From: Thermoleophilia bacterium
GTDB lineage: Bacteria > Actinomycetota > Thermoleophilia > Gaiellales > Gaiellaceae
Length of the DNA stretch: 64,000 bases
Reading direction: 5' to 3'
NCBI GenBank assembly: GCA_023382435.1
Contig: JAHDVS010000009.1
Span: 1 to 64,000, forward strand
Shown piece by piece: positions 1 through 64,000 of the stretch; the stretch's first letter is position 1; every line of letters begins with the position of its first letter. The position numbers and the translations under genes were made by a program. The notes beneath the pieces are model-generated. The model searched no databases. It was not told where the DNA came from and saw only the letters and a program-made list of their open reading frames with translations.

Positions 1-1033
1 CTCGCTCGTCAAGTCGAAGAAGCTCGTCGGCGGCGGCGAGATCACGATCGTCAACGGGACGGTGCCGATGGCGCTCGAGAAGCTCGGCTACGCGCCGGCG
101 GAGGTCGACCAGATCGTCGCCTACATCGACGATCGCAACACGATCGTCGGGGCGCCGTTCGTGAAGACGGAGCACTACCCCGTGTTCGACTGCGCGATCG
201 GCGAGCGGGCGATCCATTACATGGGGCACGTGAAGATGATGGGCGCCGTGCAGCCGGCGATCTCGGGTGCGATCTCGAAAACCGTCAATCTTCCCGAGCA
301 GGTCACCGTCGACGAGGTCTCCCAGCTGCTCATCGAGGCCTGGCAGCTGGGCGTGAAGGCGATCGCGATCTACCGCGACAACTGCAAGGTCGCCCAACCC
401 CTGTCCGGGAAGGACAACGGGGCGGCGGCTTCCCTGCTCGGCAAGCCCCGGCGCCGCCGGCTCCCGGACGACCGCACCGAGGTCGGCCGCAAGTTCCGTG
501 TCGGCGACTACGAGGGGTACATCCACGTCGGCCTGTTCGATGACGGCACCCCGGGCGACATCTTCGTGGACATCGCGAAGGAGGGCACGACGCTGGCCGG
601 CCTGATGAACTCGTTCATGATCTCCGTCTCGCTCGGCCTCCAGTACGGCGTGCCGCTCGACGTGTACGTGTCGAAGTTCAGCCACATGCGCTTCGAGCCG
701 TCGGGAATGACGAACGACGCGGACATCCGTGTCGCGAAGTCGCTCGTCGACTACATCTTCCGCTGGATGGGGAAGAAGTTCCTCGACACGGAGACGCAGC
801 AGCAGCTCGGGATCATGAGCCCCGAGGTGAAGGCCCGGCTGGCCGAGGCGCACGACCTGCTCGAGAACGGCGGCACCGCCTCGTACACGCCGCTGGCGGC
901 CCCGGCCGGTCAGACGGCGCTCTTCAACGCGTGGGAGGACGCCGTCGAGTGCTCCAAGTGCGGCGGCCGGATGATCCGCACCGGCTCCTGCTACACGTGC
1001 CGCGACTGCGGCCAGAACACCGGCTGCAGCTGA
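1..1033 (+). CDS. nrdJ: Adenosylcobalamin-dependent (class II) ribonucleoside-diphosphate reductase, C-terminal part
   Basis: Converts ribonucleotides to deoxyribonucleotides using adenosylcobalamin. Only the last ~343 residues are in the window; the reading frame is open from base 2, so the gene begins upstream. A TSCPD-type domain lies at about residues 165-245 of the visible part (KFRVGDYEG, GTTLAGLMNS, SHMRFEP). The last ~28 residues carry a cysteine-rich tail with CSKC, CYTC and a final CGQNTGCS, as expected for the redox/zinc tail that re-reduces the active site in this family. No class I or class III reductase genes are seen here. The next gene is convergent, so nrdJ ends its transcription unit. 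Confidence 0.93.
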   Translation, partial: SLVKSKKLVGGGEITIVNGTVPMALEKLGYAPAEVDQIVAYIDDRNTIVGAPFVKTEHYPVFDCAIGERAIHYMGHVKMMGAVQPAISGAISKTVNLPEQVTVDEVSQLLIEAWQLGVKAIAIYRDNCKVAQPLSGKDNGAAASLLGKPRRRRLPDDRTEVGRKFRVGDYEGYIHVGLFDDGTPGDIFVDIAKEGTTLAGLMNSFMISVSLGLQYGVPLDVYVSKFSHMRFEPSGMTNDADIRVAKSLVDYIFRWMGKKFLDTETQQQLGIMSPEVKARLAEAHDLLENGGTASYTPLAAPAGQTALFNAWEDAVECSKCGGRMIRTGSCYTCRDCGQNTGCS

Positions 1034-1078
1034 GCGCGATCGGCCGGGAGCTCGCGCGCGTCGTGAGCTCCGGGTCGC

Positions 1079-1324
1079 TCACCTACAGAAGCGGGCGGAG
1101 CCGGCGAGGCGAAGCGAGCTCGGGTCGTTCGCCCCGAGCGCCGGGTAGCGGGTCTGCACCGTCCCGCCCTTGCTGCGGCAGTAGTCGGCAGCGGTCGACT
1201 TCGCCTTGCCCGCCGCCGAGGAGTCGCTGTACGCCGCGACCAGGACGCCGATCACGGGCAGCGCCACGACGAGCGCCAGCATGACCGCGAAGCGCCTCAC
1301 GCGAATCTCGGAAAACCACCGCAC
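1079..1324 (-). CDS. Small membrane-anchored protein of unknown function
   Basis: 81 residues. One hydrophobic segment at about residues 11-31 (FAVMLALVVALPVIGVLVAA) follows a basic N-terminus, and a short extracytoplasmic tail contains YCRSKGGTV and a terminal FCR, so two cysteines could form a disulfide. The YC-x-GG pattern recalls DUF333-type small lipoproteins, but there is no lipobox and I do not claim the family. The GTG start sits 7 nt after a GAGACT hexamer, a variant of the leaderless promoters used throughout the window. It is convergent with nrdJ. Confidence 0.6.
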   Translation of the reverse strand: MRWFSEIRVRRFAVMLALVVALPVIGVLVAAYSDSSAAGKAKSTAADYCRSKGGTVQTRYPALGANDPSSLRLAGSARFCR

Positions 1325-1331
1325 GACCCGA

Positions 1332-1337
1332 AGTCTC
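1332..1337 (-). promoter_or_regulatory. Candidate -10 (GAGACT), leaderless start of the 81-aa gene
   Basis: GAGACT on the minus strand ends 7 nt before the GTG at 1324. It departs from TANNNT at the first base; the same variant precedes the gene starting at 40512. Confidence 0.35.
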
Positions 1338-1398
1338 GACGCGGCGCGGGCGGCTCACATCGGGGCCGACGCCGAACCCGGCTTCGGCTTCCTACTGA

Positions 1399-1417
1399 TC
1401 CCGCGTACGGGGATCGC
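1399..1417 (-). terminator. Candidate hairpin downstream of the SDR gene
   Basis: GATCCC and GGGATC form an inverted repeat about 25 nt after the SDR stop. On the minus strand a second stem (GCCGAA / TTCGGC) follows. There is no U-tract, so intrinsic termination is uncertain. Confidence 0.3.
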
Positions 1418-1441
1418 CCGGCCGGCCGACCCCGATGTCGC

Positions 1442-2146
1442 TCAGGCCGCGCCGCGCAGGACGAGCCGCTGGCCGTTCATCGTCGCGGCAGCGTCCGAGA
1501 GCAGGTAGGCGATCGCCTCGGCGATGTCCCCGGCCGGTGTGAACGTCGCGAACGTCTCGTCCGGGCGCTCGGCCCGCATCTCGGGGGTGACGATCGCGCC
1601 GATCACGACCGCGTTCGCGGTCGAGCCGCTGCCGCGGAAGCGGTCGGCGAGCGCGAACGTCCAGGTCTCGGCCGCCGCCTTGGCCGCAGCGTAGGCGGCC
1701 GCAGCGTGCGAGGGCTGCTGCGCCTGACCGGAGGAGACGATCGCGAAGCGGCCGCGGCCGCTCGCGAGCAGATGCGGCGCGAACGCGCGGCCGACGTTCT
1801 GGGTCGTGCGCACGAGCAGGGCGGAGAGGACATCCCAGTCCTCGGCCGCCGACTCCTCGATCGGGGTGCCGCCGCGGTAGCCGCCGACCAGGTGCGCAAC
1901 CGCGTCGACGCCGCCGTGCTCGGCCGCGAGCCGCTCCGCCCAGACGCGGACGGCTGCCTCGTCGAGCAGATCGATTCCCTCGATGTCGGCGCCGCGGAGC
2001 TCGGCCGCGAGCGGGGCCAGACGTTCGGGGTTCCGGCCGGCGAGCGAGACGGTCGCGCCGGCCTCGGCCAGGCGCCGCGCTACGAACGGCCCCAGGCTGC
2101 CGCCCGCACCCGGGATCGCGATCACTCGGCCTCGGAGGGAGTCCAT
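1442..2146 (-). CDS. Short-chain dehydrogenase/reductase family oxidoreductase
   Basis: 234 residues, normal for a classical SDR. The N-terminal Rossmann motif is a variant (PGAGGSLG at residues 12-19 instead of TGxxxGxG). A second cofactor-side motif LAGRN follows at about 35-39. The catalytic region has SSGQAQQPSHAAAAYAAAKA at about 137-156, giving Ser and a YxxxK pair. Substrate cannot be told from sequence. The ATG lies 8 nt after TAGGAT, so the message is probably leaderless. It is a single-gene unit between an unknown small gene and a flavodoxin remnant. Confidence 0.88.
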   Translation of the reverse strand: MDSLRGRVIAIPGAGGSLGPFVARRLAEAGATVSLAGRNPERLAPLAAELRGADIEGIDLLDEAAVRVWAERLAAEHGGVDAVAHLVGGYRGGTPIEESAAEDWDVLSALLVRTTQNVGRAFAPHLLASGRGRFAIVSSGQAQQPSHAAAAYAAAKAAAETWTFALADRFRGSGSTANAVVIGAIVTPEMRAERPDETFATFTPAGDIAEAIAYLLSDAAATMNGQRLVLRGAA

Positions 2147-2154
2147 CGCCCCGG

Positions 2155-2160
2155 ATCCTA
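2155..2160 (-). promoter_or_regulatory. -10 TAGGAT, leaderless promoter of the SDR gene
   Basis: Minus-strand TAGGAT ends 8 nt before the ATG at 2146, leaving no room for a 5' leader with a ribosome binding site. Confidence 0.6.
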
Positions 2161-2171
2161 CCGGGGAGCGC

Positions 2172-2330
2172 TCAGGCAGCTCCGGGGGCGGCCCGGCCGA
2201 GTGCCCGGCCCCACTCCCGCGCCCGCTCGAGCTCGCCCTCGAAGCGATGGTCGGGGTTCTTGCGCGTGTCCTCGCTCGCCGCCTCGCGCGTGTTCCCGAA
2301 GGCGGATTCGTACACCACGGCCGCTCTCAT
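2172..2330 (-). pseudogene. Flavodoxin remnant with internal deletion
   Basis: A 52-codon frame starts MRAAVVYESAFGNTREAA, the FMN-phosphate loop and first strand typical of flavodoxin family proteins. It then passes after a short linker into GELERAREWGRALGRAA, a tail typical of the C-terminus of actinobacterial flavodoxins of about 150-170 residues. The central ~100 residues, including the rest of the FMN site, are missing while the frame stays open. I infer an in-frame internal deletion, so FMN binding is unlikely. A GGAGGG ribosome binding site still lies 7 nt upstream of the ATG, so a small product may be made. Confidence 0.55.
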
Positions 2331-2337
2331 CGATCTA

Positions 2338-2343
2338 CCCTCC
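2338..2343 (-). promoter_or_regulatory. Ribosome binding site GGAGGG of the flavodoxin remnant
   Basis: Minus-strand GGAGGG ends 7 nt before the ATG at 2330. It is one of the few clear Shine-Dalgarno sites in the window and fixes the start at 2330. Confidence 0.5.
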
Positions 2344-2461
2344 GCGTCTCGCGTTTCGTGCGAGCATGCCCGCCGCCCCTCGCGGCGCGCATCGGGACGG
2401 GCACCGAGCCGGCTGCGGGTTCCCCGCAAGGCCGCAGCCCGCGCGCGTCGAATCGGTAACC

Positions 2462-3340
2462 ATGTCTCACGTGAGACGCCTCGCCGTCCTCGGCTTCGCT
2501 CTCCTGGCCGCTTTACTGCCCGCGCCCGCCGCGGCAGCCGACCTCGATCCGTACCGGGGCCTCGCCACCTGGGTCGACATCTACGACTGGGACGCCCTGG
2601 GCAGCCCGGAGGCCGCCGTCGCGGCGATCGCCGCGCGCGGCGTTCGCACCGTCTACCTCGAGACCGCGAACCACCGCCAGAAAACCGCGATCGTCCGCCC
2701 CGCGCTCGTCGGCCGCTTCATCGAGGCCGCGCACGGGCGCGGGCTCGCGGTCGTCGCGTGGTACCTGCCCGGGTTCCTGAAGCCGAAAGTGGACGTGCGC
2801 CGCTCGCTCGCCGCGATCGAGTTCCGCACTCCGGCGGGCCAGCGCTTCGACGGCTTCGCGCTCGACATCGAGGCGACCGACGTCCGCAACCCGGCGCTGC
2901 GCACGAAGCGGCTCCTGCGTGTCGCCCGCAAGACCCGCGCCGCCGCCGGGCCGGGGTACGCGCTCGGCGCGATCATCCCCTCGCCCCGCGGCCTCGAGCT
3001 CTCGCCCGGAGTCTGGCCCGGCTTTCCTTACCGGGGTCTGGCCGCGAAGTTCGACGTCTTCCTGCCGATGGTCTACTTCACCTACCGCACGCGCACCGAG
3101 CGCGAGACGCGCGACTACGTCGGCGAGGCGATCGCCGTTCTGCGCCGCGAGGTCGACGACCCGGACATCCCGATCCACGTGATCGGCGGCGTCGCCGACC
3201 GCGCCCGCCGCGGTCAGGTGCGCGGCTTCGTGAACGCGACGTGCGCCGCGGACGTGCTCGGGGGGAGCCTCTACGACTTCGGGACGACCGGCAGCCGCCG
3301 CTGGACGCAGCTCTCACGGCTCGCCGGCTGCACCGGCTGA
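2462..3340 (+). CDS. Secreted TIM-barrel-like protein, possible glycosidase-fold
   Basis: 292 residues. The start at 2462 gives a signal peptide: basic MSHVRR, hydrophobic core LAVLGFALLAALL, and a small-residue cleavage region near APAAAA at about residue 25. The mature protein begins with YRGLATWVDIYD and shows alternating strand/helix pattern (VRTVYLE, GLAVVAWYLP, FDGFALDIEATD, FDVFLPMVYFTYR), which resembles putative glycoside-hydrolase-like TIM barrels of unknown substrate. The acidic D-I-E-A motif at about 143-146 could be catalytic. Family assignment is an inference. It is monocistronic, followed by an HNH nuclease with its own promoter. Confidence 0.72.
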   Translation: MSHVRRLAVLGFALLAALLPAPAAAADLDPYRGLATWVDIYDWDALGSPEAAVAAIAARGVRTVYLETANHRQKTAIVRPALVGRFIEAAHGRGLAVVAWYLPGFLKPKVDVRRSLAAIEFRTPAGQRFDGFALDIEATDVRNPALRTKRLLRVARKTRAAAGPGYALGAIIPSPRGLELSPGVWPGFPYRGLAAKFDVFLPMVYFTYRTRTERETRDYVGEAIAVLRREVDDPDIPIHVIGGVADRARRGQVRGFVNATCAADVLGGSLYDFGTTGSRRWTQLSRLAGCTG

Positions 3341-3353
3341 GCCGGCGGCACGG

Positions 3354-3382
3354 TTGGCGCCGGCGCGGGCCGGCCCTAGAAT
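3354..3382 (+). promoter_or_regulatory. Promoter of HNH gene: TTGGCG-17-TAGAAT, leaderless
   Basis: TTGGCG at 3354-3359 and TAGAAT at 3377-3382 are separated by exactly 17 nt. The GTG start at 3389 follows after 6 nt, so transcription should begin at or next to the start codon. Confidence 0.7.
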
Positions 3383-3388
3383 CGCGCC

Positions 3389-4291
3389 GTGGAGCGAGAC
3401 GACGACCTGCGCGCCGCGTGCTTCCTCGCGCTCGATGCGCTCCGCGCGCAGCTCGGCGACGAGCTGCCGTACGCGGGGGCGCTGCAGCACGGGTTCGCGT
3501 TCCGGGGCGAGCGCGTGCCCTTCCTCAACTACCAGAAGGGGATCTACCGGGCCGCCGCGCAGCGCGGGCCGGCGGCGCTGTCGATCAACACCTCGTTCCG
3601 GTCGCCCTACGACGACGCGGAGGCCGCGGGCGGGTACCTCTACGCGTACCGGGCGGGATCGGTCGACCAACCGGACAACCGGGCGCTGCGTGCGGCCTTC
3701 GAGCTCGGGGTGCCGCTGGTCTACTTCGTCGGCACGTACCCGGGGAAGTACCGCCCGCTCTACCCCTGGTACGTCGAGGACGACCGCCTGAACGAGCGTC
3801 GCGTCCTCGTCACACCGGGCCACCTGGACCGGACGCTGCCCGAGCCCGCCGCGGTGCGGCTCGAGGACGAGCTCTCGCGGCGCTACGTCTTCCGCGAGAC
3901 GCGCCTGCGGCTCCACCAGGACAGGTTCCGGGGGCTCGTCCTCCCCGCCTACCACGAGCGCTGCGCCGTCTGCCGGCTGCGGGAGGTGCGGCTGCTCGAC
4001 GCCGCCCACATCGTCCCCGACGCCGACCCCGCGGGCTCGGCCGCGGTCACGAACGGGCTCAGCCTCTGCACGATCCACCATCGCGCGTTCGACCGGAATC
4101 TCGTCGGGATCACGCCCGACTACGAGGTGCGCGTGGCGAGGCAGCTGCTCGAGGACGAGGACGGGCCGATGCTCGATCTGCTCAAGGGCTTCCACCGCGC
4201 GCCGATCGAGCTGCCGCGCCCGGCTGCGAGACCCGATCGCGAGCGCCTGGCCGTGCGCTTCGAGCGCTTCCGCGAGTTGGCCGGGAGCTGA
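3389..4291 (+). CDS. HNH endonuclease with an N-terminal domain of unknown type
   Basis: 300 residues. The C-terminal third holds a zinc-type HNH nuclease: CAVC at about 192-195, the catalytic DAAHIVPD at about 203-210, an Asn in TNGLSLC and CTIHH near 226-230. The layout matches predicted restriction-type HNH nucleases (HNH_2 / COG3440-like). The N-terminal ~185 residues are soluble and I do not recognise a named domain; short motifs such as GALQHGF and SINTSFRSPYDD may mediate target recognition. No methyltransferase or other restriction gene is adjacent. It is followed after 2 nt by a quinone reductase-like gene, so the two share one transcript. Confidence 0.82.
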   Translation: MERDDDLRAACFLALDALRAQLGDELPYAGALQHGFAFRGERVPFLNYQKGIYRAAAQRGPAALSINTSFRSPYDDAEAAGGYLYAYRAGSVDQPDNRALRAAFELGVPLVYFVGTYPGKYRPLYPWYVEDDRLNERRVLVTPGHLDRTLPEPAAVRLEDELSRRYVFRETRLRLHQDRFRGLVLPAYHERCAVCRLREVRLLDAAHIVPDADPAGSAAVTNGLSLCTIHHRAFDRNLVGITPDYEVRVARQLLEDEDGPMLDLLKGFHRAPIELPRPAARPDRERLAVRFERFRELAGS

Positions 4292-4293
4292 AG

Positions 4294-5268
4294 GTGCGGG
4301 CGATCGTCTTCGCCGGGGCGGGCGGCAACGAGGTCGTGCGCGTCGAGGAGCGCCCCGACCCCGTCCCGGGGAGCGAGGAGGTGCTCGTGCGAGTGCGCTA
4401 CGCGGGCCTCAACCCCGCCGACACCGCCCAGCGCGCGGGTCACTACCCGGCCCCGCCCGGGAGCCCGCCGGACGTGCCCGGGCTCGAGGTCGCCGGCACG
4501 ATCGAGGCCTGCGGGGCGGCGGTCACGACGTGGCGGCCCGGCGAGCGGGTGTTCGGGCTCGTCGGCGGCGGCGGCCTCGCGAGCCTCGTGCCGGTGCACG
4601 AGCGCTGCGTCGCGCGCGTCCCCGACAGCCTCGACGAACGGGAGGCGGCGGCGGTTCCGGAGGCGTTCATCACGGCGCACGACGCGATCATGGGCCAGTG
4701 CGGCCTGCGCCCGGGCGAGACCCTGCTCGTGCACGGCGCCGCGGGCGGCGTCGGTACCGCCGCCGTCCAGATCGGGCTCGTCGGGGGCGCCCGGGTGCTC
4801 GGGGCGGTGCGCTCCGAGCGCGCGGCCGAGGCGGTCCGGGCGCTCGGCGGCGAGGCCGTCCCGGACGACGGCTTCGCCGGGGCGGTGCTCGAGTCGACCG
4901 GCGGGCGCGGCGCCGACGTCGTGCTCGAGCTGGTCGGTGCCTCCCACTTCCCGGGGAACCTGCGCGTGCTCGCACCGAAGGGGCGGATCGCCGTCGTCGG
5001 GGTCGCGAGCGGCGGGGAGGTAACGCTCTCCCTGCTCGCGCTGATGATGAAGCGGGCGACGCTGCGCGGCACCGTGCTGCGCGCACGGCCGCTCGAGGAG
5101 AAGGCGCTCGCGGTGCGCTCGTTCGAGCGCGAGCTCGTGCCGCACCTGGCGTCGGGCCGGATCCGCCCGCTCGTCGACTCGGTCTTCCCGCTCGCCGAGA
5201 TCGCGGCCGCGTTCGACCGGCTGGACGGGCCCGGCAAGGTCGGCAAGGTCCTGCTCGAGCTCGCCTGA
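4294..5268 (+). CDS. NADPH:quinone oxidoreductase-like zinc-free medium-chain dehydrogenase
   Basis: 324 residues, standard length for the quinone reductase (Qor) branch of the medium-chain dehydrogenases. N-terminal GroES-like half contains VRVRYAGLNPADTAQR near residues 44-60 and PGLEVAGTIEACG near 68-80, without structural-zinc cysteines. The NAD(P)-binding motif HGAAGGVGTAAVQ is at about 147-159. C-terminal GKVGKVLLEL is the usual family ending. It likely reduces quinones or enones with NADPH. The GTG start 2 nt after the HNH stop implies translational coupling to that gene. Confidence 0.88.
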   Translation: MRAIVFAGAGGNEVVRVEERPDPVPGSEEVLVRVRYAGLNPADTAQRAGHYPAPPGSPPDVPGLEVAGTIEACGAAVTTWRPGERVFGLVGGGGLASLVPVHERCVARVPDSLDEREAAAVPEAFITAHDAIMGQCGLRPGETLLVHGAAGGVGTAAVQIGLVGGARVLGAVRSERAAEAVRALGGEAVPDDGFAGAVLESTGGRGADVVLELVGASHFPGNLRVLAPKGRIAVVGVASGGEVTLSLLALMMKRATLRGTVLRARPLEEKALAVRSFERELVPHLASGRIRPLVDSVFPLAEIAAAFDRLDGPGKVGKVLLELA

Positions 5269-5296
5269 CGGGCGCGTCACCCGGTCGAGGGACGTC

Positions 5297-5337
5297 CCTC
5301 ACTCGATCGGGGTACTCCCTCCCTCGAACGAGTGAGG
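5297..5337. terminator. Candidate bidirectional hairpin between convergent genes
   Basis: CCTCACTCG at 5297-5305 and CGAGTGAGG at 5329-5337 are a perfect 9-bp inverted repeat with a 23-nt loop, placed exactly between the ends of two convergent genes. No U-tract, so function is inferred from position only. Confidence 0.35.
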
Positions 5338-5568
5338 TCAGGCGGGGCGGCGGACGACGGTCAGGCCCCAGGCCTCGCCGGCTGCGAACAACGTGTCCGG
5401 GTCGACCTCGCCGAGCCAGCCGATGAAGTGGCGCTCGGGCTCGTCGGGCGTCGAGCCGTAGACGGCCGGGCGGGTCGCGACCTCCCTGGCGTCACTCGCT
5501 CGCTCGGCGCGCTCGAGCTCGGCGAAGCGCTCCTCCGCCGCAGGACCTTCCGCGTAGCCCTTGCCCAC
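5338..5568 (-). CDS. Conserved-looking small protein of unknown function
   Basis: 76 residues, acidic and soluble, no membrane segment. It has a charged helical region EERFAELERAERA at about residues 12-24 and a C-terminal section with HFIGWLGEVD and GLTVVRRP that could form a small alpha/beta fold. I do not recognise a family. The GTG start lies 6 nt after TACCCT, giving a leaderless message, and this promoter is back to back with that of the isochorismatase-type gene only 29 nt away. Frame and promoter pattern support it as real. Confidence 0.6.
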   Translation of the reverse strand: MGKGYAEGPAAEERFAELERAERASDAREVATRPAVYGSTPDEPERHFIGWLGEVDPDTLFAAGEAWGLTVVRRPA

Positions 5569-5574
5569 CGCCTC

Positions 5575-5580
5575 AGGGTA
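5575..5580 (-). promoter_or_regulatory. -10 TACCCT, leaderless promoter of the 76-aa gene
   Basis: Minus-strand TACCCT ends 6 nt before the GTG at 5568. It lies next to the oppositely directed TAGAGT at 5586-5591, so the two promoters probably compete. Confidence 0.5.
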
Positions 5581-5585
5581 GCCGC

Positions 5586-5591
5586 TAGAGT
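5586..5591 (+). promoter_or_regulatory. -10 TAGAGT, leaderless promoter placing an ATC start
   Basis: TAGAGT is followed by 6 nt and then the codon ATC at 5598. The spacing equals that of TAGAAT and TAGACT promoters elsewhere in the window that lead to GTG starts. Confidence 0.55.
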
Positions 5592-5597
5592 CGGGCG

Positions 5598-6158
5598 ATC
5601 GAACGGCCGGAGCTTCTCCTGATCGACGTCCAGCGGGAGTACTTCGACCGCGGGAGCCCGCTTCGGATCCCCGACGGCCCCGCCGTCCTCGAGCGGCTCG
5701 AGGGCCTGCTGGCAGCGGCGCGCGAGCACGGGGCCGGCGTCGTCCACGTCCAGCACCACGAGCAGCCCGGAGCCGGGGTGTTCGAGACCGGCACGCCGGC
5801 GGTGGAGACGATGCCGCAGGTCGCCCCGGCTGCGGGCGAGCCGCTGGTCGTGAAGCACCTGCCGGGCTCGTTCGACGGCACGGGGCTCGACGGGGTGCTC
5901 GCCGGGCTCGGTGCCGCGACCGTGGTGATCGCCGGCTTCATGACCCACATGTGTTGCGACACGACGGCGCGCCAGGCGCACGCCCGCGGCTTCGACGTCG
6001 TCTTCCTCACGGACGGGACCGCAACGCGCGATCTCGAGGGGCCGGACGGGCGGACGATTCCGCACGCGGTCGTGCACGAGACGACGCTGGCCGCGCAGGC
6101 AGATGGGTTCTCGACGCTCGCGGACGTCGCGAGCGTCAGCTCAGCGCTCGGCGGCTGA
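5598..6158 (+). CDS. Isochorismatase-family cysteine hydrolase with apparent ATC start
   Basis: 186 residues. Catalytic Asp is in [11 protein letters not shown] at about residues 6-16, Lys in VVKHLPGSF near 93-101, and Cys in [15 protein letters not shown] near 115-129, completing the Asp-Lys-Cys triad of the family. Substrate is unknown; members hydrolyse isochorismate, nicotinamide or related amides. No ATG, GTG or TTG occurs in frame between the upstream TAG at 5586 and the GTG at 5778, and that GTG would remove the catalytic Asp. ATC at 5598, 6 nt after TAGAGT, begins exactly where family members begin. Its 3' end overlaps the convergent hisIE by 18 nt. Confidence 0.82.
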
Positions 6159-6710
6159 GTCGGCGGCGGCGGCGCGCCGCGCGAGCTCCTCCTCGACCGC
6201 GGTGGGGTCGAGCCCGCGGGAGGCCAGGACGACGTAGCTCGCAAACCAGAGGTCGGCGAGCTCGGAAACGAGTCGCTCGTCGCTCTCACCGGCAGCAGCG
6301 AGCGCCGCCTCGACCCCCTCCTCGCCGAGCTTCTGGGCGCATTTCGCGGGGCCGCCGGCGAGCAGGCCGGCGACGTAGGAGCCCTCCGGGCGGGTCTGCG
6401 CCCGCTCGGCGATGCGGCGCCAGAGCCACGGGGCGAAGCACGAGAGCGAGCCGGTGTGGCAGGCGGGGCCGGCGGGCTCGACGCGCAGGAGGATCGCGTC
6501 GCCGTCGCAGTCGTCTCGCAGCTCGACGACGGAGAGCGTGTTGCCGGAGGTCTCGCCCTTCTTCCAGAGCCGCTGCCGCGAGCGGCTGAAGAAGTGGGCG
6601 AGGCCGGTCTCGCGCGTGAGGCGAAGCGCCTCGTCGTCCATCCAGGCGAGCATCAGCACGCGGCCGCTCGCAGCGTCCTGGACGATCGCCGCTCTCAGCT
6701 CAGGCTGCAT
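6141..6710 (-). CDS. hisIE: Bifunctional phosphoribosyl-AMP cyclohydrolase / phosphoribosyl-ATP diphosphatase
   Basis: 189 residues carrying both steps 2 and 3 of histidine synthesis. HisI half, residues 1 to ~100: [26 protein letters not shown], the metal site DCDGDAIL and ACHTG. HisE half, ~107-189: [13 protein letters not shown] and [14 protein letters not shown], with the acidic residues of the MazG-like diphosphatase. The ATG at 6710 lies 11 nt inside the end of hisF, so translation is coupled. It is the last gene of the leftward his set. Confidence 0.95.
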
Positions 6711-7443
6711 CGCGCAGGGGGACGCCGAGCGCGGCCAGCTCCTCGCGGAGCGAGACGAGCCGGGCCGGGTTCTCGTGGAGGATCGAGGCAAGCAGGGCAG
6801 CCTGGGCGACTCCGAGCGCCTCGGCGACGTGTGCGGCCGTGCCGGCGCCGCCCGAGGCGATCACGGGGATCGTGACCGCGGCCGCGACCGCACGGGTGAC
6901 GGGCAGGTCGTAGCCCTCGCGGGTGCCGTCCGCGTCGATCGAGGTGAGCAGGACCTCGCCAGCGCCGCGCTGCTCCGCCTCCAGCGCCCAGGCAGTCACC
7001 TCCCGCCCGGTCGGGCGGGTTCCCGCGTGCGAGTAGACCTCGCCGGCGGAGACGTCGATCGCGACCACGACGGCCTGTGAGCCGAGCCGCCCCGCCAGCT
7101 CCGCGATCAGTTCGGGCCGGTCGAGGGCGGCGGAGTTGACAGAGACCTTGTCGGCGCCCGCATCGAGCAGCGCGGCCGCGTCGTCGACGGCGCGCACGCC
7201 GCCGCCGACCGTGAACGGGATCGCGAGCCGCTCCGCGACGCGGCGGACGAGCTGCACGAGCGAGGCGCGCTCCTCGAGCGTCGCCTTGATGTCGAGGAAC
7301 ACGAGCTCGTCGGCGCCGGCGTCCGAGTAGGCAGCGCCGAGCTCGACCGCGTCACCGACGTCGCGAAGACCCTCGAAGCGGACGCCCTTGACGACCCGCC
7401 CGGCGGCGACGTCGAGACAGGGGATCAGGCGGGGCAGGGGCAT
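6700..7443 (-). CDS. hisF: Imidazole glycerol phosphate synthase, cyclase subunit
   Basis: 247 residues, a (beta/alpha)8 barrel that uses ammonia from HisH to make imidazole glycerol phosphate and AICAR. Visible marks: [14 protein letters not shown] at the N-terminus with the catalytic Asp, [33 protein letters not shown], a second catalytic Asp in [16 protein letters not shown] near residue 130, and [11 protein letters not shown]. Its ATG overlaps the hisH stop by one base (TGATG), giving a coupled 1:1 synthase pair. Confidence 0.97.
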
Positions 7444-8000
7444 CAGCCAGCCTCCCGCACGACGCGCTCGAGGTAGCGGGCACCGGCGGCACCGGACTTC
7501 TCCGGGTGGAACTGGACGCCGACGAAGCTGCCGAGCCGGGCCTCGGCCACGATCCCCTCGGACCGGGCCGTCGCCGCGCTCGTCTCGGCGGCGTAGGAGT
7601 GGGCGAAGTAGAACGCCTCACCGCCCGGCTCGACGGGCGCCCAGCCGATCCGAGGCACGCGGCCCTCGCGGAGGCGGACCGCTCGCCCGGGCAGGAGGCC
7701 GAGACCGGCGACACCGCCGTCCTCCTCCGACTGCTCGAGCGCGAGTTGGAGCCCGAGGCAGATCCCGAGCGTCGGTCGCCCGGCGGCGACCCGCTCTCGC
7801 AGCGCACCGGCGAGGCCCCGCGCCTCCAGCCCGGCCATCGCGCTCGCGGCCGAGCCGACGCCCGGCAACACCGCGAGGTCAGCGGCGAGCACGTCCGCGG
7901 GCTCGCTCGTGACCGCAACGTCCGCCCCGAGCCGCCGCAGCGCCACCTCGACCGACAGGGTGTTGCCCGCGCCGTACTCGCAGATGCGAACACCCGTCAC
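7443..8000 (-). CDS. hisH: Imidazole glycerol phosphate synthase, glutamine amidotransferase subunit
   Basis: 185 residues from GTG at 8000. Class I amidotransferase triad: nucleophile Cys in LGICLGLQL near residue 80, and His/Glu in GVQFHPEKSG near 165-174. N-terminal ICEYGAGNTLSVEVALRRLG is typical. An in-frame ATG at 8024 would add eight residues (MRRKGDGT) not usual in the family; GGAAGG upstream favours the GTG. It lies 112 nt from hisC-hisB, and that gap holds a repeated element also found near hemE. Confidence 0.94.
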   Translation of the reverse strand: MTGVRICEYGAGNTLSVEVALRRLGADVAVTSEPADVLAADLAVLPGVGSAASAMAGLEARGLAGALRERVAAGRPTLGICLGLQLALEQSEEDGGVAGLGLLPGRAVRLREGRVPRIGWAPVEPGGEAFYFAHSYAAETSAATARSEGIVAEARLGSFVGVQFHPEKSGAAGARYLERVVREAG

Positions 8001-8027
8001 TGTCCCGTCACCCTTCCGGCGCATGCG

Positions 8028-8089
8028 GCCACACACCCGCGCGAACCTCCCCGGTAGGCTGAAAGCGGGTGGAGGCACGGGGTGGCCCC
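8028..8089. repeat. Intergenic repeat, copy A
   Basis: The 42-nt core at 8048-8089 matches 12051-12092 on the opposite strand at 40 of 42 positions. A second shared block, GCCACACAC at 8028-8036, corresponds to GTGTGTGGC at 12136-12144. In the his-sense direction the element opens with GGGGCCACC and closes with GTGTGTGGCC, so GGCCAC can pair with GTGGCC to close a folded RNA. It sits between hisC-hisB and hisH. I do not recognise it as a known riboswitch. Confidence 0.7.
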
Positions 8090-8112
8090 GCCGCCGGGGC
8101 CGGTGAGGCGGG

Positions 8113-9666
8113 TCACAGAAGGCCTTTCGTCGAGGGAATGCCCGCGCTCTCGAGGCGTAGCGCGACGCGCAGAGCGCGGCCGACCGCCTTGAAGGCGGCC
8201 TCGGCGACGTGGTGCTCGTCGCGGCCGGTCGCCTCGACGTGCAGGCCGAGACGGCCCGCCTGCGCGAGACTCTGGAACATGTGCAGCGCCATGCCCGGCT
8301 CCCGCTCGAGGCTGCACTCGCACCAGGGCCGGCCGCCGAGATCGACGGAGGCGCGGGCGAGCGCGTCGTCCATCGGCACGACCGCGTCGCCGTAGCGGGC
8401 GATTCCCCGGCGATCGCCGAGCGCCCGGTCGAGCGTCTCGCCGAGCGCGAGCGCAGCATCCTCCGCGGTGTGGTGCGGCCCGGTCTCGAGGTCGCCCGCG
8501 CCCTCGAGCATCAGATCGAGCCCCCCGTGGAAGGCGAGCTGCTCGAGGAAGTGATCGTAGATCCCGTTCCCCGTGGCGACGTGCACGCGGCTCGCGCCGT
8601 CGAGCGAGACCCGGATCGCGATCCGGGTCTCGGCGGTGGCGCGCAGGTGGCGGATCCGCCGTCCGCCCGGCTCCGCCACCGGGCTCGGCCGGTCGAGCGC
8701 GCGGGCCAGGGCGGCGAGCAGCAGATCGTCGTCGGCCTCGTCCCGCACGGAGATCCGGATCGCGTCGGGGAAGATCCGGACGACCGCCCCGGCCCGGAGC
8801 AACGCGTCACCGACCGTCTCGGGCTCCGCGACCGGAACCAACACGAAGTTCGCCCGCGAGGGAAGCGGCTCGAGCGCGAGCGCGCGCAGCGCGCGGCTGA
8901 GCCGCTCGCGCTCCTCGACCACGGGCGCAACATCAGGCGGCGACTGGAGCGCCGCGAGCGCGAGCGCGGCCGAGAGCGTCGAGACCGCGAGCGGTGCCTG
9001 GCGGCGGTTCAGCTCCGCCGCCGTGTCGGCGTCCGCGAGCGCGTAGCCGACCCGCGCGCCCGCGAGCGCGTACGCCTTCGAGAACGTCCGGATCACGATC
9101 ACCCCGTCCTCGATCAGGCCGGCCGCGGTCTCCCCCGCGTACTCGAAGTACGCCTCGTCGACCACGAGCGGGCGCGCCGCGGGCAGCTCGACGAGCGCGC
9201 CGCTCGGGTTGTCCGGGCGGCACACGAACGTCACCACCGGCCGGTCGGCCGAGATCTCGGCACCGGCCAGGCCCGCCGCGATCCGGTACAGCGGATAGGT
9301 GGGCTCGGTCGCGATCGCGGCGCGGTCACCCGGCCCGAGGAACGCGCGCGCGCAGAGCAGGATCAGATCGTCGCCGCCGGCGCCGAGCACGATGTTCCCC
9401 GGCTCGACCCCGTCTTTCTCCGCGATCGCGCGCAGGAGCTCGCCGTAGCCGCCGTGCGGATACGTGTTCACCTCCGCGAGCGCGCGGGCGATCGCGCCCG
9501 GCCGCGACGAGGGGAGGGGCAGCGGCGACGTGTTGCCGTCGAAGCGCACGAGCTGGCTCGGATCGAGCCCGGCGCGCCGCGCGAGCTCTGCGGTCGAGGG
9601 CGCCCAGCGGTACGCCTGGAACCCGGGCGGAAGCGAGCGCATGGACCCGACGAGGCCGCCGCTCAT
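8113..9666 (-). CDS. hisC-hisB: Fusion of histidinol-phosphate aminotransferase and imidazoleglycerol-phosphate dehydratase
   Basis: A single uninterrupted 517-codon frame. Residues ~1-325 are HisC: NTYPHGGYGELLRAIA, the PLP region FVCRPDNPSGA, VVDEAYFEYAGE, and the PLP lysine K197 in TFSKAYALAGARVGYA. Residues ~335-517 are HisB: TAETRIAIRVSLDG, NGIYDHFLEQLAFHGG, the metal ligands HHTAED (398-403) and DEHHVAEAAFKA (483-494), and the end PSTKG. A linker of about 10-15 residues (RPSPVAEPGG) joins them. It should catalyse steps 7 and 6 of the pathway in one protein. ATG overlaps the hisG stop as ATGA. HisB is elsewhere fused to a HisN phosphatase; a HisC fusion is unusual. Confidence 0.93.
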   Translation of the reverse strand: MSGGLVGSMRSLPPGFQAYRWAPSTAELARRAGLDPSQLVRFDGNTSPLPLPSSRPGAIARALAEVNTYPHGGYGELLRAIAEKDGVEPGNIVLGAGGDDLILLCARAFLGPGDRAAIATEPTYPLYRIAAGLAGAEISADRPVVTFVCRPDNPSGALVELPAARPLVVDEAYFEYAGETAAGLIEDGVIVIRTFSKAYALAGARVGYALADADTAAELNRRQAPLAVSTLSAALALAALQSPPDVAPVVEERERLSRALRALALEPLPSRANFVLVPVAEPETVGDALLRAGAVVRIFPDAIRISVRDEADDDLLLAALARALDRPSPVAEPGGRRIRHLRATAETRIAIRVSLDGASRVHVATGNGIYDHFLEQLAFHGGLDLMLEGAGDLETGPHHTAEDAALALGETLDRALGDRRGIARYGDAVVPMDDALARASVDLGGRPWCECSLEREPGMALHMFQSLAQAGRLGLHVEATGRDEHHVAEAAFKAVGRALRVALRLESAGIPSTKGLL

Positions 9667-10502
9667 CCGAGCAGCCGCTCCACGGGGACGAGCAGGATCG
9701 AGGAGGCGCCCGCAGCCTCGAGCTCGGGCAGGAGACGCCAGACGTCCGCGGCCGGCACGAGCGCGTGCACGGCGACCATCCCCGGCTCGGCGAGTGGCAG
9801 CACCGTCGGCGCCCGCCCGGCCGGAACGAGCCGGGTGAGGAGATCGAGGGCGCTCTCCGGCGCGTTCATCATCAGGTAGCGGGTGTCCCGGGCGTTGACG
9901 ACGCTCTTCAGCACACGCGCCAGGTGCAGGGCGGCGGCGTCGGGCTCCGCGCCGCCGACGAGGACGGCCTGCGAGGAGAACAGCGAGCCGAGCGAGCGCA
10001 GCCCGTTCGTACGGAGCGTGTTGCCGCTCGAGACGAGGTCGACGATCGCGTCCGCCAGCCCGAGCCGGGGCGTGACCTCGACGGAACCGGTCACGTCCAC
10101 GATCTGCACCGCGATTCCCTGCTCCTCGAGCAGCTCGCGGGCGAGACGGGGAAACACCGTCGCGATTCGCATCCCGTCGAGACCGCCGAGCGACGTGACC
10201 CGAGATTCCTGGGGCACAGCCGCCTGGAGCGTGCAGCCTCCGAAGCCGAGCGCGAGCAGCTCGCTCACTTCGGCGCCGCGCTCGCGCACGAGGTCGGCGC
10301 CCGTGATCCCGCAGTCGACGACCCCGTCCTGCACGTACTCGGGGATGTCGGCGGCCCGGACGAGCAACACCTCGACGGGAGCGTTGCGACACGGGAACGC
10401 GAGCGCCCGCTCACCCGGCTCCTCCGGGCCGAGGCCAGCCTCCTCGAGCAGCTCGATCGCCGGCTCGCGCAGCCTGCCCTTCGCGGGGATCGCGATCTTC
10501 AG
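9663..10502 (-). CDS. hisG: ATP phosphoribosyltransferase, long form
   Basis: First, committed step of histidine synthesis. 279 residues from CTG at 10502, with the catalytic domain (LKIAIPAKGRL, CGITGADLV, DLVSSGNTLRTNGLR) and a C-terminal regulatory domain of about 75 residues (RYLMMNAPESAL to the end), so it is the long, feedback-inhibited type that needs no HisZ. The only other nearby start is GTG at 10526, which adds eight residues (VEGSFDER) before the family's usual beginning. CTG at 10502 overlaps the preceding stop as CTGA, the same geometry as ATGA, GTGA and TTGA junctions elsewhere here. I favour CTG but cannot exclude GTG. Confidence 0.93.
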   Translation of the reverse strand: MKIAIPAKGRLREPAIELLEEAGLGPEEPGERALAFPCRNAPVEVLLVRAADIPEYVQDGVVDCGITGADLVRERGAEVSELLALGFGGCTLQAAVPQESRVTSLGGLDGMRIATVFPRLARELLEEQGIAVQIVDVTGSVEVTPRLGLADAIVDLVSSGNTLRTNGLRSLGSLFSSQAVLVGGAEPDAAALHLARVLKSVVNARDTRYLMMNAPESALDLLTRLVPAGRAPTVLPLAEPGMVAVHALVPAADVWRLLPELEAAGASSILLVPVERLLG

Positions 10503-10813
10503 GCGCTCGTCGAACGAGCCTTCCACCGCTCCAGCGCCTGCCGGTAGCCGCCCTCCCCGTGGCGCAGCCAGTGCGCCACGCGGGTCACCGTCGTCGTCGA
10601 CGCGCCCGTCCGCCGGCTCACCTCGTGGTACGGCAGCCCCTGATCGACGAGCTTCGCGACCTGCCAGCGGTGCGCCATCGCCTCGAGCTCCGAGAGCGTG
10701 CAAAGATCCCGGAAGAAGCTCTCCGTCTCCCCCGGGCTCTCGAGCTCCAGCACGGTCTCGAAGAGGTCTCTGATCTCGTTCGTCGCCCACGTGTGTGACT
10801 GCTCCTTCGCCAT
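10499..10813 (-). CDS. yerC: TrpR-related YerC/YecD family regulator, probable histidine-operon repressor
   Basis: 104 residues. The C-terminal half has the Trp-repressor-type helix-turn-helix: LCTLSELEAMAHRWQVAKLV then YHEVSRRTGASTTTVTRVAHWL at about 62-83. Members of this TrpR-related group are linked to histidine genes in other bacteria (HisR-type regulators in regulon reconstructions). Here it is the first gene of the his unit and is coupled to hisG, so autoregulated control of his genes is a sound inference. Start at ATG 10813 with GAGAGG 8 nt upstream. Confidence 0.85.
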   Translation of the reverse strand: MAKEQSHTWATNEIRDLFETVLELESPGETESFFRDLCTLSELEAMAHRWQVAKLVDQGLPYHEVSRRTGASTTTVTRVAHWLRHGEGGYRQALERWKARSTSA

Positions 10814-10821
10814 CTGGCTCG

Positions 10822-10827
10822 CCTCTC
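10822..10827 (-). promoter_or_regulatory. Ribosome binding site GAGAGG of the TrpR-like gene
   Basis: Minus-strand GAGAGG ends 8 nt before the ATG at 10813. This unit therefore has a short leader, unlike most promoters in the window. Confidence 0.5.
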
Positions 10828-10840
10828 GCTGTTGCTGTAT

Positions 10841-10850
10841 TAGCATAGTA
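10841..10850. promoter_or_regulatory. Overlapping divergent -10 elements of hisA and the yerC-hisG unit
   Basis: On the plus strand TAGCAT (10841-10846) lies 6 nt before the hisA ATG. On the minus strand TACTAT (10845-10850), preceded by TGT as an extended -10, would drive yerC-hisG. The two hexamers share bases 10845-10846, so RNA polymerase cannot occupy both. The surrounding AT-rich stretch is unusual for this sequence and is a good site for the TrpR-like regulator. Confidence 0.55.
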
Positions 10851-10852
10851 AC

Positions 10853-11596
10853 ATGACATCGAAAGGGAAACAAGGCTCCGGGGTCGGCTTCCAGGTGATC
10901 CCGGCCGTCGATCTGCTGGGCGACGAGGCTGTCCGGCTCGAGCGCGGCGACTTCGAGCGCGTCAGCCTGCGGGCCGGCGACCCGGAGGCGCTCGTCCGGC
11001 GCTTCGCCGCTGCCGGGGCGAGCCTGATCCACATCGTCGACCTCGGGGGCGCGCGCGCGGGCCGCACCCGGCCCGATCTGATCGCCCGGCTGGCCCGCGT
11101 CGCAGCGCCCGTGCCCGTGCAGGCCTCCGGTGGGATCCGCTCGACCGCCGACGCGCTCGCCCTGCTCGCGGCGGGGGCGACGCGCGTGATCGTGGGCACG
11201 GCCGCGTTCTCCGCGCCCGGCGCGCTCGAGCGCTTTGCCGAAGCGCTTGGCGAGCAGCTCGTGGTCGCCGTCGACGTCCGGGAGGGGCGGATCGCCGTGT
11301 CGGGTTGGGAGCAGGTCACCGACCTCGCCGTCGACGCCGCGGCGAGGCGGTGCGCGACGGCCGGGGTCGCCCGGCTCCATTGCACGGCGATCGAGCGGGA
11401 CGGAACGATGGGCGGCCCCGATCTCGTGCTGCTGGCCCGCGTGCGGGAGCTCTTTGGCGGACCCGTGGTGGCCGCGGGAGGCGTCCGCTCCGAGGCCGAC
11501 CTCGCGAGCATCGAGGCGATCGGTCTCGAGGGCGCGGTCGTCGGCCGGGCCCTCCTCGAGGGCGGCGTGCCGCTGACCGCGCTGGCCGGGCGCTGA
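10853..11596 (+). CDS. hisA: Phosphoribosylformimino-AICAR-P isomerase
   Basis: 247 residues, (beta/alpha)8 isomerase of step 4. QVIPAVDLLGDEAVRLERGD gives the first catalytic Asp near residue 19; IHIVDLGGARAG, VQASGGIRS, VIVGTAAFS and the second catalytic Asp region CTAIERDGTMGGPD near 180 are all present. The first ~12 residues (MTSKGKQGSGVG) are a short polar extension. Distinguished from PriA only by inference: trp genes are not in the window and a dual-function PriA cannot be excluded. The ATG follows TAGCAT after 6 nt, leaderless, divergent from the rest of the his genes. Confidence 0.93.
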   Translation: MTSKGKQGSGVGFQVIPAVDLLGDEAVRLERGDFERVSLRAGDPEALVRRFAAAGASLIHIVDLGGARAGRTRPDLIARLARVAAPVPVQASGGIRSTADALALLAAGATRVIVGTAAFSAPGALERFAEALGEQLVVAVDVREGRIAVSGWEQVTDLAVDAAARRCATAGVARLHCTAIERDGTMGGPDLVLLARVRELFGGPVVAAGGVRSEADLASIEAIGLEGAVVGRALLEGGVPLTALAGR

Positions 11597-11598
11597 AG

Positions 11599-11850
11599 CT
11601 ACGGGGCCTGGCCGCTACCGGGCCCGCCCTTGATCCACTCGCGCAGGTCGAACCAGTGGGTGCGCCGAAGCGCGTCGGCCACCTGAGGATCCGTATGGTC
11701 CGCATTGAAGACGTGGTGCTCGACGTCCGCGCAGATCGCCACGGTCTCGAGCGGCACATCTCGCAGCGCGACCAGCACCTCCGACGGGAGTCTCGCCTCT
11801 GCGACGGTGAAATGCTTCATGTGAAGGTCTGGCGCGGTGTCGAGCAGCAT
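11599..11850 (-). CDS. Small soluble protein of unknown function
   Basis: 83 residues, acidic, no signal or membrane segment. Composition is protein-like rather than Arg-rich: FTVAEARLPSEVLVALRDVP, ETVAICADVEHHVFNAD and THWFDLREWIKGG. Histidine and aspartate clusters (DVEHHVFNADHTD at about 43-55) could bind metal but no family is recognised. Convergent with hisA; stop codons are 2 nt apart. No clear promoter hexamer at the usual distance. Confidence 0.5.
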   Translation of the reverse strand: MLLDTAPDLHMKHFTVAEARLPSEVLVALRDVPLETVAICADVEHHVFNADHTDPQVADALRRTHWFDLREWIKGGPGSGQAP

Positions 11851-12182
11851 CGGCCAGTCGGGACAACTACGGGCGCTCAGGGCTCTCCCCTCCGGTCATC
11901 GTTGCCTTCGTCTCGTGGATCTCGCTGCCAGCCGGCCCCGTGACGAGCGCTCCGGGTATCTCACGTCCGGAGACTAGCTCACCGGGCCCGGGGCGACGCC
12001 GGCGATGTTCGCCCCCCGCTGCCAGCTTCCGCCAGCGCGTCGACGGCCGAGGGGCCACCCCGTGCCTCCTCCCGCTTTGAGCCTACCGGGGAAAGGCCCA
12101 CGCGATGCGCGCGGATCGCGCCGAAAACGTGCCACGTGTGTGGCGACAGGCGCAACGCCGGCCGGACGCCTCCGCCGCCCGC
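11851..12182. other. Intergenic region between the 83-aa gene and hemE
   Basis: 332 nt. Its right part holds repeat copy B. The left part contains a minus-strand frame at 11867-12058 whose last 35 codons (from SGREIPGALVTG onward) look weakly protein-like but whose start would lie inside the repeat. A minus-strand TAGTCT (11971-11976) stands 6 nt before a GTG opening only a 22-codon frame. I do not call a gene here. Confidence 0.4.
12051..12144. repeat. Intergenic repeat, copy B
   Basis: Core 12051-12092 matches copy A (8048-8089) on the opposite strand with two substitutions in 42 nt. Downstream, GCCAC-GTGT-GTGGC at 12131-12144 is a 5-bp hairpin, and the shared GTGTGTGGC block can alternatively pair with the GGCCAC of the core. 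It lies downstream of hemE, antisense to it. Both substitutions fall between paired-looking segments, but no fold was computed. Confidence 0.7.
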
Positions 12183-13214
12183 TCAGGCCGCCGCCCGCCG
12201 CGTGCGCTCGTGCACGAGCTCGCGCAGGCGGCGAAGCGCGGACGGATCGGTTTCCGGGAGGACGCCGTGGCCGAGGTTGAAGATGTGCCCAGGCCGGCCG
12301 TCGACCAGCTCGAGGATCCTCTCCGCGGCCGCCTCGACCCGCTCGAACGGACCGAGCAGAAGCGCCGGGTCGAGGTTCCCCTGCACACCCCTGTCCGCTC
12401 CCGCCAGCACCCAGCCGCGGTCGATCGGAACCCGCCAGTCGAGCCCGATCACGTCGCCGCCCGCCACCGCCAGATCCGCCAGCAGATGCGTCGCGCCGGT
12501 CGCGAAGTGGATCGTGGGCACGTCCACGGCGGCGAGGATACGCGCCGAGTACGGTGCGACGAACTCGGCGTAATCGTCGACGGAGAGGGCGCCGGCCCAG
12601 GAGTCGAAGAGCTGGATCACGTCGGCGCCGGCCTCGACCTGGGCGGCGACGTAGCCGACGAATGCGTCCGCCAGCTTCTCCATCAGCGCGTGCCAGACCT
12701 CCGGGGCCCCGTACATGCAGCGCTTCGTCTCGACGAAGGTGCGGCTCGGCCGCCCCTCGACGAGGTAGCCGGCGACAGTGAACGGACCGCCCGCGAAGCC
12801 GACGACCGCCCGCTCGGGCGCGAGCGCGCCACGCACGAGCCGGATCGACTCGAGTGCGAACGGCAGATCGACGGCGGGCTCGAGCTGTCGTAGCGCCGCG
12901 ACGTCCCCGAGCCCGCGCACCGGCTGGGCCACGACCGGGCCGACGCCCTCGACGAGCTCGACGTCGACCCCCATGCCGAGGCAGGGGAGCATGATGTCGG
13001 AGTAGATGACCGCGGCATCGACGCCGTGGGCCTCGACCGGCTGGAGCGTGACCTCGGCGCACACGTCCGGGCGACGGCAGATCCCGAACAGGTCGAGCCG
13101 CCGTCGCACCTCCCGGTACTCGGGGAGCGAGCGACCGGCCTGACGCATGAACCAGACGGGCGTCCGCTCGACCGGCTCGCGCCGGGCGGCGCGAACGAGG
13201 AGGGGCTCGACCAC
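12183..13214 (-). CDS. hemE: Uroporphyrinogen III decarboxylase
   Basis: 343 residues, usual length. Decarboxylates uroporphyrinogen III to coproporphyrinogen III in heme synthesis. Signature PVWFMRQAGRSLPEYR at about residues 19-34, the catalytic Asp in YSDIMLP near 71, GFAGGPFTVAGYLVEG, QLFDSWAGALS near 200 and NLGHGVLPETDP near the end. GTG start 6 nt after TAGGCT, whose TAG is the stop codon of the neighbouring epimerase-type gene. No other heme genes adjoin it. Confidence 0.96.
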   Translation of the reverse strand: MVEPLLVRAARREPVERTPVWFMRQAGRSLPEYREVRRRLDLFGICRRPDVCAEVTLQPVEAHGVDAAVIYSDIMLPCLGMGVDVELVEGVGPVVAQPVRGLGDVAALRQLEPAVDLPFALESIRLVRGALAPERAVVGFAGGPFTVAGYLVEGRPSRTFVETKRCMYGAPEVWHALMEKLADAFVGYVAAQVEAGADVIQLFDSWAGALSVDDYAEFVAPYSARILAAVDVPTIHFATGATHLLADLAVAGGDVIGLDWRVPIDRGWVLAGADRGVQGNLDPALLLGPFERVEAAAERILELVDGRPGHIFNLGHGVLPETDPSALRRLRELVHERTRRAAA

Positions 13215-13220
13215 CCCGGT

Positions 13221-13226
13221 AGCCTA
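13221..13226 (-). promoter_or_regulatory. hemE: -10 TAGGCT of hemE, overlapping a stop codon
   Basis: Minus-strand TAGGCT begins with the TAG stop of the upstream UDP-xylose synthase gene and ends 6 nt before the hemE GTG. Confidence 0.6.
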
Positions 13227-14168
13227 CGCGCCGGCGATGGAGCGGCCGCCGGCGAACGACGCGATCGTCCGCCGCAGGCCCTCCTCCAGACCGATCTCGG
13301 GCTCCCAGCCGAGGAGCTCGCGCGCCCTCGAGATGTCGGGGCAGCGCACCTGCGGGTCGTCGACCGGGAGCGCCTCGAACACGATCTCGCTCTTCGAGCC
13401 GGTCGCCCGCACCACGGCCTCCGCGAGCTCGAGCAGCGTCCACTCGTCGGGGTTGCCGAGATTCACGGGCAGATGCTCGTCACTCAGCGCAAGCGCATAG
13501 AGCCCCCGGACGAGATCGTCCACGTAGCAGAAGCTGCGGGTCTGGCGGCCGGTGCCGAACACCGTGAGCGGCTTCTGCTCGAGCGCTTGGCGGACGAACG
13601 TCGGGATCGCCCGGCCGTCGAACGGGCGCATCCGCGGCCCGTACGTGTTGAAGATGCGGGCGATGCGGGTGTCGACACCCTGCTGGCGGTGGTACGCCAT
13701 CGCCATCGCCTCCGCGTAGCGCTTCGCCTCGTCGTAGACGCCGCGCGGGCCGATCGGGTTGACATTGCCCCAGTACGTCTCGGGCTGCGGATGCACCAGC
13801 GGGTCACCGTAGACCTCGCTCGTCGAGGCGAGCAGGAACCGCGCCCGCTTGGACTTCGCGAGCCCGAGCGCGTTGTGCGTCCCGTAGGACCCCACCTTGA
13901 GCGTGTGCAGCGGCAGCCGCAGGTAGTCGATGGGGCTGGCGGGGCTGGCGAGGTGGAAGACGAGATCGGCGGGGCCGTCGATCTCGATGTGCGCGGTCAG
14001 ATCGTGGTTTCGGAACACGAAGTCGCCGTCGCGGATGTGCTCGATGTTCTGGAGCGAGCCGGTGTCGAGGTTGTCCACGCAGATGACGCGGTGGCCCTGC
14101 GCCAGCAGGTAATCGCAGAGGTGCGAGCCGAGGAACCCGGCGCCGCCGGTGACGACGGCCGTGGTCAC
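13224..14168 (-). CDS. UDP-glucuronate decarboxylase (UDP-xylose synthase) family
   Basis: 314 residues. Extended SDR with [15 protein letters not shown] near the N-terminus, a Ser in [12 protein letters not shown], and the catalytic YxxxK in [14 protein letters not shown] near 146-159. The stretch [18 protein letters not shown] and NTYGPRMRP are characteristic of UDP-xylose synthases, which oxidise and decarboxylate UDP-glucuronate to UDP-xylose. A related 4,6-dehydratase activity is less likely. GTG start overlaps the stop of the Wzz-like gene as GTGA. Likely supplies a pentose for the polysaccharide. Confidence 0.87.
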
Positions 14169-15055
14169 ACCTCGGCCGTCCCGCGCGTCCGCCGCAGCAC
14201 CGGTTCCCACAGGAGCGCCAGCGCGACCCCGGCGACGAGCCCGATCACGGCGCCGACAATGATCGAGGTGCGCGGGCTGCGCGCGTCGACCTTGGTCGCC
14301 GACGCACGGGTCACGACCTGGCCGCGCTCGACCTCGTTGGCGAGCGTAAGCGAGAGCTGCGTCTGGGTCCGCAACTGGACGAGCTGGCCGCGACGCTGCT
14401 CCGCCCCATCGAGGAGGCCGACGAGCACGAGCCGGTCGGTGGCGGAGAGGGCGGGAGCGGCATCATCCTCGAGCGCCGCCCGGTAGCGCGCAACGGCGTC
14501 CTCGGCCTGCTCGATTTGTACGTCGACGCTCTCGAGGAGGACCGAGAACTGCGCGATCTTCGCATCGGCGTACCCGGAGACCCGCTCGACGACCGCGTCC
14601 GCGAGCAGGTTCGCCGCGTCCGCGCTCTGGCGGCGCCAGGGGCCGCGCACGACCACCTCAACGAGGGGGGTCTGCCCGAGCCGGGCGACCGCTCCCGAGA
14701 CGGGCTTGCTCGAGACCCCGGCTCGCAGCCGGTCGGCCGGCACGCCGACCCGGCCGGCGACGGACGCGACCACGGAGCGGCTCTTGACGACCTGGTTCAC
14801 GGTTGACGGGTTCGTCTGGAGGCCCTGCACCTGGCTCGAGCCGCTCGGCGAGAGCGGCTGGCCGAGGTAGACGGTCGCCCGGGCCTGGTAGACGGTGCCG
14901 CCACCCAGGGAGACGAGCAGACCGACCACGATTCCGACAGCGACGGCAGCGGCTACCAGCCACCAGCGGGCGACGACCAGCCACCAGTGGCGGGCCAGGT
15001 CGATCTCCTGCTCGTCAGGCGCCAGGCCACCCGCCCGGGGGTTTCGGTCGGTCAC
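14165..15055 (-). CDS. Wzz-type polysaccharide chain-length / export protein without kinase domain
   Basis: 296 residues. Two membrane segments frame an extracytoplasmic coiled region: one at about residues 31-52 ([20 protein letters not shown]) and one near 260-283 ([19 protein letters not shown]) before a short basic tail. The middle contains long helices ([35 protein letters not shown]). This matches Wzz/polysaccharide co-polymerase topology; there is no C-terminal tyrosine-kinase domain. The GTG lies 7 nt after TACAGT. Upstream partner of the UDP-xylose synthase gene. Confidence 0.82.
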
Positions 15056-15062
15056 GGCCGCG

Positions 15063-15068
15063 ACTGTA
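15063..15068 (-). promoter_or_regulatory. -10 TACAGT, leaderless promoter of the Wzz-like gene
   Basis: Minus-strand TACAGT ends 7 nt before the GTG at 15055, and decides that start over more upstream codons. Confidence 0.6.
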
Positions 15069-15118
15069 CCAGGGGCCGGCACGGCACCCGGGCGGTGGCC
15101 TCGGTCGGCGATCGCCTC

Positions 15119-15124
15119 TACGCT
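15119..15124 (+). promoter_or_regulatory. -10 TACGCT, leaderless promoter of the PEBP-like lipoprotein
   Basis: TACGCT ends 8 nt before the ATG at 15133. Confidence 0.6.
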
Positions 15125-15132
15125 TGCGCTCG

Positions 15133-15681
15133 ATGCGTGGCCCGCTCGCACTCGGCGCTCTCGCGCTCGCTGCCCTCACGGGTTGCGCGGGCGAGCCACC
15201 CGGACCCACGACGGGGCCGGCGGTCGAGGGCTTCGAGCTCTCGGTGGCGGCCGGAGGCACCACGATCGACGCGCGCTTCGGCTGCGACGGGGACGACGTC
15301 TCGCCCGCCCTCGCCTGGCGGGGCCTGCCCGAGGGAACCCGCGAGCTCGTGCTCGTGCTCGAGGACCCCGATGCGGACGGCTTCACCCACTGGCTCGTGT
15401 TCGGCCTCTCGCCCGCCGTGGACTCGCTCCCGGAGAACATCCCCGGGGACAGCAAGATCGAGAGCCCCGGGCCACTGCGCCAGGGGCGCAACGATTTCGA
15501 TGAGATCGGCTACGACGGCCCCTGCCCGCCCGAGGGGGAGACGCACCGCTACGCGTTCCGCCTGCTCGCGATCGACCGCGAGCTCGGCCTGGAGCCAGGA
15601 TCCGATCGGGACGCGTTCGAACGCTCGATCGCCGGCAATGTCCTCGCCGAGGCGAGCGCAACCGCGAGCTACGGGCGCTGA
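15133..15681 (+). CDS. YbhB/YbcL family (PEBP-like) lipoprotein
   Basis: 182 residues. Signal with lipobox ALAALTGC at about residues 11-18, so the mature protein is probably lipid-anchored. The rest is a phosphatidylethanolamine-binding-protein-like fold: FGCDGDDVSPALAWRGLPEG, VLVLEDPDADGFTHWLVFGL near 75-94, and GYDGPCPPEGETHRYAF near 132-148. Ligand and function of bacterial members are mostly unknown. It is monocistronic and its last 13 nt overlap the convergent sugar transferase gene. Confidence 0.88.
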   Translation: MRGPLALGALALAALTGCAGEPPGPTTGPAVEGFELSVAAGGTTIDARFGCDGDDVSPALAWRGLPEGTRELVLVLEDPDADGFTHWLVFGLSPAVDSLPENIPGDSKIESPGPLRQGRNDFDEIGYDGPCPPEGETHRYAFRLLAIDRELGLEPGSDRDAFERSIAGNVLAEASATASYGR

Positions 15682-16268
15682 GCCTCGCCGCCGCCGTGCC
15701 AGCCGCCGCGCTCGCCCTTGTAGGTGCCACGGAAGAGCGCGCCCGGCGTGCGGGCGAGGATCCACAGGTCGAGCAGGAGCGAGCGACGCTCGACGTACCA
15801 GACGTCGAGCTCGATCCGCGCATCCCAGGGCAGCGCCGCGCGGCCGTTGACCTGCGCCCAGCCGGTCAACCCGGGCTTCACGTCGAGCCGGCGGCGCTGG
15901 CGCGGCGTGTAGCGCTGCACCTGGTAGGAGAGCGTCGGGCGGGGGCCGACCAGGCTCATCTCGCCGCGTACCACGTTCCAGAGCTGGGGTAGCTCGTCGA
16001 TCGAGAGCCGCCGGAGCAATCGCCCCGACCGCGTGATCCGCGCATCGCCCCGGTCGACCGCGTAGCCTGCGCCCAGCCGCTCGGCGCCGACGACCATCGT
16101 GCGCAGCTTCAGGAGCTCGAACTCCGAGCCGCGCAGACCGACCCTGCGCTGGCGATAGAGGACGGGGCCGCGATCTTCGAGCTTCACCGCGACGGCGGCG
16201 GCGAGGACGATCGGACCGGTGAGGACGAGCAGGAACGCCGCGCCGGCGAGGTCGAGTGCCCGCTTCAC
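15669..16268 (-). CDS. Undecaprenyl-phosphate sugar phosphotransferase (initiating transferase), short form
   Basis: 199 residues. One N-terminal membrane helix (LAGAAFLLVLTGPIVLAAAVAV) then the bacterial sugar transferase catalytic domain: FELLKLRTM near 50, RRLSIDELPQLWNVVRGEMSLVGPRP near 86-111, and KPGLTGWAQVNGR near 130-142. It lacks the N-terminal four-helix region of WbaP-size enzymes and matches the small PglC-like type. It should load the first sugar phosphate on undecaprenyl phosphate. GTG start overlaps the glycosyltransferase stop as GTGA. Confidence 0.92.
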   Translation of the reverse strand: MKRALDLAGAAFLLVLTGPIVLAAAVAVKLEDRGPVLYRQRRVGLRGSEFELLKLRTMVVGAERLGAGYAVDRGDARITRSGRLLRRLSIDELPQLWNVVRGEMSLVGPRPTLSYQVQRYTPRQRRRLDVKPGLTGWAQVNGRAALPWDARIELDVWYVERRSLLLDLWILARTPGALFRGTYKGERGGWHGGGEAQRP

Positions 16269-17392
16269 CTGCTGCCCCCGGCCTTGTCCCACACGGCCGG
16301 GACGCCCGAGCGCACGTAGCGGGCGAGCGCGACCGCCGTCGCCTGGGTGACGAGCAGGTAGTAGTAGGCGAGCGCCGCGCCGGGGACCGGCGCGCGCAAG
16401 CGGCCCGCGGCCGCGAGGCCGAGGCCTGCGAGTTGCGCCGCCAGCGCGACCCGGTAGACGCCGGCGCGCCCGGCGAGGCCGAGGCTCGAGATGGCGAGCG
16501 CCGCGTGGGCGAGCCCGCTCCCGTAGCGAAGCGCGCGGTGAGAGACGAGCTGGACGGCGTACAGGGCCGGCACGCCGCGCAGCATCCCTCCCCGAAGCAG
16601 CATCAGCCAGCAGTGCTCGAACATCCGCACCTTGCGGTGGTACTCGTCCTCGAGGTCGCGCGAGGGCTTTTCGAACGCCTGCGCGGTGGGCTCGTAGACG
16701 GCCCGGCGGCCGCGCTGCACCATCAGGTACGGGAACGAGAGGTCGTGGCCGAAGCGCGGGTCGACCTCGAGGTAGTCGGAGCGGCGGACGGCGTAGATCG
16801 AGCCGTTGCCGCCGGTCACGGAGCCGAGCGCGGACTCCTGCTCGCGCAGCCAGAGCTCGTAGCGCCAGTAGGCGCCCTCCCGGTTCGTCCCGTCGGGTCG
16901 CAGCAGCCGCAGGCGCCCGCAGACGTAGGCGACGTCGGGGTCGGCGAACGGGCGCACGAGCAGCCGCAGCGCGTCGGGGGCCCAGGTCGCGTTGGCGTCG
17001 GAGAACGCGAGCAGCTCGCCGTCCGTCTCGCGCACCGCGAGGTTCTGGGCCTGCACCTTCCCGCCCCGGGGACAGCGCAGCAGTCTCACCCTGGGCTCGC
17101 GCGCGGCCACCGCCTCGACGAGCTCGTCCGTCCGGTCGGTCGAGGCGTCGGAAGCGACGACGATCTCGACGAGCTCGGGCGGGTAGTCGAGCGCAAGCAG
17201 GTTCTCGAGCCGCCGCTCGATCACGTCCTGCTCGTCGTAGGCGGCGACGATCACCGTCACCTTCGGCGTCAGCTCCCCCTTGCGCACCGGCCGCCCCCGG
17301 CGGCGAGCGAGCGCGGCCGCGGCCAACGGGTAGCCCGCGTGCGTCCACGCGATCGCCCCGAGGCTCGTCCAGAACAGGGCCCGGCGAAACAC
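16265..17392 (-). CDS. Family 2 glycosyltransferase with C-terminal membrane segments
   Basis: 375 residues. GT-A fold: VTVIVAAYDEQDVIERRLENLLAL near residues 46-69, ASDASTDRTDELV near 80-92, and the metal site FSDANATWAPDALRLL near 129-144. Later GGNGSIYAVRRSDY and a KVRMFEHCWLMLLRG stretch precede three or four hydrophobic segments in the last 110 residues. Probably a membrane-bound polysaccharide glycosyltransferase; sugar unknown. GTG lies 6 nt after TAGACT, which contains the stop codon of the neighbouring polymerase gene. Confidence 0.9.
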   Translation of the reverse strand: MFRRALFWTSLGAIAWTHAGYPLAAAALARRRGRPVRKGELTPKVTVIVAAYDEQDVIERRLENLLALDYPPELVEIVVASDASTDRTDELVEAVAAREPRVRLLRCPRGGKVQAQNLAVRETDGELLAFSDANATWAPDALRLLVRPFADPDVAYVCGRLRLLRPDGTNREGAYWRYELWLREQESALGSVTGGNGSIYAVRRSDYLEVDPRFGHDLSFPYLMVQRGRRAVYEPTAQAFEKPSRDLEDEYHRKVRMFEHCWLMLLRGGMLRGVPALYAVQLVSHRALRYGSGLAHAALAISSLGLAGRAGVYRVALAAQLAGLGLAAAGRLRAPVPGAALAYYYLLVTQATAVALARYVRSGVPAVWDKAGGSR

Positions 17393-17398
17393 CCCGCG

Positions 17399-17404
17399 AG
17401 TCTA
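17399..17404 (-). promoter_or_regulatory. -10 TAGACT of the glycosyltransferase, overlapping a stop codon
   Basis: TAG of this minus-strand hexamer is the stop of the O-antigen-polymerase-like gene; the GTG at 17392 follows after 6 nt. Confidence 0.6.
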
Positions 17405-18805
17405 GCCCGGCCCGCCCGGGGGGCGATCCTGGCGCCCGCGCGCGAAGACGGCGGGCGCCGCCACGATCAGCATCGCGAGCGCGAAGAAGTAGTACATCTG
17501 CATGGTCAGGTAGAAGACGTTGGCGACGAGCGTGCCGACGAGCGCGGCCGTGAGCCCGTAGCCGAGCGGGAGCACGCGCGCGGCCGCTGCGTCCCCGGCC
17601 GCAGCCAGGGCCCGCCCGAGCCGTCGCAGGGCCGAGAGGCGGCGGAACAGGTACATGAGGTAGGCGAGGAACGCCGCCGCGCCGACGACCCCGGTCTCGG
17701 CCAGGACGGCGACGTAGTAGGAGTGCGGGCCCCAGTTCGACTTGCCGGTCACGAACTCGTAGAACGTCGAGAACGTGTTCAGCCCGAGCCCGAACAGCGG
17801 GTGGCTCTGCAGTACCGGCGACAGCAGCTCGTACAGCTCCAGGTGGACGCGCGTCGACCCGCCGCCGATGCTGACCCGGGAGCGCAGCACCTGCTCGAAG
17901 AAGCCGGTCCGCTGCGCCACGACCGCGCCGACTGCGAGAACGACGACGGCGAGCGGTACCAGCACGCGGGCCGACAGCAGGTACCTCCGATACGGGACGG
18001 CTAGGACGACGAGGCCGACCGCGAGCCCGAGCAGGCCGCTGCGCGACAGCGTGGTCAGCTCGATCACCGCCAGGAACGCCAGCGTGAGCGCGAGCGGCAC
18101 GCGCAACCGGTGGCCGCGCTCCAGCCTCAGGTAGACCGGCAACAGCACGAGCAGGGGCACGATCAGCATGATCCCGAGGTGGTTGGGGTCGAGCATCAGC
18201 GCGTTCGTCCGGTACACGTTCGCACCGCCCACCGCCCCGTAGACGTTGATACCGCCCCGCTGGTAGCTCCCGATCGCCGACAGCACGGTCTGGTCGAGAT
18301 TGCCGCCGCTCGTCTCCGCCACCGCCAGCTGGACGAGCCCGTACGTGCAGTTCGCGGCGATCCCGGCGACGAGCCAGCCAAGCGCGCGCCAGTAGAAGGC
18401 GGGACCCCGCCGGGCGAGGTGCGCGACCGCGCAGCAGAGGAAGGCGAAGTGGATCAGGAATCTGACGAGCCCCTTCGCGAACAGGTCGCGGTCGGCGGTC
18501 GTCCCCAGGTTGAAGAACCCGAACAGGTAGACCACCGTGAACAGCGCGAGGAACGCGAGCAGCACCCCGACCGTGCGAGGCAACCGGCCGTCGCGGCGGG
18601 CGACGCGGGCGCCGGCGAACGCGATCACGAACAGGCTCGCCGTGATGTCCGAGATGTTGATGTCGGCGGCCCCGGCGGTCCAGCGCACCTTCGCGAACGT
18701 GATCGTGAACACGCTCGCGAACAGCAACGCGTCGACGACGGCAGTCCGCGACACCGCGACGGAGCGCCCGCGCCCCGCCGCGCCTGCCGGCAGCGCCACG
18801 CTCAC
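17402..18805 (-). CDS. O-antigen ligase/polymerase-like membrane protein
   Basis: 467 residues, about a dozen hydrophobic segments. A large periplasmic loop contains GLGLNTFSTFYEFVTGKSNWGPHSYYVAVLAETG, split around residues 325-360, the usual Wzy/WaaL signature with an H-S-Y motif and a following helix. It probably polymerises repeat units or ligates glycan to a carrier. The GTG overlaps the stop of the upstream family 4 glycosyltransferase as GTGA. A second protein of the same type lies at 40537-41967, so the window may serve two glycans or separate polymerase from ligase. Confidence 0.86.
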   Translation of the reverse strand: MSVALPAGAAGRGRSVAVSRTAVVDALLFASVFTITFAKVRWTAGAADINISDITASLFVIAFAGARVARRDGRLPRTVGVLLAFLALFTVVYLFGFFNLGTTADRDLFAKGLVRFLIHFAFLCCAVAHLARRGPAFYWRALGWLVAGIAANCTYGLVQLAVAETSGGNLDQTVLSAIGSYQRGGINVYGAVGGANVYRTNALMLDPNHLGIMLIVPLLVLLPVYLRLERGHRLRVPLALTLAFLAVIELTTLSRSGLLGLAVGLVVLAVPYRRYLLSARVLVPLAVVVLAVGAVVAQRTGFFEQVLRSRVSIGGGSTRVHLELYELLSPVLQSHPLFGLGLNTFSTFYEFVTGKSNWGPHSYYVAVLAETGVVGAAAFLAYLMYLFRRLSALRRLGRALAAAGDAAAARVLPLGYGLTAALVGTLVANVFYLTMQMYYFFALAMLIVAAPAVFARGRQDRPPGGPG

Positions 18806-20028
18806 CCGAGCGCCTCCAGGACCGCGACGAGCTCCTCCGCGCGGGCGCGGCGCGAGAGCCGCGCGCGGACCTCGGGGGCGAGCGGCGATCCGCCGAGAGC
18901 GCCCGCCCGCCAGCGCTCGACGAGCCCCGCGAGCGCCGCCGTGAGTCCGTCCACGTCGTCGGGCGCCACGACGACCCCCGCCCCGACCTCGCGGAGGAGC
19001 GCGGCGGCTTCCCCGTCAGGCGGCACGGCGGCGAGCACCGGGCGCTCGGCTGCCAGGTACTCGAACACCTTGCCGGACAGCACCCCGCGCCCGCGGCCGT
19101 CGGCCTCGGGGATCAGCAGGAGCAGCGCCTCGGAGTCCCGCTGCAGCGCGAGCACGTCGGCGCGGGGCAGGTAGGGAAGGAGCTCGAGGCGATCGCCGAG
19201 ACCGAGCCGTTCTGCGTACTCACGATCGCTCGAGCGAAAGTCGCCGACGAACCGGGCCGCGACGGCGCTGTCGGAGCGGGCGAGCGCCTCCAGGAACGGC
19301 CGCGGGTCGCGGCGGCCGAAGAAGCTGCCCGCGTGCGTGATCCGGAAGCGCGGGTCGGGCCGGTACTCGAGTCCCTCGAAGTCCTCGAAGTCGCAGCCGT
19401 TGCCGATCACCTCGAGACGGCCGGCGACACCGAGCACCGCCATCTCGTCCGCGATCGCGCGCGACGCGCACACGACGGCGTCGGCGCGGCGCGCGACCAG
19501 GCGCGCGAGCGCCCTCTCCCCGCGCACGTCGCGGCGGCGGTGTGGGTGCAGGGCGATCGAGTCCCTGAGATCGGCGACCCAGCGGACACCGGCGGCGCGG
19601 CGCGCGGCCGCTCCGGCGAGGTGGATGGAGCCGGGCGGCGAGGTCGTGAGCACGGCGTCGATCCGCAGGCGACGGGCGAGCCGCACGGCGGTCGGCGCCG
19701 CCGTGGCGTTCCAGAGCACGCTCGCGTCGGGCACGAGCGCGCCGCGCAGGGCGAGCCCCGCGCGCAGCGCGAGCCGCCCGGCGCCGCGGCGGTCTCGCAG
19801 TTCCTCTGCGGGCCGACGGGCCCGCGGCCCGAGGTTACGAGCCCGGTGCACGGTCACACCCGGGGGTGAGACGAGCGACGGGTCTCGGTGCAGCCACTTC
19901 GGATCGTCGGGCGCGAGCACGTGGACGTCGTGACCGAGAGCGGCCAGATGGCCCGCCAGCTTGAGCGGCCGCTGGACGCCGGCCCCGCCGGCGGGAGGCC
20001 AGTAGAGGCTGACGAGGAGCAGTCGCAT
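18802..20028 (-). CDS. Family 4 glycosyltransferase
   Basis: 408 residues, GT-B fold. N-terminal SLYWPPAGGAGVQRPLKLAGHL at about residues 7-28 is typical of GT4 enzymes, with VLTTSPPGSIHLAGAAAR, ADLRDSI and VIGNGCDFEDFEG in the first half. The second half carries THAGSFFGRRDPRPFLEAL and the nucleotide-sugar part SGKVFEYLAAERPVLAAVPPDGEA near 330-353. Substrate unknown. ATG at 20028 is placed 9 nt after TACCGT; an upstream in-frame GTG would overlap that promoter. Confidence 0.9.
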   Translation of the reverse strand: MRLLLVSLYWPPAGGAGVQRPLKLAGHLAALGHDVHVLAPDDPKWLHRDPSLVSPPGVTVHRARNLGPRARRPAEELRDRRGAGRLALRAGLALRGALVPDASVLWNATAAPTAVRLARRLRIDAVLTTSPPGSIHLAGAAARRAAGVRWVADLRDSIALHPHRRRDVRGERALARLVARRADAVVCASRAIADEMAVLGVAGRLEVIGNGCDFEDFEGLEYRPDPRFRITHAGSFFGRRDPRPFLEALARSDSAVAARFVGDFRSSDREYAERLGLGDRLELLPYLPRADVLALQRDSEALLLLIPEADGRGRGVLSGKVFEYLAAERPVLAAVPPDGEAAALLREVGAGVVVAPDDVDGLTAALAGLVERWRAGALGGSPLAPEVRARLSRRARAEELVAVLEALG

Positions 20029-20037
20029 CCGCCGGCC

Positions 20038-20043
20038 ACGGTA
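20038..20043 (-). promoter_or_regulatory. -10 TACCGT, leaderless promoter of the GT4-polymerase pair
   Basis: Minus-strand TACCGT ends 9 nt before the ATG at 20028. Confidence 0.5.
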
Positions 20044-20082
20044 CACGCGATGCGCGCCGTCACGTGCCGGGCGCGGGCGCGG

Positions 20083-21291
20083 CTAGGTGAGCCACGCGCG
20101 GGCCTCCTCGGCGAGCTCCCGCGCGGACAGGCAGACGCCCCCGTGGGCGCGAACCGCCTCGATGAAGCGGAAGTAGAGCCGGTCCCAGCCCCGCGAGCTC
20201 GCGGGGTCGAACCGGTCGGAGTGCCAGAGCACCGAGAAGCCGCCGCCGTGCTCGGCGGCCCACTCGACCAGGTCGAGCAGCCGCCGCTCGGCCGCGGCCG
20301 CGGAGAGCCCGAGATAGCGCTCCTCCGCGAGCGTCACGTCCATGGCCGCAAGCGGAATCTCGACGAGGTCGAGCGGCACGCCGGCGGCGGCGTCCCAGGG
20401 CCGGAACGGGTGGGCGATCCCGGCCCGGAAGCCCGGCTGGTCGGCGAAGCCGAGGCTCGTGTCGTAGCGGAAGCGAAGCCCGGCGAGCGGCGCCAGGTTC
20501 GCGTGCGGGTTGACCCGCAGGTAGTGGTAGCGCTGCCCCGCCAGCGGGCCGGCGAGCGTCTCCAGCCGCTCCTTCTCGCGGGCGAGCAGCGCCGCGTCGG
20601 CGGCGGCGGTGTAGCTCCCGTGGAGCCCGACCTCGCCGCCGCCCGCGAGGATCGTCTCGACTAGCCGGGGGCGCAGGCGCTCGTAGGCGGCCGGGACGGC
20701 CCCGTCCGCCGGATGCGCGTGGCCCGCCAGCAGGAAGAACGTCGAGGAGACCGCCCGCGCCCGCTCGATCCTGAGGATCCGCTCGAAGCGCCAGTTCGGG
20801 TCGGTCCCGCGCAGCTTGTGCAGCGGCACCGCGGCGAGCGCCCGGGCCTCGCGCAGCGCCGGGCCGGGGCGCCCCGCGAGCGCGCCGGCCCGGAGCCTAC
20901 CGGCGGCGGCGCGGATGCCGACGCGTGTCCAGCGCCACGGGGTGTCGACGTCGTGGGTGAGCGCGACGGCGAAGCGGGCGCCCGCCCAGCGAGGCGGCTC
21001 GAGGCCGAGGCGGCGCCGCAACCGCTCGAGCGGGGGGTCGAGCGGGTCGAGGCACGACGCGGACGCGGGGAAGCGCCCGTGGCGGTCGCGGAGGCCCGAC
21101 CCGAGCTCCTCGAGCCGCGCGAGGTGGTAGAAGGCCTCGGCGAGGTCGTCCCCGACGGGCCGCTCGCCCCTGCAGACCTGCTCCCACGCAGCTTCGACGT
21201 AGGGGACGTCATCACCAAGGCCGAGGTCGCGAGCGCCCAGGGTGTCGAGCACCCAGCGGGCGCGGCGCTCGACGGCGGCGGGAGGCTCCAC
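20083..21291 (-). CDS. Polysaccharide deacetylase-family (NodB-like) protein
   Basis: 402 residues. Metal-binding ALTHDVDTPWRWT near residues 110-122 replaces the usual TFDD motif, and GGEVGLHGSYTAAAD near 215-229 supplies the His-containing motif 2. PHANLAPLAGLRFRYDTSLGFADQPGFRAG and SVLWHSDRF near 370 are the later conserved blocks. This HDVD subtype is common in capsule and lipopolysaccharide regions and is presumed to deacetylate sugars or act as an esterase. Start uncertain: GTG at 21291 follows a TATCAA hexamer; an in-frame TTG at 21324 would add 11 residues. Confidence 0.84.
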   Translation of the reverse strand: MEPPAAVERRARWVLDTLGARDLGLGDDVPYVEAAWEQVCRGERPVGDDLAEAFYHLARLEELGSGLRDRHGRFPASASCLDPLDPPLERLRRRLGLEPPRWAGARFAVALTHDVDTPWRWTRVGIRAAAGRLRAGALAGRPGPALREARALAAVPLHKLRGTDPNWRFERILRIERARAVSSTFFLLAGHAHPADGAVPAAYERLRPRLVETILAGGGEVGLHGSYTAAADAALLAREKERLETLAGPLAGQRYHYLRVNPHANLAPLAGLRFRYDTSLGFADQPGFRAGIAHPFRPWDAAAGVPLDLVEIPLAAMDVTLAEERYLGLSAAAAERRLLDLVEWAAEHGGGFSVLWHSDRFDPASSRGWDRLYFRFIEAVRAHGGVCLSARELAEEARAWLT

Positions 21292-21348
21292 GACCCAATT
21301 GATACCTTCCCGCGTCCCCGGCAAGGGCCGGTAGGCGCCGGCCGGCGC

Positions 21349-21354
21349 TATCGT
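21349..21354 (+). promoter_or_regulatory. -10 TATCGT, leaderless promoter of sulfotransferase 1
   Basis: TATCGT ends 8 nt before the ATG at 21363. Confidence 0.55.
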
Positions 21355-21362
21355 CTAGCCCC

Positions 21363-22316
21363 ATGGCAGGGGCTCGCGGAGGAATCGTCTCGATCGCCCG
21401 CCGCCGCTCGGCGCGCGCTTTCAACCGCGGGCTCGGGCGACTCGAGACGGCACTCGGGGACGGCAGCGAGCGACCGCTCGCCCAGGCGCCCGTCTTCATC
21501 GTGGGCGCGCCGCGGTCCGGCAGCACGCTCCTCTACCAGCTGATGGTCGAGCGCTTCGACGTCGCCTACCTCTCGAATCTCCACTGTCGCCTCCACGGCG
21601 CTCCCGCGCTCGTCGAGCGGGCCGTGCGAGCCCTGCCGGCGCCCGGGTCCGCCTTCACGTCGCGTTACGGGAACACCGACGGCGCCCGCGCCCCGAGCGA
21701 ATGCCTCCAGTACTGGTATCGCTTCTTCCGCCGCTCCCCCCAGCACGTGCCGCTGGCTGCGGCCGACCCGGCGCGCCTGCGGGCCCTGCGGGCCTCGCTG
21801 CGCGCGCTCGGTCGGGCCGCCCGGCGGCCGCTCGTGCTCAAGAACCTCGTCTCGTCGCTCCGGCTCGAGCCGCTGGGAGCGACGCTCCCGGAGGCGGTCT
21901 TCGTCGTCGCCACCCGCGACCCCCTCGACAACGCGCGGTCGATCCTCGCCGCCCGCAGGGACATCCACGGTGACTACAGCCGCTGGTGGTCGGTCGAGCC
22001 GCCGGCGATCGCCGAGCTGCGGGCCCTGCCGCCCGAGGCGCAGGCCGTGGAGCAGATCCGCCACGTGGAGGACCTGATCAGGGCCGGCTGCGACCGCCTC
22101 GGCCCCGAGCGCTTCCTCCGGGTTCGCTACGAGGATCTCTGCGACGACCCCCGCGGCACGCTCGAGACGATCGCGGCGCTCGCCGAGCGCAACGGCTTCT
22201 CGCTCGCGCCCCGCCAGGAGGTGCCGGAGCGATTCGAGCGGGGCGGCGGGCGGTCGATCGACCCCGAGCTCGACGCGCTGCTCGTCGACTACCTGCACCA
22301 GCCGGCATCGAGGTGA
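21363..22316 (+). CDS. Sulfotransferase family protein 1
   Basis: 317 residues. The 5'-phosphosulfate loop is FIVGAPRSGSTLLYQL at about residues 45-60, and the 3'-phosphate region is VVATRDPLDNARSILAARRD near 180-199. RVRYEDLCDDPRGTLETIAAL near 257-277 is the late conserved block of bacterial sulfotransferases. It should transfer a sulfuryl group from PAPS to a sugar hydroxyl or another acceptor. Its stop overlaps the next start as GTGA, tying it to a FemAB/GNAT-like acyltransferase. First of five sulfotransferases in the window. Confidence 0.88.
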   Translation: MAGARGGIVSIARRRSARAFNRGLGRLETALGDGSERPLAQAPVFIVGAPRSGSTLLYQLMVERFDVAYLSNLHCRLHGAPALVERAVRALPAPGSAFTSRYGNTDGARAPSECLQYWYRFFRRSPQHVPLAAADPARLRALRASLRALGRAARRPLVLKNLVSSLRLEPLGATLPEAVFVVATRDPLDNARSILAARRDIHGDYSRWWSVEPPAIAELRALPPEAQAVEQIRHVEDLIRAGCDRLGPERFLRVRYEDLCDDPRGTLETIAALAERNGFSLAPRQEVPERFERGGGRSIDPELDALLVDYLHQPASR

Positions 22317-23347
22317 CGCCGGACGGCTACGACGAGCTCGTCGCCCGCTCGCCGCAGGGCTCGGTGTTCGCCACCTCCTGGTGGCTCGACGCTGTCGCCG
22401 GTGAGCGGTGGCGGGCCCACATGGTGTCCGAGAACGGTGCCGTTGTCGCGGCCTGGCCGACGGTCGTGAGCCGCAGCGTGTTCGGCGTCACCCACGCCGG
22501 GGCGCCCCTCACCCCGTTTCTCGGCCCGCTCTTCCCTCCCGAGCCGAACCGGCTGCGCCGCCGCTCGAGGGAGCTCAAGGCAATCGATCTCCTGCTCGCG
22601 GAGCTCGAGCCGTACGCCCACCTCGAGGCCCGCTGCCATCCGGACTTCGACTACTGGACGCCGCTCCACTGGCGCGGCTTCTCCCAGACCACCCACTACA
22701 CGTGGCGGCTGTCCGCCCCCCGGGATACCGGCGCCCTCTGGAGCGAGCTGCGCGAGAACGTCCGCCGGGAGGTGCGCAAGGCGCAGAAGCGGGGGATCGT
22801 GGTGGAGCCCGGGGCGCCCGCCGACCTGCGGGCGCTCTGGGAGCCCGCCCTACGACGCCGCGGCGGTGGGGACGTCACGACCAACCCCGAGGTGCTCGCC
22901 CGCATCGACATGGCGGCCGGCCACCGGGACGCGCGCAGCATCCTCGTCGCGCGCGACGGCGACGGGCGGCTTCACGCGAGCGGCTACTTCGTGCGCGACT
23001 CCCGCTTCGCCTACTACCTCGTCGGCGCCAGCGACCCGGATTTGCGCGGCAGCGGTGCCTTCTCGCTCGTCCTCTGGCAGGCGATCGGGGAGGCGCTCGA
23101 GCGCGGGCTCGGCTTCGACTTCGAGGGCTCCATGCTGCCCGCCGTCGAGCGCTTCGTAAGCGCGTTCGCCGGCGAGCCGGTCCCCTACTCGCTCGTTCGC
23201 CGGACACCCTCGCGCGGGCTCAAGCTGGCCGTCGCGGCGAAGCGCACGGCCAGGCGTCTCGCGGCGTCCGCTCACCCCGGGTCGCGAGGGCGGTCGACGA
23301 GCGCCCCGGCCGGGGCGGAGGCCAGCCACGCGGCCGCTCGGCGGTAG
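22313..23347 (+). CDS. FemAB/GNAT-like acyltransferase
   Basis: 344 residues. SVFATSWWLDAVAGERW near the N-terminus, ENVRREVRKAQKRGI near 145-159 and GASDPDLRGSGAFSLVLWQAIGEALERGLGFDFEGSM near 238-273 (split motif) are the layout of BioF2/FemAB-like GNAT proteins found in exopolysaccharide loci, which move an acyl or aminoacyl group from a carrier. Acceptor unknown. The last ~25 codons (SHPGSRGR onward) run antisense through the end of the convergent glycosyltransferase, a 76-nt overlap, and look like low-complexity read-on, so the functional protein may end near residue 320. Confidence 0.8.
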   Translation: MTPDGYDELVARSPQGSVFATSWWLDAVAGERWRAHMVSENGAVVAAWPTVVSRSVFGVTHAGAPLTPFLGPLFPPEPNRLRRRSRELKAIDLLLAELEPYAHLEARCHPDFDYWTPLHWRGFSQTTHYTWRLSAPRDTGALWSELRENVRREVRKAQKRGIVVEPGAPADLRALWEPALRRRGGGDVTTNPEVLARIDMAAGHRDARSILVARDGDGRLHASGYFVRDSRFAYYLVGASDPDLRGSGAFSLVLWQAIGEALERGLGFDFEGSMLPAVERFVSAFAGEPVPYSLVRRTPSRGLKLAVAAKRTARRLAASAHPGSRGRSTSAPAGAEASHAAARR

Positions 23348-24174
23348 GCCCGGCCCCGATCGCCCCGGAACACGAGCCCGCGCAAACGCAGCGCGAACAG
23401 AAGCATCCGGCGTGCCCGCTCGGCCTCTCGCAGACCACGGTGCTTGGCGAGGAAGCGCAGGTGGCCGCGCAGGTTCTCGTGGTAGAGCGAGCCGCCGTGG
23501 GAGACACCACCGACGTGCGTGACCTCGGCCTCCGGGCAGAAGACGACGCGCCAGCCGGCGCGGCGGAATCGATAGCACCAGTCGGTCTCCTCGCTGAACA
23601 TGAAGAAGTCCTCGTCGAAGAGCCCGACCTCCTCGGTCGCGGCGCGGCGCACGAGCAGGCAGGCGCCCGAGACCCAGTCGGCGTCGCGTGCCTCGGCATG
23701 GTCGAAACCACCGACGTACAGCGGGTTGAGCAGGGTCGAGCGGGGCGCGAGCTTGCGGACGAACAGGTACTCGGTCGCGAGCCGCCAGACGGTCGGGAAC
23801 GCCCGCAGCGACCGCTGCAGCGTCCCGTCCGGGTTGAGCAGGCGCGGGCCGACGACGGCGACGTCAGGGCTCGCGTCGGCAAGCGCGACCAGCCGCTCGG
23901 CCGCACCGGGGTGCAGCCACGCGTCCGGGTTGAGCAGCAGGAAGTAGCGGCCGGAGGCGACCCGCATGCCCGCGTTGTTGCCGCCGCCCATGCCGACGTT
24001 CCCCTGCTCGACGAGCCGGGCGTCTGGAAAGCGCTCGCGGACGAGCTCGACGGAGCCGTCGGTCGAGCCGTGGTCGACGACGACCGTCTCGAGGTCCCGA
24101 ACGCTCTCGAGGCAGCGCTCGAGCCACGGTAGCCCGTTGAGGACGACGACGACGACGGAGACGCCAGCCGTCAC
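23272..24174 (-). CDS. Family 2 glycosyltransferase, rhamnosyltransferase-like
   Basis: 300 residues. GT-A motifs: SVVVVVLNGLPWLERCLESV near residues 6-25, VVVDHGSTDGSVELV near 31-45, GNVGMGGGNNAGMR near 58-71, and the metal site LLLNPDAWLHPGA near 78-90. GGFDHAEARDADWVSGACLLVRR and DEDFFMFSEETDWCYRFRRAGW follow near 155-200, a pattern typical of WbbL-like rhamnosyltransferases. Donor not proven. GTG overlaps the next upstream stop as GTGA; last gene of a six-gene leftward operon beginning at 29445. Confidence 0.9.
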   Translation of the reverse strand: MTAGVSVVVVVLNGLPWLERCLESVRDLETVVVDHGSTDGSVELVRERFPDARLVEQGNVGMGGGNNAGMRVASGRYFLLLNPDAWLHPGAAERLVALADASPDVAVVGPRLLNPDGTLQRSLRAFPTVWRLATEYLFVRKLAPRSTLLNPLYVGGFDHAEARDADWVSGACLLVRRAATEEVGLFDEDFFMFSEETDWCYRFRRAGWRVVFCPEAEVTHVGGVSHGGSLYHENLRGHLRFLAKHRGLREAERARRMLLFALRLRGLVFRGDRGRAYRRAAAWLASAPAGALVDRPRDPG

Positions 24175-25151
24175 GCGCGCGGTGTCCCGAGCAGCGCCGG
24201 CCGCGCGCTGCGCCAGAGCAGGATCGCCCCGCCCGGGAGCGCCGTCGCGATCGTGACCGCGTAGAACAAAAACCCGGTCGCGAACGCCGCGTCGGCGTCG
24301 ACACCGAAGCGGCCGAGGAACGCGACGAAGAACGCCTCGCGCACCCCGAGGCCGTTGATCGTGAACGGCACCATCATCACGAGAAAGAGCAGCGGCCCGA
24401 GGATCACGTACACGAGTGGCGACACGTCCACGCCCACCGCCTCGCCGCAGAGCCAGATCGCGGCGATCCGGGCCGCCTGCAGGACGACGGTGACTCCCAG
24501 CACGGCCGAGAGGGCGCGGGGATGGTCACGGTAGCCGTGCAGGCCTTCGTAGACGCTCGACGCGGGCCCCTCGACGCGCAGGCGTGCCGCGAGCGGCCGC
24601 AGCAAGCCGAGGCGTGCCCGGGCCCGCGTCGAGAACATGAGGAAGAAGCCGGCCGCCACGAGCGCGACCGAGACGGCCTCGATCCAGACGAGGTAGCCGA
24701 TCCCCCGGAAGCGGCCGGCCGCGACGGCGAGCCCGACCGCCACCATCACAAGCGTGCCCGCCGAGCCGATCACGCGTTCGAGCAGGATCGCCGCGGCAAC
24801 CTCGCCCCGGCGCCCGGGGTGCTTGCGCCCGTGCTCGACGATCCGCACGGCGTCGCCGCCGATCGAGGTCGGGAGCACCTGCCCGGCCGCGTAGCCGACG
24901 AAGTAGAGCCCGGTCAGGAAGCCGAGCCGCTCCCGGATTCCCCTGGCCGCGAGCAGGAGCTGCCAGCGCCAGGCCATCCCCCAGGTGGTGGCGAGAAAGA
25001 GCGCAAGCGCACCCAAGAGCGCGAGCCCGTTCGAGCTTCCGACCAGGTCGACCGCCCTCCCGACGTCGATCTGCCAGACCAGATAGGCGATCACCGCGCC
25101 GGAGACAGCGACCTTGAGCGCGATCCGCGCGGGCCGGGTCAGCCGGCTCAT
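24171..25151 (-). CDS. Lysylphosphatidylglycerol synthase TM-domain family membrane protein
   Basis: 326 residues with about eight membrane segments. The family motif PTSIGGDAVRIVEHGR is at about residues 94-109, followed by EVAAAILLERVIGS. A C-terminal block PFTINGLGVREAFFVAFLGRFG near 262-283 is also typical. Proteins of this family (UPF0104, related to the flippase part of MprF) are common beside glycosyltransferases and may move or anchor lipid-linked intermediates; no lysyl-transferase domain is attached. ATG overlaps the aminotransferase stop as ATGA. Confidence 0.87.
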   Translation of the reverse strand: MSRLTRPARIALKVAVSGAVIAYLVWQIDVGRAVDLVGSSNGLALLGALALFLATTWGMAWRWQLLLAARGIRERLGFLTGLYFVGYAAGQVLPTSIGGDAVRIVEHGRKHPGRRGEVAAAILLERVIGSAGTLVMVAVGLAVAAGRFRGIGYLVWIEAVSVALVAAGFFLMFSTRARARLGLLRPLAARLRVEGPASSVYEGLHGYRDHPRALSAVLGVTVVLQAARIAAIWLCGEAVGVDVSPLVYVILGPLLFLVMMVPFTINGLGVREAFFVAFLGRFGVDADAAFATGFLFYAVTIATALPGGAILLWRSARPALLGTPRA

Positions 25152-26302
25152 CGCCCGGTGAAGCGCGCGTGCACGCGGCGGAGCGCCTCGATCGCGTCGC
25201 GGATGTCAGCGGCCGTGTGGGCCGGGGAGAGCGGCAGCGAGAGCACCTCGGCCCCCGCGAGCTCGGCGACCGGCAGGCGCGCCTGGTCGGGGAAGCGCTC
25301 GCGGTAGAACGTCAGCCGGTGCACCGGCAGGAAGTGAATGCTCGTGCCGATGTTCTCCGCCGCGAGCGCACGCTGGTACTCGTCGCGGGTCGCGCCGGCC
25401 AGCGTCGCGTCGATGCGCACGACGTAGAGGTGGAGCGCGTGCGTGTCACGCGGATCGCGGGCAAGCGGCGTCACGCCGGCGAGGCCGGCCACCGCCCGGT
25501 CGTAGGCTGCCACGTGGGCGAGCCTCACCTCGCGGTGGCGCTCGAGCTTGTCGAGTTGGCAGAGCGCGATCGCAGCGTTCACGTCGGCGAGGTTGGCCTT
25601 GAAGCCGGCCCGCCGCACGTCGTAGTGCGCCCCGTCGCCGCGCCGCATCAGACGGAGCTCGCGGATCTCGTCCGCGATCTCGTCCCGATCGGTGGTGACG
25701 ACGCCACCCTCACCGGCGGCGACGTTCTTCGTCGCGTAGAGGGAGAAGCAGGTCACGTCGGCGATCGAGCCGACCTTCCGCCCGCGATAGGCGCTCTCGA
25801 CCGCGTGGGCGGCGTCCTCGACGACGAGCCAGCCGCGCTCGCGGGCGAGCGCGATGGTCGGGTCGAGATCGCACGGCTGCCCCGCGAAGTCGACGGGGAT
25901 GACCGCGCGCGTGCGCGGGGTCGCCGCCGCCACGACGAGCTCCGGGTCGATCGTCAGGTCGGACTCCCGCACGTCGCAGAAGACCGGGCGCGCGCCGGCA
26001 TGGACGACCACGTTTGCGGTGGCGGGCCAGGTGATCGGGCTCGTGATCACCTCGTCGCCCGCGCCGATCCCGCCGGCGACGAGCGCGAGCTGCAGCGCAG
26101 CGGTTCCCGACGAGACAGCGAGCGCGTGGCGCGCCCCGGTCAGCTCGGCGAACCGCCGCTCGAGCTCGGCGGCCCGGGGTCCGCTCGTGAGCCAGCCCGA
26201 GCGGAGCGCCGCGGCGACCGCCTCGACCTCCTCCTCACCGACGGCGGGCGGCTGGAACGAGAGGAACGCCTCGCGGACGCTACTGGGCGACGACCTCTGC
26301 AT
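25148..26302 (-). CDS. DegT/DnrJ/EryC1/StrS-family sugar aminotransferase 1
   Basis: 384 residues. PLP-dependent transaminase of nucleotide keto-sugars. AVSSGTAALQLAL near residues 62-74, ITSPITWPATANVVVHAGARPVFCDV near 84-109 (split), the Asp in VVEDAAHAVES near 157-167, and the PLP lysine in YATKNVAAGEGG near 190-199. C-terminal FLPVHRLTFYRERFPDQARLP matches the family. With the dehydratase two genes upstream it likely forms a 4-amino-4,6-dideoxy sugar. ATG lies 23 nt inside the end of the ATP-grasp gene. Confidence 0.92.
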   Translation of the reverse strand: MQRSSPSSVREAFLSFQPPAVGEEEVEAVAAALRSGWLTSGPRAAELERRFAELTGARHALAVSSGTAALQLALVAGGIGAGDEVITSPITWPATANVVVHAGARPVFCDVRESDLTIDPELVVAAATPRTRAVIPVDFAGQPCDLDPTIALARERGWLVVEDAAHAVESAYRGRKVGSIADVTCFSLYATKNVAAGEGGVVTTDRDEIADEIRELRLMRRGDGAHYDVRRAGFKANLADVNAAIALCQLDKLERHREVRLAHVAAYDRAVAGLAGVTPLARDPRDTHALHLYVVRIDATLAGATRDEYQRALAAENIGTSIHFLPVHRLTFYRERFPDQARLPVAELAGAEVLSLPLSPAHTAADIRDAIEALRRVHARFTGR

Positions 26303-27524
26303 GGGCAGTCACGAAGCGTACGCACTCGGCGGCACGGCCGGCCCGGGCGAGCGCCTCGTCGCGGGAGCGGCCGGTGGCGAGCACGAAGCCGGCGCGGTCG
26401 GAGCCGCGCCGGAGCTGGCCGAACGTCCAGCCGGGGCGGCGGTAGCTGCGGGCCTCCACGACACCGTCCACGCCGAGAGCCCGCTCGAGCCCCTCCACCC
26501 GCAGGAGCTCGCCGGGTACGGCCACGAGGAAGCGCACGCACGCGCCGCCGCGCGGGCGTGGCCTCGGTACCTCGACCCTCTCGCCGAGCGCAGCGGCGAG
26601 CGCGAGCGCGTTGAGGTCGACGCCGGTCGCTGCGAGGCAAAGCTCCGCGTCATGGCCGCCGCCGAGGCGGGCGGCCAGCTCGACCACCCTGGGCCCGTCC
26701 GGCCCGAGCACGATCTGCGTGTAGGTGGGCCCGTCCGTGATCCCGAGCGCCGCCGCAGCGCTCTCGGCCGCCGCGGCGGCGGCCCGAGCGCCGGCTCCCG
26801 GCCAGGCGTGGGCGAGCGCGACCCCGAAGGCCGGGGGCTCGGCCCGGATGCGGTCGGTCACCGTCAGCGGGAAGAAACGGCCGCCGCTCGAGAACGCGTT
26901 CACGGTCACTTCCTGCCCCGGCACGAGCTCCTCGACGAGGCACTGCCGCGAGCGCGAGACGCGCAGGGCCTCCTCGATCGCCCCGGGGAGGCCGCCGGGC
27001 GCCTCGACGAGCGAAAGGCCCCGCTGACCCTGGCGATCCGGTGCCTTGACGACGCAGGGGAAGCCGAGCTCGACGGCCGCCGCCGCGGCGCCCTCCGGCG
27101 AGCCCGCAAGCGCGTGGCGTGGCTGCGGAACCCCCGCCTCCGCGAACCGCTCGCGCTGGCGCAGTTTCGAGACCGCGAGCGCGGCAGCGTCGGGATCGAG
27201 CGGGTGCGCGAGCCCGAGGCGGTCCGCGAGCCGCGCCGCGATCGCCACCGGCCAGTCGATCCCGGGCGCGACGATCCCGTCGGGCAGCTCGGCACGCGCG
27301 AGCCTGTCGAGGCTTTCCTCGTCCTCGGCCGACACGATCGCGCGGCGATCCGCGTACTCGAAGCCCGGGGCGGAGGGATCGCGGTCGCAGGCGATCACGA
27401 ACAGGCCGCGCTCCCGTGCGGCCCGAAGGAGCCCGAGCTGCGCCGGCCCGGCGCCTAGGACGAGAAGACGTCTGCCTGGGCTCGTAGGACGGGCTCCCAC
27501 CAGGAGCGGTTGTCGACGTACCAC
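26280..27524 (-). CDS. ATP-grasp carboxylate-amine ligase, in sugar-modification operon
   Basis: 414 residues. N-terminal preATP-grasp Rossmann part RRLLVLGAGPAQLGLLRAA near residues 18-36 and FVIACDRDPSAPGFEYAD. ATP-grasp region: KLRQRERFAEAGVPQPRH, FPCVVKAPDRQGQRGLSLVE near 155-174 and CLVEELVPGQEVTVNAF near 195-211; metal ligands in RVVELAARLGGGHDAEL near 286-302. It probably couples an amino acid or similar carboxylate to an amine, perhaps the aminosugar made by the next gene. Start is uncertain: GTG at 27524 or 27500, both inside the end of the dehydratase gene. Confidence 0.83.
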   Translation of the reverse strand: MVRRQPLLVGARPTSPGRRLLVLGAGPAQLGLLRAARERGLFVIACDRDPSAPGFEYADRRAIVSAEDEESLDRLARAELPDGIVAPGIDWPVAIAARLADRLGLAHPLDPDAAALAVSKLRQRERFAEAGVPQPRHALAGSPEGAAAAAVELGFPCVVKAPDRQGQRGLSLVEAPGGLPGAIEEALRVSRSRQCLVEELVPGQEVTVNAFSSGGRFFPLTVTDRIRAEPPAFGVALAHAWPGAGARAAAAAAESAAAALGITDGPTYTQIVLGPDGPRVVELAARLGGGHDAELCLAATGVDLNALALAAALGERVEVPRPRPRGGACVRFLVAVPGELLRVEGLERALGVDGVVEARSYRRPGWTFGQLRRGSDRAGFVLATGRSRDEALARAGRAAECVRFVTAHAEVVAQ

Positions 27525-28453
27525 GCGATCGTGCGCTCGAGCCCGCGCTCGAACGACGTTCGCGCGCGCCAGCCGAGCAGCCTCTCCGCCTTCTCCGTCG
27601 AGCCGATGTGCCGGTCGACCTGGCCGGGCCGCTCGTCGACATGCGCCTTCAGCGACTCCGGCTTGCCGAGACCGGCGAGCACGAGGCTGGCGATCTCGGC
27701 GACGGCGATGTCGGCGCCCGTGGCGACATTGATCGCCTCGCCGGCTACGGCGTCCAGGTCGGCCTCGATCGCCGCCTCGATCGCCTCGGCGTCGTCGTCC
27801 ACGTACAGCCAGTCGCGGCTCGCGAGGCCCCGGCCGTGGATCGTCAGCGGCCGGTTCGAAAGCGCCTGGGTGATGAAGCGGGGGATCACCTTCTCGGGAT
27901 GCTGGTAGGGCCCGTAGTTGTTGAACGGGCGCAGGATCACGATCGGCAGCTCGTACGTAGTCGCGTACGCGTAGGCGAGGCGGTCACCGCCCGCCTTCGT
28001 GGCCGCGTAGGGGCTGCGGGGGTTGAGCGGGTGCTCCTCGTCCATCGGGTCGAGCTCCGCGGTTCCGTACACCTCGCTCGAGGAGATCAGCACGAACCGC
28101 TCGACGGGGCTGTCGCGGATCGCGTCGAGGAGGATCTGCGTGCCCTCGACGTTCGTGGTCACGAACTCGGATGCGCCCTCGAGGATCGACTTCTCGACGT
28201 GCGACTCGGCCGCCGCGTTCACGATCACGTCGACGCCGGCGACGACGTCGCGCACGAGCCCCTGGTCGCGGATGTCCCCGTGGACGAAGGAGAGCCGCTC
28301 GTGCCCGAGCACGTCGGCGAGGTTGCTCGTGTTGCCCGCGTAGGTAAGCGCGTCGAGCGAGACCACGTCGTACGGCGTGCGGGCGAGCAGGTGGCGAATC
28401 ACGTTGGACGGTATGAACCCGCAGCCGCCGGTGACGAGGATGCGCTTCTTCAT
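27455..28453 (-). CDS. dTDP-glucose 4,6-dehydratase-like NAD-dependent sugar dehydratase
   Basis: 332 residues. Extended SDR with VSLDALTYAGNTSNL near residues 31-45, the block typical of RmlB. ISSSEVYGTAELDPMDEEHPLNPRSPYAATKAGGDRL (split) spans the catalytic Ser, acidic residues and YxxxK near 123-160; RPFNNYGPYQHPEKVIPRF follows. The NAD-binding motif reads TGGCGFIPSN: the third glycine position is proline, which is uncommon. Likely makes a 4-keto-6-deoxy sugar nucleotide for the aminotransferase downstream. ATG overlaps the glycosyltransferase stop as ATGA. Confidence 0.88.
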   Translation of the reverse strand: MKKRILVTGGCGFIPSNVIRHLLARTPYDVVSLDALTYAGNTSNLADVLGHERLSFVHGDIRDQGLVRDVVAGVDVIVNAAAESHVEKSILEGASEFVTTNVEGTQILLDAIRDSPVERFVLISSSEVYGTAELDPMDEEHPLNPRSPYAATKAGGDRLAYAYATTYELPIVILRPFNNYGPYQHPEKVIPRFITQALSNRPLTIHGRGLASRDWLYVDDDAEAIEAAIEADLDAVAGEAINVATGADIAVAEIASLVLAGLGKPESLKAHVDERPGQVDRHIGSTEKAERLLGWRARTSFERGLERTIAWYVDNRSWWEPVLRAQADVFSS

Positions 28454-29445
28454 TCTTCCCCGGCCGCCCCGGGCGCACCGAGCTCCCGGTCGATCGTGTA
28501 GAGCGGCCTGCCCTCGACGTCGCGCTGGATCCGGTTCAGGTACTCGCCGACGAGCGCCATGATGAAGCCCTGGAGCCCGAGCACGCCGAGCACGAGCCCG
28601 GCGAGGAAGAGCAGGCCCGGGAAGTCGCCGCGAAGCGCCCAGACGACCACTCCCCAGGTCACGACGGCGACGGCGGCGAGGGCGCAGGCGGCACCGACGA
28701 GGATCCCGGCGACCTGGATCGGGCGCGGCCAGAAGCCGGCCAGGACGTGCAACGCGAGCCGCGTCAGCCGCAGCGGGGAGTAGCGCGAGCGGTCGCGCCG
28801 GGCGCGGTGGTCGAGGTCGACCTCGACCACGCTCGCACCGGTCGAGAGTACGAGGGCCTTCGTGAACTTCTGCTTGCCGATCGCTCCGAGCACCGGCTCG
28901 ACCGCGTCGCGGCGGTAGGCGTTGAAGGCGCAGCCGAAGTCGCTGATGCCCGCACCGGTGAAGCGCCTGAGCATCCCGTTGATGAGCAGCGACGGGAGCG
29001 TTCGCCCCCAGGAGTCCTCGCGGCTGATCCTCCGCCCGCTCGCGACGTCGGCGCCGGTCTCGATCGCCTCGACGAGCTTCGGCAGGTCGGCCGGCGAGTT
29101 CTGGAGATCGCCGTCCATGGTGACCACGATCTGCCCGCGCGCGCGGGCGATCCCCGCGTGCATGGCCGGATGCTGGCCCGCGTTTCGCTTGAGCCGGACC
29201 GCACGCAGGCTCGGCTCCTCACGGTGCAGCCGCTCGAGGATCGGCCAGGTGCCGTCGCGCGAGCCGTCGTCGACGACGATCAGCTCGAACGAGCGCCCCA
29301 TCTGCCCGAGCGCACGCGCCGCGAGACGAACGACCTCCTCGACCGTTCGCTCCTCGTCGAAGACGGGGATGACGACGGAGACGTGGGGTGTGCCCGGCCC
29401 GGCGGCGGCGCCGACGGGACGAGACACGAGCTCGATCTGCGTCAT
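28450..29445 (-). CDS. Polyprenyl-phosphate glycosyltransferase, GtrB/DPM1-like
   Basis: 331 residues. Catalytic GT2 domain: VSVVIPVFDEERTVEEVV near residues 22-39, VVDDGSRDGTWPIL near 57-70, RNAGQHPAMHAGIARARG near 87-104 and the metal site TMDGDLQNSPADLPKLV near 108-124. Two hydrophobic helices near 235-300 anchor it. It likely transfers a sugar from a nucleotide donor to polyprenyl phosphate for use outside the cytoplasm. First gene of the leftward six-gene operon. A TAGCAT stands 24 nt before the ATG, so this unit has a short leader. Confidence 0.9.
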   Translation of the reverse strand: MTQIELVSRPVGAAAGPGTPHVSVVIPVFDEERTVEEVVRLAARALGQMGRSFELIVVDDGSRDGTWPILERLHREEPSLRAVRLKRNAGQHPAMHAGIARARGQIVVTMDGDLQNSPADLPKLVEAIETGADVASGRRISREDSWGRTLPSLLINGMLRRFTGAGISDFGCAFNAYRRDAVEPVLGAIGKQKFTKALVLSTGASVVEVDLDHRARRDRSRYSPLRLTRLALHVLAGFWPRPIQVAGILVGAACALAAVAVVTWGVVVWALRGDFPGLLFLAGLVLGVLGLQGFIMALVGEYLNRIQRDVEGRPLYTIDRELGAPGAAGEE

Positions 29446-29538
29446 GGTCGATTCACCGCTCGGCCAGCGATGCTACCAGCCGCCCCGCCGCCCCCGGCGC
29501 GCTCGGCGACGCCCGATGGCTCGCGGCGGGCGCCGCTC

Positions 29539-29544
29539 TAGACT
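29539..29544 (+). promoter_or_regulatory. -10 TAGACT, leaderless promoter of sulfotransferase 2
   Basis: TAGACT ends 6 nt before the GTG at 29551. Confidence 0.6.
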
Positions 29545-29550
29545 GGCCGC

Positions 29551-30426
29551 GTGAGCCGCTCCGAGGCACCCGGTCGCGATCCCACCGCCGCAATTGGCTG
29601 GCGCCTCGCGATGCGCTGGCGCGCGGCGACCCGGGCGAGCCGTGTCCTGCCCGACTTCCTCGTGCTCGGCGGGCAGCGGTGCGGCTCGACCTCGCTGTTC
29701 GCGATCCTCTGCGAGCACCCGCAGGTGCTGGCGCCGAGCCACAAGGAGCTGCACCATTTCGACCGGTCTCGCCACGGCGACCTCTCGTTCTACCGCCGCG
29801 CCTTCCCGCTCGCGGCGCACCGGGCGGCACGCGCCCGGCGGCTGTCGTTGCCCGTGCTGACCGGGGAGGCGACGACGTACTACCTCTTCCACCCGGGGGT
29901 GCCCGAGCGAGTGGCCCGGGCGCTCCCGGACGCGCGCCTCGTCGCGATCCTGCGCGACCCGGTCGACCGCGCCTACTCCCACTACCAGCTCTCGGTCCGG
30001 GGCGGCCGCGAGACGCTCCGGTTCGAGGAGGCCCTCGACGCGGAGGAGGAGCGGCTGGCCGGCGAGGAGGAGCGGCTGGCCCACGATCCCGCGTACGACA
30101 GCTACTCGCACCGCTACCACTCCTACGTGACACGGGGCGTCTACCTGCCCCAGCTCGAGCGCTGGCACGCGTGCTTCGGGCGCGAGCGGCTGCTCGTCCT
30201 GCGCAGCGAGGACCTGTTCGAGCGGCCGGTGGAGACGGTCGAGCGGGTCACGACCTTCCTCGGGGTCGAGATCCACCCGGGCCCCCTGCCGGCGCCGCGC
30301 AATCGCGTCACCTACGAGCAGATGGCGCCCGGCACGCGCGAGCGGCTACGCCGCCTCCTCGCCGGTCCCAATAGCCGCCTCGAGGAGTACCTCGACCGGG
30401 AGCTCGGCTGGCAGCGACCGGGTTGA
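29551..30426 (+). CDS. Sulfotransferase family protein 2, heparan N/O-sulfotransferase-like
   Basis: 291 residues. 5'-phosphosulfate loop VLGGQRCGSTSLFAIL near residues 38-53, then KELHHFD, and the 3'-phosphate motif LVAILRDPVDRAYSHYQLSVR near 130-150, all close to the domain found in animal glycosaminoglycan sulfotransferases. RGVYLPQLERWHACFGRERLLVLRSEDL (split) spans about 197-225. Differs in architecture from the other four sulfotransferases here, so probably sulfates a different position. Convergent with the flippase gene, 3 nt between stops. Confidence 0.9.
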   Translation: MSRSEAPGRDPTAAIGWRLAMRWRAATRASRVLPDFLVLGGQRCGSTSLFAILCEHPQVLAPSHKELHHFDRSRHGDLSFYRRAFPLAAHRAARARRLSLPVLTGEATTYYLFHPGVPERVARALPDARLVAILRDPVDRAYSHYQLSVRGGRETLRFEEALDAEEERLAGEEERLAHDPAYDSYSHRYHSYVTRGVYLPQLERWHACFGRERLLVLRSEDLFERPVETVERVTTFLGVEIHPGPLPAPRNRVTYEQMAPGTRERLRRLLAGPNSRLEEYLDRELGWQRPG

Positions 30427-30429
30427 CAG

Positions 30430-31929
30430 CTACGGAGCCTCCTCCTCCTCGACGGGAGGGGCGCCGCGTAACCGCCGGCGGCGGCCGGCAAGCGCCCGCA
30501 GCTCGGCCAGGTCGGCCCGGCGCAGCGCTCCCGCAGCGACGAGCCCGAGGGGGTAGGCGGCGACGAGCGCAAGGCGCAGGCCGATCCCGAGCGCTCCCCG
30601 CTCCGGCACGACCCAGATCGAGAGCGCGAGGAATCCGAGCGTGACGGCCGCGACGCGCGCGACGCGCAGCCACTCGTAGGCGACCGGGTAGCTGCGCTGG
30701 GAGTTCGCCCACTGGAGAGCGAACAGGAGGCCGTAGCCGATCACGGTCGTGATGCCGGCACCGACGATCCCGAAGCGGGGGATGAACCAGAAGTTGAGCC
30801 CGACCGTGACCGCGCCGGCCGTCCCGGCGACAAGCGGCGTGACCCGCGTGCGCTTCGAGATCGTCACCCCCACGTTCACGATCAGGTAAGCGCCGTAGAG
30901 GAGGATGCCGCCGGCGAGCAGCGGCACGACGAGCACCCCGTCGTGGGCCTCCTCGGGGAACGTGAGCAGGATGTAGGGGGCCGAGAGGAGCGTGACCGCG
31001 GCGAGCCCCCAGCCCGCGATCATCGACCAGTAGGTGAAGACCTCCCGGTAGGTCGCTTTCGCGACCTCGTCGCCCTCCTCGCCGCGGACGGCGTGCGCGA
31101 ACGGTGCCCACGCCGTCTGGAAGGCACCGACGATCACGAGCAACCCAGCGGCAACACGCCCGGCGGCAGCGTACTGACCCAGCTCGATCGTGCCGGCGAG
31201 GCGCTGGATCTGGATCCGGTCGGCGAGATTGAGCGCCCAGATCGCGAGGTTCGCGGGCATCAGCGGCAGCGAGAAGCGCAGGAGCTCGCCGAGCAGCCGG
31301 CGGTCGAAGCGCCCGAAGCCGACGGTGCGGCGGCGCGCGACGACGAGCCCCGCGTACACGGCGGCGGTGGCGGCGAAGGTCCCGAGGAGCAGACCGACCG
31401 CGCCCTGGTCGAGCCAGACGACGAGGATCAGCGTCAGCACGGCCGTCAGGGCGACGTTCAGCACCATCACCTGCACCCAGCGGCCTGCCCGCCGCTCGAT
31501 CCGGTAGATCCGGGCGAGGACGTCGTAGTTCATCGTCACCCAGAGCCCGAGCAGGCCTGCGGCGGCGGCGCCGCGGCTGACGTCGAGCAGCCCGGCGATT
31601 CGGTCGAGCAGGAGCGCGCCCGCGACGGTTCCGGCCGTGGAGACGGCGAGCACGAACGCGAACACGGTATGGATCACGGGCGACCAGTCCCCGTCCGGTG
31701 ACTCACCGAGAGTGAAGCGCGACATCGAGGCGACCATCCCGAGGCGCAGCACGATCGCGGCGACCGTGACGGCGGCGACCACTAGCTCCGCGACGCCGAA
31801 CGCCTCCGTCCCGGCGGCTGCCAGGTAGACCGGGACGAGGAAGAAGCCCGCGAGGCGAGCGAGGATTCCGCCGGAGCCGTACGTGAGCGACTGACCGACG
31901 AGGGCGCGGTGGCGCCCGCTCCGGCTCAT
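30430..31929 (-). CDS. Wzx-type polysaccharide flippase
   Basis: 499 residues, about 12-14 membrane segments spread along the protein. N-terminal LVGQSLTYGSGGILARLAGFFLVPVYL near residues 10-36 (split) is typical of the MATE/PST-type exporters of lipid-linked repeat units; RFSLPLMPANLAIWALNLADR near 228-248 is another usual block. The acidic tail PPVEEEEAP is cytoplasmic. ATG overlaps the sulfotransferase 3 stop as ATGA, so sulfotransferases 4 and 3 and the flippase are co-translated; sulfation may therefore precede translocation. Confidence 0.9.
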   Translation of the reverse strand: MSRSGRHRALVGQSLTYGSGGILARLAGFFLVPVYLAAAGTEAFGVAELVVAAVTVAAIVLRLGMVASMSRFTLGESPDGDWSPVIHTVFAFVLAVSTAGTVAGALLLDRIAGLLDVSRGAAAAGLLGLWVTMNYDVLARIYRIERRAGRWVQVMVLNVALTAVLTLILVVWLDQGAVGLLLGTFAATAAVYAGLVVARRRTVGFGRFDRRLLGELLRFSLPLMPANLAIWALNLADRIQIQRLAGTIELGQYAAAGRVAAGLLVIVGAFQTAWAPFAHAVRGEEGDEVAKATYREVFTYWSMIAGWGLAAVTLLSAPYILLTFPEEAHDGVLVVPLLAGGILLYGAYLIVNVGVTISKRTRVTPLVAGTAGAVTVGLNFWFIPRFGIVGAGITTVIGYGLLFALQWANSQRSYPVAYEWLRVARVAAVTLGFLALSIWVVPERGALGIGLRLALVAAYPLGLVAAGALRRADLAELRALAGRRRRLRGAPPVEEEEAP

Positions 31930-32783
31930 TCGCCCGGGTCGCCGAGCAGCCGCGCCACGAGCGGATCGGCGGGCGCCGACACGGAGCGACGCCGGAGCCC
32001 GTAGCCGAAGGCACGGGCGATCCGCTCGTAGCGCGCCTCGACGAGCGCGAGGTAGACACGCTTGCCCGGATGGCGCTTGCGCAGCTGCCAGCGCCCGAAG
32101 TAGCGCTCGTTGACGTCCGCGCGCGGCGTCCGGTCGGCCGCGAAGTTGTCGGCGTTGACGCCCCCCGTGACCTGCCGGCCGGGCGCGTGATCCTCGAGCC
32201 CGACAAGGCGGAACACCCGTCGGAGCGTCCCGTCGAGGTCGGCGACCAGATCCTCGTAGCGGACGAGCGCAACGGAGCGCAGGTGCGGCACGTCCGCCAG
32301 AGCGATGCGGTGCGCGCGAGCCCAGTGCGCGAGCAGCTCGTGGGGTCGCTGCGCGCTCCATTTCTGGGTGGCGCAGGCGACGGCGATGGGGTGTCGGACG
32401 ACGATCACGAACACCGCATCCGGGAAGAGCGACTGCAGGAATCTGAACATGAGCAGGTTCGGCGGGGACTTCTCGAGCAGGACGCGCCGCCCGAGGTCCC
32501 AGTGCGGCCCCCACTCCGCGAGCAGTCGCGCGCGGCTCTCGTCCGAGGCGAGCGGAGAGGACTCGGTCAGGTGGGCCTCGGGGAGGAACGCGAACCGCCC
32601 CGCCTGGCGGCCCTTGCTCACGATCGGGTACACGCTCTGCAGGTGCTGGCCCTCGTCGGCGGGGACGCCCGTGCCCTGGAACCCGCTCACCTCCGGGTGC
32701 TCGGCGAGCAGGCGCGCGAGCATCGTCGTGCCGCTGCGGTGGACGCCCCCGATGAAGAGATGCCGGTGTCCGCTCGAGCTCAA
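31926..32783 (-). CDS. Sulfotransferase family protein 3
   Basis: 285 residues. 5'-phosphosulfate loop FIGGVHRSGTTMLARLL near residues 10-26, LLEKSPPNLLMFRFLQSLFPDA near 100-121, 3'-phosphate motif VIVVRHPIAVACATQKW near 126-142, and VRYEDLVADLDGTLRRVF near 172-189. A shared block GVNADNFAADRTPRADVNERYF (split) near 206-227 marks it as a close paralogue of sulfotransferase 4. The start codon is TTG, overlapping the upstream stop as TTGA. Acceptor unknown, presumably the glycan exported by the adjoining flippase. Confidence 0.87.
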   Translation of the reverse strand: MSSSGHRHLFIGGVHRSGTTMLARLLAEHPEVSGFQGTGVPADEGQHLQSVYPIVSKGRQAGRFAFLPEAHLTESSPLASDESRARLLAEWGPHWDLGRRVLLEKSPPNLLMFRFLQSLFPDAVFVIVVRHPIAVACATQKWSAQRPHELLAHWARAHRIALADVPHLRSVALVRYEDLVADLDGTLRRVFRLVGLEDHAPGRQVTGGVNADNFAADRTPRADVNERYFGRWQLRKRHPGKRVYLALVEARYERIARAFGYGLRRRSVSAPADPLVARLLGDPGE

Positions 32784-33649
32784 GCCGCGCGCGCGCGCCG
32801 GTCGCCGGCGTCGGCCAGTCCGGGCAGTGGCAGACCGGGAGCCGGGAGCGCCCCCGTGTCTCTGAGGCTATAGCCGAACGCGCGGACTCGCTCCTCGTAG
32901 CGGCGCTCGTGGAGCTCGTAGCGCAGGCGCCGGTGGAACGCGCCGCGAAGCCGGCGCCACTCGTCGAAGTACTTCTCGTTCACCCCGGTGCGAAGCGTCC
33001 GGTCGGCCTGGAAGTTGTCGGCGTTGACACCCTCGGCCCGCTCGCGTCCGGGCGCGTGGTCGTCGAGACCGAGGAACGCGAACACGCGACCGAGCTCGTC
33101 ATCGGGGTCGGCGACGAGGTCCTCGTAGCGAAGCACGTACAGCCGGCCGATGGACGGTGCATCCTCGACCAGCAGCTCGTGCGCACGTAGCCAGTGCTCG
33201 ATCAGAGACCACGGGTCGGTGCGGGGATCCCACTTGCGGGTCGCGAGCGCGTTCGGGATCGGGTGGCGCAGGAGCACGACGAAGTACGAGTCGGGAAACA
33301 GGGCCTGGAGGAACCGCGTCCTGACCAGGTTCGGCGGCGACTTCTCGAGCAGGTAGGGACGCGACGTGTCCCAGAAGCGCGACCACTCCGCAAACAGCGT
33401 CCGCCGGCTCGCGTCCGTGACGAGCGGCGACTCCTCCGTGAAGCGAGCGGCCTCCCGGAACGCGAAGCGCCCCGCCTTGCTGTGGTAGGTGTCGGCCGGG
33501 TAGACCGACTGGTTGTGCTGCCCCTCGTTCGCCGGCCTCGGCGTGCCCGTGAGCGCGCTCACCTGCGGGTGCTCGCCGAGGTAGCGGTAGAGCATGGTCG
33601 TCCCGCTCCGCTGGAGCCCGCAGACGAAGACGAAGCGATGGGAGTCCAA
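32780..33649 (-). CDS. Sulfotransferase family protein 4
   Basis: 289 residues from TTG at 33649. 5'-phosphosulfate loop VCGLQRSGTTMLYRYLG near residues 9-25, YLLEKSPPNLVRTRFLQALFPDS near 101-123, LLRHPIPNALATRKW near 130-144 and LRYEDLVADPDDELGRVF near 176-193. Together with sulfotransferase 3 it is a tandem duplication. The -10 TACGAT lies 11 nt before the TTG, slightly longer than usual; an in-frame ATC at 33655 would be 5 nt away. First gene of the sulfotransferase-sulfotransferase-flippase operon. Confidence 0.85.
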   Translation of the reverse strand: MDSHRFVFVCGLQRSGTTMLYRYLGEHPQVSALTGTPRPANEGQHNQSVYPADTYHSKAGRFAFREAARFTEESPLVTDASRRTLFAEWSRFWDTSRPYLLEKSPPNLVRTRFLQALFPDSYFVVLLRHPIPNALATRKWDPRTDPWSLIEHWLRAHELLVEDAPSIGRLYVLRYEDLVADPDDELGRVFAFLGLDDHAPGRERAEGVNADNFQADRTLRTGVNEKYFDEWRRLRGAFHRRLRYELHERRYEERVRAFGYSLRDTGALPAPGLPLPGLADAGDRRARAA

Positions 33650-33660
33650 GACGATCGGGA

Positions 33661-33666
33661 ATCGTA
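33661..33666 (-). promoter_or_regulatory. -10 TACGAT of the sulfotransferase-flippase operon
   Basis: Minus-strand TACGAT ends 11 nt before the TTG at 33649. It is divergent from TAGCAT at 33690-33695 within a 54-nt intergenic region. Confidence 0.45.
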
Positions 33667-33689
33667 CCAGCGCCCCTCCGAGCCTCTGG

Positions 33690-33695
33690 TAGCAT
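33690..33695 (+). promoter_or_regulatory. -10 TAGCAT, leaderless promoter of a GT4 gene
   Basis: TAGCAT ends 8 nt before the ATG at 33704. Confidence 0.55.
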
Positions 33696-33703
33696 CGGCC
33701 CGC

Positions 33704-34849
33704 ATGGCGGGGGCGGCGCTGCGGATCCTGGCTGTCGCGGACTGCCAGTCGATCCACACCCTGCGCTGGGCACGGCGGCTCGTCGACCGCGGGCACGAGC
33801 TGCACATCGTCTCGAACCGGGTCGCGGTGAGACCGGTCGACGTCGCCGGGATGCACGTGTACGACATCCGCCGGCTCGACGCGATCACCCGCGTGCCGGG
33901 CATGCGGCGCTTCCGCTTCGGGCCGGCCGTCCGCGCGCTCGCGCGCCGGGTCGAGCCTGACGTCGTGCACGCGCACGGCACCACGCCGTACGCGTGGTGG
34001 GCGGCGCTCGCGGACGTCCACCCGCTCGTCGTCAGCCCCTGGGGCCGCGACGTGCTTCTCGACGCGAAGACCGAGCCGGGGCGGAGCCGCTCGAAGATCG
34101 CGCTCGAGGCGGCCGACCTGATCATCGTCAACTCCGACGCGATCGCGCGCGCCGCGGTCGAGGCCGGCGCGGACCCCACTCTGATCCACCATGTGATCTG
34201 GCACACGAACCTCGACGGGTTCGGCCCCGAGCGCGCGGACAAGGCGGCGCTGAAGAGGCGGTTCGGCTGGCCCGGCGACGCGGTCGTGATCCTCTCCCTG
34301 CGCAACTTCCAGGCGCGGACGAACGTGGACGTGCTCGTGCGCGCCTTCGACCGCGTGCGGCGGGAGGAGCCCCGAGCCCGGCTCCTGCTCGCGGCCCGCG
34401 GCGGGGCGGAGCGGGCCCCGATCGAGTCCCTCGTGCGGGAGCTCGGCCTCGGCGGGCTCGCCGCCTTCCACCGGGTCGATCCGGAGGCCCTGCCCGAGCT
34501 GGCGGCATCCGGCGACATCGTCGTCACGCTCGCGGCGACCGACTCGTCGCCGTCGTCGCTGCTCGAGGCGATGGCGAGCGGGCAGCCGCTGGTCGGCGGC
34601 CACTGCCCCTCGATCGACGAGTGGATCGGGCAGGGCGAGGGCGCCGAGATGGTCGCATGCCGTGACGAGGACGCGGTCACGGGAGCGCTGCTGCAGCTGG
34701 TGCGCGACCCGCAGCTACGCCACGCCTACGGCGAGCGGAACGCCCGGGTGACGCGGGAGCGGGTCTCCGAGACCGGTCCAGTGCTCGAGACGCTGTACCG
34801 CGACCTGGCAGCCGGCCGGAAGCCGGCTCGCGCGGCCACGGCGGCCTGA
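33704..34849 (+). CDS. Family 4 glycosyltransferase
   Basis: 381 residues, GT-B fold. N-terminal ILAVADCQSIHTLRWARRLVDRGHEL near residues 8-33 (split), VHAHGTTPYAWWAA near 89-102, and SPWGRDVLLDAK. The C-terminal donor domain has LSLRNFQARTNVDVLVRAFDRV, then FHRVDPEALPELAASGDIVV near 263-282 and the ATDSSPSSLLEAMASGQPLVGG motif near 286-307, the E-x7-E-like region of GT4 enzymes. Sugar unknown. Leaderless promoter; followed after 29 nt by an ATP-grasp gene with its own -10. Confidence 0.9.
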   Translation: MAGAALRILAVADCQSIHTLRWARRLVDRGHELHIVSNRVAVRPVDVAGMHVYDIRRLDAITRVPGMRRFRFGPAVRALARRVEPDVVHAHGTTPYAWWAALADVHPLVVSPWGRDVLLDAKTEPGRSRSKIALEAADLIIVNSDAIARAAVEAGADPTLIHHVIWHTNLDGFGPERADKAALKRRFGWPGDAVVILSLRNFQARTNVDVLVRAFDRVRREEPRARLLLAARGGAERAPIESLVRELGLGGLAAFHRVDPEALPELAASGDIVVTLAATDSSPSSLLEAMASGQPLVGGHCPSIDEWIGQGEGAEMVACRDEDAVTGALLQLVRDPQLRHAYGERNARVTRERVSETGPVLETLYRDLAAGRKPARAATAA

Positions 34850-34863
34850 CCGGGCGGCGCCGG

Positions 34864-34869
34864 TAAGCT
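34864..34869 (+). promoter_or_regulatory. -10 TAAGCT, leaderless promoter of an ATP-grasp gene
   Basis: TAAGCT ends 9 nt before the ATG at 34879. Confidence 0.5.
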
Positions 34870-34878
34870 CGCGGCGCC

Positions 34879-35922
34879 ATGCGTCCCCTCTGCGTGCTGG
34901 TCACCGCCTCGGGCGCCCCGGGCACTGCCGCGCTGCTGCGCGCGCTCAAAGGGAACGGCGAGCGGGAGATCCGGCTCGTCGGCTGCGACATGGCGGAGCG
35001 CGCGATCGGGCGCCACCTCTGCGACGCGTTCCAGCGGGTACCACCGGGCTCGAGCCCTCTGTTCGCGTCGACCGTGCTCGAGCTCTCGCGCCGCGAGCGG
35101 GTCGACGCGGTGCTGCCCCAGTCCTCGCACGACCTCGCGGGCCTCGCGGCAGCCCGCCCTGACTTCGCGAGCGAGGGGGTCGCGGTGCTCGTCTCGAGCC
35201 CACAGGCGGTCGCGACCGCGGACGACAAGGCCGCCTGCTACGAGCTGCTCGACGGGATCGGCGTTCGCGTGCCGCGGTGGCGCCGCGTCCAGGGCGGGCG
35301 CGAGCTCGCCCGCGCGGCGGGGGCGCTCGGGTACCCGGGGGAGCCCGTGTGCTTCAAGCCCGTGCGCAGCTCCGGCTCACGCGGCTTCCGGGTGCTCGAC
35401 GCGACGGTCGACCGGCTCGACCAGCTCCTGCACGAGCGGCCCGGCGCGCTCGCGATGCGACTCGAGGAGGTCGTCGAGCTCCTGCCCGAGGTCGGCGGCG
35501 AGGAGTTGCTCGTGATGGAGTACGTCGAGGGCGCGGAGCGGACGATCGACGGGATCGCGCTCGGCGGCCGGCTCCTGCTCGGTCACCCGAAGACGCGGGA
35601 GGCGATGCGCGCCGGGCTCGCGATGTTCTTCCAGACGCTCGAGGACGACAGCCTGATGGAGGTCGCGCGGCGGGTCGTGGCGGGCCTCGGGCTCGACCAC
35701 TTCTTCAACGTCCAGCTCAGGGGCGACGCCGTGATCGAGGTCAACCCTCGCATCTCGACGGTCGTCTACCAGGACGATCTCAACCTCCCCTACCTGGGTT
35801 TGAAGCACGCGCTCGGCGAGCTCGACGCCGACGAGCTCGCGCTGCTGGCCCGCCGCGTCCGCCCGACGCGGCGGGCGCTTCGCTTTTTCGACCAGCTCGA
35901 ATGGGACGATCAGGGCTGTTAG
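34879..35922 (+). CDS. ATP-grasp protein, CarB-like
   Basis: 347 residues. Pre-ATP-grasp part CVLVTASGAPGTAALLRAL near residues 5-23 and LVGCDMAERAIGRHLCDAF; lid and ATP-binding region VCFKPVRSSGSRGFRVLD near 157-174 and LLVMEYVEGAERTIDGIALGG near 212-232; metal-binding end NVQLRGDAVIEVNPRISTVVY near 278-298. Resembles carbamoyl-phosphate-synthase-like ATP-grasp enzymes often found in surface-polysaccharide or peptide-modification loci. It likely activates a carboxylate as acyl phosphate. No obvious partner enzyme adjoins it. Confidence 0.85.
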   Translation: MRPLCVLVTASGAPGTAALLRALKGNGEREIRLVGCDMAERAIGRHLCDAFQRVPPGSSPLFASTVLELSRRERVDAVLPQSSHDLAGLAAARPDFASEGVAVLVSSPQAVATADDKAACYELLDGIGVRVPRWRRVQGGRELARAAGALGYPGEPVCFKPVRSSGSRGFRVLDATVDRLDQLLHERPGALAMRLEEVVELLPEVGGEELLVMEYVEGAERTIDGIALGGRLLLGHPKTREAMRAGLAMFFQTLEDDSLMEVARRVVAGLGLDHFFNVQLRGDAVIEVNPRISTVVYQDDLNLPYLGLKHALGELDADELALLARRVRPTRRALRFFDQLEWDDQGC

Positions 35923-36008
35923 CGGTCTGTTAGGGATCCGCGCGCCGCTCCCGGCTCCTGCTACACCTTGGGAGGACTTGAGCCGTCTCGCTTGAACGGG
36001 GCCGCAGG
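35923..36008. other. Short intergenic region before the amidase gene
   Basis: Contains the direct repeat CTGTTAG at 35912-35918 (partly inside the previous gene) and 35925-35931, a TACACC hexamer and a GGGAGG purine block, but no start codon at usable distance from the latter. I see no clear promoter. Confidence 0.3.
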
Positions 36009-37580
36009 GTGACTTCCCGTCGGCCTCCACCCGCCATGACGCCGCCCGAGCTACCGCTTCACTCCCGAGCCGAGCTGCTCCGCCGCGGCGCGGTTGCCGC
36101 GCTCGCGCTCGCGGCTCTCGGCGAGCGTCGCGGGCCCTGGCTGCGCGACGCCGCCGCGAGCGCCGCCCCCATCCCGCGAGTGACGGTCGTCACGCACGAG
36201 GTGCCACTCGGCGGCCGCACGCTCGCGCGGGGAGAAGGAACACCCCCGTTCACCCTTGTCGGGCTCCACTGGCAGGGCACCGGGCGGGTCAGCTTCCGGG
36301 TCGGTGCGGGCGGGCGCTTCGGCGACTGGGTCGAGGCGGCCGAGCACGAGGCCGCCGACGCCGACATCGACGGGGCAAGCGGGCCGTGGCGGCTCGGCAC
36401 CCCAGTCTGGACAGGCCCGGTCGACTCGATCGAGTACCGCCTCGAGGGCTCGGTGCGGCGCCTGCTGGCGCACTTCGTCGACTCCGAGCCCGGGGCCGCG
36501 CTCGCGCCCGCCTCGGCGGCGACGCCGCCGATCGTGCTCCGCGCCGGGTGGGGCGCGGACGAGTCGATCGTGCGTGCGGACCCCTCGTACGCGCAGGCGC
36601 TGACGCTCGCGATCGTCCACCACACGGCCGGCAGAAGCCCGGCCACCCCGGAGGAGTCCGCCGCTGTCGTCCGGGCGATTCAGGCCTACCACGTCAAGTC
36701 GAACGGCTGGAACGACATCGGCTACAACTTCCTCGTCGATCCGTTCGGCCAGGTCTTCGAGGGTCGCGTCGGCGGAATCGACCGCAACGTGATCGGCGCG
36801 CACGCGCTCTCGTTCAACACCGGGTCGACCGGGATTGCCCTGCTCGGGAACTTCGCCAAGAAGGCCCTGACCGAAGAGGCGCGGGCGGCACTTGCCGGCC
36901 TGCTCGCCTGGCGGCTCGAGCTCGCCCATGTCGACCCGACCGCGCGCACCGCCCGCTGGGCCGGAGACGGCACGGCACTACGGGCCGTGTCGGGGCACAG
37001 GGACGTGAACGCGACGGAGTGCCCGGGCGGGAAGGTGTACCCCGAGCTCGACGCGCTCTCGCAGGCTGCCTACGCGATCGGACTGCCGAAGCTGTTCGAC
37101 CCGGTGGTCGCCACCGAGGGAGGGACGCGCCGGCGCTTCACCGCACGCCTGTCCGAGCCCAGGCGCTGGCGGGTGACGGTGGCCGGCCCGGACGGGACGA
37201 CCGTCGCGACAGGCTCCGGCCGCGGCGTCTCGGTCGACTGGACGTGGGAGACCGCGGGCCTGCCGGCCGGCCGGTATGGCTATTCGATCGCCGGGCCCGA
37301 CGGGATGCTTCCGGCCAGCGGCACGATCGCGCTCGGCCCGGCACCGCCCCCGCCGCCGGAGACACCGCCGAGGCCCGCGCGTCCCGCCGGCGTTCCCCGC
37401 CGGATCCCCGCCTGGGCGTGGAAGCTCCGTGCCTGGCATCGGACGCCCAAGAAGCTGCGCGGGCCCCGGCCGGCGTCCGCGCCGCGGCGGCTGCCGTCCT
37501 GGTACTGGCCCTGGCTCGCCTGGCAGAACCAGCTCGACGTGTGGGCACGCGCGTACGGTCGTCGGAGCAGGCCTACGTGA
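36009..37580 (+). CDS. Exported N-acetylmuramoyl-L-alanine amidase (PGRP type) with Ig-like and Trp-rich C-terminus
   Basis: 523 residues from GTG at 36009; an ATG at 36036 is an alternative. A twin-arginine-like or Sec signal (LLRRGAVAALALAALGE) is near residues 23-39. The amidase domain, about 175-350, has zinc ligands in IVHHTAGRSP (near 203-212) and SGHRDVNATECPGGK (near 331-345), with YHVKSNGWNDIGYNFLVDPFG typical of peptidoglycan-recognition amidases. A FlgD-like Ig domain follows (RRWRVTVAGPDG, PAGRYGYSIAGPDG). The tail has two copies of a Trp-rich segment, PRRIPAWAWKLRAWH and PRRLPSWYWPWLAWQ. Cleaves peptide from glycan in the cell wall. Confidence 0.88.
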   Translation: MTSRRPPPAMTPPELPLHSRAELLRRGAVAALALAALGERRGPWLRDAAASAAPIPRVTVVTHEVPLGGRTLARGEGTPPFTLVGLHWQGTGRVSFRVGAGGRFGDWVEAAEHEAADADIDGASGPWRLGTPVWTGPVDSIEYRLEGSVRRLLAHFVDSEPGAALAPASAATPPIVLRAGWGADESIVRADPSYAQALTLAIVHHTAGRSPATPEESAAVVRAIQAYHVKSNGWNDIGYNFLVDPFGQVFEGRVGGIDRNVIGAHALSFNTGSTGIALLGNFAKKALTEEARAALAGLLAWRLELAHVDPTARTARWAGDGTALRAVSGHRDVNATECPGGKVYPELDALSQAAYAIGLPKLFDPVVATEGGTRRRFTARLSEPRRWRVTVAGPDGTTVATGSGRGVSVDWTWETAGLPAGRYGYSIAGPDGMLPASGTIALGPAPPPPPETPPRPARPAGVPRRIPAWAWKLRAWHRTPKKLRGPRPASAPRRLPSWYWPWLAWQNQLDVWARAYGRRSRPT

Positions 37581-38208
37581 CGACCCGGTAGACCTCGAAC
37601 GCCTCCGCGTACTCGCGACCGACGTTGATGCCCCGCGCGCGGGCGAGGTTCCAGATGTACTCGGCGTTCGCGTAGTTGCGATGCTGCTGGGACTCGTAGC
37701 GCGCAAGCGCCGCCACCTTGCGCTCCACGTGCCCGTGGTCGAGCGAGACGTAGGCCTGGAAGTTGAAGTTGAGGTTGTTCCAGGGGATCTCGTAGCCGAG
37801 CACGGTGGTGCGCTTGAACGCCCGCAGCCCCTCGGCCGCAATCGTCTGGTGATCCTGGTGGATGTCGCCGAGGCTCGGCTGGAGCACCGCGTCGGAAGGC
37901 CACTCCTTCCACAGCTCGATCAGGAGCTCGAGGATCGCCTGGCGGTGCTCGGGGAACGTGCGCACCTCGAAGTCGTGAACCGAAAGCTGCTCCGGCGCGA
38001 GCCCGACCTCCGCGGTCGCGTCGCGCACCTCCCGCGCGAGCGTGTCGGGCGGGAAGCCGGGCGGCAGCGACTTCGTCGCGATCGAGAAGGCGACGTAGCG
38101 CACGTCGACGCCGAGCTCGATGAGCCGCGCGATCGTGCCTCCGCACCCGAACTCCCCGTCGTCGGTGTGCGGTGCCAGCACGAGCACCCGGCGCCAGGCC
38201 TCGATCAT
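37573..38208 (-). CDS. PIG-L/LmbE family deacetylase
   Basis: 211 residues. Metal-binding motif LVLAPHTDDGEFGCGG at about residues 8-23 and LQPSLGDIHQDHQTI near 109-123 identify the family, which removes N-acetyl groups from sugars or related metabolites (mycothiol MshB, GlcNAc-PI and antibiotic examples). Substrate unknown; position in the polysaccharide region suggests an N-acetylated sugar or its lipid-linked form. ATG lies 7 nt after TAGACT. Its end overlaps the convergent amidase by 8 nt. Confidence 0.88.
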   Translation of the reverse strand: MIEAWRRVLVLAPHTDDGEFGCGGTIARLIELGVDVRYVAFSIATKSLPPGFPPDTLAREVRDATAEVGLAPEQLSVHDFEVRTFPEHRQAILELLIELWKEWPSDAVLQPSLGDIHQDHQTIAAEGLRAFKRTTVLGYEIPWNNLNFNFQAYVSLDHGHVERKVAALARYESQQHRNYANAEYIWNLARARGINVGREYAEAFEVYRVVT

Positions 38209-38215
38209 GAGGGCA

Positions 38216-38221
38216 AGTCTA
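38216..38221 (-). promoter_or_regulatory. -10 TAGACT, leaderless promoter of the PIG-L gene
   Basis: Minus-strand TAGACT ends 7 nt before the ATG at 38208. Confidence 0.6.
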
Positions 38222-38241
38222 CGGACCACCGGCACGCGAAG

Positions 38242-38247
38242 TACCGT
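38242..38247 (+). promoter_or_regulatory. -10 TACCGT, leaderless promoter of sulfotransferase 5
   Basis: TACCGT ends 8 nt before the ATG at 38256; divergent partner is TAGACT at 38216-38221. Confidence 0.55.
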
Positions 38248-38255
38248 TCGGCGGG

Positions 38256-39212
38256 ATGGCTGCACCGCTCCTCGTCCTCGGCGTTCGCCGTTCGGGCACG
38301 ACGCTGCTGCGGCTGATGCTCGACCGCCACCCGCACCTGGCGATCCCCGACGAGTCGTACTTCATCCCGCAGCTCGCGGCGCGCCACCGCGGGCGCCTCG
38401 ATCCGGCCGCGTTCGAGGACGACCTGCGGCGCCTCCCGACCCTTGCCGAGTGGGGCGTGTCCGCGCGGGACGTGCGCGAGCGCCTACCGGCCGGCGCGAC
38501 GGTCGCCGACGGGGTCACGGCGATCTACGGACTCTACGCGGAACGACGCGGCAAGAACCGCTGGGGGGACAAGACGCCGCTCTACATGCGCTACCTGCCG
38601 CTGCTCGAGCGCCTGTTCCCGGATGCCCGCTACGTCCACCTCGTCCGCGACGGGCGCGACGCGGCCCTCTCCTTCCTGTCGGTCCCGCCGGGGATCATGA
38701 CCGAGTCGTGGGGGCATCCGCGCGACGCGGCCGGCTTCGCCTGCCAGTGGCGCACCGAGGTGCTCGCGGCCCGCGCGCTCGGCCGGCGCGCCGGCGAGCG
38801 CTACCTCGAGGTTTCCTACGAGGCGCTCGTCGCCGACCCGCGGCGGGAGCTCGAGCGGGTCTGCGCGCACGTCGGCCTCCCGTTCGAGCCGGGGATGCTC
38901 GAATACGAGGGCGCGGCGGAGGCGGCGGCCAAGCCGCATCAGCAGAGCCTGCGCCGACCCCCGACGCCGGGGCTCCGCGACTGGCGGGTCGGCATGGAGT
39001 CCGGGGCCGTGGCCGCGTTCGAGGCGGTCGCGAGCGACGTTCTGGCCGAGCTCGGCTACGAGCTGCGGTCGCCCGCACGCGCCGCCGGCCCCGGCGCCCG
39101 GACGCGTCTCGCGCTTGCAGCCTACGCGGCGAAGGCCGGTGCCTGGAAGGCGACGGGCGCGGCGCTCCAGCGTTCCCCCCACTGGCGTCGGCGCCACCCG
39201 AGAGTCGCGTGA
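38256..39212 (+). CDS. Sulfotransferase family protein 5
   Basis: 318 residues. 5'-phosphosulfate loop LVLGVRRSGTTLLRLML near residues 6-22, RWGDKTPLYMRYLPLLERLFPDARYVHLVRDGRDAALSF (split) near 101-139 with the 3'-phosphate motif, CQWRTEVLAARALG, and VSYEALVADPRRELERVCAHVG near 186-207. C-terminal RRPPTPGLRDWRVGMESGAVAAFE is typical of Sulfotransfer_3 proteins such as those modifying glycans or glycopeptides. Monocistronic with its own leaderless promoter, convergent with the PQQ-repeat protein. Confidence 0.89.
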   Translation: MAAPLLVLGVRRSGTTLLRLMLDRHPHLAIPDESYFIPQLAARHRGRLDPAAFEDDLRRLPTLAEWGVSARDVRERLPAGATVADGVTAIYGLYAERRGKNRWGDKTPLYMRYLPLLERLFPDARYVHLVRDGRDAALSFLSVPPGIMTESWGHPRDAAGFACQWRTEVLAARALGRRAGERYLEVSYEALVADPRRELERVCAHVGLPFEPGMLEYEGAAEAAAKPHQQSLRRPPTPGLRDWRVGMESGAVAAFEAVASDVLAELGYELRSPARAAGPGARTRLALAAYAAKAGAWKATGAALQRSPHWRRRHPRVA

Positions 39213-39219
39213 CGGCCGG

Positions 39220-40512
39220 TCAGCCGGCCGGTCCGTCCACTCCCTCGAACGCGATCAGGATGCCGTTCAGGGAGAAGTAGTAGCGCCGGTCGGTGGCGAT
39301 GCCCGGCGAGTACTTGCCCATCCCGATCCGCCACACGATCTCCCCGTCTGCGAGGCGCGCCGCGTAGGTATCGGTCTCGAGCGTCGAGAAGAAGACGAGA
39401 TCGCCGACGACGACGGCGGGCGCGAGCACGCGACCGCCGACCTCGCTCTCCCAGAGGAGCTTGCCGCTGTCCGCGTCGTACGCGTGCAGCGCCCCGTCGA
39501 AGCCGCCGACGAGCACCTTGTCGTCGGCGAGCGCCGGCGTCGAGTACGTGAGCGCGCCGGTGCTCTGCGTCCAGGCGATCTTGCCGTTGCTCGCGTCGAG
39601 CGCGACGACCTTGCCCGAGCGGGCGACCGTGTACAGCCGCTCGCCGTCCGTCGAGGCGCTCGCATAGAAGCTCTCCTCCTGGAACGTGTTCCGACTCACG
39701 TAGGTGCTCCAGAGCTTGCTCCCGTCGCGACGGTCGAGGCAGAAGATCGAGCCGGCGTAGGTCGTGATGCAGACCCGGTTTCCCCACACGGACGGGCTTG
39801 AGTTGATCCTCCCGCCCGTGTCGTAGGCCCAGCGCACCTGCCCGGAGGCGGCGTCGAGCGCGAACAGGCGCCCGTCGGTGGCGCCGACGTAAGCGGTTCC
39901 GTCGATCGCGACCGGCGACGACTCGACCTTGGCCTCCGTGCGAAGCTGCCACAGCACGGCGCCCGTCGCCCGGTCGAGACCGGTGACGGTGCCGTCGTGG
40001 GAGCTGACGACGAGGTAGGGGCCGGCGATCGCCGGGGTCGAGGCCTTCACGCCGCTCTTCCAGGTCCAGAGCTCCTGGCCGGTCGCGGCGTCGAGCGCGA
40101 CGGTGAGCCCGTCGAACGTGTTCACGTAGAGCGTCCCGTCGCAGAAACTCGGCGGGTACTCCATGTAGCTCCCCATCCGCCTCGCCCAGACCGGCTTCGC
40201 CCGCGGCTTGCCGAGGCGCAGATCGAGCCGGGCGAGGCTCCTCTGCGGGTCGCCGCCGAACTCGGTCCAGCACGGCCCCTCGGGCGGCTCCTCCGGGACG
40301 GCGGTCGTCGCGGGCGGAGCCGTCGTCGCCGGCGGCGGCTCGGTGGCGGCGGAGGTCGTCACCGTGGTCGCCGGCGTCACGACCGTGACACCGGCGAGCT
40401 CGGTGTCGAGCTGGCCGCCCGGGGCGTCGCGCGCCGCGAGGACGTACGCGACGCCCGCCCCCGCGAGCGCGAGCGCCAGCGCCAGAGCGGCGACGACGGC
40501 CTTCCTGCGCAT
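39220..40512 (-). CDS. Membrane-anchored PQQ-type beta-propeller protein
   Basis: 430 residues. An N-terminal anchor (VVAALALALALAGAGVAYVLAA, split) at about residues 5-26, then a Thr/Pro/Ala-rich linker to about 80 that should span the wall. The rest is a beta-propeller of PQQ/PrqFII-like repeats, each with a variant of G-x-hyd-x-ALDA-x-TG-x-hyd-W (VALDAATGQELWTWK, FALDAASGQVRWAYD, VALDASNGKIAWTQS, HAYDADSGKLLWESE). No PQQ-binding or BamB features are certain, so it may be a scaffold or sugar-binding protein. ATG lies 7 nt after a GAGACT hexamer inside a small palindrome. Confidence 0.85.
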   Translation of the reverse strand: MRRKAVVAALALALALAGAGVAYVLAARDAPGGQLDTELAGVTVVTPATTVTTSAATEPPPATTAPPATTAVPEEPPEGPCWTEFGGDPQRSLARLDLRLGKPRAKPVWARRMGSYMEYPPSFCDGTLYVNTFDGLTVALDAATGQELWTWKSGVKASTPAIAGPYLVVSSHDGTVTGLDRATGAVLWQLRTEAKVESSPVAIDGTAYVGATDGRLFALDAASGQVRWAYDTGGRINSSPSVWGNRVCITTYAGSIFCLDRRDGSKLWSTYVSRNTFQEESFYASASTDGERLYTVARSGKVVALDASNGKIAWTQSTGALTYSTPALADDKVLVGGFDGALHAYDADSGKLLWESEVGGRVLAPAVVVGDLVFFSTLETDTYAARLADGEIVWRIGMGKYSPGIATDRRYYFSLNGILIAFEGVDGPAG

Positions 40513-40526
40513 CGAGACCAGTCTCG
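40513..40526. promoter_or_regulatory. Palindrome CGAGAC-N2-GTCTCG with GAGACT -10 of the propeller gene
   Basis: CGAGAC at 40513-40518 and GTCTCG at 40521-40526 form an inverted repeat directly before the ATG at 40512. Minus-strand GAGACT (40520-40525) within it is at leaderless distance (7 nt). Could be an operator or an RNA hairpin. Confidence 0.35.
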
Positions 40527-40536
40527 CAGCCGCGGG

Positions 40537-41967
40537 CTAGGGCGCGCGCGGCTGCCGCGCGAGCGCGGCCGCGGCGACGGCGAGGATCCCCCAGGTCAGC
40601 GGATCCTCGAAGAAGCCGCTGTAGAACAGCGAGTGCACGAGCAGGAGCAGGAACGCTGACGCGAGCCCGAGGCCGAGCGCGCGGTCGCGCCGGAACGCGG
40701 CCGCGAGCAGCCGGGCGGCACCGGCCAGGAACGCCACGTAGACCGCGAGCCCGAGCACGCCGAGCTCGGCGGCAACCGTGAGCGGCGTCGTGTGCGACGC
40801 GTACTTCTCGCGATCCTTGACGCCGCTTCGCTCCTGGCTCGCCTGCGGCTGCGAGCCGACACCGACCCCGGTCAGGGGGTCGTCCGCGAACACGCGCCAG
40901 GTGCTCGCGACGAGCGGTGAGCGCCCGCTCGTCAGCCGGTCGAGGGGCTGATCCCGCACGACCACGGCGACGAACGCGCCGGCGGCGAGCGCGACGGCGA
41001 GCGTCCCGGCGGCGAGCTGGCGCCTGCTGGTGCGGTCCGCTGCGATGAAGCTGACGGCAAGCACGGAAACGACGAGCGCGACCATCGCCGACTGCGAATA
41101 GGAGAAGTAGAGGCCAGACCAGAGAACCGCGAGCAGCGCGACCGCGGGCACGAGGCGGATCCGGGCGAGCCAGAGGGCGGCCACCAGGATCACGATTGCA
41201 AGCGCGAGCTGCCGCGCGTAGATGCTCGAGTCGCCGAAGAGCGACGTCGTGCGGAAGTAGGTCGTGTACGCGTTCGCGACCTCGAGATCGCGGGCGAAAT
41301 AGAGCCGCTCCGTCCAGAGCTGCGAGATCCCGACGGCCGCGAACCCGCACGCGAGCGCGACCAGCGTGGCCGCAAGCGATCGGGGCCACCACGGTGCGGC
41401 CGGAGCGCGGGCGACCACGGCGAGCAGCGCGCCGAACGGGAGCAGGAAGAACAGGAGCTGGATCGCCCCGGCACGCTCATCGCCGGCCCAGAGCATCGAG
41501 ACGGCCGACAGCCCGATGAACGCCACGGCGGGCAGCGCGAGCGGGCGTGGCAGCGCCTGCGTCTTCGCGCCGCGGAGCAGGCGGAGGAGGAAGGCGAGAA
41601 CGGCCGCGGCGAGGATGGCGTAGAGCGGAACGAGCAGAAACGCGTCCTGGTCGCCGATCGCGACAGGCACCCGAAACGGGGCTGCGGCGAGAGCGCAGGC
41701 CGGCACGAGAGCCGGCCACCGCGCCAGCAGCCCCGCGAGCGCCAGCAGGGCGACACCGATAACCGCGACGAGCGCGATCCTCGCGGGCGAATCCAGGAGG
41801 GCGCGCAGGTCGCTCGCCGGAACGAGCGCGTACGCGAGCCCGCCCATGCCGGCGGCGAGCAGCACGATCCCGGAGGCGAGCGTCCCCCGGCCACGGGCGA
41901 GCAGGACGAGAGCGACTCCCGCGGCCCCCACGATCGCGGCGCCGCTCGCGACGTCGGCGTGCTCCAT
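40537..41967 (-). CDS. O-antigen ligase/polymerase-like membrane protein 2
   Basis: 476 residues with about 12 hydrophobic segments. The ligase/polymerase signature is GVGVGSQPQASQERSG then KYASHTTPLTVAAELGVLG near residues 380-420, in a periplasmic loop, with further helices after it. Likely polymerises or ligates lipid-linked glycan. ATG overlaps the stop of the FlgD-like gene by one base (TGATG), so the two are co-translated. Confidence 0.86.
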   Translation of the reverse strand: MEHADVASGAAIVGAAGVALVLLARGRGTLASGIVLLAAGMGGLAYALVPASDLRALLDSPARIALVAVIGVALLALAGLLARWPALVPACALAAAPFRVPVAIGDQDAFLLVPLYAILAAAVLAFLLRLLRGAKTQALPRPLALPAVAFIGLSAVSMLWAGDERAGAIQLLFFLLPFGALLAVVARAPAAPWWPRSLAATLVALACGFAAVGISQLWTERLYFARDLEVANAYTTYFRTTSLFGDSSIYARQLALAIVILVAALWLARIRLVPAVALLAVLWSGLYFSYSQSAMVALVVSVLAVSFIAADRTSRRQLAAGTLAVALAAGAFVAVVVRDQPLDRLTSGRSPLVASTWRVFADDPLTGVGVGSQPQASQERSGVKDREKYASHTTPLTVAAELGVLGLAVYVAFLAGAARLLAAAFRRDRALGLGLASAFLLLLVHSLFYSGFFEDPLTWGILAVAAAALARQPRAP

Positions 41968-42941
41968 CAGGGCTGCGCCGCCGTGACGGCCACCTGCGCC
42001 CGGTCGCGACGCTCGTTCGCCGTGACGCGAAGCACGTATGCGCCCGAGCCGAGATCGGGAGGCAGCGGAACGCCGACCTCCCCGGGCGCCGCCTCCCCCC
42101 GCAGGATCACCCGGCCCGCCTTGCCGTCCCGCGACCGGTGGAGTGCCCAGCCGAACGTGACCGCGTCGGCATCGACGCCGAAGGTGAGCGTCCCCCCGAC
42201 CTCCGCCGTGTACGAGTCCTCGTCGAGGCGGATGAAGCGCACCTCGAGGGGAAGCGACGGAGCGGGCTCGGAGAGGTTCCCGGCCGCGTCGCGCACCCGA
42301 ACCGAGACCCGGTAGATACCCGCACGGACGGTCTCGCCGGCGATCCGGCCGCCCCAGCGCAACCCGGCCTTCCCGGCCGGGCGGCTGGGCCCGCGCACGA
42401 CCGTCTCGCCGTCCACGAGCAGCTCGGCACGGCCCCGCTCGCCCGAGCGGAAGATCGCCTTCGTCCGGTCGCGGCGGCCGTCGCCGTCGGGCGAGAAGAC
42501 CGCCGGGACGAGCCGGACGAGCGCGACCTCGGGAGGAGTCGCGTCGAGCTCGACGGTCGTGGGGATCAGGATCGTTCGCCGCTCGCCGACGAGCCGGAGC
42601 CGCAACCTGTAGCGGCCGTCGGCCGCGACCGCGCCCGCGTCGTCGCGCCCGTCCCACGCGAAGACGTGGTCACCGATCCCGATCCGCTCGCCGCGGACGA
42701 GCGTGCGCACGGCCTCGCCCTTCACGTCCACGATCACCGCGTCGACGGTCTCGGCGCGACGGAACCTCAGCCGCAGACGGGCGGTCGCGGTCTCGCAGTC
42801 GCAGACCGGGGAGAACAGGCGGTCGAAGCGGGGCGCGGTGAGCGGGGAGCGCTCGAGCTTCAGCCGCTCGGCGACGGCAAACGCAGCCGCCGTGCCCGCG
42901 ACGAGCACGAGCACGACGATCGTGACGGCGAACCTGGACAA
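41967..42941 (-). CDS. Exported protein with FlgD-like Ig repeats
   Basis: 324 residues. N-terminal hydrophobic signal/anchor (VTIVVLVLVAGTAAAFAV) near residues 6-23. Then repeated Ig-like modules of the FlgD type: GDHVFAWDGRDDAGAVAADGRYRLRLRL (split) near 89-117 and LRWGGRIAGETVRAGIYRVSVRVRDAAGN near 195-222. AVFSPDGDGRRDRTKAIF near 148-165 is the SPxGDG-type segment also seen in the protein at 60853-62622. Function unknown, likely extracellular. The TTG start lies 9 nt after TAGAAT. First gene of a pair with the O-antigen polymerase-like protein 2. Confidence 0.75.
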   Translation of the reverse strand: MSRFAVTIVVLVLVAGTAAAFAVAERLKLERSPLTAPRFDRLFSPVCDCETATARLRLRFRRAETVDAVIVDVKGEAVRTLVRGERIGIGDHVFAWDGRDDAGAVAADGRYRLRLRLVGERRTILIPTTVELDATPPEVALVRLVPAVFSPDGDGRRDRTKAIFRSGERGRAELLVDGETVVRGPSRPAGKAGLRWGGRIAGETVRAGIYRVSVRVRDAAGNLSEPAPSLPLEVRFIRLDEDSYTAEVGGTLTFGVDADAVTFGWALHRSRDGKAGRVILRGEAAPGEVGVPLPPDLGSGAYVLRVTANERRDRAQVAVTAAQP

Positions 42942-42950
42942 GGCTCGGCG

Positions 42951-42956
42951 ATTCTA
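42951..42956 (-). promoter_or_regulatory. -10 TAGAAT, leaderless promoter with TTG start
   Basis: Minus-strand TAGAAT ends 9 nt before the TTG at 42941. Confidence 0.55.
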
Positions 42957-42984
42957 GTGCCGGGATGCCGGGCGGCCCGCCGGG

Positions 42985-43761
42985 TCAGAAGATGCCGACG
43001 AGCTTGAGCCCGGCCAGGAACAGCACCGCGGCGAGCGCCGTCCTGATCGCCCGGTCCGGAAGCCTGACCGTCAGGTGCCCGCCGGCGAGCACGCCGGGGA
43101 TCGAGCCGAGGGCGAGCCAGCCCGTCGCCGCGAGGTCGACGTTCCCGCTCGCGAGATGGGCGATCCCGGCCGCCCAGAGCAGGATCGCGGCATGGAAGAT
43201 GTCCGTCCCGACGATCTTGGCTGCCGTGAGCGGGAAGAGCACGATCATCGCAAGGCCGAAGAAAGTGCCGCTGCCGACGGAGGTGAGGCCGAGCACGAAC
43301 CCGCCGACGGCCCCGATCGCCACCGCGAGCACGCGGTCTCGCCGGGCCAGCCGGTACGGCCGGTCGTCAACCGGCCGGCGGTGGATGTAAGTCTTTGCGA
43401 GGAAGCCGAGCCCGACCACGACGAGGGCGATACCGAGGGTCGTGGTGGCGATGTCGTGGATATCGTCCCCGTAGCGGCGCTCGAGCAGCTCGACGAGGAC
43501 GACGCCGCCGATCGAGGACGGGACCGATCCGAGCGCGAGCCAGAAGCAGAGGCGGGCGTGGACGTGGCCGAGCACGCGGTGCTGCCCCGCCCCGATCGTC
43601 TTGAAGATCGCGCCGTGGAGGATGTCCGTCCCGACCGCCGTGACCGCCTTGAAGTCGAAAACCAGGATCAGGATCGGCGTCATCAGGGAGCCGCCGCCCA
43701 TGCCCGTGACCCCGACGAGCAGGCCGATCAGGAGCCCGGTGAGCGTGAGCTCCCAGGTCAC
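42985..43761 (-). CDS. TauE/SafE (TSUP) family sulfite/organosulfonate exporter
   Basis: 258 residues, about eight membrane segments in two similar halves. LTLTGLLIGLLVGVTGMGGGSLMTP near residues 5-29 and GFVLGLTSVGSGTFFGLAMIVLFPLTAAKIVGTDIFHAA (split) near 153-191 are the two family repeats. TauE/SafE proteins export sulfite, sulfoacetate or related sulfonates. Last gene of the leftward sulfur cluster, 64 nt after ATP sulfurylase; GTG start without a clear ribosome binding site. Its place next to sulfite- and sulfonate-forming enzymes supports a sulfonate or sulfite substrate. Confidence 0.87.
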   Translation of the reverse strand: MTWELTLTGLLIGLLVGVTGMGGGSLMTPILILVFDFKAVTAVGTDILHGAIFKTIGAGQHRVLGHVHARLCFWLALGSVPSSIGGVVLVELLERRYGDDIHDIATTTLGIALVVVGLGFLAKTYIHRRPVDDRPYRLARRDRVLAVAIGAVGGFVLGLTSVGSGTFFGLAMIVLFPLTAAKIVGTDIFHAAILLWAAGIAHLASGNVDLAATGWLALGSIPGVLAGGHLTVRLPDRAIRTALAAVLFLAGLKLVGIF

Positions 43762-43825
43762 GGACGGGGAGGGGCCGCGGGGGCCCGCCGGTCGCGCTCA
43801 CCCTTCCCGGCGAGCCCCGCCATGC

Positions 43826-44953
43826 CTAGCTTCCGCGGTACGCCTCGATGAGGACCCGCGCGACCTCGGGCCGCGAGAACTCGGCCGGAGGCAGCTCCCC
43901 GCCCGAGAGCAGCTCGCGCACCTTCGTCCCCGACAGGAAGACGTGATCGTCTCCCGAGTGGGGGCAGGTCTTCGCGCTCGCCATCTGGCCGCACGGCTTG
44001 CACCAGAAGGAGTGCTCGAAGAACATCGGCTCGATGTCGAGCTCGTGGGCCTCGAACTCGTCGAAGATGAGCTGGGCGTCGTAGCTGCCGTAGTAGCTCC
44101 CGACGCCGGCGTGGTCGCGACCGACGATGAAATGCGAGCAGCCGTAGTTCTTGCGACAGAGCGCGTGCCAGATCGCCTCCCGCGGCCCCGCGTAGCGCAT
44201 CGCGGCCGGAAACGCGGACACGACCACCCGATCGCGCGGGTAGTAGCCGTCGATCAGCACCTCGTAGGCCTTCACCCGCACCGAGGCGGGGACGTCGTCG
44301 GACTTGGTCTCTCCCACGAGCGGGTGGATGAGCAGGCCGTCGACGGTCTCGAGCGCGCACTTCGTCAGGTACTCGTGGGCGCGATGGATCGGGTTGCGGG
44401 TCTGGAAGCCGACGACCCGCTTCCAGCCGCGCTCGGCAAACAGGGCGCGCGTGTCCTTCGGGTCGCGGTGGAGCTCGGGAAAGCCGGGCCGCTGCCGCTC
44501 GAACACGGTCACGGGGCCGGCCAGGTAGAGGTCGTGCTGCGCGTACAGGCGTGCGACCCCCGGGTGCGCGTCCTCGGTGGTGCGGAAGCAGCGCTCGGCC
44601 TCGCGCTCCTTGTCGTAGGAGTACGTCTCCTCGACGTCGAGCACGGCGAGCAGCCGTCCGCCCTCGTCGGCGAGCGCGACGCGATCGCCCCGGGGAGCCG
44701 CGGGCACGGCGAGGCAGACGGGTAGAGCCCAGGGCAGCCCGCTTCCGAGGCGCATCTCGTCGAGCACGCCCCGGTAGTCGGCGCTGCCCATGAACCCGGT
44801 CAGGGGGGAGAGCGCGCCGGAGGCGAGCATGTCGAGGTCGGACGCCTCGCGGGAGGTGAGGGTGACGACCTCGAGCGACTCGACGTCCGCGGGCCGCTCG
44901 CCCGTGCAGTCGACGAGCGCGCCGCCGTGCGGAGCGATCAGGTGGCCGATCAC
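43826..44953 (-). CDS. sat: Sulfate adenylyltransferase (ATP sulfurylase)
   Basis: 375 residues, monomeric Sat type rather than CysDN. Forms APS from sulfate and ATP. N-terminal PUA-like part, then the nucleotide motif [16 protein letters not shown] near residues 180-195 and a second motif [15 protein letters not shown] near 272-286. C-terminal [34 protein letters not shown] (split) near 313-347 has the zinc cysteines of this family. GTG overlaps the APS kinase stop as GTGA. Confidence 0.96.
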
Positions 44954-45549
44954 GCGCCCACCCGGCTCTCGACGAGACCGAGCTCCTCGAGCCTGGCCAT
45001 GATCAGCGCGGCGCTCTCCCGGGGGTCGTGAGCCTCCGTGTCGACCGCGATCTCCGCACCCTCCGGAGCCTCGTACGGGTCGTCGACCCCGGTGAAGCCC
45101 TTGATCTCGCCGGCGAACGCCTTCGCGTAGAGGCCCTTGACGTCGCGCCGGGCACACTCGTCGACCGAGGCGTGCACGTGCACCTCGACGAACGGCCCGT
45201 ACTCCTCGACGAGTCGCCGCGCGGTCTCGCGCGTCTCCCGGTAGGGCGAGATCGCAGCGACGATCACGGCGGCACCGTGGCGGGTCAGGCGGGCGGCGAC
45301 CCAGCCGATCCGCTCGATGTTCGTGTCGCGGTCCTCCTTCGAGAAACCGAGCCCCTTCGAGAGGTGCGTGCGGACCACGTCGCCGTCGAGGTACTCGACG
45401 ATCTTGCCGCGCTCCTCGAGCTCCGGGCCGACCAGGTGGGCGATCGTGGTCTTGCCGGCGCCCGAGAGCCCGGTGAACCAGAGGGTGAAGCCGCCGCCCG
45501 CGACCCGATCCGATTCGGGGTGCTCGACGGGATGGATGTTGTCGCTCAT
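44950..45549 (-). CDS. cysC: Adenylylsulfate (APS) kinase
   Basis: 199 residues. P-loop GLSGAGKTT at residues 27-35, [32 protein letters not shown] (split) near 55-86, [13 protein letters not shown], and [31 protein letters not shown] (split) near 127-157. It phosphorylates APS to PAPS, the donor used by sulfotransferases; five such genes lie in the same window. The ATG at 45549 overlaps the APS reductase stop as ATGA. Confidence 0.96.
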
Positions 45550-46244
45550 GTCTCCCTTTCCTCGATTACCTCGTGAATGCCGCATTCGAGCTTGTCCGAG
45601 CCGGCCCAGCGGCCGGCCCGCTCCTCCTCGTCAGCCCGGATCGGGCGGGTGCACGGGATGCACCCGATCGACCGGTAGCCGGCGTCGTGGAGTGGGTTGT
45701 AGGGGATGTCGTTCGCCATGATGTACGACCAGACGCGCTGCTCGTCCCAGTCGGCGAGCGGGTGGATCTTCCAGACGCCGTAGCGCTCCGAGCGCACCAC
45801 CTTCGGCATGCCGGCCCGGCTTGGCGACTGGTCGCGCCGGATCCCCGAGATCCAGGCATCGTACGGCTCGAGCGCCTGGATCAGGGGCTCGACCTTGCGG
45901 ATGTGGCAGCACCGGTCGGGGTCGGTCTCCCACAGGTTCGGCCCCTCGGTCGTGTGCTGCTCCGCGACCGTGAGCACCGTCGGGCGGATCAGCGTCAGCC
46001 CGTAGCGCTCGACGAGGCGGTCACGCGTCTCGTAGGTCTCGCGGAAGAAGAGGTGGGTGTCGAGCTCGATCACGTCGACGCCGAGCCCGAGCCCGGAGAC
46101 CATGTGCACGAGCACGGACGACTGCTTCTGCCACGAGCACGTGAGGCAGAGACGCTCGCCGAACTCGGCGTGCGCCCAGCGGATCAGATCCTCGGCGCCG
46201 AGCCGCTCGAGCTCGCTCGCCGGCGCCGACAGCCCGGTCGTCAT
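45546..46244 (-). CDS. cysH: Adenylylsulfate (APS) reductase, [4Fe-4S] type
   Basis: 232 residues. Reduces APS to sulfite and AMP with thioredoxin. Four cluster cysteines, CC at 112-113 and CIPC at 195-198, mark the APS-specific rather than PAPS-specific enzyme. The catalytic cysteine is C221 in [20 protein letters not shown] near 37-49 and [16 protein letters not shown] near 60-75 form the PP-loop region. ATG overlaps the comA stop as ATGA, placing sulfite production directly with a sulfite-using enzyme. Confidence 0.95.
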
Positions 46245-47017
46245 CCGCCCTCCCCGAGCAGCAGCTCGCGCAGGGTGTCGGCGCGCAGGCCGAGCCTGAG
46301 CGTCTCGAGCGGGATCACCTCGTCGGGTGGGATGTTGCCGAGATTGACCTCCGGGCCGAAGTGCTTGACGAACCAGGCCTGCGCCAGCTTCGCGGGCGCC
46401 TCGAAGATCACGTTCTCGACGTCGATCGAGTGGGCGATCTCGTCGATCAGCCCGGTGCGCATCTCGCCGGTCGGGCGATAGATGCCGGCGGTGCCGCCCT
46501 CGCGCCCCTCGGTGATCACCTTCCAGGCGCCGGCGGCGAGCTCCTCGCGGATCCACTCGACCCACTGGTAGGGGGCGAACACGACGTCTGCGTCCTTCGA
46601 GCCGACCTCGGAGAGGACGACGAAGTCGCGCGACAGCTCCGCGATCAACTCGAGCTTGCGCTCGCGCGTCAGCTCGACCGTGCCGTCGGAGATCTCGACA
46701 TGGGAGAAGCGGTGGTGGGCGAGCCAGCGGCGATACTCGTCGAGCTTGCCGAGCGCGACCGCCGCCTCGAAGAGAGTGCCGCCGCAGACGACGGGAACGT
46801 CGAGGGAGCGGTAGAGCGCGATCTTCTTCTCGAGGTTCCGGGTCACGTACGAGGTGCCCCAGCCGAGCTTGACGATGTCGACGTAGTCGCCGGCGGTGTC
46901 GAAGAGCCCCTCGATCTCCCGCAGGTTCAGTCCCTTGTCGATCACGTGGGTGAGGCCCCGGGCGCGCGGCTTCGGCGACCGGGCGGGTACGTCGAGGAAC
47001 CCCTCAGAGCCGGTCAT
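46241..47017 (-). CDS. comA: Phosphosulfolactate synthase
   Basis: 258 residues, usual length. Adds sulfite to phosphoenolpyruvate giving (R)-2-phospho-3-sulfolactate. Marks: THVIDKGLNLREIEGL near residues 23-38, VDIVKLGWGTSYVTRN near 46-61, VVCGGTLFEAAVA near 76-88, SHVEISDGTVELTR, LSEVGSKDADV near 134-144 and ITEGREGGTAGIYRPTGEMR near 166-185. Known roles are coenzyme M synthesis in archaea and some bacteria, and sulfolactate in Bacillus spores (yit genes, next to sulfate-activation genes). It overlaps the fumarase beta gene by 14 nt. ComB, ComC and ComDE are not present. Confidence 0.92.
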   Translation of the reverse strand: MTGSEGFLDVPARSPKPRARGLTHVIDKGLNLREIEGLFDTAGDYVDIVKLGWGTSYVTRNLEKKIALYRSLDVPVVCGGTLFEAAVALGKLDEYRRWLAHHRFSHVEISDGTVELTRERKLELIAELSRDFVVLSEVGSKDADVVFAPYQWVEWIREELAAGAWKVITEGREGGTAGIYRPTGEMRTGLIDEIAHSIDVENVIFEAPAKLAQAWFVKHFGPEVNLGNIPPDEVIPLETLRLGLRADTLRELLLGEGG

Positions 47018-47588
47018 AGAGAGCCTCCAGCCGCCTGCGCGCCTCCGCCTGGACGTCGTGGTAGAGCGAGGTGCCGTGCGCGTCGATCCCGACCGTGAGC
47101 GGTCCGAAGTCCCGGACCCGGAACAGCCACAGGCACTCGGGCATCAGGTCCTCCCACTCGACCGCCTCGATCTCCTCGATCTGGGTCGTCTCGAGGGCGG
47201 CCGCGCCGCCGACGATCGCGAGGTAGACCATCCCGAGGCGGCGCATCGGCTCGATCGCCTCGTCGGGCAGGCCGCCCTTGCCGCAGATCGCACGCACGCC
47301 GTAATCGATGCCGAGCCCCTCGGTGAACCTGACCATGCGGGCGCTCGTGGTCGTGCCGATGCAGAGCTTCTCGTAGCGCCCATTGCCGAGCGGGCGCACG
47401 TTCGGTGCAGTGTGGAGAAGCAGGGCGCCCCGGAGATCCATGTGCGGTCGGCGGCCCTCGTCGAACATGCGGATCTGCGTGCGGTCGCGGATCCCGACGA
47501 TGTGCCCGTCGACGACGATCGAGTCGCCCGCACGCAGGTCGCGCACGTGCTGCTCGTCGGTCGGGAAGGTGAGGCGGTAATCGGCCAT
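47004..47588 (-). CDS. Class I fumarase / tartrate dehydratase-type hydro-lyase, beta subunit
   Basis: 194 residues. RLTFPTDEQHVRDLRAGDSIVVDGHIVGIRDRTQIRMFDEG (split) at the N-terminus, LLLHTAPNVRP, GTTTSARMVRF near 77-87, ICGKGGLPDEAIEPMRRLGMVYLAIVGGAAAL (split) near 100-131 and RDFGPLTVGIDAHGTSLY near 158-175 are the TtdB/FumA C-terminal-domain signatures. It forms the active site together with the alpha subunit. ATG overlaps the alpha stop by one base (TGATG). Substrate could be malate/fumarate or an analogue. Confidence 0.9.
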   Translation of the reverse strand: MADYRLTFPTDEQHVRDLRAGDSIVVDGHIVGIRDRTQIRMFDEGRRPHMDLRGALLLHTAPNVRPLGNGRYEKLCIGTTTSARMVRFTEGLGIDYGVRAICGKGGLPDEAIEPMRRLGMVYLAIVGGAAALETTQIEEIEAVEWEDLMPECLWLFRVRDFGPLTVGIDAHGTSLYHDVQAEARRRLEALYDRL

Positions 47589-48496
47589 CACGCGTCCCGG
47601 TCGTAGCGCACGTCGCCGTCGGCGGTGACGTGCGCGCTCGCCCGCCGAGCCGCCCAGCACTGGTAGTTGACGGCGACCGGGTTCAGGGTCATGTGCGTAT
47701 CCGCGTGCTCGACGTGGCACTGGAGCACGGTCACGTCGCCGCCGAGGCCCATCGGGCCGATCCCCGTCTCGTTCAAGAGCCCGTACAGGTCGTCCTCGAG
47801 CCTTGCGACCTCCGGGTCGGGGTTGCGGGTGCCGATCGGCCGGGCGATCGCCTCCTTGGCGAGGTGCATGGCGTAGTCGGCTGTGCCGCCGATACCGACG
47901 CCGACGATTCCGGGCGGGCACGGCTTGCCACCGGCGCCGACGATCGAGTCGAGCACGAACCGCTTGATCCCGGCGACGCCGTCGGCCGGCACGCACATCC
48001 TGAGGAAGCTCATGTTCTCGGAGCCGGACCCCTTCGGAACGCACTTGACGTCGAGGTCGTCGCGGCCCGTCACGAACTCCCAGTGGACGATCGGGACGCG
48101 GTAGCCGACGTTCGGGCCGGTGTTCTGGCGCGTCAGCGTGTGGACGGTGTTCGACCGCAGCGGATGCTCGACGGTCGCGCGCTCGGTGCCGCGGCGCAGG
48201 GCCTCGTAGATGCGGGCGGGGTGGAGCGGGAAGCCCTCCCCGACCCGGCAGTAGTAGACGGCGATCCCGGTGTCCTGGCAGACGAGGTTGTCCTCGCGGT
48301 CGGCCACCTCGACGTTGCGGACGATCGTGTCGAGCACGCGGCGGCCGGGCACCGAGGTCTCCCGCTCCCGGGCCGCGCCGAGCGCGTCCCGCAGATCCTG
48401 CGGGATGTCCTTGAGCGCCCACACGTAGAGGTAGGCGGCGGCGTCCTCGACGACCCGCTCGACGGGCCGGACAGGTCCGGCCCCTACGGCATCCAC
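47588..48496 (-). CDS. Class I fumarase / tartrate dehydratase-type hydro-lyase, alpha subunit
   Basis: 302 residues, [4Fe-4S] hydro-lyase. [16 protein letters not shown] near residues 71-86 gives one cluster cysteine; [26 protein letters not shown] (split) near 115-142, [15 protein letters not shown] near 153-167, [21 protein letters not shown] near 189-209 with a second cysteine, and [20 protein letters not shown] near 249-268 with the third. GTG start one nt after the flavoprotein stop. In isolation a fumarase; next to comA it may act on a sulfo-analogue such as sulfolactate. That is an inference. Confidence 0.9.
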
Positions 48497-48497
48497 C

Positions 48498-49706
48498 TCA
48501 CGACCTCGCTTTCTCCGCGGCCGCCGCCCCCGCGCGCCGACCGAAGACGACGCACTCGAGCAGCGAGTTCCCCATCATGCGGTTGCGGCCGTGCGTGCCC
48601 CCGGCGATCTCTCCGCACGCGTAGAGGCCCTCGACGGTCGTCTGACCGCGCGCATCGATCACGAGCCCGCCGTTCTGGTAGTGGAGGACGGGGCGGGTGA
48701 GAACCGGCTCGGCAAGGGGGTCCACACCCGCCGCGCGGTAGCGGCGCAGCATGTAGGGAAGCGAGAGCTCGGCGTCGGCGCGGGCGATCCCCGTCGTGTC
48801 GAGCCAGACGGCGGAGCGCCCGTCGGGGGCCGTCACGCCGCGACCCTCGTCGAGCTCGCGGAGGATCGCGTCGGCGACGACGTCGCGGGGCGCCAGCTCG
48901 TCGACGAAGCGCTCGCGCGCGGCATTGAGAAGCGTCGCGCCGTAGGCGCGCGTCGTCTCGGGAATCGAGTACCCCAGCACTCCCGCGGGCCATGCTCCGC
49001 CGGTGGGGTGGTACTGGAGCGCATCGAGGTCGCGGGCGAGCGCGCCGAGCGCGAGCGCGAGCTCCGTGACCTCGCCCGTCGCGCCCGGATGGTTCGTCGA
49101 CAGCTCGCCTCTGAGCTCGGCCTCGCGAAAGCAGCGCCCGCCCGCCGCCAGCACGACGGCGCCCGCCGTGACCTCGGCCTCCTTGCCGCTCTTCGGCCGG
49201 CAGGTCGCGACCAGGCCGTTCTCCGTGCGGCGAAGGGCGACGAGGGGATGACCTGGCAGCGCGGTCGCGCCGGAGACGTCGAGCGCGCTCCTCAGGGCCG
49301 TCGTGATCGCGTGACCGGTGCGGTCACCGACCTGGAGCAGGCGAGACCGGCTCGCGCCGCCGCAGCGCGCGAGCCGGTACCCCCCATTCTGGCGGGTGAA
49401 CGCGACCCCGTGGTGCTCCAGCCAGTGGATCGCGGCGGGCCCCTCCGAGGTCAGGGCCTCGACGAGGCCGGGGTCGGCCGTCTCGTGGGAGCTGCGCCAG
49501 ACGTCCCCGGCATGAAGCTCGGGCGAGTCGTCCGCGCCGACGGCCGCCTGAATCCCGCCCTGGGCCTTGGCCGAGTTCGACGACTGGAGCGAGCCCTTGG
49601 TCACGAGCGCGACCCGCGCCCCGGCGCGCCGCGCGGAGAGCGCGGCAGCGAGGCCGGAGGCGCCGCTTCCGACCACGAGTACGTCGACGCTGAGACCCCG
49701 GGCCAC
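48498..49706 (-). CDS. Fumarate reductase / L-aspartate oxidase-like FAD flavoprotein
   Basis: 402 residues from GTG at 49706, fixed by TACGAT 7 nt upstream. FAD motif VLVVGSGASGLAAALSARRAG near residues 9-29, SLQSSNSAKAQGGI near 39-52, the active-site region QYHPTGGAWPAG near 228-239, the catalytic Arg in ARERFVDELAPRDVVADAI near 257-275, and the end HYQNGGLVI plus GLYACGEIAGGTHGRNRMMGNSLLE (split). It lacks the long C-terminal helical domain of SdhA and NadB; nadA and nadC are not near. So it probably reduces or oxidises a C4-type dicarboxylate or an analogue. First gene of the sulfur cluster. Confidence 0.85.
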   Translation of the reverse strand: MARGLSVDVLVVGSGASGLAAALSARRAGARVALVTKGSLQSSNSAKAQGGIQAAVGADDSPELHAGDVWRSSHETADPGLVEALTSEGPAAIHWLEHHGVAFTRQNGGYRLARCGGASRSRLLQVGDRTGHAITTALRSALDVSGATALPGHPLVALRRTENGLVATCRPKSGKEAEVTAGAVVLAAGGRCFREAELRGELSTNHPGATGEVTELALALGALARDLDALQYHPTGGAWPAGVLGYSIPETTRAYGATLLNAARERFVDELAPRDVVADAILRELDEGRGVTAPDGRSAVWLDTTGIARADAELSLPYMLRRYRAAGVDPLAEPVLTRPVLHYQNGGLVIDARGQTTVEGLYACGEIAGGTHGRNRMMGNSLLECVVFGRRAGAAAAEKARS

Positions 49707-49713
49707 CGCACGC

Positions 49714-49719
49714 ATCGTA
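49714..49719 (-). promoter_or_regulatory. -10 TACGAT, leaderless promoter of the eight-gene sulfur cluster
   Basis: Minus-strand TACGAT ends 7 nt before the GTG at 49706, which argues for that start over the ATG at 49715 inside the hexamer. Confidence 0.55.
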
Positions 49720-49729
49720 CCACAAGATC

Positions 49730-49748
49730 GCTAATGCATGTGATTAGC
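49730..49748. promoter_or_regulatory. Inverted repeat GCTAAT-N7-ATTAGC over the -35 region of the sulfur cluster
   Basis: Perfect 6-bp arms with a 7-nt centre, rare AT-rich sequence in this window, covering about -28 to -46 relative to the start codon of the flavoprotein. A GCTAAT half-site also lies at the start of the LysR-type gene (52624-52633 region). Looks like an operator of a LysR-type or other dimeric regulator. Confidence 0.5.
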
Positions 49749-50999
49749 AGTCCTTATGTGTGCCGCCGCAGCCGCGAGACCGACACGCTCCGTGTCGCGC
49801 ATCCCCGGCAGGAACAGGAAGAGCAGTGTCCCGAGCCCGCCGAGCACGCCCGCGCCGACCAGGGTCTCCTCCGGGCCGACCAGCTCGGCCACCGGGCCGG
49901 TGAGTGCGAACGAGGCCGGCACGAGGGCGACCGAGACGAGCCAGTCGAAACCCTCGACGCGCCCCAGCAGCCCCGGCGGCACGAGCCGGTGCAGGAGCGT
50001 GCCCCAGACGATCATGCCGGCCGCGAAGCACGCCCCCTCGACCAGGCTCGCGGCCATCGCCTGCCAGAGAGCGGTCGAGAAGCCGTACACCACGATCGTC
50101 AGCGAGCCGAGCGCCCAGGCCGTGTACATGAACGTGATGTGGCGGCGGGGAAGCCCCCGCTGGGCGATCGCGACCGAGGCGACGATGGCGCCGACGCCGC
50201 CGCTCGCGAAGATCAGGCCGAGATCGCCGGCGCTGCCGCCGAGCTCGTTCTTGACGAGGTAGGGGATCAGCACCTCGTACGGCCCCCAGAAGAAGAGCAT
50301 CGTCACGCAGCCGGCGACGAGCGTCCACCAGATCCAGACCTGCGAGCGGACGAACCGGAACCCCTCGCGCACCTCGCGCCGGAACGAGCGCTCCGCGGCC
50401 CGGGCGAGCGGCCGCGGCTCCATCAGGAGCAGGGCGGCGGCCGAGACGGCGAAGAGGCCCGCGGCGACGGCGAACGCCCCCCCGGAGCCCGCGAGCGCGA
50501 TCACGCCGCCGCCGAGCGCGGGACCCGCGAGCCGCTGGGCGAGCGGCCGCATGAGCTGGTTCAGCGAGTTCGCCTCGACCAGCCGGTCGGTCGGCACGAT
50601 GTCGGGAACGATCGCGGCGAACGCCGGCCCGAAGAACGCCTCCCCGACGCCGTAGAGGACGACGATCGCGATCAGGTGCCAGAGCTCGAGGCTGCCCGTC
50701 AGAGACAGCCCGGCGATCAGCCCGAAGGCGACGACACGTGCGAGGTCGGCGCCGATCATCACCTTGCGGCGGTCGGCGCGGTCGGAGACGACTCCGCCGA
50801 CGAGCACGAACACGACGAGCGGCACCGTGGTGGCGACCCCGACGAGCGACAGCGCCGTGGGCGCGTTCGACAGCTCGTACACCTGCCACGCGATCGCGAC
50901 GAGGTAGATCCCGTCACCGAGCAGCGCGGTCGTGAGGCCGAAGTAGAGGACGGCGAAGTCGCGGATTCGCAACGGGCGGAGGATCCTCGGCATCGTCAT
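49731..50999 (-). CDS. MFS transporter, MFS_3/enterobactin-exporter-like
   Basis: 422 residues from ATG at 50999, 12 predicted membrane segments. LTTALLGDGIYLVAIAWQVYELS near residues 22-44, the loop GGVVSDRADRRKVMIGADLAR near 68-88 (the GxxxDRxxRR motif of MFS between helices 2 and 3), and IVPDIVPTDRLVEANSLNQLMRPLAQRLAGPALGG (split) are typical of macrolide/siderophore-type exporters. Substrate unknown. GAGGAAG lies 9 nt before the ATG. It is the third gene of LysR - unknown - MFS, and its stop codon lies within the inverted repeat that fronts the sulfur cluster. Confidence 0.87.
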   Translation of the reverse strand: MTMPRILRPLRIRDFAVLYFGLTTALLGDGIYLVAIAWQVYELSNAPTALSLVGVATTVPLVVFVLVGGVVSDRADRRKVMIGADLARVVAFGLIAGLSLTGSLELWHLIAIVVLYGVGEAFFGPAFAAIVPDIVPTDRLVEANSLNQLMRPLAQRLAGPALGGGVIALAGSGGAFAVAAGLFAVSAAALLLMEPRPLARAAERSFRREVREGFRFVRSQVWIWWTLVAGCVTMLFFWGPYEVLIPYLVKNELGGSAGDLGLIFASGGVGAIVASVAIAQRGLPRRHITFMYTAWALGSLTIVVYGFSTALWQAMAASLVEGACFAAGMIVWGTLLHRLVPPGLLGRVEGFDWLVSVALVPASFALTGPVAELVGPEETLVGAGVLGGLGTLLFLFLPGMRDTERVGLAAAAAHIRTANHMH

Positions 51000-51008
51000 G
51001 ACAGCTCG

Positions 51009-51015
51009 CTTCCTC
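51009..51015 (-). promoter_or_regulatory. Ribosome binding site GAGGAAG of the MFS gene
   Basis: Minus-strand GAGGAAG ends 9 nt before the ATG at 50999 and decides this start over longer frames. Confidence 0.5.
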
Positions 51016-51053
51016 GTCCGGTGCCGGGGAGCTCCCGGCAACCGCGCGCGGCG

Positions 51054-51707
51054 TCAGCCGCCGAGGCCGCCGAGGATGGCGAACGGGTTCTGGGGCGCGA
51101 CCTCCCAGACCATGTCGCCGCCCGGCTGGACGTGCACGGTGGCGGCGGGAAGCTCCCGACGCAACCGCTCGGCCAGCTCGCGAGCCTGCTCCTCGCTGAT
51201 CGCGCCCACGAGCAGGAAGGAGTGGCGTCGGACGACCGGAACGCCCTCCGACTCGAGGCGTTCCGCCAACGCCACGCATTCGGCGTGCCCGGGCAGCTCG
51301 ACCCTGACCTCCCAGTCCGCGTGGCCGCTCGCCAGGGCCTCCGCCTCCTCGCGAGCCTCGCGACGGGCTTCCTCGGCCGCCAGCTCCGCCGCCGTGGCCG
51401 GCAGCGGCACGCTGATGTCCACCCAGGCCTCCTCGACGGGATGCCAGCGCTCGACGGCCACGAGCGCATCGTCCCCCTGCTCCTCGAGCTCGACGTGGAC
51501 GTGGCGCTCCACCGCGCTCGTCTGCGCCTCGGAGCCCGCGTAGAGGAAAACGCGGGCCGCGTCGCGGCTGACGATCACGCGGTCGCCGAATCGCCGGCGC
51601 TCCTCCGCGGCGAATCGCCTAGCGTCGAGACGCTCGAGCAGGTCGGCGCCGTCGGCCTCGTCGTCGAAGTCGACGGTGATCCTGAAGTCGTCGGACACGA
51701 CCGTCAT
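51054..51707 (-). CDS. Soluble acidic protein of unknown function
   Basis: 217 residues, strongly acidic with long helices (AAELAAEEARREAREEAEALA near residues 104-124) and no membrane segment. The first part has a strand-rich region (FRITVDFDDEADGADLLERLDARRF, split) and the last part has WEVRVELPGHAECVALAERLESEGVPVVRRHSFLLVGAISEEQARELAERLRRELP (split), which resembles a small ferredoxin-like fold used in regulatory domains. No family recognised. ATG overlaps the LysR stop as ATGA, so it is co-translated with the regulator. Confidence 0.75.
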   Translation of the reverse strand: MTVVSDDFRITVDFDDEADGADLLERLDARRFAAEERRRFGDRVIVSRDAARVFLYAGSEAQTSAVERHVHVELEEQGDDALVAVERWHPVEEAWVDISVPLPATAAELAAEEARREAREEAEALASGHADWEVRVELPGHAECVALAERLESEGVPVVRRHSFLLVGAISEEQARELAERLRRELPAATVHVQPGGDMVWEVAPQNPFAILGGLGG

Positions 51708-52627
51708 TCTGACTGCTCGCGGCCCTCGCGGTGGGCGGCTTCGACCCGCGCCTTCGCGAATGCGGCGAACTCCCGCCCGGCCCGGGTGGGGACCCGGCCA
51801 GCGGCGCGCACGAGGTAGATCTCGCGGGCGGGTGCCAGACCACGTACCGTCGCCGTGCCGAGCGTGCCGGCGGCCAGCTCCTCCTCGAGCGCGGCGCGGG
51901 AGATGAACCCGACCCCGTAGCCGGCGACGACCGCGCTCTTCACGGACTCCTGGAGGCCGAGCTCGATCCTCGCAGCGGGACGCAGACGCACCCGAGCGCG
52001 GCGCAGCTCTCCCTCGACGACCTGACGCACTCCGGCGCCGTCCTGCATCTCGATCAGGGTCTCCCCGGAGAGGTCGGCAGCCTCCACCGTTTGCCCGGCC
52101 AGCCGATGGCCGCGCGGCACGGCGAGCACGATCTCGTCCCGGGCGAGTGGCTCGAAGTCGAGCGTGCGGGCCCGGGTGCGGGCTCCCACCACCCCGAGCT
52201 CGAGCTCGCGGGCGGCCACACGGTCGATCACGGTCTGCGTGTCGAAGATCGAGAGCGCGACGCGCAGCCCGGGGTGGCGGCGCGCGAACTCGCACGCGAG
52301 CAGGGGCACGAGGCGGCCGCCGGGGCCCGTGGATGCTCCGACCGCAAGCATTCCTCGTAGCTCCGCCCCCTCGCCCGCCGCAAGCTCGTCGAGGAGTTGC
52401 TGCTCGGCCTGCAACACGCGCTGGGCCGCCAGATACAGGCGCCGGCCGGCCTCCGTCGGCTCGACCCGCCGGCCGGAGCGGTCGAGTAGCCGCTGGCCCA
52501 CTCGCTCCTCGAGCGTCCGCACCTGGAGGCTAACGGCAGGCTGCGTGACGCCGAGACGCTCGGCGGCCTGCGAGAAGCTCCGCCGCTCAACGACCGCGCA
52601 GAACGACGCGAGCTGGCGCGTATCCAT
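51704..52627 (-). CDS. LysR-type transcriptional regulator
   Basis: 307 residues. N-terminal winged HTH: LASFCAVVERRSFSQAAERLGVTQPAVSLQVRTLEERVGQRLLDR (split) at about residues 6-50, an exact match to the family pattern. The substrate-binding domain, about 90-295, includes VGASTGPGGRLVPLLACEFARRHPGLRV and the second-lobe GYGVGFISRAALEEELAAG near 232-250. It probably controls the MFS transporter in its own operon and may act on the inverted repeat at 49730-49748. ATG lies 8 nt after CATAAT. Confidence 0.92.
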   Translation of the reverse strand: MDTRQLASFCAVVERRSFSQAAERLGVTQPAVSLQVRTLEERVGQRLLDRSGRRVEPTEAGRRLYLAAQRVLQAEQQLLDELAAGEGAELRGMLAVGASTGPGGRLVPLLACEFARRHPGLRVALSIFDTQTVIDRVAARELELGVVGARTRARTLDFEPLARDEIVLAVPRGHRLAGQTVEAADLSGETLIEMQDGAGVRQVVEGELRRARVRLRPAARIELGLQESVKSAVVAGYGVGFISRAALEEELAAGTLGTATVRGLAPAREIYLVRAAGRVPTRAGREFAAFAKARVEAAHREGREQSE

Positions 52628-52635
52628 TAGCGCCC

Positions 52636-52641
52636 ATTATG
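52636..52641 (-). promoter_or_regulatory. -10 CATAAT, leaderless promoter of the LysR gene
   Basis: Minus-strand CATAAT ends 8 nt before the ATG at 52627. The intervening bases include GCTAAT, a half of the arm motif at 49730-49748. Confidence 0.5.
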
Positions 52642-52671
52642 CCTCGCATCACTCGCAGCGGCGCTCGGCCG

Positions 52672-53445
52672 CTACGCCCCGAGCAGCTTGTCCAGCGCCT
52701 CGCGGAAGGGCTCCGGCTCGAGCGTCGAGTACTCGACCACCGACAGCTTCCCGCCAGCCTTCGCCGCGAGGAAGCTCGGCGTCGAGCGGATGCCGCCTGC
52801 CTGCGCCTCGCCGGCGGAGGCACCGAGCTCGTCGTCCACGGCGTCCGAGTCCATGTCCGCAAGCATCTTCTCGACATCGAGCCCTGCCACCGCGGCGCCG
52901 ACGTCGCGCAGCAATCGGTCGGTAACCCAGCCGTCGTTCTCGTCCCCCTGGTGCTCGTAGAGCAGATGCTCCACGTGCCACGCCCGCTCCTGGAAGCCGG
53001 CGGCGATGACCGCGCGCATCGCCTTCTCCGAGTCGGGGCCGATGAAGGCGAGGCCGCGGAGCTGGATCCGCACCTTGCCGGTCCGCACGTAATCCGCGAT
53101 CAGGTCGGGCAGCACGTTCGTGGACGCTTTCTGGCAGAACGGGCACTGCATGTCGACGAACTCGTACATGATCACCGGAGCGGCCGGATCCCCGAGCCAG
53201 AGGCCGTCCTGCGCGATCCCGTCGAGGAGCTGCGCGGTCGCCGTGCCGTCGACGCCCGCGGACGGCGCGGAGTCGTCGTCGCCGCCGAGGACGCTCGCGA
53301 GAACGAGCACGATCGCCACCACCGCCGCGATCCCGCCGATGCCGCCGTACAGCCACGCGCGCGGCAGACCGCCGCCGCCCTTCCCCACCGGCGGCGGGGA
53401 TTTCGGGGTCTGGGAGCGCGACTTGCGAGCGGCCTTGCCGGACAT
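52672..53445 (-). CDS. Membrane-anchored DsbA-like thioredoxin-fold protein
   Basis: 257 residues. Basic, Pro-rich cytoplasmic N-terminus, one membrane helix near residues 31-53 (LYGGIGGIAAVVAIVLVLA), then an extracytoplasmic DsbA-type thioredoxin domain with active site CPFC at 101-104 in EFVDMQCPFCQKAS. Late block GIRSTPSFL carries the cis-Pro. Likely a disulfide oxidoreductase for exported proteins, or a related Thioredoxin_4 member. Leaderless: ATG 6 nt after TACGCT. Divergent from the sugar transferase gene. Confidence 0.91.
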   Translation of the reverse strand: MSGKAARKSRSQTPKSPPPVGKGGGGLPRAWLYGGIGGIAAVVAIVLVLASVLGGDDDSAPSAGVDGTATAQLLDGIAQDGLWLGDPAAPVIMYEFVDMQCPFCQKASTNVLPDLIADYVRTGKVRIQLRGLAFIGPDSEKAMRAVIAAGFQERAWHVEHLLYEHQGDENDGWVTDRLLRDVGAAVAGLDVEKMLADMDSDAVDDELGASAGEAQAGGIRSTPSFLAAKAGGKLSVVEYSTLEPEPFREALDKLLGA

Positions 53446-53451
53446 CGCTAC

Positions 53452-53457
53452 AGCGTA
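53452..53457 (-). promoter_or_regulatory. -10 TACGCT, leaderless promoter of the DsbA-like gene
   Basis: Minus-strand TACGCT ends 6 nt before the ATG at 53445. Confidence 0.6.
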
Positions 53458-53506
53458 ACCGGTTCGCGCGGCGGCGCGGAAAGGAACCGGCGGCAGCCCG
53501 CCGGTC

Positions 53507-53512
53507 TATGAT
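53507..53512 (+). promoter_or_regulatory. -10 TATGAT, leaderless promoter of sugar transferase 2
   Basis: TATGAT ends 9 nt before the GTG at 53522. Confidence 0.55.
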
Positions 53513-53521
53513 CGGGCGCGC

Positions 53522-54217
53522 GTGCACTCCGAATCGCTCGCCGAGCGCTACGCCCGGCTCGCCCACGAGGGGCTCGAGCGGCGGCCGGTCGACGCGTCGC
53601 TCCGCTTGCTCGACATCGTCATCTCCGGCGCGGCGCTCCTGCTCTTCTCGCCCGTGGCGCTCCTGATCGCGCTCGCGATCAGGCTCACCTCCGGCAGCCC
53701 CGCCCTCTACCGGGGTGCCCGGGTCGGCCGGGCCGGGCGGGTGTTCACGATGCTGAAGTTCCGCACGCTGGCGACGGACGCCGAGAGCCGGCTCGGCCCG
53801 TACTGGGGCGCCGAGCTCGACCGGCGCACCGGGGCGGAAGTGACGAGGCTCGGACGCTGGCTGCGCGCCTCGCAGCTCGACGAGGTGCCCCAGCTTTGGA
53901 ACGTCCTGGCCGGCGACATGAGCGTGGTCGGCCCACGTCCGATCAGGCCCGCCTTCTTCGAGGAGCTGTGCGAGCAGATTCCCCAGTACTGGCAGCGACT
54001 GGTGGTGCGGCCGGGCCTGACGGGATTCGCGCAGACACGCATGGGGCGCGAGCCGTCCTGGGGCGAGAAGCTCGCCCACGACCTCGAGTACGTGGCCGAC
54101 CGCTCGGTGGGGCTGTACCTGCGCGTCGTCGCCGCGACGATCCTTCGGGTTGCCCGGCAGTCCGGCCGGGCGATCCTGGGCCTCCTGCGTGGCGCGGGCG
54201 GCCCGGAGCGGGACTGA
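53522..54217 (+). CDS. Undecaprenyl-phosphate sugar phosphotransferase 2
   Basis: 231 residues. One membrane helix near residues 29-52 (LLDIVISGAALLLFSPVALLI) then the bacterial sugar transferase domain: FTMLKFRTL near 74-82, LRASQLDEVPQLWNVLAGDMSVVGPRPIRP (split) near 113-142, and VVRPGLTGFAQTRMG near 160-174. Second initiating transferase in the window; it starts the right-hand polysaccharide block, while the first (15669-16268) belongs to the left block. Followed by a DUF354 glycosyltransferase-like gene. Confidence 0.9.
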   Translation: MHSESLAERYARLAHEGLERRPVDASLRLLDIVISGAALLLFSPVALLIALAIRLTSGSPALYRGARVGRAGRVFTMLKFRTLATDAESRLGPYWGAELDRRTGAEVTRLGRWLRASQLDEVPQLWNVLAGDMSVVGPRPIRPAFFEELCEQIPQYWQRLVVRPGLTGFAQTRMGREPSWGEKLAHDLEYVADRSVGLYLRVVAATILRVARQSGRAILGLLRGAGGPERD

Positions 54218-54256
54218 CGCGCGCCGGCGCGCCGAGCTCGCCGGCCGGCGCGCCTC

Positions 54257-54262
54257 TACACT
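54257..54262 (+). promoter_or_regulatory. -10 TACACT, leaderless promoter of the DUF354 gene
   Basis: TACACT ends 8 nt before the GTG at 54271. Confidence 0.6.
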
Positions 54263-54270
54263 GGCCCCAC

Positions 54271-55281
54271 GTGCGCGTCTGGGTCGACATCACCGCGCCG
54301 GCGCACGTGCTCGTGTTCCGGCCCCTCATCCGCCTGCTGCAGGAGCGTGGCGCCGAAGTCGGGGTCACGGCCCGTGACTACGCCCAAACCGTGGAGCTGC
54401 TCTCCCTGCACGGGATCGACGCGGAGCTGCTCGGACACCACGGCGGGCGCTCCCGAGCGGGGAAGCTGCAGGCGCTCACCTCCCGCCTGCCGGCCCTGGT
54501 CCGCTGGGCACGCGGCCGGCGCCTCGACGTCGCGCTCGCCCACGGCTCGCACGAGCTCACGCTGGCTGCGCGACGGCTCGCGATCCGCAGCGCCACGACG
54601 TTCGACTACGAGTTCGCGACCCTCCAGCACCAGCTCGGCTGCCGGGCCGCGACCCGGGTGGTCGTCCCGGAGGCGATCCCGCCGGCGCGCCTCCGGCGCT
54701 ACGGGGTCGGTGAGTCGAAGCTGCGCCGGTATCCGGGCCTGAAGGAGGAGTACTACCTCGCCGACTTCGAGGCCGACCCGGAGGCGTTCGGTCGGCTCGG
54801 CGTCAAGCCGGAGCACGTGATCGTCGTCGTGCGGACACCGCCTGACGTCTCCCTCTACCACCGTCGCTCGAACCCGCTGTTCCCGCAAGTGCTCGAGCAC
54901 CTGGGTCGGGATCCGTCGGTGCGCGCGGTCATCGTCCCTCGCACGGTCGAGCAGCGCACGTACGTGCGGGGGCTTCACCTCCCGTCCCTCGTCGTTCCCG
55001 ACGGGGCGGTCGACGCCCAGAGCCTGATCGCTCTCGCCGACCTCGTCGTCTCCGCCGGGGGGACGATGAACCGTGAGGCCGCTGCGCTCGGCGTGCCCGT
55101 CTACACGACGTTTGGCGGGCGGCTGGGCGGCGTCGACGAGCTCCTGATCCGGGAGGGGCGTCTGCGCCCGCTCACGGATCCGCGCGCACTCGAGCTGGTC
55201 AAGCGCACCGGATCGGGCGCGCGCGTACGCCGCGACCCGGCGCTCATGCTCGACCTCCTGCTCTCGGCCCTCGAGGGCTGA
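54271..55281 (+). CDS. DUF354-family GT-B-like protein
   Basis: 336 residues. VWVDITAPAHVLVFRPLIRLLQERGAEVGVTARDY (split) at the N-terminus, GLKEEYYLADFEADPEAFGRLGV near 153-175 and the C-terminal SLIALADLVVSAGGTMNREAAALGVPVYTTFGGRLGGVD (split) near 252-290 are the marks of DUF354, a group related to the UDP-GlcNAc 2-epimerase/MurG GT-B fold and frequent in polysaccharide loci. It may be a glycosyltransferase; catalytic residues are not established. Short gap of 10 nt to the convergent helicase. Confidence 0.87.
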   Translation: MRVWVDITAPAHVLVFRPLIRLLQERGAEVGVTARDYAQTVELLSLHGIDAELLGHHGGRSRAGKLQALTSRLPALVRWARGRRLDVALAHGSHELTLAARRLAIRSATTFDYEFATLQHQLGCRAATRVVVPEAIPPARLRRYGVGESKLRRYPGLKEEYYLADFEADPEAFGRLGVKPEHVIVVVRTPPDVSLYHRRSNPLFPQVLEHLGRDPSVRAVIVPRTVEQRTYVRGLHLPSLVVPDGAVDAQSLIALADLVVSAGGTMNREAAALGVPVYTTFGGRLGGVDELLIREGRLRPLTDPRALELVKRTGSGARVRRDPALMLDLLLSALEG

Positions 55282-55291
55282 GCACCGGCGC

Positions 55292-57166
55292 TCAGCCGGC
55301 CCGGGCGACGACGGCGAGCACCTCGTCACCGTAGCGCTCGAGCTTCGCCGGCCCGATCCCCGCAACCAGCGCGAGCTCCGCCGTCCCGGTGGGCAAGCGG
55401 GCGGCGATCTCCGCGAGCGTCCGGTCATGGAAGACGACGTAGGCGGGCACGCCGTCCGTCGTCGCCCGCTGCCGCCGCCACTCCCGGAGCGCCGCCAGCA
55501 CGGGATCGTCCTCGCGCGGAGCGGGCGCGGTGCGAGACCCCGAACGCGTCACGGCACCGAGCTCGGCGAGGAACCGGCTCGGCTTGCGTTCCGCGGACCA
55601 GGTCAGGTGCAGGATCCGGCGAGCACGGGTCAGGCCGACGTAGAGCAGCCGCCGCTCCTCGGCGATCGCCTCGTCCGACTTCGAGCGCCTCGACGGGAGC
55701 TCCCCGTCCTGGAGGAACGGAAGGAGGACCGCGTCGAACTCGAGCCCCTTGGCGCGATGGTAGGTGAGAACCTGCACGCCGCGGCCCTGTCCGTCCGGGG
55801 CGAAGCGCGCGACGAGGTCGGCGACGAGCTCCGCCGCGTTCCGGCCCGGGCCCGCCTCGGCAGCGAGCGCGAGCAGTCGGCGCAGGTCATCCTGGTAGGT
55901 GAGACCCTCGTCGCCGAGGTCTCCGGGCAGCTCCTCGAGCAGGCCCAGCTCGTCGGCGATCGCCGCCATCGCCTCAGCAGCGGGGGCGGCGCGCGCGCGG
56001 CGAAGCAGCTTCAGGGCCGCCCGCGCGGCCGGTCGCTCGAGGAAAGCTCCGCCCCTGACCTGGTACGGGATCCCGGCCGCGGCAAGCGGCTCCTCGACGT
56101 CCTCGGAGCGGGCGTTCACGCGCACGAGGATCGCGATCTCCTCGTCCGCGATCTCCTCCCGGCGCAGGCGTGCGACGAGCTCGCCCACCCGCGCCGCCTC
56201 CGCCGCCGCGGTCGGGAGCGCCTCGAGCGTCGGCGCGGGACCGGGCGGGCGCGTCGCGGAGAGCGTCTTCGGCTCCCCTCCGAGGCGCGGCACGAGCCGG
56301 TTCGCAAGCTCGAGAACCTGCGGTGTCGAGCGGTAGTTCTCTTCGAGCCGGATCACCGTCGCCCGCGGGAACCGGCGGCGCGCCCCCAGCAGGTATCCGG
56401 GGGTGGCCCCCGTGAAGGAGAAGATCGCCTGGTAGTCGTCCCCGACCACGCACAGCTCGTCGCGATCGCCGAGCCAGAGATCGAGCAGCGACTGCTGGAG
56501 GAGGTTGACGTCCTGGTACTCGTCGACCGTGATCGCGCGGCACTGCTCGCGAAACCTCGCGAGCGCCAGGGGGCTCTCCTCGTACGTACGTGCGAGCAGG
56601 TCGAGCACGTCCTCGAAGTCGATGCGACCGGCGCGGCGCTTGCGCTCCTCGTAGGTCGAGTACACCCGCTGCATGACGTCGGGGGGCACAGGGGGTTGGC
56701 GATCGCCGAGGCCGGCCAGGTAGCGCTCCGGAGGCAGACGGCGGTTCTTCGCCCACTCGATCTCGCCCGCCAGCTCCGCCAGGGGGCGAAACCGGTAGGC
56801 GCGGTGGAGCGATCGGGCGATCGGGCCGAGCAGGACCGCCTTGCCGGGGAGAATCGCGCCGGCGTCGGGAACGAGGTGGCGGAGCTGCGCGAGCGCGGTC
56901 GCGTGGAACGTGCGCGCGCGAACGCCCCGGACGCCGAGCGCCTCGAGGCGCGAGCGCAGCTCGCCGGCCGCCCGGTCCGTGAATGTGACAGCGAGCAGCT
57001 GCCGCGGCCCGAACGCGCCCGTCGCCACCTGGTAGGCGATCCGCCGCGTGATCGTCGTCGTCTTGCCGGTGCCGGCGCCGGCGAGGATGACGACCGGGCC
57101 GCGCACGGTCTCGACGGCACGACGCTGCTCGGCGTTCAACCCCTCGAGGATCCGGCTCGCGTCCAC
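55292..57166 (-). CDS. UvrD/Rep-family DNA helicase with C-terminal HRDC-like domain
   Basis: 624 residues. Superfamily 1 helicase motifs: motif I AGAGTGKTT near 29-37, Ia LLAVTFTDRAAGELRSRL, II TVDEYQDVN near 214-222, III VVGDDYQAIFSFTGA near 237-251, IV RLEENYRST near 272-280, V QVLTYHRAKGLEFDAVLLP near 459-477, VI EERRLLYVGLTRAR near 503-516. The end (WRRQRATTDGVPAYVVFHDRTLAEIAARLP, LVAGIGPAKLERYG) is HRDC-like, as in actinobacterial UvrD2-type proteins. 3'-5' helicase in repair. Leaderless GTG 6 nt after TAGGGT. Confidence 0.93.
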   Translation of the reverse strand: MDASRILEGLNAEQRRAVETVRGPVVILAGAGTGKTTTITRRIAYQVATGAFGPRQLLAVTFTDRAAGELRSRLEALGVRGVRARTFHATALAQLRHLVPDAGAILPGKAVLLGPIARSLHRAYRFRPLAELAGEIEWAKNRRLPPERYLAGLGDRQPPVPPDVMQRVYSTYEERKRRAGRIDFEDVLDLLARTYEESPLALARFREQCRAITVDEYQDVNLLQQSLLDLWLGDRDELCVVGDDYQAIFSFTGATPGYLLGARRRFPRATVIRLEENYRSTPQVLELANRLVPRLGGEPKTLSATRPPGPAPTLEALPTAAAEAARVGELVARLRREEIADEEIAILVRVNARSEDVEEPLAAAGIPYQVRGGAFLERPAARAALKLLRRARAAPAAEAMAAIADELGLLEELPGDLGDEGLTYQDDLRRLLALAAEAGPGRNAAELVADLVARFAPDGQGRGVQVLTYHRAKGLEFDAVLLPFLQDGELPSRRSKSDEAIAEERRLLYVGLTRARRILHLTWSAERKPSRFLAELGAVTRSGSRTAPAPREDDPVLAALREWRRQRATTDGVPAYVVFHDRTLAEIAARLPTGTAELALVAGIGPAKLERYGDEVLAVVARAG

Positions 57167-57172
57167 CCGGGC

Positions 57173-57178
57173 ACCCTA
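57173..57178 (-). promoter_or_regulatory. -10 TAGGGT, leaderless promoter of the helicase gene
   Basis: Minus-strand TAGGGT ends 6 nt before the GTG at 57166. Confidence 0.6.
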
Positions 57179-57202
57179 GACGTGGCGCCGGCTACGGAAC
57201 CG

Positions 57203-59077
57203 TCACAGAACCGTCCGGGGCTCCTCGACGGCGACGCGCCTGGAAGCACGAACGATCGTTCCCAGCTTGCCGACGGCCTCGAGCGTGTCGCCCTCGTCGA
57301 CGAGGCGCATCAGCCCGGCCAGCTCGTCGTCGAGCCAGGCCGGATCGACCTCCTGGGCCTTGCAGCGGAAGATCTTCGGATTGGCGGTGGCGACGGCGTC
57401 CTCCCCCTCCGCCCAGAGCTCCTCGTGGAGCTTCTCCCCGGGCCGCACGCCGATGATCTCGACCGGGACGTCCCGGCCGGGCTCCTTGCCCGACAGCCGG
57501 ATCATGTCGTGGGCGAGATCGATGATCCGCACGGGCTCCCCCATGTCGAGGACGAACACGTCGCCGGACTCGCCGATCGCACCCGCCTGCACGATCAGCT
57601 GCGCCGCCTCCGGGATCGTCATGAAATACCGGGTCATCTCGGCATGGGTGACCGTGACCGGCCCGCCACGCGCGATCTGACGGCGAAACAGGGGGATCAC
57701 GCTGCCCGAGGAGGCCAGCACGTTGCCGAACCGAACAGCGATGTAGCGGGTGCGGTTGCCGGGGCGGCGGGCCGCGTTGTGCACGATCCACTCGCAGAGC
57801 AGCTTCGTCTGCCCGAGCACGTTCTGCGGGTTGACCGCCTTGTCGGTGGAGACGAGCACGAACGTGCCGGTGTCGAACTCGGCGGCGACCTCGGCGAGCG
57901 CCTGGGTCGACCCGACGTTGTTGCGGATCGACTCGACCGGGTTGCCCTCCATGAGCGGAACGTGCTTGTACGCCGCCGCGTGGAACACGACGGCCGGGCG
58001 GTAGTGCTCGAACACCTGGCGTAGCTTCGCGCGGTTCTTCGCGTCGGCGAGCACCGACACGACCGCGGGGAAGCCCCGTTCGTGCAGGAGCTCGCGCTCG
58101 ATCGCGACGAGCGCGTTCTCGGCATGCTCGACGAGCACGATCCGCTCGGGACGGGCCAGCGCAAGCTGGCGGCAGAGCTCCGACCCGATCGACCCGCCCG
58201 CGCCCGTGACGAGCACGGTCTGGCCGGCGACGTAGGTGGCGATCGTGTCGAGATCGAGCTGAACGGCCTCGCGGCCCAGTACGTCCTCGACCTGCACCTC
58301 GCGCAGGCGCCGGGCGAGGTGCTCGTCGCCGGAGATCAACTCGTACACCGAAGGCAGCGTCTTGACCGGTACGCCCGCGTCGCGGCAGGCGGTAACGATC
58401 CGCTGGCGCGTCTCCCCGGGCGCGGAGGGAATCGCGATGATCACCTCGTCGGGTTTCGCGTCGGCTATCAGCTGCGGTAGCTCGTGCGTGGACCCGATCA
58501 CCCGGATGCCGTGCAGGCGGAGGTTCTTCTTGCGCGGGTCGTCGTCGACCGCGCCGATCGGCGTGTACCCGAAGCTCGCGTTGCGCAGCATCTCCTTGAT
58601 GATCAGCTGTCCGGCGTCCCCGGCCCCGACCACGAGCGCTTCCTTGCCGCGGGCGACGAGGCTGCGGGGCCCGGGGCGCTCGATGATCGTCCGCGCGAGC
58701 AGGCGGGCGCCGGCCACGAGCCCGAGCAGGACGAGCCAGTCGAGGACGAGCACGGAGCGGGGAACCCGGAAGCCGGCGACGGGGTCGGCCAGATAGACGA
58801 CGAACTCGGCCACGATCGTGGCGACGGTGACGCCGCGAACCAGTGCCCACATATCCCGGATCGAGACGTACCGCCACCAGTGGCTGTAGAACCCGAACAG
58901 GACGAAGATGGCGAGCTTGATCGGGGCGACGATGTAGATGCTCTGCTCGAACAGCCTGCCGTACGGGGCAGGGATTCCCGCGTCGAAGCGCAACCAGAAC
59001 GCGAGATACCAGGCCCCGACCACGAGCCCGGCGTCGACGGCCGCCTGCCAGACGCGGTGGCGCGACAGGAGCCTCAC
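57203..59077 (-). CDS. Membrane-bound nucleotide-sugar 4,6-dehydratase, CapD/WbpM/PglF type
   Basis: 624 residues from GTG at 59077. Four membrane helices in the first ~125 residues, a CoA-binding-like Rossmann domain (LVVGAGDAGQLIIKEML near 149-165), then the catalytic SDR domain with VLVTGAGGSIGSELCRQL near 283-300, AAAYKHVPLMEGNPVESIRNNV (split) and SxxxxxxK region VLVSTDKAVNPQNVLGQTK near 396-414. It converts a UDP-sugar (UDP-GlcNAc in characterised members) to its 4-keto-6-deoxy form. GTG overlaps the aminotransferase stop as GTGA. Confidence 0.93.
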   Translation of the reverse strand: MRLLSRHRVWQAAVDAGLVVGAWYLAFWLRFDAGIPAPYGRLFEQSIYIVAPIKLAIFVLFGFYSHWWRYVSIRDMWALVRGVTVATIVAEFVVYLADPVAGFRVPRSVLVLDWLVLLGLVAGARLLARTIIERPGPRSLVARGKEALVVGAGDAGQLIIKEMLRNASFGYTPIGAVDDDPRKKNLRLHGIRVIGSTHELPQLIADAKPDEVIIAIPSAPGETRQRIVTACRDAGVPVKTLPSVYELISGDEHLARRLREVQVEDVLGREAVQLDLDTIATYVAGQTVLVTGAGGSIGSELCRQLALARPERIVLVEHAENALVAIERELLHERGFPAVVSVLADAKNRAKLRQVFEHYRPAVVFHAAAYKHVPLMEGNPVESIRNNVGSTQALAEVAAEFDTGTFVLVSTDKAVNPQNVLGQTKLLCEWIVHNAARRPGNRTRYIAVRFGNVLASSGSVIPLFRRQIARGGPVTVTHAEMTRYFMTIPEAAQLIVQAGAIGESGDVFVLDMGEPVRIIDLAHDMIRLSGKEPGRDVPVEIIGVRPGEKLHEELWAEGEDAVATANPKIFRCKAQEVDPAWLDDELAGLMRLVDEGDTLEAVGKLGTIVRASRRVAVEEPRTVL

Positions 59078-60168
59078 CGGGCCGCTCCGACGGATACCGC
59101 CGAGCGCACGCATGCGACGACCCGTTTCTGCTGATCGGGGGTGATTCCTGCGAACAGCGGCAGTGCGAGGTTCTCCCGGGCGACCTGCTCCGTCACCGGC
59201 AGGGCGCCCTCCCCGTAGCCGAGCGGCGCGAACACGGGCTGGAGGTGGAGGGGCGTGCGGTAGTAGGCGGCGCAGCCGATTCCCTCGGCCGCGAGCGCCG
59301 CAGCCACCCGGTCACGCTCCGGCGTGCGCACGACGTACATGTGGTACACGTGCCCGGCCTCGTCGGCGGGCAGCTCGCAGAGCTCCCCGAGCCCGAGCTG
59401 CTCGTAGCGCCCGGCCGCCTCGCGGCGCGCGTCGTTCCAGACGTCGACCCTGGCGAGGAACAGGCGCAGGACCGCCGCCTGAAGCTCGTCGAGGCGCGAG
59501 TTGTAGCCGACGGCCTCGAAGGTCTGCTTGTCTCGCGACCCGTGCAACCTGAGCAGCCGGACGCGCTGGGCGAGCTGCGCGTCGCCCGTCGCGACGAGGC
59601 CGCCGTCACCGAGGGCGGGCAGGTTCTTCGTCGGGAAGAAGCTGAACGTCCCGGCTGCGCCGAGCGCGCCCGCGCGAGCGACGCCGAGCCTGGCGCCGAA
59701 AGCCTGGGCCGCGTCCTCGACCACAGGGATCCCGGCTGGCAGCCGCTCGAGCGCCGCCGGTCGCCCGAATAGGTGCACGGCGACGATCGCACGCGTGCGG
59801 CCGGTCACCCGGCGGGCCACGTCCACCGGATCGAGGTTCAGCGTCTCGCGCTCGACGTCGCAGAACACGGGCGTGGCGCCGCGGCGGGCAATCGCCTCCG
59901 CTGTCGCGTAGAACGTGAACGCCGGGCACACCACCTCGTCGCCCGGACCGATCCCGAGCGCCTCGAGCACGAGCACGAGCGCGTCCGTGCCGTTGGCGAC
60001 GCCGACGGCCTCGCCCGCGCCGAGATAGGCAGCCGCCTCGTGCTCGAACGCCTCGACGTTCGGGCCGAGAATGAAACGGCCCGATTCGAGCACCACGGCG
60101 ATCCTGCTCTCGATCTCACCGCGCAGCGGCGCGAGCTGCGCCTTGACGTCCACGAGCGGGATGGTCAC
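59074..60168 (-). CDS. DegT/DnrJ/EryC1/StrS-family sugar aminotransferase 2
   Basis: 364 residues. VGVANGTDALVLVLEALGIGPGDEV (split) near 55-79, CPAFTFYATAEAIARRGATPVFCDV (split), PVVEDAAQAFGARLG near 149-163, and the PLP lysine in FSFFPTKNLPALGDGG near 173-188. HVYHMYVVRTPERDR and YYRTPLHLQPVF are typical late motifs. Coupled to the downstream CapD-type dehydratase, so it should aminate the 4-keto sugar made by that enzyme. GTG lies 9 nt after TAGACT, whose TAG is the DedA stop codon. Confidence 0.93.
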   Translation of the reverse strand: MTIPLVDVKAQLAPLRGEIESRIAVVLESGRFILGPNVEAFEHEAAAYLGAGEAVGVANGTDALVLVLEALGIGPGDEVVCPAFTFYATAEAIARRGATPVFCDVERETLNLDPVDVARRVTGRTRAIVAVHLFGRPAALERLPAGIPVVEDAAQAFGARLGVARAGALGAAGTFSFFPTKNLPALGDGGLVATGDAQLAQRVRLLRLHGSRDKQTFEAVGYNSRLDELQAAVLRLFLARVDVWNDARREAAGRYEQLGLGELCELPADEAGHVYHMYVVRTPERDRVAAALAAEGIGCAAYYRTPLHLQPVFAPLGYGEGALPVTEQVARENLALPLFAGITPDQQKRVVACVRSAVSVGAAR

Positions 60169-60177
60169 GAGTGCAAC

Positions 60178-60183
60178 AGTCTA
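60178..60183 (-). promoter_or_regulatory. -10 TAGACT of the aminotransferase, overlapping a stop codon
   Basis: The TAG of this minus-strand hexamer is the stop codon of the DedA gene; the GTG at 60168 follows after 9 nt. Confidence 0.55.
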
Positions 60184-60843
60184 GCGGGCGCCTCCCGCCG
60201 GCCCGCGACGGCGCCAGACCCTGACGGCGACGTAGGCGGCGGCGAGGACGACCAGGCCGACGATGACGTAGTCCGCGTACCGGGACTGCTCGTGGAAGCG
60301 CTCCCAGCCCGTCCCCAGCGCGAGGCCTGCGCCCGCGAAACCGAGGCACCAGATGAGCGACCCCGCGAGGGTCAGGCCCGCGTAGCGCCCGAACGGCATC
60401 TCGGCCACGCCGGCGGGCACCGAGATGAACGAGCGAACGACGGGAACGATGCGTCCCAGGAAGACCGCCCAGTCACCGTGACGGGCGAACCAGGTCTCCG
60501 CGCGATCGAGCTTCTCGGGCGTCAGGTGGAGCCAGCGGCCGTGCCGCTCGAGCAGTGGGCGCCCCCCGTACGCGCCGAGACCCCAGCCGAGCGCCGAGCC
60601 GACCCAGTAGCCGATCGTGCCGGCGGCGACCATGACCGTGTAGCCCCAGGCGGTCGAGTCGATCCCCGCGCCGAATAGCGAGACCTCGCTGTCGGGGAAC
60701 GCGCCCGCGGCGAGCGCGCCCGCGTACAGCATCACGATCTCGCTCCCGGCGGGCAGCACCGCGTCGACCAGCATCAGCGCGAACACCGCGTACACGCCCG
60801 CGTCGCCGACCGCGCGGGTCAGCGCATCCGTGATCTCGCTCAT
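60181..60843 (-). CDS. DedA/SNARE-associated family membrane protein
   Basis: 220 residues, about five hydrophobic segments. PAGSEIVMLYAGALAAG near residues 31-47, AAGTIGYWVGSALGWGLGAYGGRP (split) near 73-96, and the conserved block WAVFLGRIVPVVRSFISVPAGVAEMPFGRYAGLTLAGSLIW (split) near 124-164, with the catalytic-like Arg residues of the family. DedA proteins include undecaprenyl-phosphate translocases (UptA), which would fit recycling of the glycan carrier here. ATG lies 6 nt after TAGAGT, which includes the stop codon of the next gene. Confidence 0.9.
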   Translation of the reverse strand: MSEITDALTRAVGDAGVYAVFALMLVDAVLPAGSEIVMLYAGALAAGAFPDSEVSLFGAGIDSTAWGYTVMVAAGTIGYWVGSALGWGLGAYGGRPLLERHGRWLHLTPEKLDRAETWFARHGDWAVFLGRIVPVVRSFISVPAGVAEMPFGRYAGLTLAGSLIWCLGFAGAGLALGTGWERFHEQSRYADYVIVGLVVLAAAYVAVRVWRRRGPAGGAR

Positions 60844-60849
60844 CGAGCC

Positions 60850-60855
60850 ACTCTA
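60850..60855 (-). promoter_or_regulatory. -10 TAGAGT of the DedA gene, overlapping a stop codon
   Basis: The TAG of this minus-strand hexamer is the stop of the phosphodiester glycosidase-like gene; the ATG at 60843 follows after 6 nt. Confidence 0.6.
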
Positions 60856-62622
60856 GCCCGGAACGCCCGCACGCCTGACGCGGAGGGAGCCCGTCAGATC
60901 GACGAGCCCGATCCGGCTCGCCGAGACGACCCGGATCACGTAGCGCCCGCTCGCGACGGTACGCCCGCGCGCGTCACGGCCGTTCCAGACGAGCTCGACC
61001 GCTCCCGGCGGGCGGCGTGCTCCGTCGAGGAGCGTCCGCACCACCCGGCCGGCACGGGTCTCCACGGTGACGCTCACCCGCGCCTTGCCGGCGAGCCGGA
61101 ACGAGACGCCCAGGCGCGCGCCTCGCTTCTTGACGGTCAGCTTCCGCTTCGAGAGCTCGAGGAAGCCGAGCGTGTTGTCGACCGTGAAGGAGCGCTCGGC
61201 CCTGCTCTTCGCCCCCGCCTCGTCGACGGCGGTCACGACCCAGCGCCAGGAGCCTTGCCGCAGCAGCTCGGGATCGGGCTCGTACGCGACCGTCCCCGGC
61301 TCGCGCTCGCGCTCGTCGCGCCAGGCGACCTTGCCGCCCGGGCCGATCAGCCGCGCCGTCACTTGCGCTGCGCGCACGAGCCGGTACGCGAGCCGTTGCC
61401 CCTCGGCGACGCCGTCACCGTTCGGGGAGACCACGTCGTTCGCGGGCTCCGGGACGTAGACGCCGTAGTAGGCGAGCATGAGCGCGGTCGATACGGCCCG
61501 CTCGGCGCCGTCGGAGGGCGAGTTGAGCACGCGACCGTCGAACGCGATCGTCGTCGAGCCGCCCGCGTCGAACGCCATCCCCGTCACGACCCCGAGGGAG
61601 ACGAGCTTGCGCGCCAGATCGCGGAGCGTGACGCCCGCGGAGAAGGACTGGCGACCGTCGACGGCGACGAGCACGATCCGGCCGTCGGCGAGCTGGCCGA
61701 CGGCCGTCCGCGGATGGCGCGGCAGGAGCTGATCCGAGGTGAACTCCTCCGTCGTGGGAAGCGCGATCCGCCCGTTGCGAACGAGCGCCGGCCCGCCGCC
61801 GATCGCGTCCTGGACGCTCTGCCACCACGGGCTCACGCCCAGCCGCGCGCTGAGCGACAGGCCCGGCTCGGCGGACGCGGCGAGCGCGCGGCCGGTGGAG
61901 CCGACCGCCTGGAGCACGATTCCGTCCGCCGGGATCGGCGTGCCGCCGCCGCGGCGTACCTCGACGATCCGCCCGGCCAGGTCGACGTTCGGTACCGAGG
62001 CGGGGAAGCCGGAGACGACGACGTCGTACACGTTCTTCGCCCGAGGTGTGGACTCGCCCCACGCGGGCGTGAACAGCCCCGCAGCGGCCCCGTCGAGAGG
62101 CCTGTTCAGCTGGCGGAGCGCCTGGCGCTTGCCATCGTCGACCGCGAACGTCCCGGAGAAGCCCACGCGGGCGAGACGGAGGATGCCGTCCGCACCGATC
62201 CCGAGCGAGGAGCGACCGCTGTTGGGGCGGCCGTGCAGCACTCCGTCGCGCATGAAGATGCCGCTCGGGTAGCCGACGCTCCAGTTGAAGAGGTCGCCGT
62301 TGATGCCGACGAGGGTCGCCTGCTTCGAGAGCCGCTCCTGCATGCCGCTGACGGTCTCGACCCCGGTGATCGTCCCCTGGGAGAGCACGGGCACGAGGCG
62401 GTAGAGCCCGCCGGGCTTCGGTGTCGTGACGACGTGCACGACGACCTGCCGGCCGCGGATCCGCTCGGCCTCCCGCGTGTAGCTGACTCCCGGCATCAGC
62501 TCGGTCGCGGCGGGCTGGGCGAGCGCCACCGGGGCGGACCAGAGCGCCGCCGCCGCCGCCAGAAGGAGGATTTTCGTGCGCACGCGCGGTCTCACCAAAG
62601 CAGACACGTCTACGACCGGCAA
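60853..62622 (-). CDS. Exported phosphodiester glycosidase (NAGPA-domain) protein with FlgD-like Ig region
   Basis: 589 residues from TTG at 62622; a GTG at 62607 is possible. Signal peptide core ILLLAAAAALWSAPVALA near residues 18-35. The NAGPA/phosphodiester glycosidase domain, about 90-395, shows LVGINGDLFNW near 103-113, PSGIFMRDGVLHGRP, GLFTPAWGESTP, IGGGPALVRNGR near 275-286, HPRTAVGQLADGRIVLVAVDGRQ (split) near 304-326 and MAFDAGGSTTIAFDGRVLN (split) near 348-366. C-terminal VVSPNGDGVAEG and GAVELVWNGRDARGRTVASGRYVIRV (split) are FlgD-like modules. Likely trims or processes cell-surface glycan phosphodiesters. Confidence 0.88.
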   Translation of the reverse strand: MPVVDVSALVRPRVRTKILLLAAAAALWSAPVALAQPAATELMPGVSYTREAERIRGRQVVVHVVTTPKPGGLYRLVPVLSQGTITGVETVSGMQERLSKQATLVGINGDLFNWSVGYPSGIFMRDGVLHGRPNSGRSSLGIGADGILRLARVGFSGTFAVDDGKRQALRQLNRPLDGAAAGLFTPAWGESTPRAKNVYDVVVSGFPASVPNVDLAGRIVEVRRGGGTPIPADGIVLQAVGSTGRALAASAEPGLSLSARLGVSPWWQSVQDAIGGGPALVRNGRIALPTTEEFTSDQLLPRHPRTAVGQLADGRIVLVAVDGRQSFSAGVTLRDLARKLVSLGVVTGMAFDAGGSTTIAFDGRVLNSPSDGAERAVSTALMLAYYGVYVPEPANDVVSPNGDGVAEGQRLAYRLVRAAQVTARLIGPGGKVAWRDEREREPGTVAYEPDPELLRQGSWRWVVTAVDEAGAKSRAERSFTVDNTLGFLELSKRKLTVKKRGARLGVSFRLAGKARVSVTVETRAGRVVRTLLDGARRPPGAVELVWNGRDARGRTVASGRYVIRVVSASRIGLVDLTGSLRVRRAGVPG

Positions 62623-62664
62623 CCCGTGAACCCTCCCTCCTTACAGAGACCGAACACCGCCCGC

Positions 62665-62693
62665 TTGTCATGATCGCTACTATCGGCTAAGCT
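62665..62693 (+). promoter_or_regulatory. Promoter TTGTCA-17-TAAGCT
   Basis: TTGTCA (62665-62670) and TAAGCT (62688-62693) with an exact 17-nt spacer, the best two-box promoter in the window. The predicted start leaves a leader of about 15 nt with a ribosome binding site, unlike the leaderless units. Confidence 0.65.
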
Positions 62694-62702
62694 GTCGGCA
62701 AC

Positions 62703-62710
62703 GGAAGGAG
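62703..62710 (+). promoter_or_regulatory. Ribosome binding site GGAAGGAG
   Basis: Ends 4 nt before the GTG at 62715 and fixes that start. Confidence 0.6.
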
Positions 62711-62714
62711 CGCC

Positions 62715-62996
62715 GTGGACGGCTCTCACGAGCTCTCGGCCGAGGAGGCCTTCAGCGCCTTCGACCGCAGCTACTGGCTCTGCCGCTGCGCGGGATTTCG
62801 CGTCGCGAGCCACGACGGTCACCCGCTCGGCCTCGTCGAGGGGTTGCGCTTCTCCTCGCCGGGCGAGGTCGGCGCGCTGGCCGTCCGCGGGCGCTCCGCC
62901 GACTCGCCGCTCGCCGTGATCCCCGCCGGCTCGGTCGGCGAGGTGCGCCCGCTCGAGGAGCTCGTCGTTCTCGCGACCCCGGGGGGGCGCCCGTGA
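62715..62996 (+). CDS. Small protein of unknown function, PRC-barrel-like in part
   Basis: 93 residues, soluble. CRCAGFRVASHDGHPLGLVEGLRFSSPGEVGALAVRG (split) near 23-60 has the strand pattern and H-x-G-x-hyd-x-hyd-V turn seen in PRC-barrel proteins, and VIPAGSVGEVRPLEELVVLA is consistent. Not certain. The stop overlaps the next GTG as GTGA, so it is co-expressed with the CBS-domain protein. Two cysteines (CRC) near residue 23 are the only ones. Confidence 0.7.
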   Translation: MDGSHELSAEEAFSAFDRSYWLCRCAGFRVASHDGHPLGLVEGLRFSSPGEVGALAVRGRSADSPLAVIPAGSVGEVRPLEELVVLATPGGRP

Positions 62997-63445
62997 CGAT
63001 CGTCGACATCGCCAGCGTTCGCCTGGTCAGCGTCGGCCCCGCGGATACCGTCCGCGTCGCCATCGGCCGCATGCTCGACGAGAACGTCGGCGCCGTCGCG
63101 GTCTGCGACGGCCCACACCTCGCCGGGATCTTCACCGAGCGCGACGTGCTCCGGCTGGCCGGCGCGGGCACGCCGTTCGCGGCGCTGCAAGTCGGTGACG
63201 TGATGACCCGTCACGTCGTCTCCGTGTCCCCCGACGACGACATCGTCGCGGTCGCCCGGCTCATGAGCGAACGACGGATCCGCCACGTGCCGGTGCTAGA
63301 GGGCGAGAACGTCCTCGGCATCGTCGGCATCCGCGACGTCGTCGCGGTGCTGGCGGAGCGACTCTGGCGCGAGCACGACGCGGCCGCGCGGGAGACGATC
63401 CGCGGGCTGCTCGGCCGCGCCGGAGCACCCGCACCCGAGGACTAG
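62993..63445 (+). CDS. CBS-domain pair protein
   Basis: 150 residues made of two CBS motifs. First: VSVGPADTVRVAIGRMLDENVGAVAVCDGPHLAGIFTERDVLR (split) near 12-54; second: DVMTRHVVSVSPDDDIVAVARLMSERRIRHVPVLEGENVLGIVGIRDVV (split) near 69-117. A standalone pair of this kind usually senses adenine nucleotides or similar ligands and regulates partners. The C-terminal helix (LWREHDAAARETIRGLL) may mediate pairing. Co-translated with the small gene before it; convergent with mqnC by 4 nt. Confidence 0.92.
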   Translation: MTIVDIASVRLVSVGPADTVRVAIGRMLDENVGAVAVCDGPHLAGIFTERDVLRLAGAGTPFAALQVGDVMTRHVVSVSPDDDIVAVARLMSERRIRHVPVLEGENVLGIVGIRDVVAVLAERLWREHDAAARETIRGLLGRAGAPAPED

Positions 63446-64000
63446 TCGAAGACGCGTACCTCCCGGTACAGCGTGTCGCGCTGCACCGGCACTTTCCCGA
63501 GCGCCCTGATCGCCCGGACGAAGTCGTCCGTCGAGGCCCGATGCGTCGTGCCGGCGGCCGAGACGACGTTCTCCTCGGTCATCACGGAGCCGAGGTCGTC
63601 GGCGCCGAACGCGAGCGCGACCTGCCCGATCTTCATCCCCTGCGTGACCCAGCTCGACTGGATGTGATCGACGTTGTCGAGGTAGATCCGGCTGACCGCC
63701 TGCGTCAGCAGGTAGTCGAACGACGTCGGGAACCGCTCGACCCGCGGACCGAGGCGCGTTCCGTCAGGCTGGAACGTCCACGAGATGAAGGCCCGGAAGC
63801 CGTGGAGCTCGTCCTGGAGCTCGCGGATCCGGCGCAGGTGCTCGACCCGCTCCTCGAGCGTCTCGACGTGGCCGTACATCATCGTCGCCGTGGTCGAGAT
63901 ACCGAGCCGGTGCGCCTCGCGCATCACGTGCAGCCACTCCTGCGCCTTCGTCTTCTTGGGTGCGATCAGCCGTCGCACCCGCTCGACGAGGATCTCGGCG
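63442..64000 (-). CDS. mqnC: Cyclic dehypoxanthinyl futalosine synthase, C-terminal part
   Basis: Radical SAM enzyme of the futalosine menaquinone pathway. About 186 C-terminal residues are in the window; the frame is open to 64000 and continues beyond it, so the N-terminal CxxxCxxC cluster motif is not visible. TTATMMYGHVETLEERVEHLRRIRELQ (split), ISWTFQPDGTRLG, DNVDHIQSSWVTQGMKIGQVALAFGADDLGSVMTEENVVSAAG (split) match MqnC and the related MqnE; the QSSWVTQG and EENVVSAAG pieces favour MqnC. Shows that the cell makes menaquinone by the futalosine route. Confidence 0.9.
   Translation of the reverse strand, partial: AEILVERVRRLIAPKKTKAQEWLHVMREAHRLGISTTATMMYGHVETLEERVEHLRRIRELQDELHGFRAFISWTFQPDGTRLGPRVERFPTSFDYLLTQAVSRIYLDNVDHIQSSWVTQGMKIGQVALAFGADDLGSVMTEENVVSAAGTTHRASTDDFVRAIRALGKVPVQRDTLYREVRVFD

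Follow-up and report, generated by a model that had tools for sequence, protein, structure and literature searches.

In Bacillus, the yitABCD genes place a ComA protein beside genes for ATP sulfurylase and APS/PAPS reductase, in an operon that includes ComB and in a pathway that ends at the sulfolactate of the spore. In the Xcb pathway of coenzyme M synthesis, XcbC1 converts phosphosulfolactate to sulfoacrylate, which is an intermediate of that pathway (PMC8727900). 3-Sulfopropionate is a by-product of bacterial sulfoquinovose and homotaurine breakdown and is respired by Bilophila (PMC11489063), and its degradation via sulfoacrylate to sulfolactate has been reported for Roseovarius nubinhibens, according to a thesis as cited in PMC11489063. 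Neither a biosynthesis of 3-sulfopropionate from sulfate nor a matching sulfonate biosynthesis was found in the openly accessible literature searched.

Here we describe an eight-gene operon that probably makes 3-sulfopropionate, the sulfo-analogue of succinate, from sulfate and phosphoenolpyruvate. The window, that is the whole stretch of DNA analysed, comprises 64,000 nt (positions 1 to 64,000 of contig JAHDVS010000009.1, assembly GCA_023382435.1) from a Thermoleophilia bacterium of the Gaiellaceae. The host is a soil actinobacterium. Eight intact, tightly packed open reading frames run from 49715 to 42985 on the minus strand (Table 1), and the Pfam matches of all eight proteins exceed the gathering score. 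A single nucleotide lies between FRD and FUM-alpha, the FUM-alpha and FUM-beta genes are joined by TGATG, and FUM-beta overlaps ComA by 14 nt; the ComA/CysH and CysH/CysC junctions read ATGA and the CysC/Sat junction GTGA, while TauE starts 64 nt downstream of Sat. These findings confirm the eight-gene cluster described in a first-pass annotation of this DNA. A LysR-family regulator recurs beside ComA/FRD (27 loci).

Table 1. Genes of the operon and the neighbouring regulator, with positions in the window
Feature	Coordinates	Strand	Evidence
FRD, flavoprotein, 405 aa	48498..49715	-	Pfam FAD_binding_2 1.7e-70
FUM-alpha, class I fumarase-type hydro-lyase alpha subunit	47588..48496	-	Pfam Fumerase 1.1e-89
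FUM-beta, hydro-lyase beta subunit	47004..47588	-	Pfam Fumerase_C 2.3e-24
ComA, predicted phosphosulfolactate synthase (PEP + sulfite)	46241..47017	-	Pfam ComA 2e-87
CysH, APS reductase	45546..46244	-	Pfam PAPS_reduct, NCBIfam, CC...C motifs
CysC, APS kinase	44950..45549	-	Pfam APS_kinase 3e-61; NCBIfam apsK above cut-off
Sat, ATP sulfurylase	43826..44953	-	Pfam ATP-sulfurylase; NCBIfam sopT 417.7 bits vs cut-off 323
TauE/SafE exporter (candidate)	42985..43761	-	Pfam TauE 1.3e-39
LysR-family regulator, recurrent neighbour	51704..52627	-	cluster c2; Pfam LysR_substrate + HTH_1 on one family member

The operon ComA is predicted to be a phosphosulfolactate synthase: its Pfam match is full-length (293 bits, gathering score 25.2) and it matches the phosphosulfolactate synthase structures 1u83 (E 3.6e-64) and 1qwg (E 2.3e-47), with a score of 244.8 against the archaeal model TIGR03849, under the cut-off of 280. 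In targeted searches, on which all genome-level statements on the host (G000) rest, it was the only ComA. The putative source of its sulfite is CysH, which carries both CC...C motifs (CCHIRK, GCIPC), is therefore assigned to the APS-type (4Fe-4S) reductases, and is the sole PF01507 (PAPS/APS reductase) match in the host. The PAPS formed by CysC probably serves sulfotransferases encoded nearby and not CysH. Sat is replaced by CysDN in sister loci. Sulfite reductase (PF01077) had no match in the host or in the genomes G085 and G129, and was found in G003, G009, G150 and G007; since none was found in the host, assimilation to sulfide is not expected there and ordinary sulfate assimilation was rejected. 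No NCBIfam model fits the operon TauE, a candidate exporter of 3-sulfopropionate (or sulfite); in E. gilvus, a TauE has been described as probably exporting 3-sulfopropionate (PMC11489063).

By its residue set, FUM belongs to the superfamily of class I (Fe-S) fumarases and tartrate dehydratases. It shares the family, the [4Fe-4S] cysteines, the catalytic Asp and His and the Arg/Lys set with FumAB and the L-tartrate dehydratase TtdAB, but forms a separate subfamily with an altered pocket and linkage to ComA or SuyAB. Compared with 7xky and the Leishmania enzymes, all three cluster cysteines, the catalytic Asp and His and the substrate Arg, Thr and Lys are conserved. FUM-alpha retains the cluster cysteines, Asp and His and has HxT.N in place of HxAS; FUM-beta retains the active-site Arg, Thr, Arg and Lys and has GTTT for GPTT and RDxTQ for RDxAH. 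The two FUM-beta changes also occur in SuyAB-linked homologues; the changes of FUM, which affect the pocket for the distal carboxylate, are common to the ComA-linked and SuyAB-linked contexts. These motifs, together with the separation from ordinary class I fumarases in the tree (support 99), rule out a fumarase proper (FumAB). Two independent recruitments of FUM into ComA clusters are unsupported, as a single clade was not rejected (AU p 0.87). Under the CIP rule, (S)-malate has (R)-sulfolactate as its sulfo-analogue, and this is the isomer of ComA and SuyAB; the stereochemistry therefore fits FUM acting on (R)-sulfolactate. FUM is thus a candidate (R)-sulfolactate dehydratase of the [4Fe-4S] hydro-lyase type.

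FRD is a single-chain FAD enzyme with the fumarate reductase/L-aspartate oxidase fold (AlphaFold model pLDDT 82; among solved structures, FrdA of E. coli is nearest, with TMq 0.87). It has the fold and the catalytic His/Arg/Glu of FrdA, flavocytochrome c3 and NadB, but differs from them in lacking the C-terminal helical domain and FrdB, in a distal-carboxylate Thr to Pro change and in forming its own clade, distinct from NadB and SdhA (support 100). Its best NCBIfam models, nadB and sdhA, both stay far under their cut-offs (nadB 256 bits, cut-off 452.75). In the alignment, the catalytic His, Arg, His and Arg and the Glu-x-x-Arg are retained, and the Thr of the C4-carboxylate pocket is Pro in every aligned member. 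FrdA/SdhA proper was ruled out by the length of 405 aa, the Pro for Thr and the lack of an FrdB/SdhB iron–sulfur partner gene; NadB was ruled out by the score under cut-off, the separate clade and a nadB-like gene elsewhere in the host. FRD is therefore regarded as a candidate sulfoacrylate reductase. For both enzymes, the active-site comparison suggested by the first-pass annotation thus found the catalytic residues of fumarase and fumarate reductase kept and the pockets altered.

ComB, ComC and ComDE were all missing from the cluster, and neither XcbC nor XcbD was found among the Lyase_1 proteins of the host, which are FumC, ArgH and PurB; coenzyme M synthesis via ComBCDE or Xcb was rejected because these partner genes are missing from the cluster. 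The earlier claim that ComB, ComC, ComDE and Xcb partners are absent thus holds for the cluster but not for ComB in the genome, where a homologue (PF04029) lies elsewhere (contig C5:96222-96845). ComB homologues occur in 56 of 63 FRD-bearing genomes of families f1 and f3, in none of the 33 of family f5, which has the XcbC-like gene described below, and also in relatives without ComA. Because its presence does not track ComA, ComB was rejected as a cluster-linked phosphatase and is a candidate phosphatase only.

The substrates, FRD direction and product fate that we infer would be as follows. Sat and APS reductase would convert sulfate to sulfite, and ComA would form (R)-phosphosulfolactate from this sulfite and phosphoenolpyruvate; (R)-sulfolactate would then be freed by a phosphatase that is probably the ComB-family protein encoded outside the cluster. 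FUM would remove water to yield sulfoacrylate, as fumarase does with malate, FRD would reduce this to 3-sulfopropionate in the way that fumarate reductase reduces fumarate to succinate, and TauE would export 3-sulfopropionate or excess sulfite.

The FRD, FUM-alpha/beta and ComA core is kept across the Gaiellaceae and sister families of Thermoleophilia, and the order FRD–FUM–ComA is kept in families f1 and f3. Loss of gene order in relatives had been named as evidence against the pathway; instead, the arrangement is seen in dozens of genomes, far beyond chance. In a survey of 299 genomes of the class, ComA was present in 103 of 106 FRD-bearing and 63 of 65 FUM-bearing genomes, counts that ignore shared ancestry and gaps in MAGs. 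Family f6 has FUM and ComA without FRD, and families f10 and f11 have ComA alone. Among the 106 FRD-bearing genomes, 48 carry FUM only, 39 an XcbC-like gene only, nine both and 10 neither; the two substitute for each other. The XcbC-like proteins (families f2 and f5) score 421, 368 and 403 bits and are labelled no more than “XcbC-like”, as these values fall short of the NCBIfam XcbC cut-off of 575; they nevertheless far exceed the scores of the same proteins against the argH model (247, 241 and 244 bits). In two genomes the XcbC-like gene adjoins a sulfate transporter.

The FUM subfamily was found in 80 loci across many phyla, 34 with SuyB, SlcC or ComC, 54 with a dedicated SdhA and nine with ComA; 37 have neither a sulfolactate gene nor ComA, including 13 without any marker, some of them on short contigs. 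Methylobacterium plasmids combine SdhBDC–FUM–SdhA with SuyAB–SlcC–ComC, a Rhodococcus plasmid carries a similar cluster, and Gaiella sp. FR_16 has a near copy of FUM (81% alpha) in a SuyAB cluster and another FUM beside ComA. The SuyAB proteins of these clusters have separate small and large subunits and belong to SuyAB by similarity, SuyB being 57–77% identical to Paracoccus SuyB versus 36–41% to other UxaA. SuyAB proteins are distinguished by the absence of the UxaA/GarD cysteines (PMC6336799); among the two-subunit UxaA references compared, only one Cys is conserved in common, and SuyB keeps it too. The catabolic SdhA and FRD clades both retain the catalytic residues and are altered in the distal-carboxylate pocket, which in the former has Glu for Thr. 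The clusters with SuyAB/SlcC/ComC, SDH-like genes and FUM look like the reverse pathway. Synteny, these mirror clusters, the pocket changes, the XcbC-like complement and the missing sulfite reductase favour 3-sulfopropionate synthesis and make the roles first proposed for FUM, FRD and TauE the best-supported explanation.

Another reading, which we consider unlikely, keeps a ComA-derived sulfonate but not free 3-sulfopropionate as the end product: sulfoacrylate or 3-sulfopropionate would be activated and attached to surface polysaccharide, or converted by unlinked enzymes. Of the 69 ComA loci, 54 have EPS-type genes in their vicinity (Wzy, Wzx, CapD, DegT, DUF354, glycosyltransferases, FlgD-Ig proteins), against none of 17 control stretches; the lone ComA of f10 and f11 stays inside such clusters, and sulfotransferase and PIG-L deacetylase genes are close by. 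But this synteny may be inherited and not functional, no recurrent acyl-activating or sulfonate-transferring enzyme was found in the clusters, and TauE immediately after ComA in relatives without CysH (L079, L084, L089) fits the release of a small molecule. It is similarly doubtful that Thermoleophilia as a class build 3-sulfopropionate or other sulfoacrylate-derived sulfonates from sulfate into extracellular polysaccharide, with ComA as a class-wide marker of sulfonated polymers and two unrelated sulfoacrylate routes (Fe-S hydro-lyase, XcbC-like phosphate lyase) feeding one reductase.

FRD might instead be a NadB-like oxidase (e.g. of sulfolactate to sulfopyruvate, or of cysteate), with FUM providing the sulfoacrylate to which a thiol is added, as in the bacterial route to coenzyme M, where sulfoacrylate does occur (PMC8727900). 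FRD is as similar to L-aspartate oxidase as to fumarate reductase, and as a single chain without Fe-S subunit or C-terminal domain it may run as an oxidase. We nevertheless hold this to be quite improbable: FRD retains the proton path (Glu-x-x-Arg and Arg) that fumarate reductases have, XcbD and ComC are missing from the cluster, the host Lyase_1 proteins have other assignments, and 96 of the 106 FRD-bearing genomes also carry FUM or the XcbC-like gene, a pairing that points to sulfoacrylate as the FRD substrate. A role of the genes in breaking down sulfopropionate or sulfolactate, or as a housekeeping fumarase and fumarate reductase beside ordinary sulfate assimilation, is compatible with the protein families alone, and homologous clusters in other phyla appear catabolic. 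This is already disfavoured and very improbable, given ComA and sulfate activation in place of SuyAB and uptake genes, the lack of a detected sulfite reductase, and the single-contig relative G009, which is without ComA and likewise without FRD and this FUM; the housekeeping version was rejected because the host has separate FumC, SdhA and NadB outside the operon and FUM and FRD form their own clades.

If 3-sulfopropionate synthesis is true, a primary source of this compound could lie in soil actinobacteria, ComA would have a third branch next to coenzyme M and spore sulfolactate, two enzyme subfamilies currently named fumarase and fumarate reductase would gain functions, and a widespread matching degradation pathway would be predicted. 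The first-pass annotation had called the route new; this stands for the biosynthetic direction but not for the intermediates, since the same steps have already been reported for degradation, as far as the cited thesis is represented in PMC11489063.

The operon shares ComA with the methanogen coenzyme M pathway (ComABCDE), but is without ComC and ComDE, and dehydration and reduction would replace oxidation and decarboxylation. With the Xanthobacter Xcb pathway (ComA-type XcbB1, XcbC1) it has the ComA step and the proposed sulfoacrylate intermediate in common; here, however, sulfoacrylate would derive from sulfolactate via an Fe-S class I fumarase-type enzyme and then be reduced, and it is in sister lineages of the host that an XcbC-like protein takes the place of FUM. 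As in Bacillus yitABCD, ComA stands beside sulfate activation and reduction genes, with FUM and FRD as additions. The proposed intermediates are those of 3-sulfopropionate degradation in R. nubinhibens, as cited from the thesis, and of the SdhABCD–FUM–SuyAB–SlcC–ComC clusters, which also share the FUM subfamily; in contrast to these, the operon would run the opposite way, with a single-chain FRD instead of a membrane SDH-like complex and ComA instead of SuyAB.

The first-pass annotation had described an eight-gene sulfur cluster, and all eight genes are found intact at the stated positions on the minus strand of the window: the flavoprotein FRD, both subunits of the fumarase-type hydro-lyase FUM, ComA, CysH, CysC, Sat and TauE. 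Profile searches assigned each to its protein family unambiguously. The proposed ATGA, GTGA or TGATG couplings are present, with none before TauE; FRD and FUM-alpha are separated by 1 nt. CysH contains both CC...C motifs typical of APS reductases and should therefore not require PAPS, so that the APS kinase CysC probably supplies sulfotransferases; one sulfotransferase gene lies in the window (see table).

Among 299 genomes sampled from the class Thermoleophilia, ComA occurs in 156, FRD orthologues in 106 (103 with ComA) and the FUM subfamily in 65 (63 with ComA); these co-occurrence statistics take genomes as independent and include incomplete drafts. The search for a conserved neighbourhood showed that families f1 and f3 usually arrange these genes as FRD-FUMA-FUMB-ComA. 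Sulfate activation beside ComA varies (CysH-CysC-Sat, CysH with CysDN, or missing), and where it is missing TauE directly follows ComA. This exchange of genes while the function is kept argues for a functional tie between sulfite supply and ComA. In the single-contig relative G009, ComA, FRD and operon-type FUM are all absent together. In genus g13 (L083, L086), FRD is missing and FUM-alpha is broken or lost (an in-frame TGA in G203, fragments in different frames in G123) with the ComA reading frame open; here FUM is not kept intact after the loss of FRD. Family f6 keeps FUM without FRD, and f10 and f11 keep ComA alone. In several f1 genomes (loci L103, L092, L093, L097, L178, L182 and others), LysR and FRD flank a gene resembling iron-containing alcohol dehydrogenases.

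Families f2 and f5 combine FRD and ComA but have no FUM. This contradicts a linear pathway, unless sulfoacrylate has another source, a prediction that could have failed. Their genomes encode an additional aspartase/fumarase-superfamily protein with XcbC as top NCBIfam match (421 and 368 bits, versus 247 and 241 to argH), here named XcbC-like as it falls short of the XcbC cut-off of 575. XcbC1 converts phosphosulfolactate to sulfoacrylate by loss of phosphate (PMC8727900). Of the 106 FRD genomes, 48 have FUM only, 39 have XcbC-like only, nine have the two together and 10 lack them both (Fisher p 2e-11, shared ancestry ignored). ComB homologues are found in 56 of the 63 f1 and f3 FRD genomes (FUM in 57) and in none of the 33 from f5 (XcbC-like in 31), a pattern to be expected were dephosphorylation required by the FUM route alone. 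Even inside f1, 5/10 XcbC-like genomes lack ComB, versus 5/72 others (p 0.002). As FRD is the element common to both types of genome, its substrate is most likely sulfoacrylate. At two f5 loci (L282 in G007, L283 in G122), the XcbC-like gene neighbours a full set of sulfate ABC transporter genes (CysA, CysW, CysT, Sbp).

An ordinary fumarate reductase or aspartate oxidase would be the alternative for FRD. The protein forms its own clade (support 100), adjoining NadB and SdhA but outside both. As modelled by AlphaFold (pLDDT 82), it has the fold of E. coli FrdA (TMq 0.87) but ends ahead of the C-terminal domain. The active-site comparison found the catalytic His, Arg, His and Arg and the Glu-x-x-Arg proton path in all aligned FRD. 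The Thr/Ser of SdhA and NadB, which contacts the distal carboxylate, is Pro in every aligned FRD; in the catabolic SdhA clade it is Glu throughout, except in a divergent Archaeoglobus copy. That the residue facing the putative sulfonate has changed in two different ways fits a substrate other than fumarate.

FUM likewise stands apart (support 99) from the ordinary class I fumarases, retaining every catalytic residue with common motif changes (in beta, GTTT for GPTT and RDxT[QL] for RDxAH; in alpha, HxTxN for HxAS). Because sulfur ranks above carboxyl, (S)-malate corresponds in space to (R)-sulfolactate, the isomer of the ComA product and SuyAB substrate; the stereochemistry thus agrees with FUM acting on sulfolactate. 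Away from ComA, its nearest homologues lie in clusters with sulfolactate-degrading genes: SdhB-SdhD-SdhC-FUMA-FUMB-SdhA ... TauE-SuyA-SuyB-DctA-SlcC-ComC on Methylobacterium plasmids, and SdhB-SdhA-two small membrane-subunit candidates-FUMA-FUMB on Rhodococcus jostii RHA1 pRHL1, with SuyAB and SlcC and ComC homologues ~20 kb beyond. Gaiella sp. FR_16 has a second FUM (alpha 81% identical) in an SdhB-SdhA-SuyA-SuyB cluster; its nesting inside the ComA-linked clade indicates that the same gene is used in synthetic and degradative settings. This locus (L176, G085:C1:3064000-3082000) reads IclR-SdhB-SdhA-SuyA-SuyB-FUM, then aconitase X, with an apparent frameshift close to the SuyB start, possibly an assembly error.

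Scanning a FUM-beta alignment against an 84,980-species genome collection, we took the 80 best loci, which span Actinomycetota, Pseudomonadota, Rokubacteria, Chloroflexota, Acidobacteria, Verrucomicrobia, Planctomycetes, Bacillota, Thermodesulfobacteriota, Archaeoglobus and others; 34 have SuyB, SlcC or ComC, 54 a dedicated SdhA and nine ComA. Loci L206-L237 (Acidobacteria, Verrucomicrobia, Bacillota, others) carry the same FUM and SdhA subfamilies with no SuyAB within the stretch examined; either their sulfolactate genes are located elsewhere or the substrate differs.

In the host genome (G000, a 2.7-Mb draft, 96% complete), a targeted search gave no match to sulfite reductase (PF01077), and likewise none in Gaiella G085 and G129; G003, G009, G150 and G007 have one. 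The operon CysH is the only PAPS/APS reductase detected in G000. The lack of a visible route from sulfite to sulfide points to sulfonate synthesis as the use of this sulfite. G000 has sulfate activation and APS reductase despite sulfite reductase not being found. ComB, previously called absent, is missing from the cluster, but a ComB-family protein encoded elsewhere (C5:96222-96845) is a candidate phosphatase; ComB homologues also occur in genomes without ComA. At L054, L056, L058, L059, L069 and L108 (f6, f10, f11), a histidine phosphatase family gene immediately follows ComA, a possible ComB substitute.

Polysaccharide genes surround ComA in 54/69 loci versus 0/17 control stretches, which makes a link of the operon product to a surface polymer possible but unproved. 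In the window, a large polysaccharide locus (13000-61000) encloses the operon.

Polysaccharide and sulfotransferase features around the operon
Feature	Position in window	Basis
Sulfotransferase-like ORF	29611-30426	motif only
Sulfotransferase-like ORF	31926-32783	motif only
Sulfotransferase gene	38256-39212	
Wzy-type ligase	40537-41967	
FlgD-Ig protein	41967-42941	
Sugar transferase	53522-54217	
DUF354	54271-55281	
CapD-like	57203-59113	
DegT	59074-60168	

The route had been proposed as new. A thesis, as cited in PMC11489063, reports 3-sulfopropionate degradation through sulfoacrylate and sulfolactate in Roseovarius nubinhibens, so that these intermediates are not new; PMC11489063 also names a TauE as probable 3-sulfopropionate exporter. 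The intermediates are the same, whereas the proposed direction of the operon is biosynthesis from sulfate, and, set against the pathway as cited there, this biosynthetic use, FRD and the assignment of both enzyme subfamilies appear to be new.
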